DNA from: Closterium sp. NIES-65
Lineage: Eukaryota; Streptophyta; Zygnematophyceae; Desmidiales; Closteriaceae
NCBI GenBank assembly: GCA_948144175.1
Contig: CANXME010002015.1
Coordinates: forward strand, 434,001 to 498,000
DNA: 64,000 bases
Direction: 5' to 3'
Part shown: positions 1 through 64,000 of the stretch, one piece after another
Numbering within the stretch: position 1 is the stretch's first letter
Layout of the letters: each line of letters opens with the position of its first letter
Notes under the pieces: model-generated
What the model saw: only the letters and a program-made list of their open reading frames with translations
Databases searched by the model: none
Told to the model about the DNA's origin: nothing
Made by a program: the position numbers and the translations under genes

Positions 1-2
1 AC

Positions 3-1259
3 GAGCTACACTCTTTCGACTTCAGCACAACTTTCCTGCAGGGCAGCCTGCACGAGGAGATCTGGCTGCGCCGCCCACTTGGCTTCACTGGGACTTTTCC
101 TCCTGGCACCCAGTGGAGCCTTCGGCGGCCAGTCTACAGTCTCCGCCAGGCACCGCGTGGGTGGCACGACACACTGAGGACTACACTTGCGGCTCTTGGG
201 TTTGCTCCCTCCACTGCTGACCCGTCGCTGTTTCTGCGCACCGACACTTCTCTACCGCCGTTCTACATCCTCGTGTACGTTGACGACTTGGTCTTTGCCA
301 CAGCTGAGACTGCTGGACTTGCCCACGTGAAGTCCGAGCTGCAGAAGAGACACACATGCACAGACCTGGGTGAGCTGCGCAGCTACCTTGGCTTGCAGAT
401 CACCCGGGACAGAGCACGCCGCACCATTACCCTGACTCAGTCACACATGGTGCAGCAGGTCCTTCAGCGCTTCGGCTTCACGTACTCCTCGCCTCAGGCC
501 ACTCCTCTGTCTACTCGCCACTCGCTCTCAGCTCTGCCTTCGGATGAGTCCGTAGAGTCGAGTGGCCCGTACCCGGAGCTTGTTGGCTGCCTCATGTACG
601 TGATGACCTGCACTCGACCTAACCTTGCATACCCTCTTAGCATCTTGGCACGCTATGTTGCTCCTGAGAGACACCGACCAGAGCACATGGCTGCAGCGAA
701 GAGGGTGTTGCGCTACTTGTGCAGTACGTCGGGCATGGGGCTAGTGCTTGGAGGGCGGAGTCCAGTGGTCCTCACAGGTCACGCAGACGCTTCTTGGGCT
801 GACGACCAGGCTACGCAGTGGTCGTCACAGGGTTACACCTTCAGCCTTGGTTCCGGCTCTGTTTCGTGGCGGGCTACTCGCTCGTCTTCTGTTCTCGGCT
901 CCAGCTGTGAGGCTGAGATCTACGCAGGGGCCATGGCTGATCAGGAGCTTCGCTGGCTCACCTACCTGCTGACCGACCTTGGAGAGCCGCCTCGTTCTCC
1001 TCCAGTCCTGTACGTAGACAACAAGGCCATGCTGGCCTTGTGTCGAGAGCAGCGACTGGAGCACAGAACAAAGCACATTGCTCTCCGCTACTTCCTTGCT
1101 CGTGAGCTACAGCAGCGTGGTCAGTTGCGACTTGCGTACGTGGCCTCTGAGGCCAACATTGCTGATGTTTTCACCAAGGCACTTCCGCCTTGTGATCATC
1201 AGCGCTTCTGTACCCAATTGGGTCTTGTGCCTGTCTTGCCTCACTTGCTCTCCTCTTGA
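3..1259 (+). CDS. Copia pol C-terminus (reverse transcriptase and RNase H), element A, 5'-truncated by window
   Basis: The frame is open from base 3 to a TGA at 1257-1259. It continues the copia polyprotein from just before the ELHS(F/L)DFST segment of the reverse transcriptase. The catalytic YVDD box is intact (codons at about 276-287), followed by the conserved LGELRSYLGLQITRD and SHMVQQVLQRFGF segments. The RNase H domain has DASWADD, the SSCEAEIYAG motif, YVDNKA and the terminal ADVFTKAL block. There are no internal stops, so this piece was recently functional or still is. The family copies DNA from genomic RNA in cytoplasmic virus-like particles. The 5' portion lies outside the window. 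Confidence 0.9.
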   Translation, partial: ELHSFDFSTTFLQGSLHEEIWLRRPLGFTGTFPPGTQWSLRRPVYSLRQAPRGWHDTLRTTLAALGFAPSTADPSLFLRTDTSLPPFYILVYVDDLVFATAETAGLAHVKSELQKRHTCTDLGELRSYLGLQITRDRARRTITLTQSHMVQQVLQRFGFTYSSPQATPLSTRHSLSALPSDESVESSGPYPELVGCLMYVMTCTRPNLAYPLSILARYVAPERHRPEHMAAAKRVLRYLCSTSGMGLVLGGRSPVVLTGHADASWADDQATQWSSQGYTFSLGSGSVSWRATRSSSVLGSSCEAEIYAGAMADQELRWLTYLLTDLGEPPRSPPVLYVDNKAMLALCREQRLEHRTKHIALRYFLARELQQRGQLRLAYVASEANIADVFTKALPPCDHQRFCTQLGLVPVLPHLLSS

Positions 1260-1275
1260 CCCTCTTTGTACTGTT

Positions 1276-1331
1276 ACATATATATATTGCTGCTCTTGCT
1301 TGTTTAGCCTTATATATATATATATATATGT
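1276..1331. repeat. TA-rich inverted repeat in element A 3' UTR
   Basis: An ACATATATATAT arm and a longer TATATATATGT arm flank a loop rich in TGCTCTTGCTTG. The same arrangement, with a very similar loop, sits between the pol stop codon and the 3' LTR of elements B, F and K, so it is a shared 3' UTR feature rather than a chance microsatellite. Confidence 0.65.
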
Positions 1332-1472
1332 ACTCCTGCATATGAAGTGGCCTTGTGGCCTTGAACTTGTGCTCGGAATATGTGGTGACGTTGTGATCCA
1401 CCCTGAGCTTGGTTTGCTTTACTTGACTGGTCTTGTGACCCCTAGTTCTCCCCCACTTCGCCTATGGGGGTG

Positions 1473-1598
1473 TGTCAAACATTATATATGTTGTTGTAGT
1501 TATTTAGGCTACAGTGGGTTAGCCTATAGGGGGTACACATTTCTAGGGCTTCCTACTTGTACTCATTTCACTATTAGTTCATTCATTCTTGTTCAACA
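1473..1598 (+). repeat. 3' LTR of element A
   Basis: The 126-bp LTR begins TGTCAAAC and ends TTCAACA (TG...CA). It follows a polypurine tract and carries the shared core GGCTACAGTGGGTTAGCC and the (T)CCTACTTGTACTCATTTC segment seen in the other copia LTRs of the window. Confidence 0.88.
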
Positions 1599-2412
1599 CC
1601 CCCTAGCGCCACTCCCTCGGCTCCCACACACCCACACCCCTCAACGGCAGCTGTAGAAGTGGGAGATGGAGGAGGAGGAGGAGCAGTGTAAGACTCATAC
1701 ACCCGCCACCCCCATAGTAGCCACCCCCAAACCTTAACACAGGCAGCATGGGGAGGGAGCAGGTGCACGCTAAACGGGCCGCGCATGGGCCTGGCGCAGG
1801 CCGTACGGCCGGCGCGCAAGCTGCATAAATCGCGCGCGGGCCTGGCGCAAGTCGTACGGGCCGCGCGCGGGCCTGGCGCAGGCCGTACGGGCCGCGCGCG
1901 AGCTGTATGGGCCGCGCGCGGGCCTGGCGCGGGTCGTACGGGCCGCGCGCAGGCTGTATGGGCCGCGCTCGGGTCCCAGGGGCGCTTCGACGGGTGACGG
2001 GGGGCGGAGGCAAGTCTCCGGGGGCGCTTCGACGAACGGCGGGGTCGACGCGCTGGTCGACGGGTCAGGAAACCGCCGAACGCCTCGGGGTGCACGGCGG
2101 GCAGAAAACCGCCATGCGCCCCGAGCGCGAGGCGGGCCGAAAACCGCCATGCACCCCGAGCGCGTGGTGGGAAGAAAAAACGTCGCACGCCATGGGGCGC
2201 GCGACAGACAGGACAACCGCGGAAGCTAACGGTGGGCCCATAGGCCAGGAGCGTAACCACTCTGATAGCATATAAAAACAGTAGCTAGAAAGTAGAAATA
2301 GGAAAGAGCAGTTGCACTAGCAGGTAGTTGAGTACATATAGGAAACCCTAAAATGGGCTGTACTCGCTATAGAGTACCCCACTGCAGGCTAGACAAATAC
2401 AACATTCTGACT
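1599..2412 (-). mobile_element. Remnant of inverted copia element G: 5' LTR, PBS and GC-rich leader
   Basis: Read on the minus strand, positions 2412 to 2271 form an LTR-like block (start degraded from TGTCAGAATG; shared core AGGGTTTCCTA and a TGTACTCA). A primer-binding-site-like TGCTATCAGAGTGG (2270-2257) follows. Next comes a GC-rich leader with irregular tandem units of the GGCCCGCGCGCGGCCCGTACG type between about 1975 and 1780. The other copia elements have comparable leaders. No gag or pol remains; the element stops where the LTR of A ends. The proline/arginine-rich open frames through this stretch come from the repeats and are not genes. Confidence 0.6.
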
Positions 2413-2414
2413 AT

Positions 2415-2859
2415 CGACCAGCACCGAGCAGCATGCGACGAGGATAAGCTGCGCGTCTTCACTTTACTGGATGCCTTGTTGTTCGTCAGCAAGTGCGACG
2501 CTCCCATGTGAGTATGGGTGAAGTCGGTGCGCTACTTGGTGGAGGAGGGTGTGAAGGGGTTCCCTAAGAAGGGGCATGGCACCTACTACACCACGTGCGT
2601 TCTTAATTTGATGTGTCGCTTGTGTTCGAGGTCGTGTCATTTTTTTTTTTTTTTTTTTTTTTTCAAAGCATGACACGTACCGACCACAGTGTTGCCATGT
2701 TTTCCAGTTATACCTTCAAAGAGTTGACATAAGCAACCGCATCGTGGCTTCAAATCAGACAGCTCACTCAAGTGTCTACAAGTCCCTTCAACGTGAATTC
2801 CGTTGACCAGAGCACCGACCAGTGCAGCGGAAAGCATGTGATCATCTTCATGTCATTCA
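2415..2859 (+). pseudogene. hAT-like transposase remnant, N-terminal piece
   Basis: A decayed reading frame contains a segment like FPKKGHGTYYTTCVLNLM (about 2557-2613) preceded by LLFVSKCD. Both resemble the N-terminal part of hAT-like transposase or zinc-finger proteins as I recall that family. The frame has stops (for example near 2508) and is interrupted by a poly-T tract. At 2855-2859 the target sequence ATTCA is duplicated by insertion of copia element O, and the reading frame resumes at 24418. Family assignment of this first piece is weaker than for the two downstream pieces. Confidence 0.4.
2633..2677. repeat. T24 tract bounded by an 8-bp inverted repeat
   Basis: CGTGTCAT (2633-2640) and ATGACACG (2670-2677) are inverted copies flanking a run of 24 Ts and CAAAGC. 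It could be a very small insertion or a slippage-expanded tract at a palindrome. It interrupts the hAT remnant. Confidence 0.6.
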
Positions 2860-2990
2860 TGTCAAATGTCATATCTGCTACAATTTGTTTAGGCTGTAGT
2901 GGGGTAGTCACTATGGGGTACAGTAAGTTTAGGGGTTTCCTACTTGTACCCAACTCTTTCCTAGTTCAATCACTCTTGTTCATTATGACA
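2860..2990 (+). repeat. 5' LTR of element O, followed by PBS
   Basis: The 131-bp LTR runs from TGTCAAATG to TTATGACA. It is followed at once by TGGTATCACA (2991-3000), a degraded initiator-Met tRNA primer-binding site. It matches the LTR at 24288-24417 almost base for base. Confidence 0.88.
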
Positions 2991-3039
2991 TGGTATCACA
3001 AGCCTAGGTTAGCCACCTAGGACCGCTTACTACTATGGG

Positions 3040-3735
3040 CCCACTATTCCGCTAGACGCGCCCTCGTGCGCCCTACCTTACGTGCGCCCTCGTGCACCTT
3101 TCTCTGCTCGTGCGCCCTCGTGCGCCTTTTTCTGCTAGTGCGCCCTCGCGCGCCCCACTCTTCGTTCTGCCCGCGCGCCGTTCTCTGCCCGTGCGCGCGT
3201 GGCCCGCTAGCCACCAGCGCGCCGCCTGTCCGACGCCCGCGCGCAGTCCGTACGCCGCCCGTAGGCCGTCCGCAGGCCGCCCATACGCCGCCCGTAGGCC
3301 GACGCTCGCGCGCAGGCCGTCCCTGCGCGCCGCGGCTGCAGCCCGCCGGCGGCTGCAGCCCGCCGGAACCCGCGCCCCTGCGAGATCCGCGAGGCGCGGC
3401 TCTTGCGCGTCGTGCCGCCCCAGCAGGACCTGAGCGTCGCCCCCGCTCGTTGCGACGCCCCTGCGGGGCCCGCGCGGCGTCGCCCCTGCCCGCCGCGTCG
3501 CCCTGCCCTACCCCGCGCCCGCCCTTTGGACGGCCGCCCCTGCCTCGCCCTGCAGCAGCTGCCTTCATGGCCCTGCCCCACCCTACAGCAGCTGCCGTCG
3601 CGGACTGCCCCGCCCTGCAGCAGCTGCCGTCGCGGCCTTGCCCCACCCTACAGCAGCGGCCGTCGCGGCCCCGACCTGCCGCTGTAGCGGCCCCGCAGTC
3701 GCCTCCGTCGTGCGCCTGCCCCTCCCACCACTAGT
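3040..3735 (+). repeat. GC-rich repetitive leader of element O
   Basis: This stretch holds imperfect short repeats: first GTGCGCCCTCGTGCGCC units, then CGTACGCCGCCCGTAGGCC units, then CTGCAGCAGCTGCCGTCG units. It lies between the PBS and the remains of gag, where B, D, F and K also carry element-specific GC-rich arrays. Open frames occur on both strands because the base composition excludes stops; I see no gene. Confidence 0.6.
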
Positions 3736-3839
3736 GAGCACTACCCTGCCCGCGCTGCTACCGCTACTACTGCTGCTACTGCTATAGCTCCTACTGCTAC
3801 TGCTTCTACTGCTGCTCCTGGCGTGGCTAGATGCAGCTC

Positions 3840-4773
3840 CCGGGCCGTCCGCGTGTGTCCCTCACGCCCCAGCAGCTTCGTGAGTGGTACACCAGTTGGG
3901 GTTGTCGGGGTGGCAGTAGTGGGAGTCGTCCTGGAGTTGGTAGTTCGAGAGCTTCTTGTAGTGGCCCGGTGCAGCAGCAGCGTCGTCCGCGCGAGACCCG
4001 TTCGCCCTAGCAGCTTCGTGAGTGGTACGCTTAGAGTAGAGGGTCGCTGGGTGCTGCTCGCTGCCCATACGTTATTAGCACGGGTGTCCGGACTGGTCAG
4101 CCTTGTGGGACGCCTGGTCACACAGAGTCACGCTGCTTCGCCCGTCGGAGCGACACTTGGCGTACAGAGCTTGGTGACGACGCCGAGTTCCGCGACTGGG
4201 TGGAGCTGCTTAGGCAGAGGGTAGATATATTTGCTCTTGACTATGATGCTATTCTCACTTCAATGTATGCATTGTCTACTAGTGCCGAGGGAGCCTGTCA
4301 CCTCTGTGTGCCGCCTGACCCTAGTATCCAGTCTGCTACTTCAGGTGCCGGTGAGGCCGCTGCTCTAGGTGCTCGTGCGTCTCCTTCTCCAGGTGCTGGT
4401 GAGGCTACTGCTCTAGGCGCTCAAGAGTCTCCTACTTCGGGTGCTTGTGAGTCTGCACCTTCAAGTACTGCGTCTACTAAGGCACTGCACACCTTCACAC
4501 TGGACTAAGGTGCTTCTCGCTGTTTCTTTTGCGACCGCACTGCCCTAGAGCAGCTCCCTAGACCGGTTGATGTCTCCCTGGCTGACCCCTCTGGGGGTCC
4601 GGTCCTCGCGACCTCCACCACTGTCCTCCCTTGTCCTCCTGTCCCGTCCGGCACACTGTCGGGCCTTTACCTCCTCTCGTTCTCTACGAAATTGGTGGCG
4701 GGCTCTGCTCTCCTGGACGGGGGTGTTCACTAGTTCACCCATGCCTATGAGCGTGTGACCCACTTGTGCTCAG
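3840..4773 (+). pseudogene. Element O gag C-terminus, zinc-knuckle and protease remnant
   Basis: The frame carries two copies of the QLREWY motif (near 3870 and 4010). A cysteine/histidine block follows (tgc at about 4060 to tgc at 4131), of the form CX13CX4HX4C and ending CGTPGHTESRC. A partial gag tail, LDYDAILTSMYALSTS (about 4236-4283), comes next. The aspartic protease motif DSGAS reads D-stop-GAS because TCA became TAA at 4506-4508. A CAG codon of the conserved GVHQFTP segment has become TAG at 4731-4733. The N-terminal gag domain is absent. The open piece at 4200-4508 is only a fragment of this frame. Confidence 0.75.
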
Positions 4774-4807
4774 GTCATATACAAGTATATATGACCCACT
4801 TGCTCAG
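4758..4807. repeat. Small palindromic insert flanked by a near-direct duplication
   Basis: GTCATATA-CAAG-TATATATGAC (4774-4795) is a near-perfect palindrome. The sequence on its left, TGACCCACTTGTGCTCAG, and on its right, TGACCCACTTGCTCAG, are near copies. The right copy ends exactly where the LTR of element B begins. Confidence 0.6.
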
Positions 4808-4939
4808 TGTCAAACATTATATATGTTATGCTTGTGTAGGCTACAGTGGGTTAGCCTATAGGGGGTACACAATTCTAGGGTTTCCTACTTGTACTCATTT
4901 CACTGCTAGTTCATTCATTCCTGTTCGCTTATTCTCACA
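4808..4939 (+). repeat. 5' LTR of element B with PBS
   Basis: TGTCAAAC...TTCTCACA, 132 bp, followed by TGGTATAGAGC. This resembles the plant initiator-Met tRNA primer site TGGTATCAGAGC with one base missing. Confidence 0.92.
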
Positions 4940-5039
4940 TGGTATAGAGCGGGTCCTTCTAAGGACCGTTTTTTTTTTGGGCCCACCGAAGCGCGCCCCG
5001 AGGCGCGATTTTTTTTAGCGACCCCTCGGGTCGCCTTTT

Positions 5040-6060
5040 CCCCTGCGGCTCAGCCGCCTCCACTGACGCGGCCCCGCCGCCCTCCCCTACGCGGCCCCGT
5101 CGCCGGCTCTCACGCGGCCCCGCCGCCGACTCTGTCGCGGCCCCGCCCCGGCCTTTACGCGGCCCCGCTGCCTGCTCTCACGCGGCCCCTCCCCGGCTCC
5201 TACGCGGCCCCGCCCCGGCCTTCACGCGGCCCCGCCGACGGCTCTGTCGCGGCCCCGCCCAGGCTCTTACGCGGCCCCGCCGCCTACTCTCGCGCGGCCC
5301 CGCCCCGGCTTTCACGCGGCCCCGCCGACGGCTCTCTCGCGGCCCGGCCCCGGCTCTTCCGTGGCCCCGTCCCGGCTCTTACGCGGCCCCTGCCCCGGCT
5401 CTTACGCGGCCCTGCCGCCGGCTCTCTTGCGGCCCCGCCCCGGCTCTCACGTGGCCCCGCCGTCGGCCCTCTCTAGGCCCCGCCGCCGGCTCTCTTACAG
5501 CCCCGTCGCCGGCCCTGACGCGGCCCCTGCCCCGGCTCTCAAGCGGCCCCGCCGCCGGCTCTTTTGCGGCCCCGCCGCCGGCTCGGAAGCGGCCCCGCCC
5601 CGGCTCTCACGCGGCCCCGCCGCCGGCCCTCACGCGGCCCCTACCCGGCTCTCTTGCGGCCCCGCCGCCGGCTCTGAAGCGGCCCCGCCCCGGCTCTCAC
5701 GCGGCCCCGCCGCCGGCCCTCACGCGTCCCCGCCCCGGCTCTCTCACGCGGCCCCGCCGCCACACCTGCAGCAGTCGGGCAGCAGTGCAGCCGAACCGCC
5801 CGGGAGCCGAGCCGCCCAACGCCCGAGCCGCCCAGTCGTCGAGCCGCCCGGGACCTGAGCCGCCCTGCACCCGAGCCGCCCTGCCGCCGAGCCGCCCGGG
5901 AGCCGAGCCGCCCTGCACCCGAGCCGCCCTGCCGCCGAGCCGCCCGGGAGCCGAGCCGCCCTGCGCCCGAGCCGCCCAGCCGCCGAGCCGCCCGGGAGCC
6001 GAGCCGCTGTGCACCCGAGCCGCCCGGTCGCCGAGCCGCCTTTCTGCAGAGCTGCACGAC
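5040..6060 (+). repeat. GC-rich tandem leader of element B
   Basis: Two successive arrays lie between PBS and gag. At about 5070-5760 the unit is near GCGGCCCCGCCGCCGGCTCT. At about 5790-6045 the unit is near GAGCCGCCCGGGAGCCGAGC. Both strands stay open over much of this, giving Pro/Arg/Ala-rich phantom frames. It is probably an untranslated leader of the genomic RNA. Confidence 0.7.
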
Positions 6061-6139
6061 CTGCCCTGCCTGGTGAGCACAGTCCCACTGTCACTGCGAG
6101 CTCTTTCCCTACTGCTTGCACTACGTCGCTGTCGTCACC

Positions 6140-9100
6140 ATGGCTACCCCTAGTGTCCTAGCTTTTGACGCTGAGGGTCGCGCCATTGATTTTGAGGTCT
6201 GGTTAGACGACCTGCAGCTGTTCTTACAGTGCGACAGGGCTGACGGCCTTTCTCTCTTTGACCTCACCTCTAGCGCCTCTCCTGCTCCTGCTGCTGATGC
6301 TGATCCCACTGTCCGCTCTCAGTGGGCCACCCGCGATGCTGCTGCACGTCTTGCTGTGCGTCGCCACCTCCCTACCTCTGAGCGTGCGCACTTTAGTCAG
6401 TACAAGAGTGCTCAGACCTTGTACGACGCTGTAGTTGCACGCTACTCCTCCCCTGCCACTGCTGCACTGAGCCGTCTCATGCTTCCCTACCTCTTTCCTG
6501 ACCTCTCTGCCTTTCCCACTGTCGCTGACCTCATTACGCACCTCCGCACTAGTGACACTCGCTACCGCGCCGCCCTTCCTGCTGAGTTCTGCGCTAAGAA
6601 CCCCCCCCCCATGTACATCGCTCTCTACTACGTAGTCGCGCGCCTCCCTGACTCCCTTCGCGTCGTCAGGGACCACTTTCTCGCAGTCTGTCCCACCACC
6701 CTCACCGTTGACCTCCTTGAGAAGGCCCTCCTCGCAGCGGAGAAGAGCATAGTCGCTGTAGGTGCTTCTCGTGGTGACCCTCGCACCCCCATCTTTGAGG
6801 GGTGCTCTCCTTCCCCCTTGCTGCCCTCTGTTGCCTCTGCTGCTGCTGCCGACCTGCTTGGTCTTGAGTCGGTCGGCGCGGCGTCTGCCCCTAGTGGGAG
6901 ACGTCGCTCCAGCAAGGGCAAGGGGGGCAAGGGCGCGGGTGGAGCTGGAGGGGGCGGTGGCGGTGGCGGCGGTGGCGGCGGAGGGAGTGGGGGTGGCGGC
7001 GGGACTAGTGGCGGGGGTGGTGGTGGTGGTGGCAGCAGCGGCGGAGACGGTGGTGGTGGTGCCAGCGGTGGTGGTGGAGGCAGCGGCGGAGGTGGAGGCG
7101 GCGGAGGTGGAGGCGGTGGAGGCGGCAGCGGAGGAGGCGGTGGTGGTGGAGGAGGTGGAGCTGGTCGGGGTGGTACCCAGCAGCGTAGCGGCGGTGGTGG
7201 TGGCCAGCGCTCGCAGCGGCAGCAGCAGCAGCGCTCGCGGGACATCCCTCCGCCTCAGCAGCTTCGTGAGTGGTACGCTGGGCGTCAGAGGGGTGGGGGT
7301 ACTGGTCCCTGCACCTACGTTCTTCGTTCCGGCGACCGCGCGGGTGAGCAGTGTGGGGGTGCCCACGCCACCCAGCGCTGCTTTGGCCGCCTGACGGACG
7401 CTTGGCGTCAGCAGTTCCCTGGGGCTAGTGAGATCCCTCGCTGGGATGAGCTTCTTAGGGCTGGTGTAGCGATCTTTGATCTTGATTTTGATGCTATCCT
7501 TGCTGCTATGTATGCTGTGACTTATAGTGAGGAGAATGAGGGTTACCGGTGTTTCCAGCCCGACCCGGGCATTGGTACTGCTGCGCTAGGTGCTTGTGAG
7601 GCTGCTGCTCTAGGTGCCAGTGCGTCTGCGCTCTCAGGTACTGGTGAGACTGCGCTCTCAGGTACTGCGTCGTCCTCGTCCTCCCTCACTTTCACACTTG
7701 ACTCCGGGGCTTCTCGCTCCTTCTTTCGAGACCGCACTACCCTTACGCCGCTCGGCCGGCCGGTTGCAGTCTCCCTTGCTGACCCCTCTGGGGGTCCTGT
7801 CCTGTCTCACTTCTCCACTGTCCTCCCGTGTCCGGCTGCCCCTTCGGGCACCCTGTCTGGTCTGTACCTTCCCTCGTTCTCTACGAACTTGGTGAGTGGC
7901 GCGGACCTGCAGGATGTGGGGGTTCACCAGTTCACTCCTGCGAGTCAGCGGGTGACCCACTGCACGGAGGCACGCACAGGCCGACACCTGGCCACGTTCT
8001 CGCGTCGGCCGGGGTCGAGTCTCTACACCCTGACCGTTGAGTCTCCTCCTGTCCCTGCGTCTGGTCAAGTGGCTGCGTCAGGTCAAGTGCTTGCTGCTGC
8101 GTCCCGGTCAGGTCCTGAGTCTGCCCCCTGTTCTTGTCGCCTCCTGTCTCACGAGACTCTCCTGTGGCACCACCGTCTTGGCCACCCCTCCTTGCCCCGT
8201 CTTCAGAGCATGGCTTCCCGTGTCCTTGTCTCTGGTCTTCCCCAGTCTCTCCCTCCTCTCCCCTCCGGGCCAGGACCTCCGAGTGTCCCCTGTGTCGAGG
8301 GTCGCCTCCGGGCTACTCCTCACTCCTCCCACTTCCCCCCGACAGAGGCTCCCCTGCAGACGCTTCACATGGATGTGTGGGGCCCAGCCCCCGTCCGTGG
8401 GCGGGGTCACGAGCGCTACTTCCTGTTGGTGGTTGACGACTACTCGCGTTACACCACAGTCCTCCCCTTGCGCAGCAAGGGTGCGGTCACTGAGGTGCTG
8501 ATCGACTGGATCCGCGAGGCTCGTCTCCAACTCAAGAAGAGCTTCGGCTCGGACTTTCCTGTTCTGCGTCTGCACTCGGACAGAGGCGGAGAGTTCTCTT
8601 CTCGCCTTCTGCGAGACTACTGTCGTGCACGGGGGATCCGCCAGACCTTCACGCTTCTGGACTCACCACAGCAAAATGGGATTGCTGAGCGCCGCATTGG
8701 CATGGTCATGGATGTCGCTCGTACGTCCATGATGCATGCGGCTGCCCCCCATTTTCTGTGGCCGTTTGCGGTGAGGTACGCGGCGCATCAGCTCAACCTT
8801 CACCCCCGGGTCTCTCGGCCTGCGATGTCCCCAGCCTTGCTGTGGACGGGGAAGGTTGGCGATGCGTCTGTGTTCCGTGTCTGGGGATCTCGGGCGTTTG
8901 TCCGCGACTTGTCTGCGCACAAGCTGTCCCCTCGTGCTGCTCCCTGTGTCTTCCTTGGCTTCCCCACTGACGCCCCAGGGTGGCAGTTTTACCACCCCTC
9001 CTCTCGTCGTGTTCTGTCCTCCCAGGACGTCACGTTCGACGAGTCAGTCCCCTTCTACTGTCTCTTCCCCTACCGCACTCCTTCCCTCCCCCCTCCCCCG

Positions 9101-12043
9101 GACTTCCTTGTGCCGGTTCCCCCCCCGGTAGACCCCCTCCCCCCTCAGGTTCCTGCCCCCTCAAGTGTGTCCCAGGTAGACGCCGTGGACCCGGTCGAGG
9201 TTACTGGTGACTCTGGTGCTCCTCCGGGTGCTGAGCCTGGGGGTGCTGACTCTGGGGGTGCTGTGCGCGGGGGTGCTGAGCCTGGGGGTGCTACTGCTGG
9301 GGGTGCTGGGCCTGAGGGTGCTACTGCGGAGGGTGCGGAGCCTGGGGGTGCTGAGCTGGGGGGTGCTGTGCCTGGAGGTGTTGGGTCTGGGGGTGCTGGG
9401 TCGGGAGCTGCTGAGCCTGGGGATGCTGAGCTGGGAGCTGCTGAGCCTGGGGGTGCTGCGTCTGGAGCTGCTGAGCCTGGGGTTTCTCCTGCTGCTGCGT
9501 CTCGCCGGGAGCCCCTCTCTCCACAGGAGCTGCGCGAGTGGTTCGCTCGCCGCTGGAGGCGTGCTGCTGAGTCTGGAGGTGCTGCTGGAGCTGGAGCTGG
9601 AGCTTCTTCGACCGTCGAGGGTGCGGGTGCTGCCGGTCCCGGAGCTGCTGGACCTGCGGGTCCTCCTGGAGCTGGAGCTACTGAGGGCGTTGGTGCTGAG
9701 CCTACTGCTGTTGGTCCTGCCGCTGGAGATGTGGGTGGCGCTGGTGCTGTCGCTGAGGGTGCTGGTGCTGTCCCTGCTGAGTCTGGAGCTGCCGCGCGGC
9801 CTCGTCCGTACTTCGTTCCGCTCCTTCAGCAGGTTCTTGGTCTTTCTCCTCCAGTGGAGGGTCCACCGCCTGTCCAGTCGCAGTCCCTGCTGGAGCCTTC
9901 CTCTCCACTGCCTGCTCCCTCTCCTTACACTGGTCCTACTGGAGGTCTTGCTGAGCGTCGTGAGCCTGCGTCTCGTCCCGCGTCGCCTGTTCGTGCTGCT
10001 CGCGCTAGTGGTCGCAGTTCGCGTCAGCGTCCTCCTCCTGTCCCTGGCACGCACCGGATGTCTTTGCGTCCGTCCACTGCTCCTCTGCGTGCCCCTTTGC
10101 CTTCTCCTCCTGAGTCCTCTCTTCCTGCGCTTGCCGACCCTGAGTCGGACTCTCTTCGTGCTGCTAGTCCTACTGTCACGCGTCTGCTTGCTACTGTCGT
10201 CACTGACCCCTCTTTTGAGTCCACTGCTGCGTCTGCTCTAGTCGCTGAGCTCGTCGACTTTGCTGCTCGCTGTCGTCTCGACTACGCTGCTAGTCTTGTT
10301 GCTGAGTCTGCGTCTGTCTGTCCTCCGTCCGTCGGGGGTGAGTGTGCTCTTGGCACGGACGTACTAGAGGACAGGCAGGAGGAGTTACAGTGTCTAGCGG
10401 CTGCTTCACCTCATCTCGCGTCTGTACTGCTTGCCCCTGAGGGAGACCCGGATGCACTAGACACCCCGACTCCGCGTTCTTACGCGGAGGCCGTAGAGGG
10501 TCCCTACTCCTCTCAGTGGCAGGCAGCTATGGATGCAGAGATGGCTTCCTGGAAGTCCACAGGCACCTACGTTGACGCGGTTCCCCCTCCTGGGGCGAAC
10601 ATCGTCAGTGGCATGTGGATCTTCAGGGTGAAGCGGCCGCCGGGCTCTCCACCTGTCTTCAAGGCACGGTACATTGCTCGTGGCTTCAGTCAGCGGCAGG
10701 GAGTTGACTACTTTCAGACCTTCTCTCCCACCCCGAAGATGACTACTCTTCGGGTGCTGCTGCACATAGCCGCTCAGCGCGACTACGAGCTTCACTCTCT
10801 CGACTTCAGCACTGCGTTCTTGTAGGGTAGCCTGCACGAGGAGATCTGGCTTCGCCGTCCACCTGGCTTCACTGGGACTTTCCCTCCTGGCACCCAGTGG
10901 AGCCTCCGACGGCCAGTCTACGGTCTCCGCCAGGCACCGCGTGAGTGGCACGACACACAGAGGACTACGCTTGCGGCTCTTGGGTTTGCTCCTTCTACTG
11001 CTGACCCGTCGCTGTTTCTTCGCACCGACACTTCCCTGCCGCCGTTCTACATCCTCGTGTACGTCGACGACTTGGTCTTTGCCACAGCGGACACTGCTGG
11101 ACTCGCCTACGTGAAGTCCGAACTGCTGAAGAGACACACGTGCACAGACCTGGGTGAACTGCGCAGCTACCTTGGCTTGCAGATCACTCGGGACAGAGCA
11201 CGCCGCACCATTACCTTGACTCAGTCACACATGGTGCAGCAGGTCCTTCAGCGCTTCGGCTTCACGTACTCCTCGCCTCAGGCCACTCCTCTGCCTACTC
11301 GCCACTCACTCTCAGCTCTGCCTTTGGATGAGTCCGTAGAGTCGAGTGGTCCGTATGCAGAGCTTGTTGGCTGCCTCATGTACCTGATGACCTGCACACG
11401 ACTTGACCTTGCATACCCTCTGAGCATTCTTGCACGCTATGTTGCTCCTGGGAGACACAGACCAGAGCACATGGCTGCAGCGAAGAGGGTATTGCGCTAC
11501 CTGTGCAGTACGTCGGGCATGGGGCTAGTGCTTGGAGGGCGGAGTCCAGTGGTCCTTACCGGCCACGCGGACGCTTCTTGGGCTGACGACCAGGCTACGC
11601 AGCGGTCGTCACAGGGTTACACCTTCAGCCTTGGTTCCGGCTCTGTCTCGTGGCGGTCTACTCGCTCGTCTTCGGTTCTCGGCTCCAGTGGTGAGGCTGC
11701 GATCTACGCCGGGGCTATGGCTGCACATGCGCTTCGCTGGCTCACCTACCTGCTGACTGACCTTGGAGAGCCGCCTCGTTCTCCTCCAGTGCTGTACGTA
11801 GACAACAAGGCCATGCTGGCCTTGTGTCGAGAGCAGCGCTTGGAGCACAGAACGAAGCACATTGCTCTCCGCTACTTCCTTGCTCGTGAGCTGCAGCAGC
11901 GTGGTCAGTTGCGACTTGCGTACGTGGCCTCTGAGGCCAACACTGCTGATGTGTTCACCAAGGCACTCGCGCCTTGTGACCATCAGCGCTTTTGCACCCA
12001 GCTGGGTCTTGTGCCTGTCTTGCCTCACTTGCTCTCCTCTTGA
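6140..12043 (+). CDS. Copia gag-pol polyprotein of element B with one in-frame TAG
   Basis: The start at ATG 6140 sits in a good context (GTCACCATGG) and aligns with the starts of D, F and K; an in-frame ATG at 6116 is less likely. Domains in order: copia gag (MATPSVLAFDAEGR...), a poly-glycine tract (about 6945-7175), a QLREWY motif, a Cys/His block CX13CX3HX4C, and an aspartic protease DSGAS (about 7699). Then come a pre-integrase HH-CC region (WHHRLGHPS), integrase with D (MDVWGP), D (SDRGGEF) and E (GIAERR), a GGAEP-repeat linker, reverse transcriptase with YVDD, and RNase H. The frame is continuous for 1968 codons except for TAG at 10823-10825, where other copies encode Gln (CAG). The protein would be cleaved into Gag, PR, IN and RT/RH. 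Confidence 0.9.
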
Positions 12044-12059
12044 CTTCACTTGTACTGTG

Positions 12060-12105
12060 ACATATATATATACCTGCTCTTGCTTGTCTAGTTTTATATA
12101 TATGT
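12060..12105. repeat. TA-rich hairpin in element B 3' UTR
   Basis: ACATATATATATAC and TATATATATGT arms flank a CTGCTCTTGCTTGTCTAG loop, the same arrangement as in elements A, F and K. Confidence 0.6.
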
Positions 12106-12249
12106 CTGTACTCCTGCATGTGAATTGGCCTCTGGCCCTGCTCTTGTGCTCGGACTGTGTGGTGACTTTGTGATCCACCCTGAGCTTGCTTTGCTTTGCT
12201 TGACTGGTCTTGTGACCCCTTGTTCTCCCCCACTTTGCCTATGGGGGTG

Positions 12250-12381
12250 TGTCAAACATTATATATGTTATGCTTGTGTAGGCTACAGTGGGTTAGCCTA
12301 TAGGGGGTACACAATTCTAGGGTTTCCTACTTGTACTCATTTCACTGCTAGTTCATTCATTCCTGTTCGCTTATTCTCACA
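12250..12381 (+). repeat. 3' LTR of element B
   Basis: 132 bp, identical by eye to 4808-4939, and preceded by the polypurine tract CTATGGGGGTG. Confidence 0.92.
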
Positions 12382-12700
12382 CTCGGACGGGTCGCCACCT
12401 GGCTACCTTCACTCGGCAGCCGGGGTCGGACCTGTACACACTGACCACTGAGTCCCCTCAGGTAGCTGCGTCTGCGTCTGCGTCAGGTCTGCTGTCGGCC
12501 CCCTGCTCGTGTCGCACCCTGTCGCACCTGACCGTCCTCTGGCACGACCGCCTTCCTCACCCCTCAGCGCAGCGTCTTCGTGGCATGCATTACCGGTACC
12601 TTGTCTCTGGTCTTCCCAGGGTGCTCCCTCCCGTCCCACACTCGCCTGCTCCTCCCTGTCTTCCATGTGTCGAGGAGCGGCAGCGCGCCACCCCTCACTC
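12382..12700 (+). pseudogene. Element O pre-integrase fragment between insertions B and D
   Basis: This continues the O pol frame from the point where B inserted. It matches K around 40725-41045: the HLATFTRQPGSDLYTLT segment, then the pre-integrase WHDRLPHPS (from WHHRLGHPS) and a CVE-RQRA segment. Two catalytic-type histidines are altered (HH to HD, and GH to PH). The block ends at CACTC, the target duplicated by element D. Confidence 0.8.
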
Positions 12701-12832
12701 TGAGAAGAAGTGAACGAGGATGAATGAACTATGAATGAAGTGAGTACAAATAGGAAACCCTAATTGGGTTGTACCCCCTATGGGATACCCCACTATAGCC
12801 TACACAAATAAGTAAGCTATAATGTTCTGACA
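12701..12832 (-). repeat. 3' LTR of element D
   Basis: On the minus strand it runs TGTCAGAACATT...TTCTTCTCA, 132 bp, preceded on that strand by CCTATGGGGGTG. Confidence 0.9.
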
Positions 12833-13044
12833 CACCCCCATAGGCAAAGTGGGGGAGAACAAAGGGTCACAAGACCAGTCAAGCAAAGCAAAGCAAAGCT
12901 CAGGGTGGATCACAAAGTCACCACACATTCCGAGCAAAAGTTCAAAGGCCACAAGGCCAGTTCACATGCAAGATCATATATAGAGATATACAAGAGTCAA
13001 GCAAGGAAGAACAAGAGTATATATAGGTGAAGGTACAAGCAAGG

Positions 13045-16000
13045 TCAAGAAGTGAGCAAGTGAGGCAAGACAGGCACAAGACCCAGTTGCATGCAGCAGC
13101 GCTGATGATCACAAGGCGCAAGTACCTTGGTGAAGACATCAGCAGTGTTGGCCTCAGAGGCCACGTACGCAAGTCGCAACTGTCCACGCTGCTGTAGCTC
13201 ACGAGCAAGAAAGTAGCGGAGAGCAATGTGCTTTGTCCTGTGCTCCAGTCGCTGCTCTCGACACAAGGCCAGCATGGCCTTGTTGTCTACATACAGGACT
13301 GGAGGAGAACAAGGCGGCTCTCCAAGGTCGGTCAGCAGGTAGGTGAGCCAGCGAAGCTCCTGGGCAGCCATAGCCCCGGCGTAGATCTCAGCCTCACAAC
13401 TGGAGCCAAGGACAGAAGACGAGCGGGTAGCCCGCCACGAAACAGAGCCGGAACCAAGGCTGAAGGTGTAACCCTGTGACGACCGCTGCGTAGCCTGGTC
13501 GTCAGCCCAAGAAGCGTCCGCGTGCCCAGTAAGGACCACTGGACTGCGCCCTCCAAGCACTAGCCCCATGCCCGACGTACTGCACAAGTAGCGCAACACC
13601 CTCTTTGCTGCAGCCATGTGCTCTGGTCGGTGTCTCCCAGGAGCAACGTAGCGTGCGAGAATGCTAAGAGGGTATGCAAGGTCAGGTCGTGTGCAGGTCA
13701 TCAGGTACATGAGGCAGCCAACAAGCTCTGGATATGGGCCACTCGACTCTACGGACTCATCCGAAGGCAGAGCTGAGAGTGAGTGGCGAGTAGGCAGAGG
13801 AGTGGCCTGAGGCGAGGAGTACGTGAAGCCGAAGCGCTGAAGGACCTGCTGCACCATGTGTGACTGAGTCAGGGTAATGGTGCGGCGTGCTCTGTCCCGG
13901 GTGATCTGCAAGCCTAGGTAGCTGCACAGTTCACCAAGGTCAGTGCACGTGTGTCTCTTCTGCAGCTCGGACTTCACGTAGGCGAGTCCAGCAGTGTCAG
14001 CTGTGGCAAAGACCAAGTCGTCAACGTACACGAGGATGTAGAACGGCGGCAGAGAGGTGTCGGTGCGCAGAAACAGCGACGGGTCGGCAGTAGAAGGAGC
14101 AAACCCAAGTGCCGCCAGCGTAGTCCTCAGTGTGTCGTGCCACTCACGTGGCGCCTGGCGGAGACCGTAGACTGGACGCCGGAGACTCCACTGGGTACCA
14201 GGAGGGAAAGACCCAGTGAAGCCAGGTGGGCGACGCAGCCAGATCTCCTCGTGCAGGCTGCCCTGCAAGAAAGCAGTGCTGAAGTCAAGAGAGTGCAGCT
14301 CGTAGTCACGGTGAGCAGCAACGTGCAGCAGTACCCGAAGAGTGGTCATCTTCGGGGTGGGGGAGAAGGTCTGAAAGTAGTCAACTCCCTGCCGCTGACT
14401 GAAGCCACGAGCCACGTAACGCGCCTTGAAGACAGGCGGAGAACCCGGCGGCCGCTTCACCCTGAAGATCCACATGCCACTGACTATGTTCGCCCCAGGA
14501 GGGGAACAGCGTCAACGTAGGTGCCTGTGGACTTCCAGGAAGCCATCTCTGCATCCATAGCTGCCTGCCACTGAGAGGAGTAGGGACCCTCTATCGCCTC
14601 CGCGTAAGAGCGCGGAGTCGGGATGTCTAGTGCATCCTGGTCTCCCTCAGGGGCGAGCAGTACAGACGCGAGATGAGGTGAAGCGGCGGCCAGACACTGG
14701 AACTCCTCCTGCCTGTCCTCAAGGACGTCCGTGCCAAGGGCACACTCACCCCCGACGGACGGAGGACAGACAGACTCAGACCCAAGGACAAGACTAGCAG
14801 CGTAGTCTAGACGACAGCGCGCAGCAAAGTCGACGAGCTCAGTGACAAGGGCAGACGCAGCAAAAGACTTGAAAGAAGGGTCAGTGACAGCAGTAGCAAG
14901 GAGACGCGTGATAGTAGGACTGGCAGCACGAAGAGAGTCCAACTCTGGGTCGGCAAGAGCAGGAAGAGAGGAAGCAGGAGGAGAAGGCAAAGGGGCACGC
15001 AGAGGAGCAGTAGATGGACGCAGAGACATCCGGTGCGTGCCAGGGACAGGAGGAGGACGCTGACGCGAACCGCGACTACTAGTGCGCGCAGCACGAACAT
15101 GCGACGCAGGACGAGACGCAGGCTCACGACGCTCAGTAAGACCTCCAGTCGGACCAGCGTAGGGAGAAGGAGCAGGCAAAGGGGAGGCATGCTGTAGGTG
15201 TGACTGGACAGGCTGTGGACCCTCTAAGGGAGGAGGAGGAGGACCAGGAGAAGGTGTAAGACCAAGAACCTGCTGTAGGAGCGGAACGAAGTACGGTCGG
15301 GGCCGCGTGGCGACGCCAGAAACAGCAGGGACAGCACCAGTACCCCCAGCAGGAGTACCCGCTCCATTAGCACCTCCAGCAGCACCTCCAGTAGCTCCAG
15401 AACCCCCAGCAGCACCTCCAGTAGCCCCAGAACCCCCAGCAGCACCAGGAGCACTGCCAGCCGGACCTCCAGCGGTAGTCTCAGCGCCAACACCCTCAGT
15501 AGTACCAGCTCCAGGAGAACCCTCAGGCCCAGCAGCTCCAGTACCCCCAGTACGAACACCTCCGGGACGCGCGGCAGCAGCACCCTCAGCAGCCGAAGAA
15601 CCTCCAGCACCAGCAGCACGCCTCCAGCGCCGGGCAAACCACTCACGCAGCTCCTGTGGGGAGAGTGGCTCTCGGCGAGACGAAGCACCTCTTGGCGGAG
15701 AACCTCCAGGCGAAGAACCTCCAGGCTCAGGACCCTCAGGCAAAGCACCTCAAGGGGGAGCACCTCCAGTCTGAGCACCCCCAGGCTCAGCACCCCTAGG
15801 CTCAGCACCCCTAGGCTCAGTACCCCCAGGCTCAGCACCCCCAGGCTCAGCACCCCTAGGCTCGGCACCCCCAGACTCCGCACCCCCAGGCTCAGCACCC
15901 CCAGGCACAGCACCCCCAGTCACAGCACCCCTAGGCTCAGCACCCACAGCCGCACCAGAGTCATCAGTGACCTCGACAGGCTCGACCGCGTCTACCTGGG

Positions 16001-18979
16001 ACACACGTGAAGGGGCAGGACCGTGAGGGGGGAGGGGGTCTACCGGGGGGGGACCTGGTACCAAGAAGAGCGGGGGTGGGGGGAGGGACGGAGTGCGGTA
16101 GGGGAAGAGGCGGTAGTAGGGTACCGACTCGTCGAACGTGACGTCCTGGGAGGACAGAACACGGCGAGAGGTGGGGTGGTAGAACTGCCACCCAAGGGCG
16201 TCGGGGGGGAACCCCAGGAAGACGCAGGGAGTAGCGCGAGGGGACAGCTTGTCCGCAGACAAGTCGCGGACAAACGCCCGAGATCCCCAGACCCGGAACG
16301 CAGACGCATCACCAACCTTCCCCGTCCACAGCAGGGCTGGGGAGGTCTCCGGCCTGGAGACCTTGGGGTGGAGGTTGATCTGATGCGCCACGTACCTGAC
16401 CGCAAACGGCCACAGAAAATGGGGGGCAGCCGCATGCATCATAGACTTACGAGCGACGTCCATGACCATGCCAATGCGGCGCTCTGCAATCCCATTTTGC
16501 TGCGGTGAGTCCGGAAGCGTGAAGGTCTGACGGATGCCTCGCGCACGACAGTAGGCACGCAGAAGGCCAGAGGAGAACTCTCCGCCTCTGTCCGAGTGCA
16601 GACGCAACACAGGAAAGTCCGAGCCAAAGCTCTGCCTGAGCTGGAGACGAGCTGCGCGGATCCAGTCGATCAGCACCTCAGTGACATCACCCTTGCTGCG
16701 CAAGGGGAAGAGTGTGGTGTAACGCGAGTAGTCGTCAACCACCAACAGGAAGTAGCGCTCGTGACCGAGTCCACGGACGCGGGCAGGGCCCCACACGTCC
16801 ATGTGAAGCGTCTGCAACGGAGCCTCTGTCGGAGGAAACTGGGAGGAGTGAGGGGCAGCACGCTGGCGCCCCTCGACACAGGGGACACAGGCAGGGCCAG
16901 GGCCCTGAGGAAGGGGAGGGAGGGACCGGGGGAGACCAGACACAAGAAGACGGGAGGCCATGCCTCTGAGCCGAAGCAGAGAGGGGTGGCCAAGGCGGTG
17001 GTGCCAGAGGAGGGTCTCGTGAGAGAGACGGCGACACGAACAGGGGGCAGACTCAGGACAAGACCTGGACGCTGCAGCAAACACCTGACAAGACGAAGGG
17101 ACCCTACCAGACTCAACACCTGGAGGAGAAGCAGTGGTCAGTGTGTACAGGCTCGACCCTAGCTGACGTGTAAACGTAGCCAGGTGGCGACCTGTGCTAG
17201 CCTCTGTGCAGTGTGTCACCCGCTGACGAGCAGGAGTGAACTGGTGGACACCCACATCCTGTACGTCAGCACCACTCACCAGGTTCGTAGAGAACGAGGG
17301 GAGGTAGAGACCAGACAGGGTGCCAGAGGGAGCCGCTGGACACGGGAGGACTGTGGACAAATGAGACAGGACAGGACCCCCAGAGGGGTCAGCCAGGGAC
17401 ACCGCAACCGGCCGACTAAGCGGCGTGAGAGTGGTGCGGTCCCGAAAGAAGGAGCGAGACGCCCCAGAGTCAAGAGTGAAGGTGTGAGAGGCCAAAGCGG
17501 ACACAGTACCTGAGAGTGCAGACTCACCAGTACCTGAGAGTACAGACGCACGGGCACCTAGAGCAGCAGCCTCACTGGCACCTAGAGCAGCAGTACCAAT
17601 GCCCGGGTCGGGCGGGAAACACCGGTAACAGTCACCCTCATCACTATTAGTCACAGCATACATGGCAGCAAGGATAGCATCAAAGTCAAGATCAAATATA
17701 GCTACACCAGCCCTAGACAGCTCTCCCCAGCGGGGGATCTCAGAGGCCTCCGGAAACACTTGGCGCCAAGCGTCTGTCAGGCGGCTAAATCAGCGGCGGG
17801 CGGCGTGGGCGCCCCCACACTGCTCACCCTCGCGGTCGCCGGTGCGAAGGACGTAGGCGCAGGGACCAAACGCCCCACCACGCTGACGCTGCGAGTACCA
17901 CTCACGGAGCTGCTGAGGGGCGGGGACGTCGCGAGAGCGCTGCTGCTGCTGCTGCTGGTGCTGCTGGCGCTGACCACCCCCAGTGCTGCTCCGCTGGGAC
18001 GAGCCACTCCGACCACCTCCACCACCGCCACCCCCGATATCGCCGCCACCGCCGCCACCGCCACCCTCGAACCCGCCGCTCCCACCGCCACCTCCGCCAC
18101 CACCTCCGCCGCCGCCACCGCCTCCACCGCCGCCACTAGTACCTCCACTCCCGCCACCACCCCCACTGCCACCCCCACTCCCCCTGCCGCCCCCACCTCC
18201 TCCGCCACCGCCCCGCTAGCTCCACCCGCTCCCTTGCCCCCCTTGCCCCTGCCAGAGCGGCGCCTACCGCTGGGGGCAGACGCCGCACCGACCGACTCTA
18301 AACCAACGAGGTCGGCCGCAGCAGCAGAGGCGACAGAGGGTAACAGGGGGAAAGGAGAACACCCCTCAAAGATGGGGGTGCGAGGGTCACCACGAGAGGC
18401 CCCTACAGCGACTATGCTCTTCTCGGCCGCTAGCAGGGACTTCTCGAGGAGGTCGACAGTGAGGGTGGTGGGAGAGACAGAGAGAAACTGGTCCCTAACT
18501 ACACGAAGGAACTCAGGGAGACGGGTGACGAGAAAGTAGAGGGTGATGTACATGGGAGGGAGGTTTGCGGCGCAGAACTCAGCAGGAAGCGCAGCTCGGT
18601 AGCGAGTGTCACTAGCGCGGAGGTGGGTAAAGAGGTCAGCGACTGTGGGAAAGGCAGCAAGGTCAGGGAAGAGGTACGGTAGCATGAGGCGGCTCAGTGT
18701 AGCAGAGGAAGGGGAGGAGTAGCGCGCAACTACAGCGTCGTACAAGGCCTGAGCGGTCTTGCACTGACTAAAGTGTGCACGCTTGGAGGAAGGGAGGTGG
18801 CGACGCACAGTGGGGTCAGCATCAGCAGGAGGGGCAGGGACAGCGCCAGAGACAAAGTCAAAGAGAGAAACTTCATCTACTGTATCGCACAGCAAGTACA
18901 GCTGCAGGTCGTCGACCCAGACCGCAAAGTCAATGGCGCGACCCTCAGCGTCAAAAGCCATGACACTAGGGGTGGCCAT
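13045..18979 (-). pseudogene. Copia gag-pol of element D, lightly broken
   Basis: Translation would start at the minus-strand ATG 18979-18977 (MATPSVMAFDAEGR), homologous to the B start. Gag is open until the glycine-rich tract (about 18230-17960), where a frameshift turns Gly-rich into Val/Ala-rich sequence. Protease (DSGAS), pre-integrase (WHHRLGHPS) and integrase (MDVWGP, SDRGGEF, GIAERR) are open from 17759 to 15750. There a TGA interrupts the GGAEP-like linker. The frame continues to about 14490, where one C is missing from a C-run (CCCCTCCT versus CCCCCTCCT) in front of the reverse transcriptase. RT (YVDD intact) and RNase H are open from 14475 to the stop at 13045. Three lesions make it non-autonomous. 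Confidence 0.88.
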
Positions 18980-19059
18980 GATAGCAGCCGACAGTCTCAC
19001 CGGACAGGAAGGGTCGAGCCGCGCAGCAGCACAGCAACACGGCAGCACAGCAACTCCGC

Positions 19060-20040
19060 CGGCCCAGGAGCAGCAGCAGCCCCACAGGAGCAGGAGCTCG
19101 GCACCTCAGGCGGCTCGGGCGGCTCGGGCGACTCGGGCGGCTCGGGCGGCTCGGGCGGCTCGGGCGGCTCGGGCGGCTCGGGCGACTCGGGCGGCTCTGC
19201 TGCTCGGGCGGCTCGTGCGGCTCGGGTGACGCGGGTGGTACGGGTAGCGCGGGCGTCGCGACGGGCGGCTCACGGGCGGATCGCGGGCGGCTCACGGGCG
19301 GCTGTACGGGCGGCTGCACGGGCGGCTCACGGGCGGCACATCGGGCGGCTGCACGGGCGGCAGTACGGGCGGCTGCACGGGCGGCTGCACGGGCGGCTGC
19401 ACGAGCGACTCACGGGCGGCTGAGGGCGGCTGCACGGGCGGCTCACGGGCGGCTGAGGGCGGCGCACGGGCGGCGCGTCGGGCGGCTGAGGGCGGCTGAC
19501 GGGTGGCGCACGGGCAGCTCACGCGCGGCTGCGCGGGCGGCGCGTCGAGCAGCCACGGGCGGCTGACGGGCGGCTGACGGGTGGCGCACGTGCAGTGCAC
19601 GTGTAGCTCACGGGCAGCCGAGAGCGGCGCACGGGCGGCGCGTCGGGCGGCGGGTCGGGCGGCTCGCGGGTGGCGCACGGGCGGCTCACGAGCGGCAGAG
19701 GGCGGCGCACGGGCGGCGAGTCGAGCGGCTAAGGGCGGCTGACAGGCGGCTCACGCGAGCTGCGCGCGGGCTGCGTAGGGCAGCGCGCGGGCGCTAGGGC
19801 GCTAGGGCGGGCGAGCGGAGCGCGGGCGCTAGGGCGGCGCGCGGGCTGCTAAGGGCGGTTCGCGGGCTGCTAATGGCGGCGCTCAGGCTCAAGGGCGGGC
19901 GGAGCGCTGGCGGCTAGGGCGGCGCGCTGGCGGCGAAGGGCCGGTCAAGAAAAGGAAGAGAGAGAGCCCGGAGCGCGCTACGGGCAGAAAAAAAGTTCGA
20001 GGTAGTAGTGGTGGGCCCTAAGCATAGTTCCCACAGGGGA
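19060..20040 (-). repeat. GC-rich tandem leader of element D
   Basis: Read on the plus strand, short GGCGGCTCGG units (19105-19200) grade into GGGCGGCTCACGGGCGGCTGC units (19260-19720) and then looser GC-rich sequence to about 19960. It occupies the leader position between PBS and gag, as in B, F and K. No gene is visible. Confidence 0.65.
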
Positions 20041-20055
20041 ACTTGCTCGATACCA

Positions 20056-20187
20056 TGAGAAGAAGTGAACGAGAATGAATGAACTATGAATGAAGTGAGT
20101 ACAAATAGGAAACCCTGATTGGGTTGTACCCCTTATGGGATACCCCACTATAGCCTACACAAATAAGTAAGCTATAATGTTCTGACA
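20056..20187 (-). repeat. 5' LTR of element D
   Basis: 132 bp, with three differences from the LTR at 12701-12832. The minus-strand PBS follows at 20055. Confidence 0.9.
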
Positions 20188-23100
20188 CACTCCTCCTCGT
20201 TCTCTCCCACAGAGGCTCCCCTGCAGACTCTCCACCTGGACGTGTGGGGCCCCGCCCGCGTCCGTGGATAGGGCCACGAGCGGTACTTCCTGCTGGTTGT
20301 CGACGACTACACGCGCTACACCACGGTCTTCCCCTTGCGCACCAAGGGTGAGGTCCCTGATGTTTTGATCCCTTGGATCCGCGCTGCTCGTCTCCAGCTC
20401 CGCCCGCGGTTCCAGTCGGACATTCCTGTCCTGCGTCTGCACTCTGACAGGGGTGGTGAGTTTTCCTCCAACCTCTTTCCAGCCTACTGAGCGGAGCACG
20501 GCATTCGCCAGACGTTCACGCTTCCGGCCTCTCCAGAACAGAATGTGGTTGCTAAGCGCCGCATTGGCTTAGTCATGGAGGTCGCTCGTACCTCCATTAT
20601 CCATGCGGGTGCCCCCCATTTCCTGTGGCCGTTTGCAGTGCAGTACGCTGCGCATCAGCTCAACCTCTGGCCCCGTGTCTCTGCTCCAGAGACCTCGCCC
20701 ACACTACGTTGGACGGGGGAGGTTGGCGATGCGTCGGTGTTCCGGGTCTGGGGATGTCTAGCCTTTGTCCGCGATACGTCCGCGGACAAGCTCTCCTCCT
20801 GTGCCGTTCCCTGCGTCTTCCTTGGCTTTGTCCCTGACGCGCCTGGCTGGCAGTTTTACCACCCCACCTCGCGCCGTGTCATCCCCTCTCAGGACGTCAC
20901 TTTTGACGAGTTGCTACCCTTTTACTGTCTGTTCCCCTACCGCACTGCGCTGCTCCCCCCCCCCCCCCCCGACACTCTTCCTTACCCTAGGTGTCCCTTC
21001 GGTAGACCCCCTTCCTCCCCAAGGTCCTGCTCCCTCAGGTGTTTCCCAGGTAGACCCGGTCGAGCCTGTCGAGGTAGATGTCGACTCTGGTCCTGCGAGG
21101 GTTACTGCGTCTGGGGGTGCTGAGCCTGAGGGTGCTGAGACTGGGGGTGCTGAGACTGGGGGTGCTGAGCCTGGGGGTGCTGCGCCTTGGGGTGTTGAGA
21201 CTGGGGGTGGTGAGCCTTGGGGTGCTGAGACTGACCGTGCTGAGCCTGGAGGCGCTCCCTCTTCAGAGCAGCTGCATAAGTGGTACTCTCAGCGTTGTAG
21301 CCTCCGGTGTGGGGCTGCTGGAGCTGGGGGTTCTGCCGGAGTTGGAGCTGGCGGTGCTGCGGGTGCTGTGTCACGATAGGAGTCTCCCTCCCCACAGCGG
21401 CTGCGTGAGTGGTAAGCTCGGCGCTGCAGCCTTCGGAGCGGCGCTCCTAGCTCTGGGGTGCCACCCATTGGAGGCCCAGTTACTGCTGGTGCTGGAGGTG
21501 CTGCTGGTGCTGGAGTTGGAGGCGGAGGTGGTGGAGCTACTGGAGCTGCCGGTAGAGCTGAGACCGCTGGGTCTCCTGGAGTTGGTGTAGCTACTGACCC
21601 TGGGGTTGGTGTTGCAGGGGCTGGAGCTGGAAGTGGTAACACTCATCCTCCTGCAGGTGCTGGAGCCGCCGGTGCGGCTAAAGCTGATGCCACAAGGGGT
21701 GCTGGAGTTGGCACTACTAGAGCTGGTGGTGGTGCTACAGGAGTTGGAGATGCTGCTGGGGGCTCTGCTAGCTCTAGGGGTGCTTCACGGCCGCGGCCGT
21801 ACTTCGTTCCGCTCCTTTAGCAGGTTCTTGGTCAGCCGCCTCCTCCTTGTCCTACTCCCTCCTTAGAGTGTCCTCTGCCTGTCCAATCACAGTCACAGTT
21901 ACAGCCTACCTCGCCACTCCCTGCTCCTTCTCCCTACACTGGTCCGACAGGAGGTCTTACGGAGCGTTGTGAGCCTGAGTCTCGTCCTGTGTCGCATGAT
22001 TCTCATTATTCGTCACTTGTTCGTGCTGCTTGCACTGGTCGTCGTGTCACGCGCCAACGTCCTCCTGCTGTCCCAGGCACTCACCAGATGACGCTTTGTC
22101 TTTCCACTGCTCCCCAATGCGTCCCTCTGCCTTCTCCTCCTGCGTCCTCCCTTCCTGCCCTTGCTGACCCGGAGTCTGACTCTCTTCGTGCTGCTAGTCC
22201 TACTGTCATGCGTCTCCTAGCCACTGCTGTCACTGACCCTTCCTTTGATTTAGCTGCTGTGTCTGCCTTAGTTGCTGAGCTTGTCGACTTTGCTGCTCCC
22301 TGTCGTCTAGACTACGCCGCGAGTCTTGTTGCCGAGTCTGAGTCTGTCTGTCCTCCGTCCGTCAGGGGTGAGTGTGCGCTTGGCACTAACGTCCTTGAGG
22401 ACAGGCACGAGGAGTTTGAGGGCTTTGCCACTGCTGTACCTCATCTCGTGTCCATGCTGATTGCACCTGAGGGAGACATGGATGCGCCAGACATCCCGAC
22501 CCCGCATTCTTACGCTGAGGCGATCGCGAGTGAGTACTCCTCTCAGTGGCAGACAGCCATGGACACAGAGATGGCATCCTGGAAGTCCACAGGCACTTAC
22601 GTTAACGAGGTTCCCCCTCCTAGGGCGAACTCAGTGGCACGTGGATTTCTAGGGTGAAGCGGCCGCTAGGTTCTCCGCCTGTCTTCAAGGCTCGTTACGT
22701 TGCTCGAGGCTTCAGTCAGCGAGAGGGAGTAGACTTCTTCCAGACCTTCTCCCCCACCCCGAAGATGACCACTCTTCGGGTGTTACTGCATGTTGCCGCT
22801 CAGCGTGACTACGAGCTTCACTCTCTTGACTTCTGCACAGCTTTCCTGTAGGGCAACCTTCATGAGGAGATCTGGCTGCGCCGCCCACCTGGCTTCACTG
22901 GGTCGTTTCCTCCTGGTACCCAGTGGAGCCTCCGGCGGCCAGTCTATGGTCTTCGCAAGGCGCCATGTGAGTGGCACGACACATTGAGGACTACACTTGC
23001 GGCTCTTGGGTTCGCGCCTTCTACTGCTGACCCGTCGCTGTTTCTACGCAACGACACTTCGCTGCCGCCGTTCTACATCCTAGTGTACGTCGACGACTTG

Positions 23101-24063
23101 GTCTTTGCCACTACTGACACTGAGGCTCTCACCCTGGTGAAGTTGGAGCTGCAGAAGAGACACACGTGCATAGCCCTGGGTGAGCTGCGTAGCTACCTTG
23201 GCTTGCAGATCACCCGGGACAGAGCACGCCGCACCATCACACTGACTTAGTCACACATGGTGCAGCAGGTCCTTCAGCGCTTCGGCTTCACCTGGTCCTA
23301 AGCACAGGCCACTCCTCTATCTACAGGTCACTCTGTCTCAGCTCCACCTTCGGACTTGTCTGTAGAGCCGAGTGGTCCTTACCTAGATCTAGTTGGCTGC
23401 CTCATGTACCTGATGACTTGCATTCGTTTTGACCTCGCATACCCTCTTGGCCTTCTGGCTCGCTACGTGGCTCCTGGTTGGCACCAAAAGGTGCACTGGG
23501 ATGCTGCTAAGAGGGTACTCCGTTACTTGTGCAATACATCAGGCATGGGGCTCGTGCTTGGAGGGAGGAGCCCAATTGTCCTCACTGGGCACTCGGACGC
23601 TTCTTGGGTAAACGACCAGGCTACTCAGCGGTCGTCACAGGGTTACACCTTCAGTCTTGGCTCTGGTTCAGTTTCTTGGCGTTCTATACGCTCGTCTTCA
23701 GTTCTTAGCTCCGGTTGTGAGGCTGAGATCTACGTCACAGCCATGGCTGCACAGGAGTTACGTTGGCTCACCTACCTGCTGACTGACTTGGGAGAGCGGC
23801 CTCGTTCTCCTCCAGTGCTGTACGCTGACAACAAGGCTGCCATTGCCTTGTGTGAGGAGCACAGACTGGAGCACAGAACAAAGCACATCGCTCTGCGTTA
23901 CTTCCTGGCTCGAGAGTTGCAGCAGCGTGGTGAGCTTAGTCTGCGTTACGTGGCCACTCGGGCCAACACTGCTGATATATTCACCAAGGCACTTCAGTCT
24001 GGTGATCATCAGCGTTTCTGCACTGTGCTAGGGCTTGTGCCCAGTTTTCCTCACTTGCTGTAG
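20188..24063 (+). pseudogene. Element O integrase, reverse transcriptase and RNase H, degenerate
   Basis: This resumes O pol exactly after the CACTC duplication. The integrase carries HLDVWGP and SDRGGEF, but the catalytic Glu context reads AKRR instead of AERR, and there are stops at 20269 (TAG for CAG) and 20487 (TGA for Cys). A QLHKWY motif and a GGAEP-type linker follow. The RT has TAG at 22849-22851 (the same Gln codon that is TAG in element B) and at 23248-23250; the YVDD box survives (about 23087). RNase H is open from 23356 to a TAG at 24061-24063. Overall this is an old, inactive copy. Confidence 0.85.
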
Positions 24064-24287
24064 GCTTTACTTGTACTATGATATATATATACCTTCATGC
24101 TTACTTTGCTAGGTGGAGATCACTGTGATGTTTGTGTTACATATATGCCTCTGCATGTGAACTGGCCTTGTGGCCCTTTGCTTGCGCTCAGTGTGTGTGG
24201 TGACGTTGTGATCCACCATGAGCTTGCTTTGCCTTTCTTGAGTGGTCTTGTGACCCCTTGCTCTCCCCCACTTTGCCTATGGGGGTG

Positions 24288-24417
24288 TGTCAAATGTCAT
24301 ATCTGCGATAGTTTGTTTAGGCTGTAGTGGGGTAGTCACTATGGGGTACGATAAGTTTAGGGTTTCCTACTTGTACCCAACTCTTTCCTAGTTCAATCAC
24401 TCTTGTTCATTATGACA
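24288..24417 (+). repeat. 3' LTR of element O
   Basis: 130 bp, TGTCAAATG...TATGACA, preceded by CCTATGGGGGTG. The following ATTCA repeats 2855-2859. Confidence 0.9.
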
Positions 24418-24662
24418 ATTCATTGTGACGACAACCTGGTCACGGACTTCATATCATTGTTGAGCGTGAATAAGGCTGACGCTGCATCATTGATGGGCCT
24501 TCTGCTGTCGCATCTGCATGACGTTGGTATCGACCTCAGGCGGATTGCTAGGATCAGTAGTGACAGGCCAAATGTCATGAGGGGGAACAAGTCTGTGCTT
24601 GTGACACGACTCCGCCAGTGCATACCCCACCTAGTGACTACCCATTGCATCGCACATACGTG
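24418..24662 (+). pseudogene. hAT-like transposase remnant, middle piece
   Basis: This continues directly from 2859 once element O and one ATTCA are removed (the frame across the junction reads CDHLHVIHCDDN). It carries a block resembling the hAT region around the second catalytic acidic residue: DLRRIARISSDRPNVMRG, then TRLRQCIPHLVTTHCIAHT. In related proteins the first part usually reads SSDGA-VM-G; here SSDRPNVM. Copia element F cut it at ACGTG (24658-24662). Confidence 0.65.
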
Positions 24663-24794
24663 TGTCAGAACACTAAAGCTTATACTTTTGTGTAGGCTAT
24701 AGTGGGGTATCTCATAGGGGGTACAACCCAATTAGGGTTAGTACTTGTACTCATTTCATTTCATAGTTCACACATTCTCGTTTCAGTTTTCTCA
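24663..24794 (+). repeat. 5' LTR of element F with PBS
   Basis: TGTCAGAACACTAAAGC...GTTTTCTCA followed by TGGTATCGAGC (24795-24805). Confidence 0.9.
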
Positions 24795-24849
24795 TGGTAT
24801 CGAGCAGGTTCCCTCGTGGGAACTGTTCCTAGGGCCCACCGTTTTTTAC

Positions 24850-25720
24850 CTGCCCGGAGCGCACTCAGCCCCTGCCCGAGTCGCGCTCCCCTCTCTCTCG
24901 GCCCCTAGTGGCCCCTTTAGCCGCTCGTCCCGGCCCCGCGCTGCTGCCCCGGCCCATCGACGCCCGTGCGCCGCCGTCCCGGCCCCACGCCGCCCGTGCG
25001 CCGCCCGTCCCGGCCCCACGCCGCCCGTGCGCCGCCCGTCCCGGCCCCACGCCGCCCGTGCGCCGCCCGTCCCGGCCCCGCGCCGCTGCCCCGGCCGGTC
25101 GACGCCCCCTTCGCCCGTCCCGGCCCCACGCCGCCCGTGCGCCTCTCGTCCCGGCCCCGCGCCGCTGCCCCGGCCCGTCGACGCCCGTACGCCGCCCGTC
25201 CCGGCCCCACGCCGCTCGGGCGCCGCCCGTCCCGGCCCCGCGCCGCTGTCCCGGCCCGTAGCCGCCCGTGCCCCGCTCGTACCGGCCCCGCGCAGCTGCC
25301 CCGGCCCGTCGCCGCCCGTGCGGTACCCGCCCCGGCCCCACGCCGCCTGTCCCGGCTCTTCGCCGCCCGTGCGCCGCCTGTCCCGGCCCGTCGCCGTCCT
25401 TTGCGGCGTCACGTGCCGCCCCTCCCCGCGGCTCTGCCGCTTTACCTGCGGCCCGCCGCCTTACCAGCGGCCCCGACACCCTACCTGCGGCCCCGCCACC
25501 TCGCTCTCGGCCCCGCCACCTGCTGCATCGCCGAGCCGCCCACCCACCGAGCCGCCCTGCAGCCCAGCAGCCGAGCCGCAGCCGAGCCGCCGAGCAGCCC
25601 AGCAGCCGAGCCACAGAGCAGCCGAGCCGCCGGGCCGCAGAGCATCCGAGCCGCCCAGCCGCAGAGCAGCCAAGCCGCCGAGCCGCCCTTCTTCCGAGCC
25701 GCCCGACCTGCTCAGTCTGG
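24850..25720 (+). repeat. GC-rich tandem leader of element F
   Basis: Units near CGTCCCGGCCCCACGCCGCC repeat from about 24930 to 25400. A GAGCCGCCGAGC-type section follows at about 25530-25710 and resembles the second leader array of B. It lies in the untranslated position upstream of the gag ATG at 25798. Confidence 0.65.
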
Positions 25721-25797
25721 TGAGCACAGCCCCCCCCCCCCTTGTCACTGCACTGCCCCCCCCACCCTACTGTTTGCACTGCTGGTCGTCTAGGGTC

Positions 25798-28700
25798 ATG
25801 GCTACTCCTAGTGTCCTCGCCTTTGACGCTGAGGGTAGGGCCATTGACTTTGAGGTCTGGGTAGATGACCTGCAGCTGTTCTTACAGTGCGATAGGGCAG
25901 ACGGCCTCTCTCTCTTTGACCTCACCTCTGGCGCTGCCCCTGCCCCTGCTGCTGATGCTGACGCCACTATTCGCTCCCAGTGGGCCACGCGCGACGCTGC
26001 TGCACGTCTTGCTGTGCGTCGCCACCTCCCTACCTCTGAGCGCGCGCACTTTAGTCAGTACAAGAGTGCTCACACCTTGTACGGCGCTGTAGTTGCGTGC
26101 TACTCCTCCCCTGCCACTGCTGCACTGAGCCGTCTCATGCTACCGTACCTCTTCCCTGACCTTGCTGCCTTTCCCACAGTCGCTGACCTCATTACGCACC
26201 TCCGCACTAATGACACTCGCTACCGCGCTGCACTACCTGCTGACTTCTGCGCCAAGAACCCCCCCCCCCATGTACATCACCCTCTACTACATAGTCACTC
26301 GTCTCCCTGACTCCCTTCGCGTAGTCAGGGACCACTTCCTCTCAGTCTGTCCCACCACTCTCACTGTAGACCTCCTTGAGAAGTCCCTCCTAGCGGCCGA
26401 GAAGGGCATAGTCGCTGTAGGGGCCTCTCGTGGTGACCCGCGCACCCCCATCTTTGAGGGGTGTTCCCCCTCCCCCCTTCTGCCCTCTGTTGCCTCTGCT
26501 GCTGCGGCCGACCTCCTTGGTCTTAAGTCGGTCGATGCGGCGTCTGCCCCTAGCGGGAGACGCCGCCCTGGCAAGGGCAAAGGGGGCAAGGGCACTGGAG
26601 GAGCGAGCGGGGGCGGTGGAGGTGGAGGTGGCGGCGGTGGGGGGAGTGGGGGTGGAGGTGGGGGTGGAGGGGTCGGTGGCGGCAGTGGAGGCGGAGGTGG
26701 CAGCGGTGGCGGCGGTGGGAGCGGCGGTGGCGGAGGTGGCGGCGGTGGAGGCGGTGGCAGAGGCGGCAGCAGTAGCGGAGGCGGCGGAGGCGGCGGGGGT
26801 GGCGGTGGAGCTGGTCGCGGGTCTTCGCAGAGGAGTGGCTCCGGTGTTGCCACGCGCCAGCAGCAGTAGCGAGGTCGTGAGGGCCTGTCCCCTCAGCAGC
26901 TCCGTGAGTGGTACACGCAGCGTCAGCGTGGTGGGGGCTTTGGTCCCTGCACCTACGTCCTTCGCACCGGCGACCGCGCGGGTGAGCAGTGTGGGGGTGC
27001 CCACACCGCCCAGCGCTGCTTTGGCCGCCTGACGGACGCTTGGCGTCAGCAGTTCCTGGAGGCCAGTGAGATCCCCCGCTGGGGAGAGCTGTCTAGGGCA
27101 GGCGTAGCTATCTTTGATCTTGACTTTGATGCTATCCTTGCTGCAATGTATGCTGTTACTATTAGTGATGAGGGTGACTGTTACCAGTGTTTCCCGCCCG
27201 ACCCGGGCATTGGTACTGCTGCTCTAGGTGCCGGTGAGGCTGCTGCTCTAGGTGCCAGTGCGTCTGCGCCCTCAGGTACTGGTGAGTCTGCGCTCTCAGG
27301 TACTACGTCGGCTTCGGCCTCCCTAACCTTCACCCTTGACTCTTGGGCTTCTCGCTCCTTCTTTCGGGACCGCACCACACTCAAGCCGCTTAGTCGGCCG
27401 GTTGCGGTGTCTCTGGCTGACCCCTCTGGGGTCCTGTCCTGTCTCGCTTCTCTACAGTCCTCCCGTGTCCGGCGGCTCCCTCTGGCACCCTGTCTGGTCT
27501 CTACCTCCCCTCGTTCTCTACGAACCTGGTGAGTGGTGCTGACCTACAGGATGCGGGTGTCCACCAGTTCACTCCTGCGTGCTAGCGGGTGACGCACTGC
27601 ACCGAGGCTAGCACAGGCCGACACCTGGCTACGTTTACACGTCAGCCAGGGTCGAGCCTGTACACACTGACCACTGCGTCTCCTCCCGTTGCTGAGTCTG
27701 GTAGGGTAGCTGCGTCGGGTCAGGTGTTTGCTGCAGCGTCCAGGTCTGGTCCTGAGTCTGCCCCCTGTTCGTGTCGTCTCCTGTCTCACGAGACTCTCCT
27801 CTGGCACCACCGCCTTGGTCACCCCTCTCTGCTTCGGCTCAGAGGCATGGCCTCCCGTCTTCTTGTGTCTGGTCTCCCCCGGTCCCTCCCTCCCCTTCCT
27901 CAGGGCCCTGGCCCTGCCTGTCTCCCCTGTGTCGAGGGGCGCCAGCGGGCTGCCCCTCACTCCTCCTAGTTTCCTCCGACAGAGGCCCCGCTGCAGACGC
28001 TTCACATGGACGTGTGGGGCCCAGCCCGCGTCCATGGACAGGGTCACGAGCGCTACTTCCTGCTCGTTGTTGACGACTACTCGCGTTACACCGCGGTCTT
28101 CCCCTTGCGCAGCAAAGGTGATGTCACTGAGGTGCTGATCGACTGGATCCGCGCAGCTCGTCTCCAGCTCAGGCAGAGCTTTGGCTCGGACTTTCCTGTT
28201 CTGCGTCTGCACTCGGACAGAGGCGGAGAGTTTTCTTCTGGCCTTCTGAGAGCCTACTGTCGCGCACGAGGCATCCGTCAGACCTTCACGCTTCCGGACT
28301 CTCCGCAACAAAATGGGATCGCTGAGCGCCGCATTGGCATGGTCATGGACGTCGCTCGTACGTCCATGATGCATGCGGCTGCCCCCCATTTTCTGTGGCC
28401 GTTTGCGGTGAGGTACGCGGCGCATCAGATCAACCTCCACCCCAGGGTCTCCAGGCTGGAGACCTCCCCAGCCTTGCTGTGGACGGGAAAGGTTGGCGAT
28501 GCGTCGGCGTTCCGAGTCTGGGGATCTCGGGCGTTTGTCCGCGACTTGTCTGCGGACAAGCTGTCCCCTCGTGCTGCTCCTTGCGTCTTCCTGGGGTTCC
28601 CCCCTGACGCGCCTGGGTGGTAGTTCTACCACCCCACCTCTCGCCGTGTTCTGTCCTCCCAGGACGTCACGTTTGACGAGTCGGTCCCCTACTACCGCCT

Positions 28701-31700
28701 CTTCCCCTACCGCACTCCGTCCCTCCCCCCACCCCCGCTCTTCCTTGTCCCAGGTCCCCCCCCGGTAGACCCCCTCCCCCCTCAGGGTCCTGCCCCTTCA
28801 GGTGTGTCCCATGTAGACGCAGTCGAGCCTGTCGAGGTTACTGGTGACTCTGGTGCTGCTGAGGGTGCTGAGCCAAGGGGGTGCTGCGACTAGGTGTGCT
28901 GAGCCTGGGGGTGCTGAGCCTGGGGGTGCTGCGACTGGGGGTGCTGAGCCTGGGGGTGCTGAGCCTGGGGGTGCTGCGACTGGGGGTGCTGAGCCTGGGG
29001 GTGCTGAGCCTGAGGGTGCTGCGATTGGGGGTACTGAGCCTGGGGGTGCTGAGCCTAGGGGTGTTGCGACTGAGGGTGCTGAGCCTGGAGGTGCTACGTC
29101 TGGGGGTCTTCCGGGGGCTTCGTCTCGCCGGGAGCCACTCTCTCCCCCGGAGCTGCGCGAGTGGTTTGCACGCCGCTGGAGGCCTGCTGCTGGAGCTGGA
29201 GGCTCTTCGACTGCTGATGGTGCTGGTGCCGCGGGTCCCGGAGGTGCTCGTACTGGGAGTACTAGAGCTGCTGGGCCTGCGGGTTCGACTAGATCTGGTG
29301 CTTCTGCGGGCGTTGGAGCTGAGTCTACTGCCCGCGGTCCTGCTGGGGGTACTACTGGTGCTGGTGGAGGTTCTGGAGCAGTTGGAGGTGCTGCTGGAGG
29401 TTCTGGAGCTGCTGGAGGTGCTGCTGGAGGTTTTGGAGCTGCTGGAGGTGCTGCTGGAGCGGGTGCTCCTTCTGGGGGTATTAGTGCTGTCCCTGCTGTG
29501 TCTTGCGTCGCCGCACGGCCTCGACCGTACTTCGTTCCACTCCTGCAGCAGGTTCTTGGTCTTCCACCTTCTACAGGTCCTCCTCCTTCTTTAGAGTGTC
29601 CACAGCCTGTCTCGTCACATCCACAGTTACAGCCTGCCTCCCCACTACCTGCTCCCTCTCCCTACACTGGTCTTACTGGAGGTCTTGCTGAGCGTCGTGA
29701 GCCTGCGTCTCGTCCTGCGTCGCCTGTTCGTGCTGCTCGCACTAGTGGTCGTGGTTCGCGTCAGCGTCCTCCTCCTGTCCCTGGCACGCACCAAATGTCT
29801 CTGCGTCCGTCCACTGCTTCTCTGCGTGCCCCTTTGCCTTCTCCTCCTACGTCTTCTCTTCCTACTCTTGCCGACCCGGAGTCGGACTCTCTTCGTGCTG
29901 CCAATCCTACTGTCACGCGTCTCCTTGCTACTGCCGTCACTCACCCTTCCTTCGAGTCTTCTACGGCGTCTGCCCTAGTTGCTGAGCTCGTCGACTTTGC
30001 TGCTCGCTGTCGTCTAGACTACGCTGCTAGTCTTGTCGCTGAGTCTGAGTCTGTCTGTCCTCTGTCCGTCGGGGGTGCGTGTGCCCTTGGCACGGACGTC
30101 CTTGAGGACAGGCAGGAGGAGTTTCAGTGCTTGGCTGCCGCTTCACCTCATCTCGCGTCTGTACTGCTAGCCCCTGAGGGAGACCCGGATGCACTAGACA
30201 TCCCGACTCCGCGCTCTTACGCGGAGGCGATAGAGGGTCCCTACTCCTCTCAGTGGCAGGCAGCTATGGATGCAGAGATGGCTTCCTGGAAGTCCAGAGG
30301 CACCTACGTTGACGCTGTCCCCCCTCCTGGGGCGAACATCGTCAGTGGCATGTGGATCTTCAGGGTGAAGCGGCCGCCGGGTTCTCCGCCTGTCTTCAAG
30401 GCGCGTTACGTGGCTCGTGGCTTCAGCCAGCGGCAGGGAGTTGACTACTTTCAGACCTTCTCCCCCACCCCGAAGATGACCACTCTTCGGGTACTCCTGC
30501 ACGTTGCTGCTCACCGGGATTACGAGCTTCACACTCTCGACTTCAGCACAGCTTTCTTGCAGGGCAGCCTGCACGAGGAGATCTGGCTGCGTCGCCCACC
30601 TGGCTTCACTGGGTCGTTCCCTCCTGGTACCTAGTGGAGCCTCCGGCGTCCAGTTTACGGTCTCCGCCAGGCGCCACGTGAGTGGCACGACACACTGAGG
30701 ACTATTCTTGCGGCTCTTGGGTTTGCTCCTTCTACTGCCGACCCGTCGCTGTTTCTGCGCACCGACACCTCTCTTCCGCCTTTCTACATCCTCGTGTATG
30801 TCGACGACTTGGTCTTTGCCACTGCTGACACTGCTGGACTTGCCTACGTGAAGTCCGAGATGCAGAAGAGATACACGTGCACAGACCTGGGTGAACTGCA
30901 CAGCTACCTTGGCTTGCAGATCACCCGGGACAGAGCACGCCGCACCATTACCCTGACTCAGTCACACATGGGGCAGCAGGTCCTTCAGCGCTTTGGCTTC
31001 ACGTACTCCTCGCCTCAGGCCACTCCTCTGCCTACTCGCCACTCACTCTCAGCTCTGCCTTAGGATGAGTCCGTAGAGTCGAGTGGCCCGTATCCAGAGC
31101 TTGTTGGCTGCCTCATGTACCTGATGACTTGCACACGACTTGACCTTGCATACCCTCTTAGCATTCTCGCACGCTATGTTGCTCCTGGGAGACACCGACC
31201 AGAGCACATGGCTGCAGCAAAGAGGGTGTTGCGCTACTTGTGCAGCACATCGGGCATGGGGCTAGTGCTTGGAGGGCGGAGTCCAGTGGTCCTCACTTGG
31301 CACGCAGACGCTTCCTAGGCTGACGACCAGGCTACACAGCGGTCGTCACAGGGTTACACCTTCAGCCTTGGTTCCGGCACTGTGTCGTGGCGGGCTACTC
31401 GCTCGTCTTCTGTTCTCGGCTTCAGTTGTGAGGCTGAGATCTACGCAGGGGCCATGGCTCCACAGGAGCTTCGCTGGCTCACCTACCTTCTGACCGACCT
31501 TGGAGAGCCGCCTCGTTCTCCTCTAGTTCTGTACGTAGACAACAAGGCCATGCTGGCCTTGTGTCGAGATCAGCGACTGGAGCACAGAACGAAGCACATT
31601 GCTCTTCGCTACTTCCTTGCTCGTGAGCTATAGCAGCGTGGTCAGTTGCGGCTTGCGTACATGGCCTCTGAGGCCAACACTGCTGATGTTTTCACCAAGG

Positions 31701-31780
31701 CACTTCCGCCTTGTGATCATCAGCGCTTCTGCACTCAGCTGGGTCTTGTCACTGTCTTTCCTCACTTGCTCACCTCTTGA
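25798..31780 (+). pseudogene. Copia gag-pol of element F, multiply broken
   Basis: The gag start MATPSVLAFDAEGR at 25798 matches B and D. A C-run in gag has 11 Cs where B has 10 (about 26259-26269), shifting the frame. The poly-glycine tract (26610-26815), QLREWY motif and CX13CX3HX4C block follow. The protease motif is DSWAS instead of DSGAS, and a missing G near 27430 causes a second shift. Integrase residues (MDVWGP, SDRGGEF, GIAERR) are intact. TAG codons replace Gln at 26867, 27583, 27967, 28621, 30632 and 31631. Further TAGs are at 31064 (Ser) and 31317 (Trp). RT keeps YVDD. The original stop is TGA at 31778-31780. Confidence 0.88.
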
Positions 31781-31796
31781 CCTTGCTTGTACTGTT

Positions 31797-31843
31797 ACAT
31801 ATATATATACCTGCTCTTGCTTGTCTAACCTTATATATATATG
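31797..31843. repeat. TA-rich hairpin in element F 3' UTR
   Basis: ACATATATATATAC and TATATATATATGT arms surround CTGCTCTTGCTTGTCTAA. This corresponds to the hairpins of A, B and K. Confidence 0.6.
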
Positions 31844-31980
31844 TACTCCTGCATGTGAACTAGCCTTGTGGCCTTGAACTTCTGCTCGGAATGTGTGGTG
31901 ACTTTGTGATCCACCCTGAGCTTGCTTTGCTTGACTGGTCTTGTGACCCCCTGTTCTCCCCCACTTTGCCTATGGGGGTG

Positions 31981-32112
31981 TGTCAGAACATTATAGCTTA
32001 TACTTTTGTGTAGGCTATAGTGGGGTATCCCATAGGGGGTACAACCCAATTAGGGTTACTACTTGTACTCATTTCATTTCATAATTCACACATTCTCGTT
32101 TCAGTTTTCTCA
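31981..32112 (+). repeat. 3' LTR of element F
   Basis: 132 bp, preceded by CCTATGGGGGTG and ending TTTTCTCA; about five differences from the 5' LTR. Confidence 0.9.
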
Positions 32113-32120
32113 ACGTTATG

Positions 32121-33227
32121 TGTCAGAAGACCCACGCTGTGAAAATACGACGGCTCTACCTATTGGGACTTACCTTATTATGCTTTCCCTAGCTTATTTT
32201 ATGTTATTATGCATGTTTTGATCGTGCTCACTATTTTTTATTATAGTTACATGACCGTTCTAGATTGCGTGCACCAAAATTTATGCTTTTCGGTTGCCAA
32301 CAAATCGCTTCTACCGAATTTGGGAAGGACCCGTTCGGGATGCTTCGCGACCACAAAACCTTCTAGTAACGACAGGGTTATTGGCCTTGTGTCCAGCCTA
32401 TATATAGCTCCGTGTCGGACCTTAGTAGTTTTCAAGCATTTTTAAACCATTTCTTCGATCCTCACATACACTGTGGATCCCCGATTGATCCTATGACTGT
32501 TGAATGGGGGGTTATGGGCACACGAACCCGCTACTTGAAGCGCCCTTTCATTCGAGTGGTTAAGTGACTTGGACTTTGTCATGGTATCAAAGCAGAAGGT
32601 CTCGTGTTTGAATTTCATGTATGCACAGGTTGTCGAAGGCATTGTGCCGTCTTCTAGGCCTCCTTGTATTTGGGGGTGACAGTAGACATCTACAAGCGAT
32701 CTCCGATTGATCTTAAGGGGGATGCAGATATGTTAGCCTGAAGGGGGTCTGGGTGCACTGACACGGAAACAAGCCATTTTATCCCAGTGGTCTAGTGGCT
32801 AGGATTCTGACATGGTCTTAGGGCGTGTCCAGCGCGTACGTTTACATGTACTATACATTTCATTCATCGAGGTGAGAAAAGTTATCATGCGGTGCACAAC
32901 GGTTTTAGGATTGCACCGTTTTGAACCTCGACACACTTCAGATTACCGCACTGGATGAACTGTAATGTACGGATAGTGTACGCGATGGACCTGCCCTTAG
33001 AGCTAAAGTTCTCAAGGTTCGAATCGTGGTGTATGCAAATGATGTCCTTTGTGATGTGTTGTGCCTCGGGCCTCCCTATATGGAGGGGTGTCAAAAGACC
33101 TAGATTGTGGATCCTCGATTGATCCCAGGAAGGGTTACAAGCATGTTGCCTGTGGGGTTATGGGCGCACGGACCCGCTACTTAAAAGGCCCTTTTATCCT
33201 AGTGGTCTAGTGACTGGGACTTTGCCA
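32121..33227 (+). mobile_element. Tandem TRIM array (three degenerate LTRs, two internal segments)
   Basis: Three copies of an LTR of about 138 bp, related to the minus-strand TRIM at 37015-37359, lie in one orientation. LTR1 starts at 32121 and ends at 32581, split by a 329-bp insert. LTR2 is 32677-32812 and LTR3 is 33089-33227. Each contains GATTGATC, a GGTTATGGG-type or similar block and a tRNA A-box-like GTGGTCTAGTG segment (degraded in LTR1). A PBS-like TGGTATCAAAGC follows LTR1. GGTTCGAATC, a tRNA B-box match, lies at about 33018 in the second internal segment. A GGGG(G)TG purine run precedes LTR2 and LTR3. This looks like an LTR-internal-LTR-internal-LTR array from unequal recombination. 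Confidence 0.65.
32142..32470. mobile_element. 329-bp insertion inside TRIM LTR1, possible solo LTR
   Basis: The TRIM sequence is interrupted between 32141 and 32471, and CTGTG is present on both sides (32137-32141 and 32471-32475). The insert is AT-richer than its neighbours, has a TATA-box-like TATATATAG at about 32399-32407 and no coding frame of note. If the ends are set at TGTGAAAA and CATACA it has TG...CA termini, which would fit a solo LTR, but then the duplication is less clean. Confidence 0.4.
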
Positions 33228-34560
33228 TATTGTTTGTGTATTTTGTGTTTTCTTTATTTTGAGGTCACGTTAAACAAGTGCACTGACAACTCTTTTCTAG
33301 TGTGGATATACAGAGATGCTCTAGCGGCGAGAGATGCTTCAAACGAGATTCCAGACTTCAAGACGATTGACACGCTCGTCCGAGCCGTGGCTGAGCATCT
33401 CGGCTGGCCTGGGTCATGCCACCAGCGCTTCATGAATCTCTAGGAGGTCTTTACGTCGACCGACGTTGAAGTGCAGGGCATACATGCAGTCCGTTAGCTG
33501 TCGCAAGGAGACGATGTGCTTCGGTTCCTAGCCGTTTTGCCTGATGTCATTGTCATGCTCAAGGAGTATGATGCGAAGATGTTGCTTTAGTTTCGAGCTA
33601 TCGTTTTCATTCCTCCTGAACTTCATTGCCGATGTACTTGAGCAGTTGAACGTCTTGAACAAGGCATTCCAGAGTAAGGAGGTAAGAATGTTTTTTTTTT
33701 TTCCTGCTGTTTCTTTGAATCTTCTGCTAGTACGTCGACGTTTGGACGGAGTTTGCCGAGTTGATATTGAACAACATACTAGGCGATTTGGAGTCGTTGT
33801 CAGGGGCAAGACTCTTCGCCACTGGCGCTTGGCCGATGGAACGAGGCAAGTGGAATGCACGTTGTCTCAAGTAGTTGGAGTCATTGATTACGCTCTTCAA
33901 GGCAGACTTGACCGACGGAATCCTGCGAGATAAGTAAGATACCAGTCTGTAAATAACTGCTGCATACCATGATGTAGCTGTCGTTTGCTGTTTGTGTCCC
34001 TTTTAACCTGTCTAGCTAAGTCAGTAAACATTATACCGTCTTATACGTTTACACCCCCCTCCAGGTATGAACAAGCACCGTGCTGTGAAGGAGTTGAGGA
34101 TGTTTACATTGGTGATTGTGGCTGCCCACAAGAACGAGCATAGTTTTCATGTAGGAATCACGACAATGCTGAAAAACATCTGAATGGCAGGAGAACTACC
34201 CCAACATGGTGCATGTGTGGGTGGCAGTTTGCTGTTCTGCCACTCAGCATTGCTGAGTGCGAGCGGGGCTTCTCTCGGCGGAATGTCAGAAGTCATGGCA
34301 ACTGGGATCACTAAAGGATGCTAGGTTGGGCGACCTCATAGGCATGAGCTTGATGATTTGAGCCTAACAGGGATGGGTTCGTTGACATCTGGAGGAGCTA
34401 CAAGAACCGCAAACATCACAGCTATGCCTCTATCATTCAAGGATAGCATAAGAGCATGAAGGAGGTGACAGATATTGAAATGGTAGACCTAGATGATGTA
34501 TCTGATGATAGTGATGATGATTAGCTTGAAAAGATATGATCATGATGAATGACAATTATA
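33228..34560 (+). pseudogene. hAT-like transposase remnant, C-terminal piece
   Basis: Decayed frames carry family blocks in the right order: DFKTIDTLVRAVAEHLG (about 33354-33404), VEVQGIHAVR then LSQGDDVLRFL (33469-33531; the usual RWLS has lost its Trp to TAG), and FIADVLEQLNVLNKAFQ (about 33622-33672). Later, at about 34240-34285, comes LSIAECERGFSRRN, typical of the hAT C-terminal dimerisation domain. A poly-T run at about 33690 and several stops and shifts show long decay. The TRIM array separates it from the middle piece. Confidence 0.7.
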
Positions 34561-34884
34561 TTGGACCAGAATGCTAGTATCTTGACTATTAGATTGACCT
34601 AACAAACAAGAACCAGGGTTAAAAACAGTAAACACAACCAGCTTTCAACCTTACATGAACTCTGATTGAATCTATGTCCTAAGGATGACGAATTAGACAT
34701 GTCGAATACGGATTCGAGGGCTTCATCCCCGCCCATTTAAAAACAGCCTCGGCGTTTAGCACGGCCGCCGGCTTGGCCAAATGTGGTTCCCAACAGGCAC
34801 TTCCATTGTGCCACTAGGAATATCAGCTATTACTAAACAGTGTGGTAAAAAAAATCTTACTATGATTGGATTAAAATAATTGCT
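34561..34884. other. No recognisable feature
   Basis: AT-richer sequence between the hAT remnant and the old copia pol fragment. I see no reading frame of note, no repeat unit and no LTR end here. Confidence 0.5.
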
Positions 34885-36620
34885 TCAATTATCTTCCTCG
34901 TGCCTCTCTGTCGTCTGTCTCGGTTCTTACTGCCGCTGTCGCTGACTTTGCTTCCATCGCCATCTTGACTACGCCACGCGTGTGGTGGCTGCTCCACCTC
35001 TCCGTCCTCTGTCCGTTGGGGGTGAGTTTGCCCTTGGTTGTGACGTCCTAGAGGACAGGCAGTCTGAGCTGGAGTTCTTAGCAGCCGCTTCCCCCTCTCT
35101 CTGCGCCATGCTGCTTTCCCTTGAGGGAGACCCCGACGCCCTTGACATACCAACACCTCCCACGTACCGTGAGGCAGTGTCAGGGGAGTGGGCCTCTTAG
35201 TGGAAAGCGGCTATGGACGCAGAGTTAGCGTCTTGGAGATCCAGATGCACTAATGTCGACGAAGTTCCCCTCCCAGGGCGAACATTGTCGACGGCATGTG
35301 GCTCTTCAAGGTGAAGGCCGCGTGGTTCACCGCCTGTGTTCAAGGCGTGCTATGTGGTTAGGGGTTTTAGTCAGCGTGAGGAGATTGACTTCCAGACCTT
35401 CGCCCCGACCCCGAAGATGATTAATCTTTGGGTGTTACTGCACATAGCAGCACATCGAGACTTCGAGCTGCACTCCCTCAACTTCTCTACTACGTTTCTC
35501 CAAGGCCGCCTATGCGAGGAGATCCGGCTGAGCCATCCTCCTGGCTTCACACACACCTTCCCACCTGGGACCCAGTGGAACCTGAGGCGACCAGTCTACG
35601 GTCTCCGCCAATCGCCCTGTAAGTGGCATGACACTCTTCGATCCACGCTTCGTGACCTTGGGTTTCGTCCTTCCTCTGCCGACCCGTCGCTGTTTGTTCG
35701 CGCTAATTCCACTCCTTTCTTTATACTAGTTTACGTCGACGACTTGGTCTTTGCTATAGCAGATACGACAGCTATCGATGAGGTGAATTTGGGACTGTAG
35801 AAGAGACATACGTGCACTGACCTTGGTGAACTGCAGTGCTACCTTGGCCTGCAGATTATTAGGGACAGAGCCGCTCGCACCATCAAATTGACCCAGTCAC
35901 ACATGGTGCAGCGGGTCCTTCGATGGTTTGGGTTTCAGTTCTCCACCACACAACCTACTCCTCTTGCCATTGACCATCGACTCAATGGCCCTTTTCCCGA
36001 CGAGCCCTTTGCGTCTAGTGGTCCCTACGCAGAGCTTGTGGGCTGCCTCATGTACCTGATGTCTTGTACTCGGCCGAACCTCGCCTTTCCCCTCAGCGTC
36101 CTCTCTCGCTTTGTTGCGACTGGGACTGTCCTGTTCACTGGACAGGTGCTATGAGGGTGGCGAAGTACCTGGCGACTACATCAGGCATGGGGCTTGTGCT
36201 TGGAGGGACACAGCTTGTTGTGTTGACCGGTCACTGCGACTCTTCCTACGCTGACGACGTGGAGACTCAGCATTCGACTCAGGGTTACTGCTTCAGTCTG
36301 CATGCTAGTGCGGTATCATGGAGGTCTACACGACCGTCTTCTATGGTTTTGTGGAGTGCAGAGGCAGAGATCTACGCTGGTGCCATGGTGGCATAGGAGC
36401 TTCACTGGTTGACCCTCTTGCTCACCGACCTTGGTGAGCGGCCTCGATTTGCATCGACCTTGTATGCTGACAACAAGGCCATGTTGAGAGCCTTGACTGG
36501 AGAGCAGAGTGAAGCATATTGACGTGAGTTATTTTCTCTTGCGAGAGCTACAGCGACGCGGCTAGGCACACTTGGACTTTGTGGCCTCAGAGGCCAACAC
36601 TGCCGACGTCCTCACTGCGC
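34885..36620 (+). pseudogene. Old copia pol fragment H (reverse transcriptase and RNase H)
   Basis: The fragment starts in the pre-RT linker (GGEFALGCDVLEDRQSE, then DALDIPTPPTYREAV) and runs through RT to RNase H. YVDD is intact (about 35732-35743). It is more divergent in sequence than the other copies. CAG codons read TAG at 35198, 35798 and 36394. Frameshifts occur near 35270 (before the RT core) and 36150, and the RNase H end is deleted just after EANTADVL. No gag, protease or integrase is present. Confidence 0.85.
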
Positions 36621-36631
36621 CTACGGGGGTG

Positions 36632-36755
36632 TGTCAAATATTATTATATGTTATAGGCTGTAGTGAGGTGCTCCTTAGTGAGTACAACTCAATTAGGGTT
36701 TCATTTTTGTATTGCCTTACTTTCCTAGTCTTTTAAGTCCATTATATTCTATTTC
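36632..36755 (+). repeat. Degraded 3' LTR of fragment H
   Basis: It starts TGTCAAATATTATTATATG after CCTACGGGGGTG and carries GGCTGTAGTGAGGTG and AATTAGGGTTTC, matching the copia LTR layout. The right end is not sharp. Confidence 0.6.
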
Positions 36756-37009
36756 TAAGAATTACCCTATTTTGGAAAGGGTACTTATTTTTCTACCCTA
36801 ACTATGGGCCAAATGTTAAGGTCGCACCATAAACGTTTCCTACAGCCATGGCTTTTTCCACCACAACTTCTGCTCATCATTATCAACAACAGCATGGACG
36901 ACAATAAGACAAATAATCTCAGCTCATTACCTTAGTGAATTCCTAGGCTTTGCTAATTGGTTCTAGGATATGACAACAAGGCTGATATATCTTGTACATA
37001 ATCATAGTG
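36756..37009. other. No recognisable feature
   Basis: AT-rich spacer. No open frame of interest, tandem repeat or LTR was seen. Confidence 0.5.
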
Positions 37010-37014
37010 ACTGT

Positions 37015-37359
37015 TGTCAGAACCCCAACCACTAGACCATTGGGATAAAATGACTTGTTAAGTAGCGGGTCAGTGCGCCCATAACCCCCCAGGACAACGA
37101 GCCAGTAACCCTTCCCTAGGATCAATCGGAGATCACCAGTGGACCTCTGACACCCCCACGCACTGGGATGCCCAAAGTGTGCACACTGGGATTCGAACTC
37201 GAGACCTTCGCTCTGATACCATGTTAGTATCACAACCACTAAACCATTGGGAAAAAAGGGCTTGTTAAGTAGCGGGTCAGTGCGCCCATAACCCCTCAGG
37301 ACAACGAAACTGTAACCCTTCCCTAGGATCAATCGGGGATCACCCGTGGACCTCTGACA
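37015..37359 (-). mobile_element. Complete TRIM element, 345 bp
   Basis: On the minus strand the 5' LTR is 37359-37222 and the 3' LTR is 37152-37015, each exactly 138 bp, beginning TGTCAGAGG and ending CA. The internal part is only 69 bp (37221-37153). It opens with TGGTATCAGAGC, a perfect plant initiator-Met tRNA primer-binding site, and ends in the purine-rich GCGTGGGGGTG. Exact 5-bp target duplications ACTGT lie at 37010-37014 and 37360-37364. The LTRs differ at about fifteen sites, so it is old. A tRNA A-box-like TGGTTTAGTGG near the 5' LTR end and a B-box-like GTTCGAATCC in the internal part are spaced roughly as in a tRNA gene. It encodes nothing and must move in trans, perhaps with copia proteins. 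Confidence 0.88.
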
Positions 37360-37812
37360 ACTGTGCTTTGCTGTTCTTAGCTCTAGGAATGATAAAGGCG
37401 ACCTGAGCGACCAGATCGAGGCGCCCATGCTAGTATCCTAGCATATTATGATGCATCTCTGAAATGTAGGTCATCATATGATATTTGTAAAGCTATCTTG
37501 CTACTATCTTTCTGAATTTCTCCTAAGAGTGCTTCCTACTACTACTACTCTGCCAAAACAACTTAGTGGCTGTTTTACAATTAGACCGGTCTCGATTGCT
37601 TCCTCGGGACGATGATCACACTTGATGAAGCATCGCATGATTGGGAAACCGTTCTGTGACATCATATGTCGTTGCTACGATAGCACCAGCTTACTCGGCA
37701 ATCAGAGAGTCTCGTTTGGACTTTAGTAGTCCAAAACTGCACTACTGCCTTTAAATCAGCGGCTGGCTTCAACGGATGATTAACACGCCCGGAAAATCAT
37801 GCAGCATCTACC
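37360..37812. other. No recognisable feature
   Basis: Low-copy-looking sequence between the TRIM and a short open frame. It may be host intergenic or intron sequence; nothing more can be supported. Confidence 0.4.
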
Positions 37813-38047
37813 ATGGCTTTCATGATCCATTTCAAAATCCCAGCTTGTTTGGCAAACCACGAATATTTTTTCTATACAAATGAGAAAGGCGAGACTGCAG
37901 GATGCATCACGGATGAAAACGATTGCTTCAGTAACAATCACTCGCTGACTGAATCAGATGTGTCTGTCTCTCTCACTGTTGCTCCTGATGAGCTTCTGTT
38001 ACCCATCTTTAACAGAATGTTTCAGTTCCATCTGCCAAACTGCTGCA

Positions 38048-38174
38048 TGTCAAACACTATATATATTGTTGTAGTTCTTTAGGCTACAGTGGGTTAGCCT
38101 ATAGGGGGTACACACTTCTAGGTTTCCATATTTGTACTCATTTCATTCTTAGTCATTTCATTCCTTGTTCAACA
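38048..38174 (+). repeat. 5' LTR of element K with PBS
   Basis: TGTCAAACACTATATATA...TTGTTCAACA, 127 bp, then TGGTATAGAGC (38175-38185). Confidence 0.92.
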
Positions 38175-38229
38175 TGGTATAGAGCAGGTCCTTCCTAGGA
38201 CCGTTTTTCCTAAGGGCCCACTACTACCT

Positions 38230-38900
38230 ACCTGCCTATCTGCCTACCTGCCCTAGGGCGCCTCGACGTTCACGCCTCTAGAGGCCCTGTAGGCCCCGCG
38301 CTGTTGCACCTAGAGGCCCCGAATCGGCCCCGCGCCTAACCCTAACGGCCCGCGTCGGCCCCGAGCTTGTCCCCTAGAGGCCCGCGTCGGCCCCGCGCCT
38401 ACCCTAGAGGCCCGCGTCGGCCCCGAGCCCACCCCTAGAGGCCCGCGACGGCCCCGTCCCTACCCCTAGAGGCCCGCGACGGCCCCGATCCTACCCCTAG
38501 AGGCCCGCGTCGGCCCCCGTCCCTACCCCTAGAGGCCCGCGTCGGCCCTGTCCCTACCCCTAACAGCCCGCGTCGGCCCCGTCCCTACCCCTTACAGCCC
38601 GCGTCGGCCCCGTCCCTACCCCTTTCGGACCGCGTCGGCCCCGATCCTACCCCTTTCGGCCCGCGACGGCCCCGTCCCCAACCCCACCCGCTCCCCGCGC
38701 TCACCCTTAGCCGCCTCGAACGGCCCCACCTAGACCGCGCCGCCCGCACCGAACAGCCCGGCCCTAACGGAACCGAGCCGCCCGAACCGAGCCGCGCCGC
38801 CCGACCCGAGCCGCCCGAACCGAGCCGCGCCGCGCGACCCGAGCCGCGCCGCCCTACCTATACCGAGCCGCGCCGCCCTACCTGTACCGAGCCGCGCCCC
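38230..38900 (+). repeat. GC-rich tandem leader of element K
   Basis: Units near CCCGCGTCGGCCCCGTCCCT alternate with ACCCCTAGAGG from about 38330 to 38680. A section of GAGCCGCGCCGCCCGAACC units follows at about 38760-38900. It lies between PBS and the gag ATG, as in the other copies, but the unit is specific to K. Confidence 0.65.
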
Positions 38901-41900
38901 CCTACCTACCTACTGCTCCTACTGCTTTTACTACTGCTGCTACCATGGCTAGCCCTCCAGTGCTAGCCTTCGATGCTGAGGGGCGCCCAGTGAAGTTCGA
39001 CACCTGGCTTGATGACCTACACCTCTTCCTACAGCTCACTGCCAAGGAAGACATCTCGCTGTACGATCGCGCCCTAGGCCACGCTACTGCTCCTGCTGCT
39101 ACTGCCGACAGCACTGCTCGCTCACAGTGGCGGACTCGTGACGCCCATGCTCGCTTCGCTATCCGCAACTCTCTGCCGATAGATGAGCGCGAGCACTTTG
39201 GGCAGCACAAGACTGCACAGGCACTGTACACTGCTGTCGTTGCCCGCTACTCCTCACCGGCCTCTGCTGCTCTTGGCCGTCTCTCTCTTCCCTACCTGTT
39301 CCCCGACTTAGCTTCCTTTCACACTGTCGCTGACCTCATTACCCACCTCCGCACTAGTGAGGCTCGCTTCCGCGCCGCTATGCCTGATGAGTTCCTCGCC
39401 ACGCACCCACCCCCGCTCTGGATCACTCTCTACCACCTAGTCACGCGCCTCCCTAACTCGCTGCGCTCAGTCAGGGACCACTTCCTCGCTCGCTGCCCCA
39501 CCGAGCTCACCATTGCCCTCCTCGAGAAGGAACTCCTTGCAGCCGAGACTAGCATAGTCGCTGTAGGTGCCTCTCGCGGTGACCCCCGCACCCCGTTCTT
39601 TGAGGGGTGTTCTCCCTCCCCCCTTCTTCCCTCTGTCGCCTCTGCTGCTGCTGTCGACCTCCTTGGTGCTGAGAAGGTCGGGACTGCGTCTGCTTCGGGC
39701 GGACGCCACAGCGGCAAGGGCAAGGGGGGCAAGGGCGGTGGTGGTGACAGCGGGGGTGGCGGTGGTGGGGGAGGTGGTGGCGGGGGGAGTGGCGCGGGTG
39801 GGGGAGGTGGCAGCGGTGGTGGGGGTGGCGGCAGCGGCGGGGGAGGTGGCCGGGGCGGAGGAGGTAGTGGGGGTGGCGGTGGACAAGGCGGCGGCAGGGG
39901 TTGGGGTGGTCGAGGAGATGGTGGCGGGAGTGGTGGGCGTGGCGGCACTGGCGGTGGCCAGGGACAGCAGCACACTCCCTCGCCCCAGGAGGTCCGTGAG
40001 TGGTACTCTCAGCACGGGGGGGGGGGGGGGGGGGGTGGCCTTAGCTGCACGTACGTCATTCGCACTGGTGACCGCACTGGCCAGCCGTGTGGGGGACCGC
40101 ACGCCACACAGCGTTGCTTCGCTCGTCTGAGCGACGCTTGGCGTGTTCAGTTCCCTCAGGCCACTGAGCTGCCCCGCTGGCTTGATCTCCTGAAGAAGGG
40201 GATTGATATCAATGCTCTAGATTTTAATGCTATTCTCTCTGCCATGTATGTTATGTCTACTAGTGGAGAGGGTTCTGAGTACCTGAGTGTCCCGCCCGAC
40301 CCGGGCATCAGGACGAGTGCGTCTGCTGCTCCAGGTACCCACGTGTGTGCTACCCCAGGTGCTGGTGAGGCTGCTGCTCTAGGTGCGTGCGTGTCTGCCC
40401 CCCCTGGTACTGTGTCGACTGCAGCACTGCACACCTTCACACTGGATTCAGGTGCCTCTCGCTGTTTCTTTCGTGACCGCACTGCCCTTGAGCCCCTTGC
40501 TCGGCCAATTGCTGTCTCCCTTGCTGACCCCTCTGGGGGTCCGGTCATTGCGACCTCCTCCACTGTCCTTCCCTGTCCTGCGGTCCCGTCGGGCACACTG
40601 TCAGGTCTCCACCTCCCCTCGTTCTCCACGAACTTGGTGGCAGGTTGTGCTCTCCAGGACGGGGGTGTTCACCAGTTCACCCCTGCCTACGAGCGTGTGA
40701 CACACTGCACGTGTGCTCGTACGGGCCGCCACTTGGCTACCTTCACCCGGCAGCCGGGGTCGGACCTGTACACACTGACTACTGCCTCCCCTCAGGTCGC
40801 TGCGTCTGCGTCTGCGTTTGCGTCCGCGTCAGGTCGGCTGTCTGCCCCCTGCTCGTGTCGCTCTCTAGCGCACGAGACTGTCTTCTGGCACCACCGACTT
40901 GGCCACCCGTCTGTGCAGCGCCTTCGTGCCATGCACTCCCGGTACCTTGTCTCTGGTCTTCCCAGGGTTCTCCCTCCTCTCCCACCCTCGCCTGCTCCTC
41001 CCTGCCTTCCCTGTGTCGAGGGGCGGCAGCGCGCCGCTCCTCACTCCTCGTTTCCCCCGACGACTGCTCCCTTGCAGACGCTCCACATGGACGTGTGGGG
41101 CCCAGCCCGCGTCCGTGGTCAGGGTCAGGAGAGGTACTTCCTGATCGTTGTTGACGACTACTCGCGCTACACCACGGTCTTCCACTTGCGCACCAAGGGT
41201 GAGGTCCCTGATGTTTTGATCCCTTGGATCCGCAGAGCTCGTCTCGAGCTCAGCGAGCGTTTCCGCTCGGACTTTCCTGTCCTGCGCTTGCACTCTGACA
41301 GAGGTGGTGAGTTCTCCTCCGACCTCTTGGCAGCCTGCTGTGCTGAGCACGGCATTGAGCAGTCGTTCACGCTTCCGGCCTCTCCACAGCAGAATGGGGT
41401 TGCGGAGCGCCGCATTGGCCTGGTCATGGAGGTCGCTCGTACCTCCTTGATCCATGCGGCTGCCCCCCATTTTCTGTGGCCGTTTGCGGTCCGGTACGCT
41501 GCGCATCAGCTCAACCTCTGGCCCCGTGTCTCCTTGCCGGAGACCTCGCCCACACTGCTGTGGACGGGGGAGGTTGGCGATGCGTCGCGTTTCCGGGTCT
41601 GGGGATCTCGAGCTTTTGTTCGCGATTCGTCTGCGGACAAGCTCTCCTCTCGTGCTGTTCCCTGCGTCTTCCTCGGCTTTGTTCCGGACGCGCCTGGTTG
41701 GCAGTTATACCACGCCACCTCGCGCCGGGTCTTGCCCTCTCAGGACGTCACTTTTCACGAGTCTGTCCCCTACTACCGCCTCTTCCCCTACCGCACTGCC
41801 CTACTCCCACCCCCACCTCTCTTCCTCGCGCCAGGTGCTGCTGTCGTAGACCCCCTCCCCCCTCAGGGTGCCGCTCCCTCAGGTGTGTCTCAGGTAGACC

Positions 41901-42349
41901 CGGTTGAGCCTGTTGAGGTTGCTGTCGACTCTCGTCCTGCTGGGGGTGCTGAGCCTAGGGGTGCAGACTCTGGGGGTGCTGAGCCTGGGGGTGCGGACTC
42001 TGGGGGTGCTGAGCCTGGGGGTGCTGAGCCTGGGGGTGCTGAGCCTGGGGGTGCTGTGCCTGGGGGTGCTGAGCCTGGGGCTGCGGTGACTGGGGGTGCT
42101 GAGCCTGGCGGTGCTGCGCCCGGGGGTCCTACGCCTGGACGAGACCTCTCCTCGGAGCAGTTGCGTGAGTGGTACTTACAGTACTGCAGCCTCCGGAGAG
42201 GTACCTCTGGGATCAAGCGCGCTACGGAGACTGGTGCTGGCACTTCTCCTTCTAGTCGGGAGCTCCCCTCTCGTGAGCGGATCCGTGAGTGGTACGAGCG
42301 CCGTTGCACACTTCGTAGTGGCGCGCCTCGTCTCACGGACCCTGCTGCT

Positions 42350-42778
42350 GCTGGTGCTGCGGACCCGGGCGTTGGAGCTGCTGCTGGTGCTGCGGACCCG
42401 GGCGTTGGAGCTGCTGCTGGTGCTGAGGACCCGGGCGTTGGAGCTGCTGCTGGTACTGCGGACCCGGGCGTTGGAGCTGCTGCTGGTACTGCGGACCCGG
42501 GCGTTGGAGTTGCTGCTGGTGCTGAGGACCCGGGCGTTGGAGCTGCTGCTGGTGCTGAGGACCCGGGCGGTGGAGCTGCTGCTGGTACTGCGGACCCGGG
42601 TGTTGGAGCTGCTGCTGGTGCTGAGGACCCGGGCGTTGGAGCTGCTGCTGGTACTGCGGACCCGGGTGTTGGAGCTGCTGCTGGTGCTGAGGACACGGGC
42701 GTTGGAGCTGCGACTCGTGCTGAGGACCCTGGTGTTGGAGTCCCTACTGGTGCTGCGAACTCGGGCGTTGGTACTGCC
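42350..42778 (+). repeat. 33-bp minisatellite in the K integrase-RT linker
   Basis: Thirteen in-frame copies encode AADPGVGAAAG-like 11-mers, with A/E/T variation at the first position and decay in the last three copies. It is a flexible linker expansion between integrase and RT, at the site where B, D and F have GGAEP repeats and Ala/Gly-rich runs. Confidence 0.8.
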
Positions 42779-44259
42779 GCTGGGGGCACTGGTGCTGTCC
42801 CTGCTGTGTCTGGAGTCGCCGCGCGCCCTCAGCCGTACTTCGTTCCGCTCCTTCAGCAGGTTCTTGGTCTCTCACCTCCTCCTGGTCCTCCCCCTCCTTT
42901 AGTTTGTCCACAGCCTGTTCAGTCACTGCCTGCTCCTTCTCCTTACTCTGGTCCTACTGACGGTCTTACTGAGCGTCGTGAGCCTGCGTCTCGCCCTGCG
43001 TCGCCTGTCCGTCCTGCTAGCACTAGTGCTCGTAGTTCGCGTCCACGTCCTCCCCCTGCCCCTGGCACGCACCGGATGTCTCTGCGTCCTTCCACTGCTC
43101 CTCTGCGTGCCCCTTTGCCTTCTCCTCCTGCTTCCTCTCTTCCTGCTCTTGTCGACCCTGCGTCGGACTCTCTTCGTGCTGCCAGTCCTACTGTCACGCG
43201 TCTCCTTGCTACTGCCGTCACTGACCCTTCCTTTGAGTCTTCTGCGGCGTCTGCCCTAGTTGCTGAGCTCGTCGACTTTGCTGCTCGCTGTCGTCTAGAC
43301 TACGCTGCTAGTCTTGTCGCTGAGTCTGAGTCTGTCTGTCCTCCGTCCGTCGGGGGTGCGTGTGCCCTTGGCACGGACGTCCTTGAGGACAGGCAGGAGG
43401 AGTTTCAGTGCTTGGCTGCCGCTTCACTTCATCTCGCGTCTGTACTGCTAGCCCCTGAGGGAGACCCGGATGCACTAGACATCCCGACTCCGCGCTCTTA
43501 CGCGGAGGCGATAGAGGGTCCCTACTCCTCTCAGTGGCAGGCAGCTATGGATGCAGAGATGGCTTCCTGGAAGTCCACAGGCACCTACGTTGACGCTGTC
43601 CCCCCTCCTGAGGCGAACATCGTCAGTGGCATGTGGATCTTCAGGGTGAAGCGGCCGCCGGGTTCTCCGCCTGTCTTCAAGGCGCGTTACGTGGCTCGTG
43701 GCTTCGGCCAGCGGCAGGGAGTTGACTACTTTCAGACCTTCTCCCCCACCCCGAAGATGACCACTCTTCGGGTACTCCTGCACGCTTCTGCTCACCGGGA
43801 TTACGAGCTTCACTCTCTCGACTTCAGCACAGCTTTCTTGCAGGGCAGCCTGCACGAGGAGATCTGGCTGCGTCGCCCACCTGGCTTCACTGGGTCTTTC
43901 CCTCCTGGTACCCAGTGGAGTCTCCGGCGTCCAGTCTACGGTCTCCGCCAGGCGCCACGTGAGTGGCACGACACACTGAGGACTACGCTGGCGGCACTTG
44001 GGTTTGCTCCTTCTACTGCCGACCCGTCGCTGTTTCTGCGCACCGACACTTCTCTGCCACAGTTCTACATCCTCGTATACGTCGACAACTTGGTCTTTGC
44101 CACTGCTGACACTGCTGGACTCGCCCACGTGAAGTCTGAGCTGCAGAAGAGACACACGTGCACTGACCTGGGTGAACTGCGAAGCTACCTTGGCTTGCAG
44201 ATCACCCGGGACAGAGCACGCCGCACCATTACCCTGACTCAGTCACACATGGTGCAGCA

Positions 44260-44288
44260 GGTCCTTCAGCGCTTCGGCTTCACGTACT
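44260..44288 (+). repeat. 29-bp direct duplication, left copy
   Basis: GGTCCTTCAGCGC...CACGTACT of K pol is present in full here and again at 50153-50181. Between the two copies lies the Ty3/gypsy-like segment. It is far longer than the 4-6 bp duplications made by retroviral-type integrases. Confidence 0.9.
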
Positions 44289-44909
44289 GTCGCGCTATTA
44301 ACACATAGCCTGCGGCTAAGTGTGAATTGCACAGCAGCTTAAGGTGAGGTTGTACTATATTGCTGTTTGTTTCTTGTACTCATACTTTCGTTTGTGTGCT
44401 TGGAATGTACTGTACATATATGGAGCCGAGCAGGTGGGAGAAGCTCAAGGAATTTGGTGGGGACAGGGTTGAATTCGATTCCAGGCTGGGAATTCGATTC
44501 CAGGCTGGGAATTCGATTCAAAGAATGCAATTCCAGCTGGAAGTCGGTGCATGCCTAGTGGGCCACTGGGACACAGCTAGCACCTAGAAGCTATCGCGTG
44601 CAGCACTGCTGCTATGCGACTTGGCAACTAGAGTTAGCTTGTGGGACAAGCAACCTAGGCAGAAGGATGGTTGGGACTTAGGCAGGGGAGGATACCTGCT
44701 CTGTGCTTTTTGCTTGTTTGTTTCTCATAATACTGCAATTCGTTTTCCAAACCACGGAGGCAAGCAGTTAAAGAGAAGCTCAGGCAAACTGACGGAGCCC
44801 TTGCGAGGGAGAGTATTCAGTCTTGTTGCAAACAAGCAAAAAGGGTAGCGGTAGAGAAGTGTACGGGCGCAGAGGCCCGGTGTTAACCACGGCAACAGGG
44901 CCGTGAGGC
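44289..44909. other. Leader of the gypsy-like insertion
   Basis: About 620 bp with no convincing gene. It includes a small tandem repeat (44471-44519). It could contain the end of a degraded LTR and an untranslated leader, but I see no TG...CA pair or primer-binding site. Confidence 0.4.
44471..44519 (+). repeat. 19-bp tandem repeat, 2.6 copies
   Basis: GAATTCGATTCCAGGCTGG occurs at 44471 and 44490, with a partial third copy at 44509. Confidence 0.85.
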
Positions 44910-47900
44910 ATGCGCGATACGGATCCGGATCTACATATCCATCAGTTGCGGTCGGGACAGAGGTATCCCGCTAGGACTATGGAAGGTCAAGAAGAGCCGC
45001 CTGTGAAGCCTGGATTTCGTGCAGATGGAGGAGTTAACGAAACACAGGGAGAAAAGGGGCCTGATCAGCCGAAGGAGGGTGAGAATCGTCAGGAGAACTT
45101 GCCCAGCTCGGTGCACAACTCGCCAGGACGACAGAGCGAGGCGAGATCTGGGCATCAAGGATCGCAGCAAGGAACGCCTGAGCGCGGTGAGGCGCACAAA
45201 CAGGAAGCAGAGCAGAACTTCAGAGAGGAGAATTTCCGTGGTCTATCCGGAGGGCGCAGTACCACCAGGGGGCCCGAGCAAGGGGGTTGGCCTGCAGGAA
45301 GCAGAGAGAGGGAAGCCGCAAGCTGGGGGACAGGGAGGTCTATGAACACGGCGCCCCCAAAGATCGAAATACCAGACCGCTTCTCAGGGGCACCAGGTGA
45401 AGAGCCAACACTGAAGAACTACCTTATGATGATTGATGATATACGGTACACCTGGGAGAGAGAGGGGTTAGATCCGATAGAATTTTTCAGAGGATTGGGA
45501 AGGACTCTGAAAGGGGAGGCACTGACACACTACAGAGTGGAGCGTCAGGGGCTGTTGATGCAGTGCAAGAATGGGGACTTTGCGCAGGGAGAGATCACTG
45601 ACCGATTTTTGGACACGCTGCGTGAGCAGTTCCCCGGGCACTCAGCTGAGCGTATGATAGAGTTCCAAGACTTTAAAAGAGGGCGGGCCGAGTCGCTGCT
45701 GGCATACTACAACCGGCTGCTGGAGCTGGCTGAGGATATGGGCTGCGTTGAGGAGCGTACCTTGGTGACGAAATTCCTGGGGGGGTTGGAGGAGGAGCTG
45801 ATGAATGAAATGAAAACACGTCTGTACGCTTTGGGGATGAAGGCGAGACTCAGGCAGGTGTATCAAGTGGCGAAAGAAGTGGAGGAAGGGCGGAGGTTCT
45901 TTGAAGGCTTGAGAGGAGCAGGCTCCAGCCGCTTAAACGAGCGAAGGAGACCAGCCTGGGCAGCAGCTGAAGGAAGGAGGGGGGAGGAAGAACGTAGAGA
46001 GAAGCCCTGGGAAGACCCAAGGCGGTGCCATAAGTGTGGAGAAAAGGGACATATACGGAAGGACTGCACAGTGGGCATTGTATGTGACACCTGTGGCGTG
46101 GAGGGACACTTCAGGCGAGACTGCCCCAAGGCTCCCAGCTGCACCAACTGCGGCAAGAAGGGACACACGAAAGAAAGGTGTTACAGCCGAGGAGAGAGGG
46201 AGAAAGGGAAGTCCACGAGGGAGCTGCAGCTGGAAAGGGAGCTGGCGAAATTAAAGGCACAGATGGAGAAGACTCAGGTCAGTGAGGACCCGGAGAAAGC
46301 GTTGCTAGCCTGGGAGGAAGACGAAGAGGAATCAGATGAGGAGGAACCGGAGTATGGTACGATGGCGTTACAACCTAGACTTCGAGAAGAGTTGGGGCTG
46401 AGGAGCAAAGGGGTGGACGGCAGAACCAATGAAAAGACCTACGAGAGGAGAAGCCCCAAGATACTACAGAGTGGAGATGAGAAGCGGACAGCACGGCGAC
46501 GGCCTGAGGAGAGAATGGTGTGTCAGCCTACAGCGTTGGTGGCCGAATCCGGAGCTGTGGTTGTAAGAGGTATACGGGTAGAGAATGCGGTGGTGGACAC
46601 TGGGGCGCAGAGTGTGCTGATTGGGAAGAAGTTGGGGGAGCAACTGAAAGCTCAAGGGGACTTGGAGCTAGTGGAACGGGGATTACTCATCATGACGGCG
46701 GAAGGGGGAGCACCCAAATGGATGCCGTGCACAAAGGAGCCAATCGAGATTACGCTGCAGCCTGGGGAAAGGGGTGAGACCAAGATACGAGTGCAGTGCG
46801 GGATGACAGAATCGGATGACTACGACATCCTGCTAGGCATGGAGCTCCTGTTCAGGGTGGGAGCGACAATATGTACTTGGGAAGAGCGGGTGCAGTACCG
46901 TACTGAACGTTGGAAGGAAGGAGGTGAGCTGGGCGAACTGCCGGTCAGGTTTGTTAAGACAGAACCCAAGAGGGCCTGGAGAGCAGGGGCGGTCAGGGGA
47001 GAGAGGAAGAAGTGGAATGGAGAAAGCGCACTGGCAGGGATGGGGGCAAAGCTGAGTGAGTACGGTGTGACGCTAGTGGAGCTGTTCGGAGGCATAGGGG
47101 CGGGGCTTGCAGCAGCCCTAGAGGCCGGCCTGGAGGTTCAGAAGTGGCATTACATAGAGTTAGATCCGGAGGTGCGTAAGATGGCGTGGAGTCATGCCAG
47201 GGCCTTGCAGGAGCGGTATCCAGCGCAGCTGCGAAAGGAAGTCATAGTAGAGGCAATGAAGAGAGAGCATTGGGATGTAAAGGAGATCAGCAGGCAGGAA
47301 GTGAGGAGCTGGGGAAAGGTGGACTTACTGGTGGCCGGATGGGAGTGCCAGGGCACTTCTCGGGCAGGCAAGGGAAGAGGGCTGCAGGATGAGCGCACAG
47401 GATTAATCAAGAAGCTCCTGGAGGTCATGGCCTGGATGAGGGAAGAAGGAGAAAAATACGCGTACATCTTGGAGCACGTGGATATGAAGGGAGATCCTCG
47501 AGAACCGGTGCGAGCTGTGAGGGAGATGGTAGAGGCACAGCTAGGGAAGGGAGTGAGTTGGGATGCAGCCCTGCACGGAGCACGATGCCACCGGTCACGG
47601 TGCTACTGGCAGAACGTGCTACCAGAGGAAGAGCTGCGTGCCAGGCTGTCTAGGGTGGAGAGGGATGACCGGAGGATAGTGGAGGATATCCTGGAACCGG
47701 GTCGCGTGGCAGCTCCAGTGTGGAAGCCGGACCATCCCCTGCAGCACCAGTGTAACAGGATAGGGGAGGCACGACGAGCCTTGCCGACGCTGGTCGCCTA
47801 CCCAGGAGCCAGGGGGTTTGTTGAAGTGGACGGCCAGCCAGGCCCAGGGATGATATACGACCACAAAAGGAAAAGGTGGGAGGAGCCGACAGCTCTGGAG

Positions 47901-49949
47901 AGAGAATTGGCCATGGGTTATCATGCGGGAGCGACGGCAGCACCGGGTATAAGTGAGGAGGCAAGGAGGGCGGCAGTGGGGAGAGCAATTGATGAACACT
48001 CACTGAGATGGCTGATTGGAGAGATGAGAAAGGGGGCAAAGGGACCTGGAGGTAAGAAGGCACGGGGGGAAAAGGGGTGGCGGAAGCAGCCAGCGTACTC
48101 AGCGGTGGAGCTGAAAAAGGAAGTAGGGGCGGAGCCGAGACAAGAGAAGCTGAATGTCACCAAGGGCCCAGAGAAGGAATGGGAGATAGGGGCAGATGTG
48201 GAGGCAGGGGCGGCAGAGGCGATCAAGCAGCTGCTGAAGGCGCACAGGGGCACATTTGCATACAACCTGCAGGAGCTGGGGCAGTACAAGGGCGGGGAAT
48301 TAGAGATAAAGCTCACGACAGAGATACCGACTTACCAGCGCAGGAGGCGCATGAATGCTGAAGATGCAGCCATCTGCAAAGAGAAGTGTGAGGAGTTGCT
48401 GGCAGCAGGAATCATCCGCCCATCCGAGTCTAGTTACGCAGCGGCCACAGTGGTAGCAGCCAGGAAAGACTTGACCGGCGCGGTTCTGTCACGACGGATG
48501 TGCGGGGACTACCGTGATCTGAATAAGATCACGGAGCCTGACCGCTATCCCATGCCGACTGCAGAGGATATCTTCGACCTGCTGGAAGGGGCAGTCATCT
48601 TCACCACACTGGACCTTAGGCAGGGGTTCAACCGAATTGCCATAAGAGAGGAGGACAAGCGCAAAACCGCTTTTCACGGGGTGGACGGGTTGTATGAGTA
48701 TAACAAGATGCCATTCGGCATGCGGAACGCATCTGCCGTGTTCCAGCGAGCTATGGATTAGGTACTGCGTGGCATACCAGCAGCAGCGTGTTATATCGAC
48801 GATGTGCTGATCTTCAGCAAAACGGACATGCAGCATGTGGAGGACCTGAAGCGGACGCTAGAGGCGATAGCAGCAGCAGGACTCACCTGCCACCCAGAGA
48901 AGTGCAAGATAGCAAGGAGGACAGTGGCGTATCTGGGGTTTGAGGTGAAAGGGGGCAGGCTGGGTATTCAGGAGGCGAAGGTTAAGGTACTGGACAAGCT
49001 GGCACTGCCGAAGGACAAGTCAGGGCTGAGAGCGTTGCTCGGCTTCCTAAACTACTATAGGAAGTTCGTGCTGAACTTTAGCCGGCGAGCGAACCTCTTG
49101 AATCAACTGCTTAGGGAAGGAAAGCGATGGGAGTGGGGAAAGGAGGAAGAGGCGGCCAGACAGGATCTAATAGAGGCAGTACGAACAGGCACACTGCTGC
49201 AGATACCCAGGGCAGATGCTCCCTTCACGCTTTACACTGACTGGAGCTGCATGGGGATGGAGGCAGTCCTGTGCCAGGAGATTGAGCGAGAGGAGCGAGT
49301 GGTAGCATTTGCCAGCCGCAGCTGCAGCCCCACCGAGGCAAATTACTGCTCGTATGAAGGCGAGGGGCTGGCAGCTGTATGGGGCATCAACCATTTCAGG
49401 GTCTACCTGCAGGGGCGTAGGTTTGTGCTGGTAACCGACCACCAGCCTTTGATGTGGCTGATGACAAACCAGGAACTGACGGGACGGAATGCCCGCTGGG
49501 CGATCAAGCTGCTGGGATACGACTTTGAAATCCGCCACCGCCCGGGCAAGACCCTCCAGCATGCTGACGGTCTGTCTAGGAACCCTCCACCTGTACAGCC
49601 CGTGGCGCAGCTGGTAGCCGTAGCACAGGTGCCGGCAGCGGGCTAAGGGCAAGAGAAAGTGGAGAAGAGGCAGTTAGATGTCTGGGAGGATACCGAGACT
49701 CTGGAGTGGATTAAGGGAGGGAGCACGGAGGGCGAGGAGGCCAGTGAAAGGGCAAGGGCCAGGGGGCAGCATTACCGTTGGTACCAAGAGCAGCTGCAGC
49801 TTCGCACCAGTGAGGGATGGAAGATAGTGCCACAGAAGAAGGACAGAGAAAGGATCATGCGGTGGGTGCATGGGAAGCTGGGGCATTACGGAACGGCACA
49901 CACCAATCAACTGCTGAGCACGATGTACTGGTGGGCAGGGCTGTCGTGA
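44910..49949 (+). pseudogene. Ty3/gypsy gag-pol polyprotein with embedded C5 cytosine methyltransferase
   Basis: One frame holds, in order: a Gln/Glu/Gly-rich N-terminus; a retrotransposon gag domain (about residues 150-330); three CX2CX4HX4C zinc knuckles (C373-C386, C392-C405, C411-C424); an aspartic protease (DTG 563-565); the methyltransferase (about 717-1045); and the RT. The RT core has CGDYRDLNKIT, TTLDLRQGFNRI and, past a TAG at 48759-48761, YIDD at about 48792-48803. RNase H (TLYTDWS, TDHQPLMWLM) runs to a TAA near 49644-49646. The same frame then encodes an integrase zinc-binding block (VHGKLGHYG...TMYWWAGL) to the stop at 49949. The integrase core is absent. ATG 44979 is an alternative start. 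Two in-frame stops and truncation make this copy inactive, but 1283 codons before the first stop point to recent function. Confidence 0.85.
47058..48045 (+). other. C5 cytosine DNA methyltransferase domain within the gypsy polyprotein
   Basis: Residue numbers refer to the frame starting at 44910. Motif I, which binds S-adenosylmethionine, reads ELFGGIGAG (724-732). An acidic residue follows as YIELDPE. Motif IV carries the catalytic cysteine in GWECQGTSRAGKG (C813; the usual PC is EC). The motif VI equivalent is LEHVD (E855, V857; usually ENV). Motif VIII reads CHRSRCYWQN (893-902), close to the HRARYFWGN form of DNMT3-type enzymes. A C-terminal ERELAMGYHAG plus GRAIDEHSLRWLI fits motifs IX-X. 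No target-recognition or reader domain is recognisable. The expected activity is transfer of a methyl group to cytosine C5 in DNA; the sequence context is unknown. It lies between protease and RT, so it would be released from the polyprotein. Confidence 0.8.
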
Positions 49950-50152
49950 AGTAGCTCCTCTCCTTCTGCTCTTCTGACTGTTCTTCTCTTCCTCCTTCTC
50001 AGATTCCCTGTTTCTTCCTGACGGATACTTCCACCTCCTCTCTCACCCTCATCCTCTCATGCCTGCTTGTCTGTCCCGGTACCGCCTGTCTGCCTCTTCT
50101 TTCTCTTGGTGTATGTGATGATGCCGCTCCTGCCTTCTCCTTGCTTCTCCTT
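49950..50152. other. Pyrimidine-rich tail of the gypsy-like insertion
   Basis: About 200 bp dominated by CTTCT/CCTC runs on the plus strand. No LTR or polypurine tract on this strand. The right copy of the 29-bp duplication follows immediately. Confidence 0.5.
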
Positions 50153-50181
50153 GGTCCTTCAGCGCTTCGGCTTCACGTACT
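50153..50181 (+). repeat. 29-bp direct duplication, right copy
   Basis: Same 29 bases as 44260-44288. K pol continues normally after it. Confidence 0.9.
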
Positions 50182-50954
50182 CCTCGCCTCAGGCCACTCC
50201 TCTGTCTACTCGCGACTCGCTCTCAGCTCTGCCTTCGGATGAGTCCGTAGAGTCGAGTGGCCCGTATCCAGAGCTTGTTGGCTGTCTCATGTAACTGATG
50301 ACCTGCACACGACCTGACCTTGCATACCCTCTTAGCATTCTTGCGCGCTATGTTGCTCCTGGGAGACACCGACCAGAGCACATGGCTGCAGCGAAGAGGG
50401 TGTTGCGCTACTTGTGCAGTACGTCGGGCATGGGACTAGTGCTTGGAGGGCGGAGTCCAGTGGTCCTCACTGGTCACGCGGACGCTTCTTGGGCTGACGA
50501 CCAGGCTACGCAGCGGTCGTCACAGGGTTACACCCTCAGCCTCGGTTCCGGCTCTGTTTCGTGGCGGGCTACTCGCTCGTCTTCTGTTCTCGGCTCCAGT
50601 TGTGAGGCTGAGATCTACGCAGGGGCCATGGCTGCTCAGGAGCTTCGCTGGCTCACCTACCTGCTGACCGACCTTGGAGAGCCGCCTCGTTCTCCTCCAG
50701 TCCTGTACGTCGACAACAAGGCCATGCTGGCCTTGTGTCGAGAGCAGAGACTGGAGCACAGAACAAAGCACATTGCTCTCCGCTACTTCCTTGCTCGTGA
50801 GCTACAGCAGCGTGGTCAGTTGCGACTTGCGTACGTGGCCTCTGAGGCCAACACTGCTGATGTTTTCACCAAGGCACCTGCGCCTTGTGATCATCAGCGC
50901 TGCTGTACCCAGCTGGGTCTTGTGTCTGTCTTGCCTCACTTGCTCTCCTCTTGA
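50153..50954 (+). pseudogene. Copia pol of element K, right part (RT end and RNase H)
   Basis: This resumes K pol with the repeated LQRFGFTY segment. A TAC (Tyr) codon in CLMYLMT is TAA at 50292-50294, after which RNase H is open to TGA at 50952-50954. DASWADD, CEAEIYAG, YVDNKA and ADVFTKA are present. An ATG-started open frame from 50067 is an artefact that reads from the insertion into this segment. Confidence 0.85.
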
Positions 50955-50970
50955 CCCTCTTTGTACTGTT

Positions 50971-51020
50971 ACATATATATATCACTGCTCTTGCTTGTTT
51001 AGTCTTATATATATATATGT
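50971..51020. repeat. TA-rich hairpin in element K 3' UTR
   Basis: ACATATATATAT and TATATATATATGT arms around CACTGCTCTTGCTTG, as in A, B and F. Confidence 0.6.
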
Positions 51021-51171
51021 ACTCCTGCTTGTGAACTGGCCTTGTGGCCTTGAACTTGTGCTCGGATTGTGTGGTGACATTGTGATCCACCCTGAGCTTG
51101 CTTTGCTTTGCTTTGCTTTACTTGACTGGTCTTGTGACCCCTAGTTCTCCCCCACTTCGCCTATGGGGGTG

Positions 51172-51298
51172 TGTCAAACACTATATATATTGTTGTAGTT
51201 CTTTAGGCTACAGTGGGTTAGCCTATAGGGGGTACACACTTCTAGGTTTCCATATTTGTACTCATTTCATTCTTAGTCATTTCATTCCTTGTTTAACA
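51172..51298 (+). repeat. 3' LTR of element K
   Basis: 127 bp with one C/T difference from the 5' LTR, preceded by CCTATGGGGGTG and followed by the CTGCA duplication. Confidence 0.92.
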
Positions 51299-51431
51299 CT
51301 GCATGCCATGCGAGACACGTCACCAGAGAGGTCATGATGGGTTGAAAGCGGCGGCACGAGACTTTGCCAATCAAAGCAGCAAGTTCATTTTATGGCTCTC
51401 GGACAGCAGGTGTGCCTTTCTCCTGATTTGA

Positions 51432-51838
51432 ATGTCGAGCAAGCCAAGCTTAGTGCGGGTACAACCATCAGCATCGCGTCCTTGAAAGTTGAGCAGTTTT
51501 AGGGAGCTCCTACTACTGAATCCTGGTGTGCTACTGGTGTGCCTCGTTCTTCGGTCTCTCTTCCTTGTTCGAATCCTGTTGCTACGCCTGCTATTTTTAT
51601 TACCGGACTGAACCCAATCAAGCCTGGCAGCAAGGAAGACGAGGGTCACAAGCAGAAGAGAGGAGACTCTACAATGACTGGCAGAGCAGAGCTGAAGTGT
51701 CGTAATTCTAATGCTGGCAATAGTACAACGACGTGATAAGGACGAGGTGGAAGTTGAGCAGTTCGAGGTTGCTCCCACTCCTACATCTGCAGCTATCCTC
51801 GCCTTTCTTGTTCCCTGTCTTCTACTGATCCTGGTGCG
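51432..51838. other. Host sequence without clear coding content
   Basis: Between the split reading frame and the MYND locus. Two loosely similar stretches (GTTGAGCAGTT... near 51488 and 51754) suggest an old duplication. It could be intron or promoter of the MYND locus. Confidence 0.35.
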
Positions 51839-54800
51839 GTGCATGTTGATTCTACCACCGAAATGTGCGAGGAGGATAAGCGCTTGAAGGCATTGCGCTG
51901 GGGTTTGAGAGTCCAGAACGACCAGGGTGGACTAGGACAGCCTGCTGGGGCAAATGGAGAGGCAACAGAGAAAGCAAGAGCTGAGGACAGTCGAAGGCCG
52001 CTTCAGCTGCTGTCTCGGGCAAACATGATTCACTATCTCGACGTGATGTGTGGGTGGGAGGAGGATCTGTGCGCGTGGTACTTTGATCGTGTAGTGAGCC
52101 AGCGAGCACAGCGAGCGCTTTCGATCAAGAACCTGGAGGAGGTGCGTTGGCATCTGAAGAAACAGCAGCCCCATTTCATTCCCGCTGCTGTGCCTAAGTA
52201 GCAGCAGCACCACCAGGCCGTTTTCGAATACTCAAAAGGGGCGGCGGTGCAGGCGCTACAGGAAAGAAACAGACGGTCGCCTCAAGAGCAGTTTGCGTGG
52301 AAGGTGGAAAGGGCACCTCGCCTCTGTGCAGAAGCGATCCTGCTTGAGTGGATGACCTCGCCTCTGTGCAAAAGCGATGCTGCTTGAGTGGATGACCGAG
52401 CCTCTGTGGGTGTGCTCATGGACCTGGGGAGGATTCGATCCCGCTTGCCTATTATTTTGTGTTCTACAACAGCTGCTCCTACTGCTGCTTCCTCTTCTTC
52501 TACTCCTTTCGCTCCTGCTACTGCTACTTCTCCTGCTGCTCTTGCCGATGCTGCTCCTTCTGCAGCATGGTCATGCTGCTAGCGCTGCAGCCATAGCTGC
52601 TGGTCTGCCTATATTCCTCGTGCTGTCAGCTTCTCCACATTCCTCGTGCTTCTGGCGAGACCCCCCCGCCTTATGACTCTATGGAAAGCTCACCTGATCT
52701 CGTTTGAATCAGTCTGGCCAGCGATTGTGGCTAAGCTGGGGGCGGGCATGCAGGAGGAGAAAGATTGCTTTGCGTCCATGCTGGTGCAGGTGTTGGGGGT
52801 GAAGGAGAGTGGTGATTTGAAGGAAGGGTTTGGGTTCTCTGTGCAGCATCTTCTCTTCGGGGGGCTGGAGAAGGAGCATGCAGAGGGGAGGAGGGGAGCT
52901 GGAGGGAAGGCTGCAGAGAAAGCGCAAGGGAAGGGGAAGGGGAGAGGGTCGGCTGAGGAGAAGGGTGTTGAGAAAACACAAGGGAAGGGGAAGGGGAGAA
53001 GGCGGGCTGGGGAGAAGGGTGCTGAAGAGATGCATGGGAAGGGCAAGGGCATATGGGAGGCGTCACGTGGGAAGGACGATGGGAGACACGGAGAGGACGA
53101 GACAGAGGGCAAGGTAGGGGTCAGTGGGGTCGCTGAGAAGTGTGGGAGGGTAAGGAAGGGCTTGACTTGGAGGGATAGATTGAAGGGACCTGTGTGGGAG
53201 AGGTATGTGGATGGTATGGCTTGGATTTTGGAGCATGGAGTGGGGGAAGGGAGGGAGTTCCGTTGCAGTCACTACAGTGAGGGCGGCAGCAGCAGCAGCA
53301 ACAACAACAACAGCTATGACGGCGGTGCCAGCAGCAGCAGCAGCAGCGCCAGCAGTTATGGCAGCAGTAATGGCAGCAGCAATGGCAGTAGCAATGCTCC
53401 GAAGGGTATGCATGTGAGTGGTGTAAATGCAACCGATTTCGCCCTTGCTTTCACCACAGCATTATCTAAGCCAGAGCATTGGGAGGATGCGGAGCTGTTT
53501 TTGCATGATGGCAACAACGCGAGCAAGATGCAGGTAGAGAGTGCCGCTATTCTGGTGGCCAGGAGGAGGCTGCGGCAGCACGGCTTCAAGCAGAGAAGTG
53601 GGATGAGTGGAGGGGCAAGAGCAGGTGTAGGGCGATCTGCGCCTGCTCCTGCTGCTGCAAGGATTGATATGAATGCTAAACCCATGCTTGCCAACAGGTT
53701 CGTGCCTGTCAATACGAATTCTGTGGTTGCTGCACTCATGTACCGGGTCGGTTGCATCTTGCAGTGGGTCCGAGTCTACGGCTCAGATTCCATCTCAGGG
53801 TAACAGTGGTTCAAGGACGACCCTCACTTCAACGACCGCCCCATGCGCTACCCGCTTCGGGACCTTCCGAGCCTTCTGGTCAGGTTCGGCGCCATTCCCA
53901 AGCGTTTGGATGAAAGCAGCGCTGCTTTGAAGTGGGAAGAGTGGCCTCAGGTAGACGAATTTGCTGTAAATGTTCCTGTGAACCGCAAGGAGAGGAGTTT
54001 TGGGCTTGGGATTGTGGAGGAGTGTGGAGAGGCGGCTGAGAAGTTGACTCAGGACCCTCCTCATGACACGTCTGAAGCAGTAAGGGGCGGCATGCATGCA
54101 AAAGAAGAAGGATTCAATGCAGCAGGCAAAGAAAGTGGTGAGGAAGTCAGCGCATGGCGCGTGAGGTACTTGAAGCAGAAGGGAACATCAGGAGTGCAAG
54201 GAGGAAAGTTGCCAAGGCAGTTGAGCAAGGAGGGTGGGTAGAAGGCATGCAGAGCAGAGCGCGTGAGAGAGCTGATGCACGTCAAACCGTCAAGCAGAGA
54301 GCAACGATGCTACCGCCGCCCAGAAGGAAGCTTCCTATCGTTCGCTGCCGGGCAGATGTGGACTTCCTGTTGGGGTTTCGCGGGGTATATCGTGGACCCT
54401 CCCATGTGCACCCAGTGCAGCATGTGCTTCGCAGAATTCATGCATTCTGTGTGCATCGCTGCTCTTATCACCAACTTTGCCTACCGCTTCGTCAGCCATC
54501 TGTTCTCCCGCGTGCTCTCGGTCTTCCCGCCATCCTCCCGTGGCTTTGACGATGTCGTTGAGTGCTTGGACTTCCCACCGCACCTGCCCAGGCCGCTAAA
54601 CCTGCATATGCTGCTGAGGCGAGCCGATCAGGTGCCTCTGTACTTTCTCATTCGCATGGCAGTGTGGTTCGCAGATTTTCTTTTGGGGATGGATGATGAG
54701 TTTGAGGAGGAATGCAGGGTTAGAGGGCGGGCGGGACGGTCCAAGGTGCAAGGCCGCTGGGATGATGAGGCAGTTCGGGAGAACGGTGGGGAGGTGTGGG

Positions 54801-55272
54801 AGGAGGTGCAGATGTGGTATTCCGCTGCAATTGTTGCATGGAAGTTCAATGCGGGGAGCGAGGGAGAGAGCGAGGAGTGTAGAGGCGGCAAGAATGGAGA
54901 GAGAATGGCAGAGGAGTGGGACATTACGTGGGTTTTTGAGGCAGCAATCGCACCGAGGTACTGTGAGGGGTTGCAGGGGCAGCGTGGGTCTGCCAAGGGG
55001 AGCAGCAGCACTGCCAGCAGCAGCAGTACTGCCAGCAGCACTGCCAGCAGCAACAACAGCAGCAGCAGCAATGGTGCTTCGAGGGTTGGCAGCAGCAGGT
55101 CTAACAAGCGGATTGGCAAGCAGGGGGAGGAGCCGGCTTATCTCAACGCATGGCCGGGGGGAGTCAATGTGGTGGCATGTTTGCGAGAGATGCTGCTGGG
55201 GGAGCCCTGTTACCGCCCTGCCTCCCCTCCCATCCCTGCCGGTTCTTCTGCCCCTGCTGCTGTGAGCACCCG

Positions 55273-55303
<31 letters not shown>

Positions 55304-55661
55304 CCTTCAGATGTGTAAAGCCGTGTGTGTGGTCCTGCAGTGCGGTGATAAGAAGTTGAGGAGGTGCGGTGGGTGTGGCAAGGCAGCGTGTTGCAGCGAA
55401 GAGTGCCAGAAGGCGCACTGGCCCTCCCACACACTCACATGGCCCGACAAGAAGAGGAGTGGGGGAGAGGGGAGCAAGGATTGCGGCAGGGCAGGGAGAC
55501 AGGCGAGCAGAGTTGCTCTTATGGAAGTGCCGCAAAGTTGGTGCAGGGAGGTGGGGGGATGGTGGATGGATCATTGGGGTGGTCAGGTGCACAGACAGGC
55601 GCATCAACGGTCCCAGGCACAGCTTCAAGCGAATCGGCAAGGAGAGTTGCAAGGAGGGTAG
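51839..55661 (+). pseudogene. MYND zinc-finger protein locus, broken or multi-exon
   Basis: Long open segments follow one another. 51839-52201 ends in TAG before QQHHQ, and its frame then continues to about 52380. 52646-53803, 53804-54241 and 54242-55318 share one frame separated by TAA (53801-53803) and TAG (54239-54241). They contain KGKGR-type basic repeats, Ser/Asn-rich runs (53280-53400 and 55000-55075) and conserved-looking helical parts. The last part, in another frame from about 55310 after a splice-acceptor-like CTGCTCCTTCAG, encodes the C-terminal half of a MYND finger: RRCGGCGKAACCSEECQKAH. MYND fingers bind proline-rich partner proteins; nothing here shows the substrate or partner. 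A 40-bp tandem duplication at 52315-52394 shifts the frame. I cannot tell whether some stops lie in introns. Confidence 0.55.
52315..52394 (+). repeat. 40-bp tandem duplication in the MYND locus
   Basis: Two adjacent 40-bp copies (ACCTCGCCTCTGTGCA...GAGTGGATG) differ at two bases. 40 is not a multiple of three; the frame stops in the second copy and the LLEWMT coding sense resumes after it, so the duplication looks like a gene-breaking mutation. Confidence 0.85.
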
Positions 55662-56468
55662 CCACTTGCATGGTCGTTGGAAAGAAGAGTGAAGTTGAGT
55701 GGAGGTCTGCGGGGTGCCCTGTCTCTCTGGGTGGTGGGAACTGATAGCGATTATAGAGGGCAGTTGTGGTAACAGATTGTGAGTATAGGGGCTGAGGCAT
55801 ATGCTTTACAAGAGAAGCGGGAATTTTGATTATGGTATTGAGGTAATTACAGTAAAAAGATAGCTGCGGGTTAATGGTGAGAAAGTTGCGTTCTAAGTGC
55901 AAGTGTTTGCTGGAAAGGGTATGGTAGAATGAGGAGAAATGAGGAGTTTCCTGACCAGTAGAGCAATTCACGATTGCAGCACCATGAAGGGCCATTCAAG
56001 CTGTGCATGTTTACACAATCCTCGTGTTGTAACGTTGCGCGGCACTTTTCCTGCCTGAACATGCATGGAACCACACCACTGTGAAACAATCACTTCGGTG
56101 ATCGTGATTTCTGGTCTTCCCCTTTTGCTTTTGCATCCCTCTTCGCCTTGGGTCGACACAACTGATGCTGACAAGTTGTCCAGGCACACACAGGTGCGAG
56201 TGGCAGCTAGCAGGCTGCCAGACTGCCATCACATCACCCACAGGTGATGGGTGGTAGTAAGTAAGCCCTTCCCTCTTCCTAGTCCACCCTCTCTGCCTCT
56301 GCACCAATGGTGGCAAGGCTAGTCACGGACCAACTGCATTGCAATGTTCCAGTTACTGTAACATTTCTTACAATACAAATGAGCGGTTTTCCCTCTGCTT
56401 GTAGGTGAAATATTGGCCAACATACAGTACCCAGGTAGCACAAGTGTTACGGACGCTCCCTCCTGCAT
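55662..56468. other. Convergent intergenic region
   Basis: This lies between the 3' end of the MYND locus (+) and the stop codon of the DnaJ-type gene (-). No open frame, repeat or mobile element was recognised. It should contain both 3' untranslated regions. Confidence 0.5.
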
Positions 56469-58913
56469 TCAGCCTAGGAAGAACCTGCGCCAGGATTGCC
56501 AAGGCAGGAAACCGCCTGCACAGCACAACAGAACCAAGGGAGGAACATGGTTACTGACTGCACGTAGCTGCATGCCCGGCAATACCCAGTAACATCCATG
56601 GCACGCAGTTGAGGGAGCCCTGTGTGCCCACCACAGCAGGCAGAGCCGCAAAAGGAGCTCCCCCTCAGGTTGTGCAGGTGAGTAGGTGGTGATGGCGAAG
56701 CATGTGAGGGGTTGCATCATCGATTTACTCCATGTGCAACAGCCTTTCGCACATTCGCGCATGCAACCGACCTTACACACATGCTTGCCACAGCCTTTAC
56801 ACACATGCATGCCACAGCCTTTACAAACATGCATGCCACAGCCTTTACAAACATGCATGCCACAGCCTTTACAAACATGCATGCCACAGCCTTTACAAAC
56901 ATGCATGCCACAGCCTTTACACACATGCATGCCACAGCCTTTACACACATGCATGCCACAGCCTTTACACACATGCATGCCACAGCCTTTACACACATGC
57001 ATGCCACAGCCTTTACACACATGCATGCCACAGCCTTTACACACATGCATGCCACAGCCTTTACACACATGCATGCCACAGCCTTTACAAACATGCATGC
57101 CACAGCCTTTACACACATGCATGCCACAGCCTTTACACACATGCATGCCACAGCCTTTACACACATGCATGCCACAGCCTTTACACACATGCATGCCACA
57201 GCCTTTACACACATGCATGCCACAGCCTTTACACACATGCATGCCACAGCCTTTACACACATGCATGCCACAGCCTTTACACACATGCATGCCACAGCCT
57301 TTACACACATGCATGCCACAGCCTTTACACACATGCATGCCACAGCCTTTACACACATGCATGCCACAGCCTTTACACACACACATGCATGCCACGGCCT
57401 TTACACACATGCATGCCACACCCACCCACACGTGCCACGCCCCTTCACACTCCCCTTCACACTCCCCTTCACACTGACCGCAGGCGGAGCAGCGGCGGTA
57501 GAAGCGCCCCACGAGCTGCAGCCCCGACCCCCGACACGCCTCACAGCGCCGCTGCGCCGCCTGGGCGGAGAGGCGAGCCGGGGGGGAATTGGACGAGGTC
57601 AGAGAGGAAGGGGGTGGAGTGAGGGAGGGAGGTAGATGAGAATAAATGAGTCACACATTTGGCATGGTTCACATCGGCGCTAAAAGGCTGCAATGAGGAG
57701 GCGCAGGCAGAGAGGGGAGCATAAAGAGGCGAGGAGCAGAGCAAGGGCGTGGAGAGGGCTTCATCACCCTAGGTGCGCAATGCACGCGTTGCAATAGATG
57801 ACGCGCAACAGCCATCCAGGTCAGCGGTGAGGGATGGAGGATTGATAAGAGAGAGTACGAAGTGACTCGTCGCTCATTATCATCATTTTGACAAGCAGGT
57901 GATGAGACAGGGTGACACACAGGGCGACACACAGGGAGACACACAGGGCGACACACAGGGGGGAAGGTGACTCACAATGCGCTTGCCGAACTCAATGGAC
58001 GCCACGATGAACGGGATCACGCCAGCTGGCACGTGGTGATTGGTGCAGGGACGACAGAGGGGAAGGCACGGACAGGGATGGTACAGTGGGTGGGGGATGA
58101 CAATGAGGAGGATGGGGTGGATAGGGGGGAAGAGGGGGAAGAGGGGGAAGAGGTTGAAGAGGGGGAAGACGGGGAAGAGGGGGATCAGCTTAGAGGCGCT
58201 TTGACGAGCACATGGAGGTGAGGTGAGCCGAGAAGAAGGTGCACTCGCGTTCTCCGTCTGCTCTCTGCCAGTCTCTGTCTGCTCCTTCAATGCTTTAAAC
58301 TCTCTCACAACTCACCGATTGCACCAACCACGATTTGCCACGTCACCTCCGACCGTCCTCCGCCTCCAGACACCCCCAGGTCACCCGACGCAGCAGCAGC
58401 AGCAGCGGTAGCGGCGGGGGACGAGTCTGCTAGGCTAGCAGCTGCGTCGGCAACATGAGCGGCGGAGGCGATTTGTTCTGCAAGGGCGGCGGCAGCGTCT
58501 GGCGGAATGGCAGCGCACCGCGCGCGATGCCGGGAGGGCTGCGCATGCAAACGCAAATGCGTTTGCAAGGAACGGATATCTCTCGTCGTGCTTCCGACGC
58601 TCGCCGCCTCGAAGCACCGGGACTGCGCCGCGTCTGCGCGGTGATAGTTCTCGCGGTTAGGCTGTGCGCGCATCGCCGCCATGGCGGAGAGTTGCGCGCA
58701 GCAAGGCGGAACGGAAAGGCGCTGCGGCGGAGGTGAAGCGCATCGAAGAGCCTGAGAAGCCGAGGCCGCCGCGTGTGTGGTTAGTGAAGGAAGAGAAAGC
58801 ACGTGGCGGGAACGCGCTGGGGCGCACTCAGGCGGCGTGCTGGTTCTCGATGCTGCGACGCGTGCATGGCCGTCTAGCGACCCGATTAACGAGCACGGAA
58901 TAGACCGAGCCAT
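56469..58913 (-). CDS. Plastid-type DnaJ zinc-finger membrane protein, four exons
   Basis: Minus-strand exons: 58913-58316, 58025-57976, 57560-57479 and 56515-56469. All introns are GT-AG (donors GTGAGT, GTGAGT, GTCAGT; acceptors GCCAG, CCCAG, TGCAG) and all phases fit. The joined protein has an Arg/Ser/Ala-rich N-terminus suited to a plastid transit peptide and an Ala-rich spacer. A membrane-like segment, WQIVVGAIAGVIPFIVASIE, then spans exons 1-2. A four-cysteine DnaJ-type module (CEACRGSGL, then CSACGG) spans exons 3-4, and the end is GFLPWQSWRRFFLG. As I recall, short plant plastid proteins of the DnaJ cysteine-rich superfamily share this ending; their exact job is not evident here. Met at 58913 is my choice; 59090 and 58682 are alternatives. 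Confidence 0.75.
56772..57413. repeat. 24-bp minisatellite, about 27 copies, in the last intron of the DnaJ-type gene
   Basis: The unit TTTACACACATGCATGCCACAGCC repeats with very few changes (some units have AAAC in place of ACAC). The unit length is a multiple of three and has no stops, so several frames on both strands stay open for 220-350 codons; these are not genes. The array lies wholly inside the intron 57478-56516. Confidence 0.9.
57900..57962. repeat. 15-bp tandem repeat in intron 2 of the DnaJ-type gene
   Basis: About four copies of GGGCGACACACA plus AGG, with single-base changes. It lies just downstream (minus strand) of the donor at 57975. Confidence 0.7.
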
Positions 58914-59764
58914 GATTGTCACTCCTGTGGAAGGGCGACCGCAAGTCCAGTCGTGCAGCAAGGAACTCGCGAGATGTGGGATGACGGGCAAGTCACGAAC
59001 GAAGAGAAAATTACGCAGAATACGCACAGTTGACTGTATGTGCGGCGTTGAATTCGGACGAATTACAAGCGCGTCGGAGCGGCCTGGCATTTACATCGTG
59101 GAAGTCTCTAAGCCATGATGCCGAGCGGGAATCTGCGATGTATGAGTGGACACGTCGCATCCTAGCGAGCATCGACAAGTTGAGGGCGTGTTTGGGACGT
59201 ATACGAGATACTGTAAGTGCCAGGAAATGATCGGTGAACTTTTCAAGCCACTTCAACAGGTCGGGCAAAATACACCTTTCTCTTTTGCAACTCTTGCAGC
59301 TCATGACTGAGCAGTCCTTGAAAGTGGAACACACCTGCACATGGTTATCTGTGGGGTCAACCTTTGATAAGTTGGTACACGAACCTTGGAGAATTTCGTT
59401 GTCAATTCCAATACCATCTCTAACTCACCCCCCTTCCCCACCGTGATTTATCTGCATATTAATAAAATTTATAGGCTAATTATAAACCCCGTTTTTTAAA
59501 ATAGACTGGAAACAAGCAATAGGTGATGTTTACCTAGACCTCATCTATATCGTCTTACATATCACAATCTTCATGATGTCACTATGTGTCCGAGGTGGCT
59601 GTGTCAAGCCGCCATTAACGCGTACAAGTCCCTCAACGCAACCCCGTTTCCATGGGCTTGGCACCCAAGGTTGAGTGGACTCTCCATCTTCCATCCATCC
59701 AACCATCCACCATACCTATCTTCATGGATGCCCGCACTCACTTTGTTTCATTGTGTTCTCGTTA
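58914..59764. promoter_or_regulatory. Divergent intergenic region between DnaJ-type gene and kinase gene
   Basis: About 850 bp separate the two proposed start codons, which point away from each other. An AT-rich patch (59455-59520) lies nearer the kinase. No specific motif can be assigned by eye, and the true 5' ends are unknown. Confidence 0.4.
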
Positions 59765-62700
59765 ATGGAGACCGCTCCTAGAGCTCATCCCCCGTCCGCG
59801 CCAAGACCCGACCGCGGCGCAGATCGTCCATTATCACGGCCATTCCCCACGTCCAAATCCGAAAAGTCGAGACCACAGAGCCAATCAGGTTCCGACACGT
59901 CTCACAGCACAACACCGTGGGCCCAATCACAAACACGGGTGCAACCCTCGCACCCATCCGTACCGCCCCGAAGTCCTCATGCTGCAGGCAATCCCGCCTT
60001 GCGAGGCTCTGCAAGCCACGAAAATCTGAGACTAGGTTCGGATTCCGAACCTGAATCGAACCACGGTGACGAGCCAGGCGGGTTTGCGTTCCCAGGGCTG
60101 TCAGGTTCGGCCGGCGGAAAGGTCGCCTCTGCGGTTTCCAGAGCCTCCGCCGCGCGGCATGCATTTCCGCGGAGCGTTTCCGCCTCGAGCGGTATTCCCG
60201 CAGAGACCTCCGCGCGCGGCGCAACTTCCCGCGGGCGCAATCCGCCCGCCCGATCATCTGACGTGGACAGTAGATCCGACGGCGTCGATTCACTCAGCTT
60301 AGACGACGTTAGGTCCGATGGCGGCGGCGCGTCGTGGCCAGAATCCACGGATCCCACCAATAACGGCGGATCTCATTCCCGCACTCTCCCCCATTCCCCG
60401 CTTTCCGCGCGCTCCGATTCCGCCAGCCCAAGTCGGATGCCGACAGGGCGCGGTAGACCGGGGGGAATGAGCCCTTCCGGCAGGGGCACAGCCGCGGGGG
60501 GGCGCGGATTTGCGCGTTCTGCCTCGCAGCCCGTGCGGAAACTAGACGCAGTCAGACACCCACCGCCGCACACGCCTCCGAACCTTTCCCCACTTTCCGG
60601 CGGTTCCTCCGCGCATGGCGCAGCTGCCCCGCCAGGCCTGCCCCCTGTACGGAGGCCTTCGGAACCAGGGCAAGCGCAAGCGCGCGCCCGTCCGGTGACA
60701 GCGGGGAAGGTTCCGCCAGTCCAACCAGGTCCGCCCACGACCTCCGCGGATGGCTCTGAAGGGGGAATCGGGGGAGGAAGGGGAGCAATGGGCGCGCAGG
60801 TCAGGATTAGCGCCGCTGCTGCCGCCGCCGCTGCGGCTGCGGGCGGCGGAAGCAGTGCGACAGCCGCCCTTCCCCCCGGCGGCGGTGGCGGCCTGCGCAC
60901 TGTGGCGGGGGCGGTGGCGTCGCGGGCCCTGCGGAAGAGCGCGAGTGCGCCGCAGGTGCGGCCGGGGGAGGGCGCGTCGACCGCCAGCGCGCGCGCCGTG
61001 GCGGAGAGGGCGGCCTTGCGGCTAAAAGGACGCGGGGCGGATGCCGGCGCGGGGTATTCGGGAGGGGGAGTTTCCGGCGCAGGCAGTGGGGGGGTGGAGG
61101 CGGCAGGCGCAGCAGGCGCGGGAATCGGGGGAGGCGGAGCGGACAGGCCGAGAACGCGCGTGGGGCGGTTGCAGTCACACGGAGGGCCGGGGGTGGCGGA
61201 GCAGGAGGACAGCCCGCGGCAGTGGGTGGCGCACGCAGCGGACGCGCAGGGGACAGGCGCAGGCGCAAGTGGGCTGGGTGCGGGCGGGTTCACAGCGCCG
61301 TTGGATCGACCCTCGACGCCCCCCAGGCGCGACATGAGCGGCGGCGGCGGCGGCGGTACTGGTGGGGGTGTAGGGGTGGCGGCGGTGGGCGTGGGGGTGG
61401 TGGTGGGGCGACCCAGGACGCCCGCGCGCATGGACTTGCACGAAGCTGAGCGGGTTCGCCTCGCTGCCTCCGCGGGTGGGGGAGGGGAAGGCGGAGCAGC
61501 AGTAGGCGCGGGGGTGCAGGCGCCAGTGACTCCGCGCGTGGTGGAGCGCCCCTCCACGCCCCTCGTGGGGCAGCGCCCTGCCTCGCCGCTGCTGCGCGCG
61601 GAGGGCGCGCTCGAGCGCCCCAAGACGCCCACGCGGAGGCAGGAGGCGGAAGACGGGGCGCTCCACGCGGGGGGGGCGGCAGCGTGGCCGGAAGGGGCGG
61701 CTGAGGGGCAGGGGAGGGGCGGCACTCCGCGGCTGCGCGCGGAGGCGGGCGGGGAGCGCCCTACGACGCCCATCAGGCGGGGTGAAGCGGCAGTGGGGGC
61801 GCGTGGGGAGGGGCGGGTGGGGCGCGCGGTGGAGAGGCCAACGACTCCCCTGCACGGGGCGGAAGGGGGGCCGCCCTCGGCCTTCACCACACGCGCAACA
61901 GAACGGTTAGATGTGGAAGCAGAGCGGTTGAATGCGGAAGGAGAGCGGTTGGATGTAGAGGCAGAGCGGTTGGGGGCAGCAGCACGGGTGGAAGCAGCAG
62001 CGCGGCCGCACACAGCAGTGCCGCGGGGGGTGGGCGCAGCAGCACAGGGGCAGGCGGGCAGCCGCGCGGACAGGGCGGACCGGCTGAGCTTCCGCGGGAA
62101 GGTGCGACCCAAGTCGTTCGTGGAGCGCAGGGGGAGTGGTGATGGCGGGGGAGGGGGAGGGGGAGTAGGGGGAGCAGCAGGGGCAGCAGGGGCGTGGGGT
62201 GGTGTGGGGGCGGTGCCGCGGCCCACCACGCCTGTGAGGCGAGGCGATGGGAGCATGGAGCGAGCAGTGACACCAGGGGGGAGGGTGGGGGAGCGCGGGG
62301 GAGGCGGGGGAATGGGGGGAGGAGGAGGGGCGTTCACTGATGAGTCGGTAGCGTTTGAACGGCCGTTGACGCCCGTTGGTAGGATAGCCGGAGTCGATCC
62401 AACGGTCATCACGGACCGCCCGTCAACGCCGGTCGGCGGCCGCCCGACCACACCGGTCGGTGCCCGCCCCACGACGCCATCTGGTGGGCGGCCGACGACA
62501 CCGGGCGGCGGGCGGCTGGATGCGGCAGTGAACCCGCTGGCGCGGGCCAATCGGATGGCGCCGTTTCCCATGCCTCTGTTCCCGCACTCGGCGTCCGTGG
62601 GGTGTGCTGGTGTGGGTGAGTTTGACCGGCTGTGTGTGGACCATGGGGAGGAGGAAGACGAGGAGGGCGAGGGGGAGGGGGGGGATGGGGGGTATGGAGA

Positions 62701-64000
62701 CGGGGGACGGCGTGGGGCGGGCGATGGGGAGGCGAGGTGGAAGAGTGTGAGTGGGGCTGGTGCGGAGGGGAGTAGTGGGTCGAAATTCCCTGGTAATGGC
62801 AGGGGCGGGGCGGAAGGGGCAGGGGTGCGTGCAGTGCAGAGCAGCAGCAGCGGCGAGGGGCAGGGGAGAGCGCAGGGCAGAGGGCGGGGCGGAGGGCATG
62901 GGAGAAGTGGAAGCATGGGACGGGCACTGGGGGAGCAGCAACAGGGGAATAGAGGGGAGGGGAGAGGAGGGGCAGGGAGGCAGGCTGTTGCGAAGTCCCC
63001 TTCTGGGGAGGCTGCTAGGGCGGCAGGACGTGCTGACTCAGCACCTGCGGATGCTGACGTGTTCAGGGCGTTTATCCTGGGCCGGCCGTATGCTGACGTG
63101 GAGGAGCGGTTTGAGATGGGAGGGGAGGTGCTGGCGCGGGGGGAGTTTGGCGCGGTGCGCGTGTGTGTGGAGCGGGAGAGTGGTGCGAGGCTGGCGTGCA
63201 AGACCATCGACAAGCAGAGCATTCAGGTGCGATCAAGCGGCAAACTGGCAAGAGAGGGGCAGGTGCGTCGGTGGGAACATACTTCAAAAGGAGCAGTCTT
63301 GAGAGGAGCTGGCGTGTTCACTTCACGCTTCCTCTGCCATCTGGGTGCCTGTACACGCTTCCCCTGTTCCTCCTCTCCACCTGCACAATTGGCCTTTGCC
63401 AACACACTCTCTCCCCCCTTCCCTCCGTACACTCTTTCCCATCGCTCCTCTCTCTCTCCCTCCCTCCACCACTCTGCACGGCATGGCACAGTCAGCACAT
63501 GAGGCGTGAATTCTGAGGCGGGGGTGATGGGCGGCAATGGAGGTGGTATGGGTACATCCCAGGTTCATTCAGCTGCATGCGTCTGTCATGCTCGTCCTCT
63601 CCTCATGCAACTTCGTTGTCTTGCCAACGCTCTCTCTCCACCCTTCCCCACCCCATTCCACCCCACCCCACCCCACCCCACCCCTGCACCACATGGCACG
63701 GCACAGTCAGCGGACGAGGCGCGCAATCTGAGGCGGGAGGTGGCCGCAATGGAGGTGGTGTCGGGGCATCCCAATGTCGTTCAGCTGCATGCTGCGTGTG
63801 AGGATGATAAGGTGAGCCAGTGCTGTGCCGTAACATGCTACTATGATGTGACATGCCATGCCATGCCGTGCCATGCCATGCTGCCCCTCTCCCTCCCACG
63901 TCTTGCTCTTTTCTCTCCCATCTCACTCTCCCTCATCACCAGAGCATCTGAGGGCGATGGAGTTGTGTCGCGGCGGGGATCTATTCGACTTCATGCGCCA
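59765..64000 (+). CDS. CDPK-like Ser/Thr kinase with a very long disordered N-terminus, 3'-truncated by window
   Basis: Exon 1 runs from ATG 59765 (METAPRAHPP; an in-frame ATG at 59675 is less likely) to 63226, 1154 codons. Exon 2 is 63707-63811 and exon 3 starts at 63945. Junctions are CAG/GTGCGA...GCACAG and AAG/GTGAGC...CAGAG, all in phase 0. About 1100 residues are Gly/Ala/Ser/Pro/Arg-rich and carry twelve RPxTP motifs. A short coiled-coil-like repeat (AERLDVE, near 61905-61975) and an acidic patch (near 62645) follow. The kinase domain then begins: ERFEMGGEVLARGEFGAVRV (Gly loop with Ala for the first Gly), ACKTI (ATP-binding Lys), EVVSGHPNVVQLHA and MELCRGGDLFDFM. This resembles calcium-dependent kinases; the rest, including any EF hands, lies past the window. 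Confidence 0.8.

What the first reader, a model, noticed from the sequence alone, without database searches (positions are those of the whole stretch)
47058..48045. C5 cytosine DNA methyltransferase domain inside a Ty3/gypsy polyprotein
Between the DTG protease and the gypsy RT, in the same reading frame, lie ELFGGIGAG (motif I), a cysteine loop GWECQGTSRAGKG (motif IV), LEHVD (motif VI), CHRSRCYWQN (motif VIII, DNMT3-like) and a C-terminal ERELAMGYHAG block. Order and spacing fit a complete catalytic domain. Cytosine methyltransferases captured by retrotransposons have, to my knowledge, been reported in charophyte algae and dinoflagellates, so the class has precedent. This copy, its WECQ catalytic loop and its position between PR and RT deserve separate study. 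An element that methylates DNA could silence rivals, protect itself or shape host methylation.
Basis: partly seen in the sequence, partly recalled or inferred. Interest (0 to 1): 0.92.

Follow-up and report, generated by a model that had tools for sequence, protein, structure and literature searches.

The report
Retrotransposon carrying a DNA methyltransferase
A dead copy of a jumping gene, probably from the green alga Closterium, carries a complete DNA-marking enzyme of the DNMT3 kind; relatives of the element occur in other green algae and in a liverwort, and many share an unusual change next to the enzyme's catalytic cysteine.

The parts
44289..50152 (+). gypsy-type insert (5864 bp) inside a copia pol gene; 3'-truncated
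   Evidence: copia reading broken at 44288 and resumed at 50182; flanking 29-bp direct repeat; no LTR pair found
44260..44288 (+). 29-bp direct repeat, left copy
   Evidence: family D3, identical to 50153-50181
50153..50181 (+). 29-bp direct repeat, right copy
   Evidence: family D3
44910..48761 (+). ORF, 1283 codons: gag - protease - methyltransferase - start of reverse transcriptase
46023..46130 (+). gag zinc knuckles (CCHC)
   Evidence: PF00098 E 1e-11, two stretches, best at residues 372-387; PF13696 at residues 391-407, under cut-off
46560..46850 (+). aspartic protease region (DTGA)
   Evidence: PF13975 E 0.0017, residues 559-647, and PF13650 E 0.013, residues 551-584, both under cut-off
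47052..48023 (+). C5 cytosine methyltransferase domain, DNMT3-like, residues 715-1038
47079..47105 (+). motif I, ELFGGIGAG (AdoMet binding, by analogy)
   Evidence: sequence; column conservation
47337..47375 (+). motif IV, GWECQGTSRAGKG: catalytic Cys kept, preceding Pro replaced by Glu
   Evidence: Cys813 in 73 of 74 rows; residue 812 E 36, P 35, S 3, D 1 of 75 rows
47469..47483 (+). motif VI, LEHVD (Glu855)
   Evidence: Glu in 75 of 75 rows
47586..47615 (+). motif VIII, CHRSRCYWQN (Arg895, Arg897)
   Evidence: 69 of 71 and 68 of 70 rows
47880..47921 (+). motif IX, EEPTALERELAMGY
   Evidence: columns 992, 993, 997-999, 1001 and 1003 at least 90% identical; aligned to the DNMT3A C-terminal block, weak on its own
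47976..47993 (+). motif X, VGRAID
   Evidence: Gly1024 in 72 of 74 and Asp1028 in 73 of 74 rows
48306..49586 (+). reverse transcriptase and RNase H, broken by an in-frame stop at 48759-48761
   Evidence: RVT_1, RT_RNaseH, RT_RNaseH_2; phmmer span; stop
49647..49949 (+). remnant of the integrase zinc-binding region after a second in-frame stop at 49644
   Evidence: in-frame reading compared with relatives by eye
38945..44288 (+). host copia element, 5' part
   Evidence: gag_pre-integrs, rve, RVT_2
50182..50954 (+). host copia element, 3' part
   Evidence: ORF 50298-50954 and reading by eye

Best explanation
A decayed Ty3/gypsy-type retrotransposon, most likely of Closterium, whose Pol carries a DNMT3-like C5 cytosine methyltransferase between protease and reverse transcriptase. 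Shown by sequence: the domain, its place, its active-site residues, its fold prediction, its joint history with the RT. Inferred: in working relatives the enzyme is made as part of Gag-Pol, cut out or kept beside RT in the virus-like particle, and methylates cytosines of the element's own double-stranded cDNA before or at integration, so that the new copy arrives looking like the host's methylated repeats. The Glu before the catalytic Cys probably tunes rate or substrate rather than abolishing catalysis, because the other catalytic residues are kept.
Against: No activity data. In the published yeast test KnitGypsy-Dnmt3 gave no methylation, judged inconclusive by its authors. Pro to Glu next to the catalytic Cys could cripple the enzyme. 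P0015 of Closterium has lost the Cys itself. Domain and linker are equally conserved against P0001 (93%, 91%) and P0040 (40%, 40%), so that contrast is not general; the domain evolves faster than RT (median distance ratio 1.47). No Ka/Ks: one DNA copy plus the distant L001. CpG o/e of the insert, 0.61 against 0.73 for the window and 0.71 for the copia part, is slight. PR-to-RT placement is not universal. The own genome could not be searched (11 unanswered requests, last).
Confidence: 0.6

Rival explanations
1. The domain is an RNA methyltransferase, acting on the element's genomic RNA or on a tRNA primer, as DNMT2 acts on tRNA.
For: It travels with an RNA-based element; de Mendoza et al. suggest RNA methylation for SymbioLINE.
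Against: The profile puts it with DNMT3 (5.7e-23) far ahead of the best tRNA C38 methyltransferase of DNMT2 type (4.7e-7).
Confidence: 0.12
2. The ECQ forms are catalytically silent and serve to bind DNA or AdoMet, or to tether the integration complex to methylated or heterochromatic DNA, in the way DNMT3L is an inactive partner of DNMT3A (recalled).
For: Pro of the PCQ loop is replaced in about half of the rows; one Closterium protein, P0015, reads ESQ without the catalytic Cys; some relatives carry a PHD finger, a chromatin reader.
Against: In rows with Glu the Cys is kept in 35 of 36, motif VI Glu in 33 of 33, the Args in 27 of 28 and 26 of 27 with letters.
Confidence: 0.15
3. The enzyme acts in trans on the host genome or on rival elements, so that its benefit lies in silencing competitors.
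For: Effects on the host methylome are discussed as possible for Symbiodinium (PMC5890265).
Against: K. nitens, with such elements, has a methylome similar to land plants; a Pol-borne enzyme is expected to stay in the particle (inference).
Confidence: 0.08
4. Passenger without function, kept by chance in decaying copies.
For: This copy is dead; 16 of 82 rows hold too little of the domain for a tree.
Against: Active-site columns conserved over environmental relatives only 32-40% identical to the window; MT and RT distances correlate.
Confidence: 0.05

Closest known systems
KnitGypsy-Dnmt3 of Klebsormidium nitens (de Mendoza et al. 2018, PMC5890265)
   Same: LTR Gypsy element of a streptophyte alga with a DNMT3-type methyltransferase in the Pol ORF.
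   Different: Its repeats are reported to have a DIRS-like arrangement, which the truncated window copy cannot show; its key residues are reported conserved, whereas here Pro of motif IV is Glu. Sequences not compared: no hit was named Klebsormidium and supplementary files could not be read.
SymbioDIRS-Dnmt3 of Symbiodinium (same paper)
   Same: DNMT3-type domain in Pol beside RT; shown to methylate CG in yeast.
   Different: DIRS element with tyrosine recombinase, dinoflagellate host, separate acquisition according to the authors.
SymbioLINE-Dnmt (same paper)
   Same: Retrotransposon-borne C5 methyltransferase.
   Different: LINE, separate ORF1, orphan DNMT lineage.
DNMT3A/DNMT3B catalytic domains
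   Same: Nearest solved relatives by profile and by fold; motif VIII HRxRxxW.
   Different: About 20% identity; no ADD or PWWP found in the ORF by Pfam; WECQ in place of SPCN.

Membership tests
C5 cytosine methyltransferase (PF00145) | significant profile match and motif order I, IV, VI, VIII, IX, X | tested here: met
   margin over the Pfam cut-off is small (22.9 against 22) and the Pfam match covers only the motif IV part
C5 cytosine methyltransferase (PF00145) | catalytic Cys, Glu (ENV) and Arg (RxR) | tested here: met
   C813, E855, R895 and R897 present in the window copy
C5 cytosine methyltransferase (PF00145) | Pro-Cys dipeptide in motif IV (usual signature, recalled) | tested here: not met
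   Glu-Cys in the window; E 36, P 35 of 75 rows. Usual, but I do not take it as defining the fold family; claimed as a variant
DNMT3 subfamily | closer to DNMT3 than to other C5 methyltransferases by profile and fold | tested here: met
DNMT3 subfamily | phylogenetic placement among host DNMT3 genes | not tested
   only DNMT3A pieces from the PDB were available as outgroup
Ty3/gypsy retrotransposon | order gag-PR-RT-RNase H-INT with Ty3-type RT | tested here: met
   window to RNase H with an integrase remnant; complete in P0040
Ty3/gypsy retrotransposon | long terminal repeats | tested here: inconclusive
   none found in 44200-50500; this copy is 3'-truncated
KnitGypsy-Dnmt3 lineage | DNMT3-type domain inside the Pol ORF of a Gypsy element | tested here: met
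   against the description in PMC5890265
KnitGypsy-Dnmt3 lineage | DIRS-like A-B-A-B repeats | not testable with these tools
KnitGypsy-Dnmt3 lineage | same clade by sequence | not tested
   no sequence named Klebsormidium among the hits

The most novel reading that the evidence does not exclude
Green-lineage gypsy elements hold an old, widely spread DNMT3-like enzyme family whose catalytic loop has switched at least seven times between Pro-Cys and Glu-Cys; the Glu form is a functional alternative (other substrate, such as RNA:DNA hybrid or single-stranded cDNA, or other kinetics), not decay.
Probability: 0.25. Interest if true: 0.75.

Novelty: new variant of a known kind. Interest (0 to 1): 0.55.

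Why it matters
It would show that methyltransferase-bearing Gypsy elements are not confined to one charophyte but occur in several streptophyte algae, a liverwort and chlorophytes. Marchantia, a plant that can be transformed and bisulphite-sequenced, would make an old question directly testable: why should an element methylate DNA when methylation silences it? The Pro/Glu switch beside the catalytic Cys offers a natural series for studying C5-methyltransferase chemistry.

Tried and rejected
Viral relatives: 55 stretches matched the methyltransferase pattern and 127 the RT pattern in viral contigs, none confirmed; the viral fold library gives phage and giant-virus C5 methyltransferases with lower TM-scores than DNMT3, so a recent viral source is not supported. 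Prokaryote collection: of 88 stretches 4 were confirmed; one (L001, filed under a cyanobacterial MAG) is a gypsy element and most likely an algal contaminant, three are weak Streptomyces matches.

Considered and dropped: chance motif match; DRM or bacterial type (no DNMT1 chain reached E 1 there). CpG depletion as a sign of self-methylation was too small to use. The stop at L001 3489 was read as a possible readthrough signal; precedent for such motifs beside gypsy terms was only seen in a search listing.

Literature: (Closterium, retrotransposon, DNA methyltransferase) found 0 papers. Among the titles listed (20 of 27; 8 of 8; 12 of 12; 2 of 2; 15 of 15; 20 of 490; 20 of 114) I recognised none that reports the Closterium, Marchantia or chlorophyte elements; passages by search terms were seen in PMC12344493, PMC6453930 and PMC8616336. 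Subscription journals and preprints are mostly not covered. PMC5890265 was read in parts 1-4 of 7 and by passages.

P0006 is no longer called complete, as it lacks an integrase core match.

Full report
What is there. A + strand ORF (44910-48761, 1283 codons) reads gag zinc knuckles, a DTGA protease region, a methyltransferase domain and the first part of a Ty3/gypsy RT; RT and RNase H continue in the same frame. The protease matches are weak, below Pfam's cut-offs. The insert 44289-50152 interrupts a copia pol gene and is flanked by a 29-bp direct repeat; no LTR pair was found. In-frame stops lie at 48759 and 49644 and the integrase reading ends at 49947, so this copy is defective. The host is most likely Closterium: the nearest protein, 93% identical over 97% of the query, is from Closterium sp. 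NIES-54; the window itself is unnamed.

Catalytic site. Over aligned rows with letters, Cys813 is kept in 73 of 74, Glu855 in 75 of 75, Arg895 in 69 of 71 and Arg897 in 68 of 70; position 812, Pro in the usual PCQ, is Glu 36, Pro 35, Ser 3, Asp 1 of 75. Of 22 Closterium proteins 18 have letters there: 16 read Glu-Cys, P0015 reads Glu-Ser, and P0030 is a garbled gene model whose Pro is an alignment accident. Marchantia reads Pro in 8 of 8 rows with letters. Glu rows keep the other catalytic residues about as well as Pro rows. On a tree built without that column, E and P change places at least 7 times over 62 of 68 rows, the DNMT3A outgroup included; 200 shuffles gave a mean of 20 and a minimum of 12. 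So the state is inherited but has switched repeatedly. This is parsimony on one tree with some weak branches, and the direction cannot be read with one distant outgroup.

Who has it. Source names give Closterium NIES-53, 54, 65 and 68 (22 proteins), Marchantia polymorpha (9), Monoraphidium neglectum, Haematococcus lacustris and, by the code Mesvir, probably Mesostigma; the rest are environmental or unnamed. 43 of 81 proteins match RT in the same chain. Two arrangements exist: PR-methyltransferase-RT, complete in P0040, and RNase H-methyltransferase-INT-PHD, as in P0026 and P0041. Rows of the second kind fall in one clade of the methyltransferase tree (21 rows, 100/100; 100/99) and one of the RT tree (16 rows, 100/100). 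Of the 21, 16 show RT before the domain and 5 (P0021, P0028, P0042, P0070, P0075) contain no RT match. A PHD finger is not exclusive to this kind: P0061, of the first arrangement, has one by its precomputed domains. Tree distances of 28 shared rows correlate at 0.77 (best of 1000 permutations 0.26). 16 of 82 rows with too little domain were left out of the methyltransferase tree, and 9 of 45 rows with short RT matches out of the RT tree. Without gypsy elements lacking the domain, one capture with relocation cannot be told from two captures.

Constraint. Against five Closterium proteins the domain is 49-59% identical, the linker after it 31-40% in the four where it aligned, RT+RNase H 65-69%; against P0001 and P0040 domain and linker are alike (93/91% and 40/40%). 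This hints at selection but does not prove it.

Stoichiometry. In L001 the ORF gag-PR-methyltransferase ends with a stop after the domain, and RT follows in the same frame; P0036, P0047, P0049 and P0051 end in the same residues. If the stop is leaky, methyltransferase would be made at Gag level in that clade. This is inference.

Mechanism. Most likely the enzyme rides in the particle and methylates the element's cDNA. This rests on its place in Pol, the intact active site and the published CG activity of SymbioDIRS DNMT3s in yeast; the same test gave nothing for KnitGypsy and was called inconclusive. What the Glu does is unknown.

Known or new. The kind is known: KnitGypsy-Dnmt3, reported as an independent acquisition in K. 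nitens. A 2025 survey, in the passages seen, mentions DNMT3 in streptophyte and dinoflagellate retrotransposons by citing that work. The wider host range, the two placements and the Glu-Cys loop were not recognised in the listings (open-licence PMC only, long lists seen in part). I call it a new variant of a known kind.

Noticed in passing
L001:3489-3500: The stop after the methyltransferase ORF is followed by CAATCA and RT continues in frame; this fits the TMV-type leaky stop motif (motif recalled).
   Followed up: partly
C-termini of relatives P0024, P0025, P0026, P0028, P0071: Of 19 such relatives examined, 4 hold a DPFxGxG-like motif and 3 a TSPWF motif after the PHD region; P0026 matches the D12 N6-adenine methyltransferase family weakly (E 0.0037, under cut-off), while P0024, P0025, P0066 and P0073 gave no such match. 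Two methyltransferases in one gypsy element would be remarkable.
   Followed up: partly
window 44260-44288 and 50153-50181: A 29-bp identical direct repeat flanks the gypsy insert, far longer than a usual LTR-element target duplication (recalled: 4-6 bp); repair-type insertion or an assembly join are possible.
   Followed up: no
window 49950-50152: About 200 bp of pyrimidine-rich sequence of unknown origin between the truncated integrase and the right repeat.
   Followed up: no
window 6116-10825 (+), 13045-14475 (-), 15750-17759 (-), 38945-44308 (+): Copia-type gag, integrase or RT domains in all four ORFs, so the window is rich in copia elements.
   Followed up: partly
window 56469-57635: Repetitive sequence open in several frames on both strands; looks like a tandem repeat, no gene implied.
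   Followed up: no
L001 (CADCWO010000201.1): A contig filed under a cyanobacterial MAG encodes a eukaryotic-type gypsy element, probably a contaminant.
   Followed up: partly
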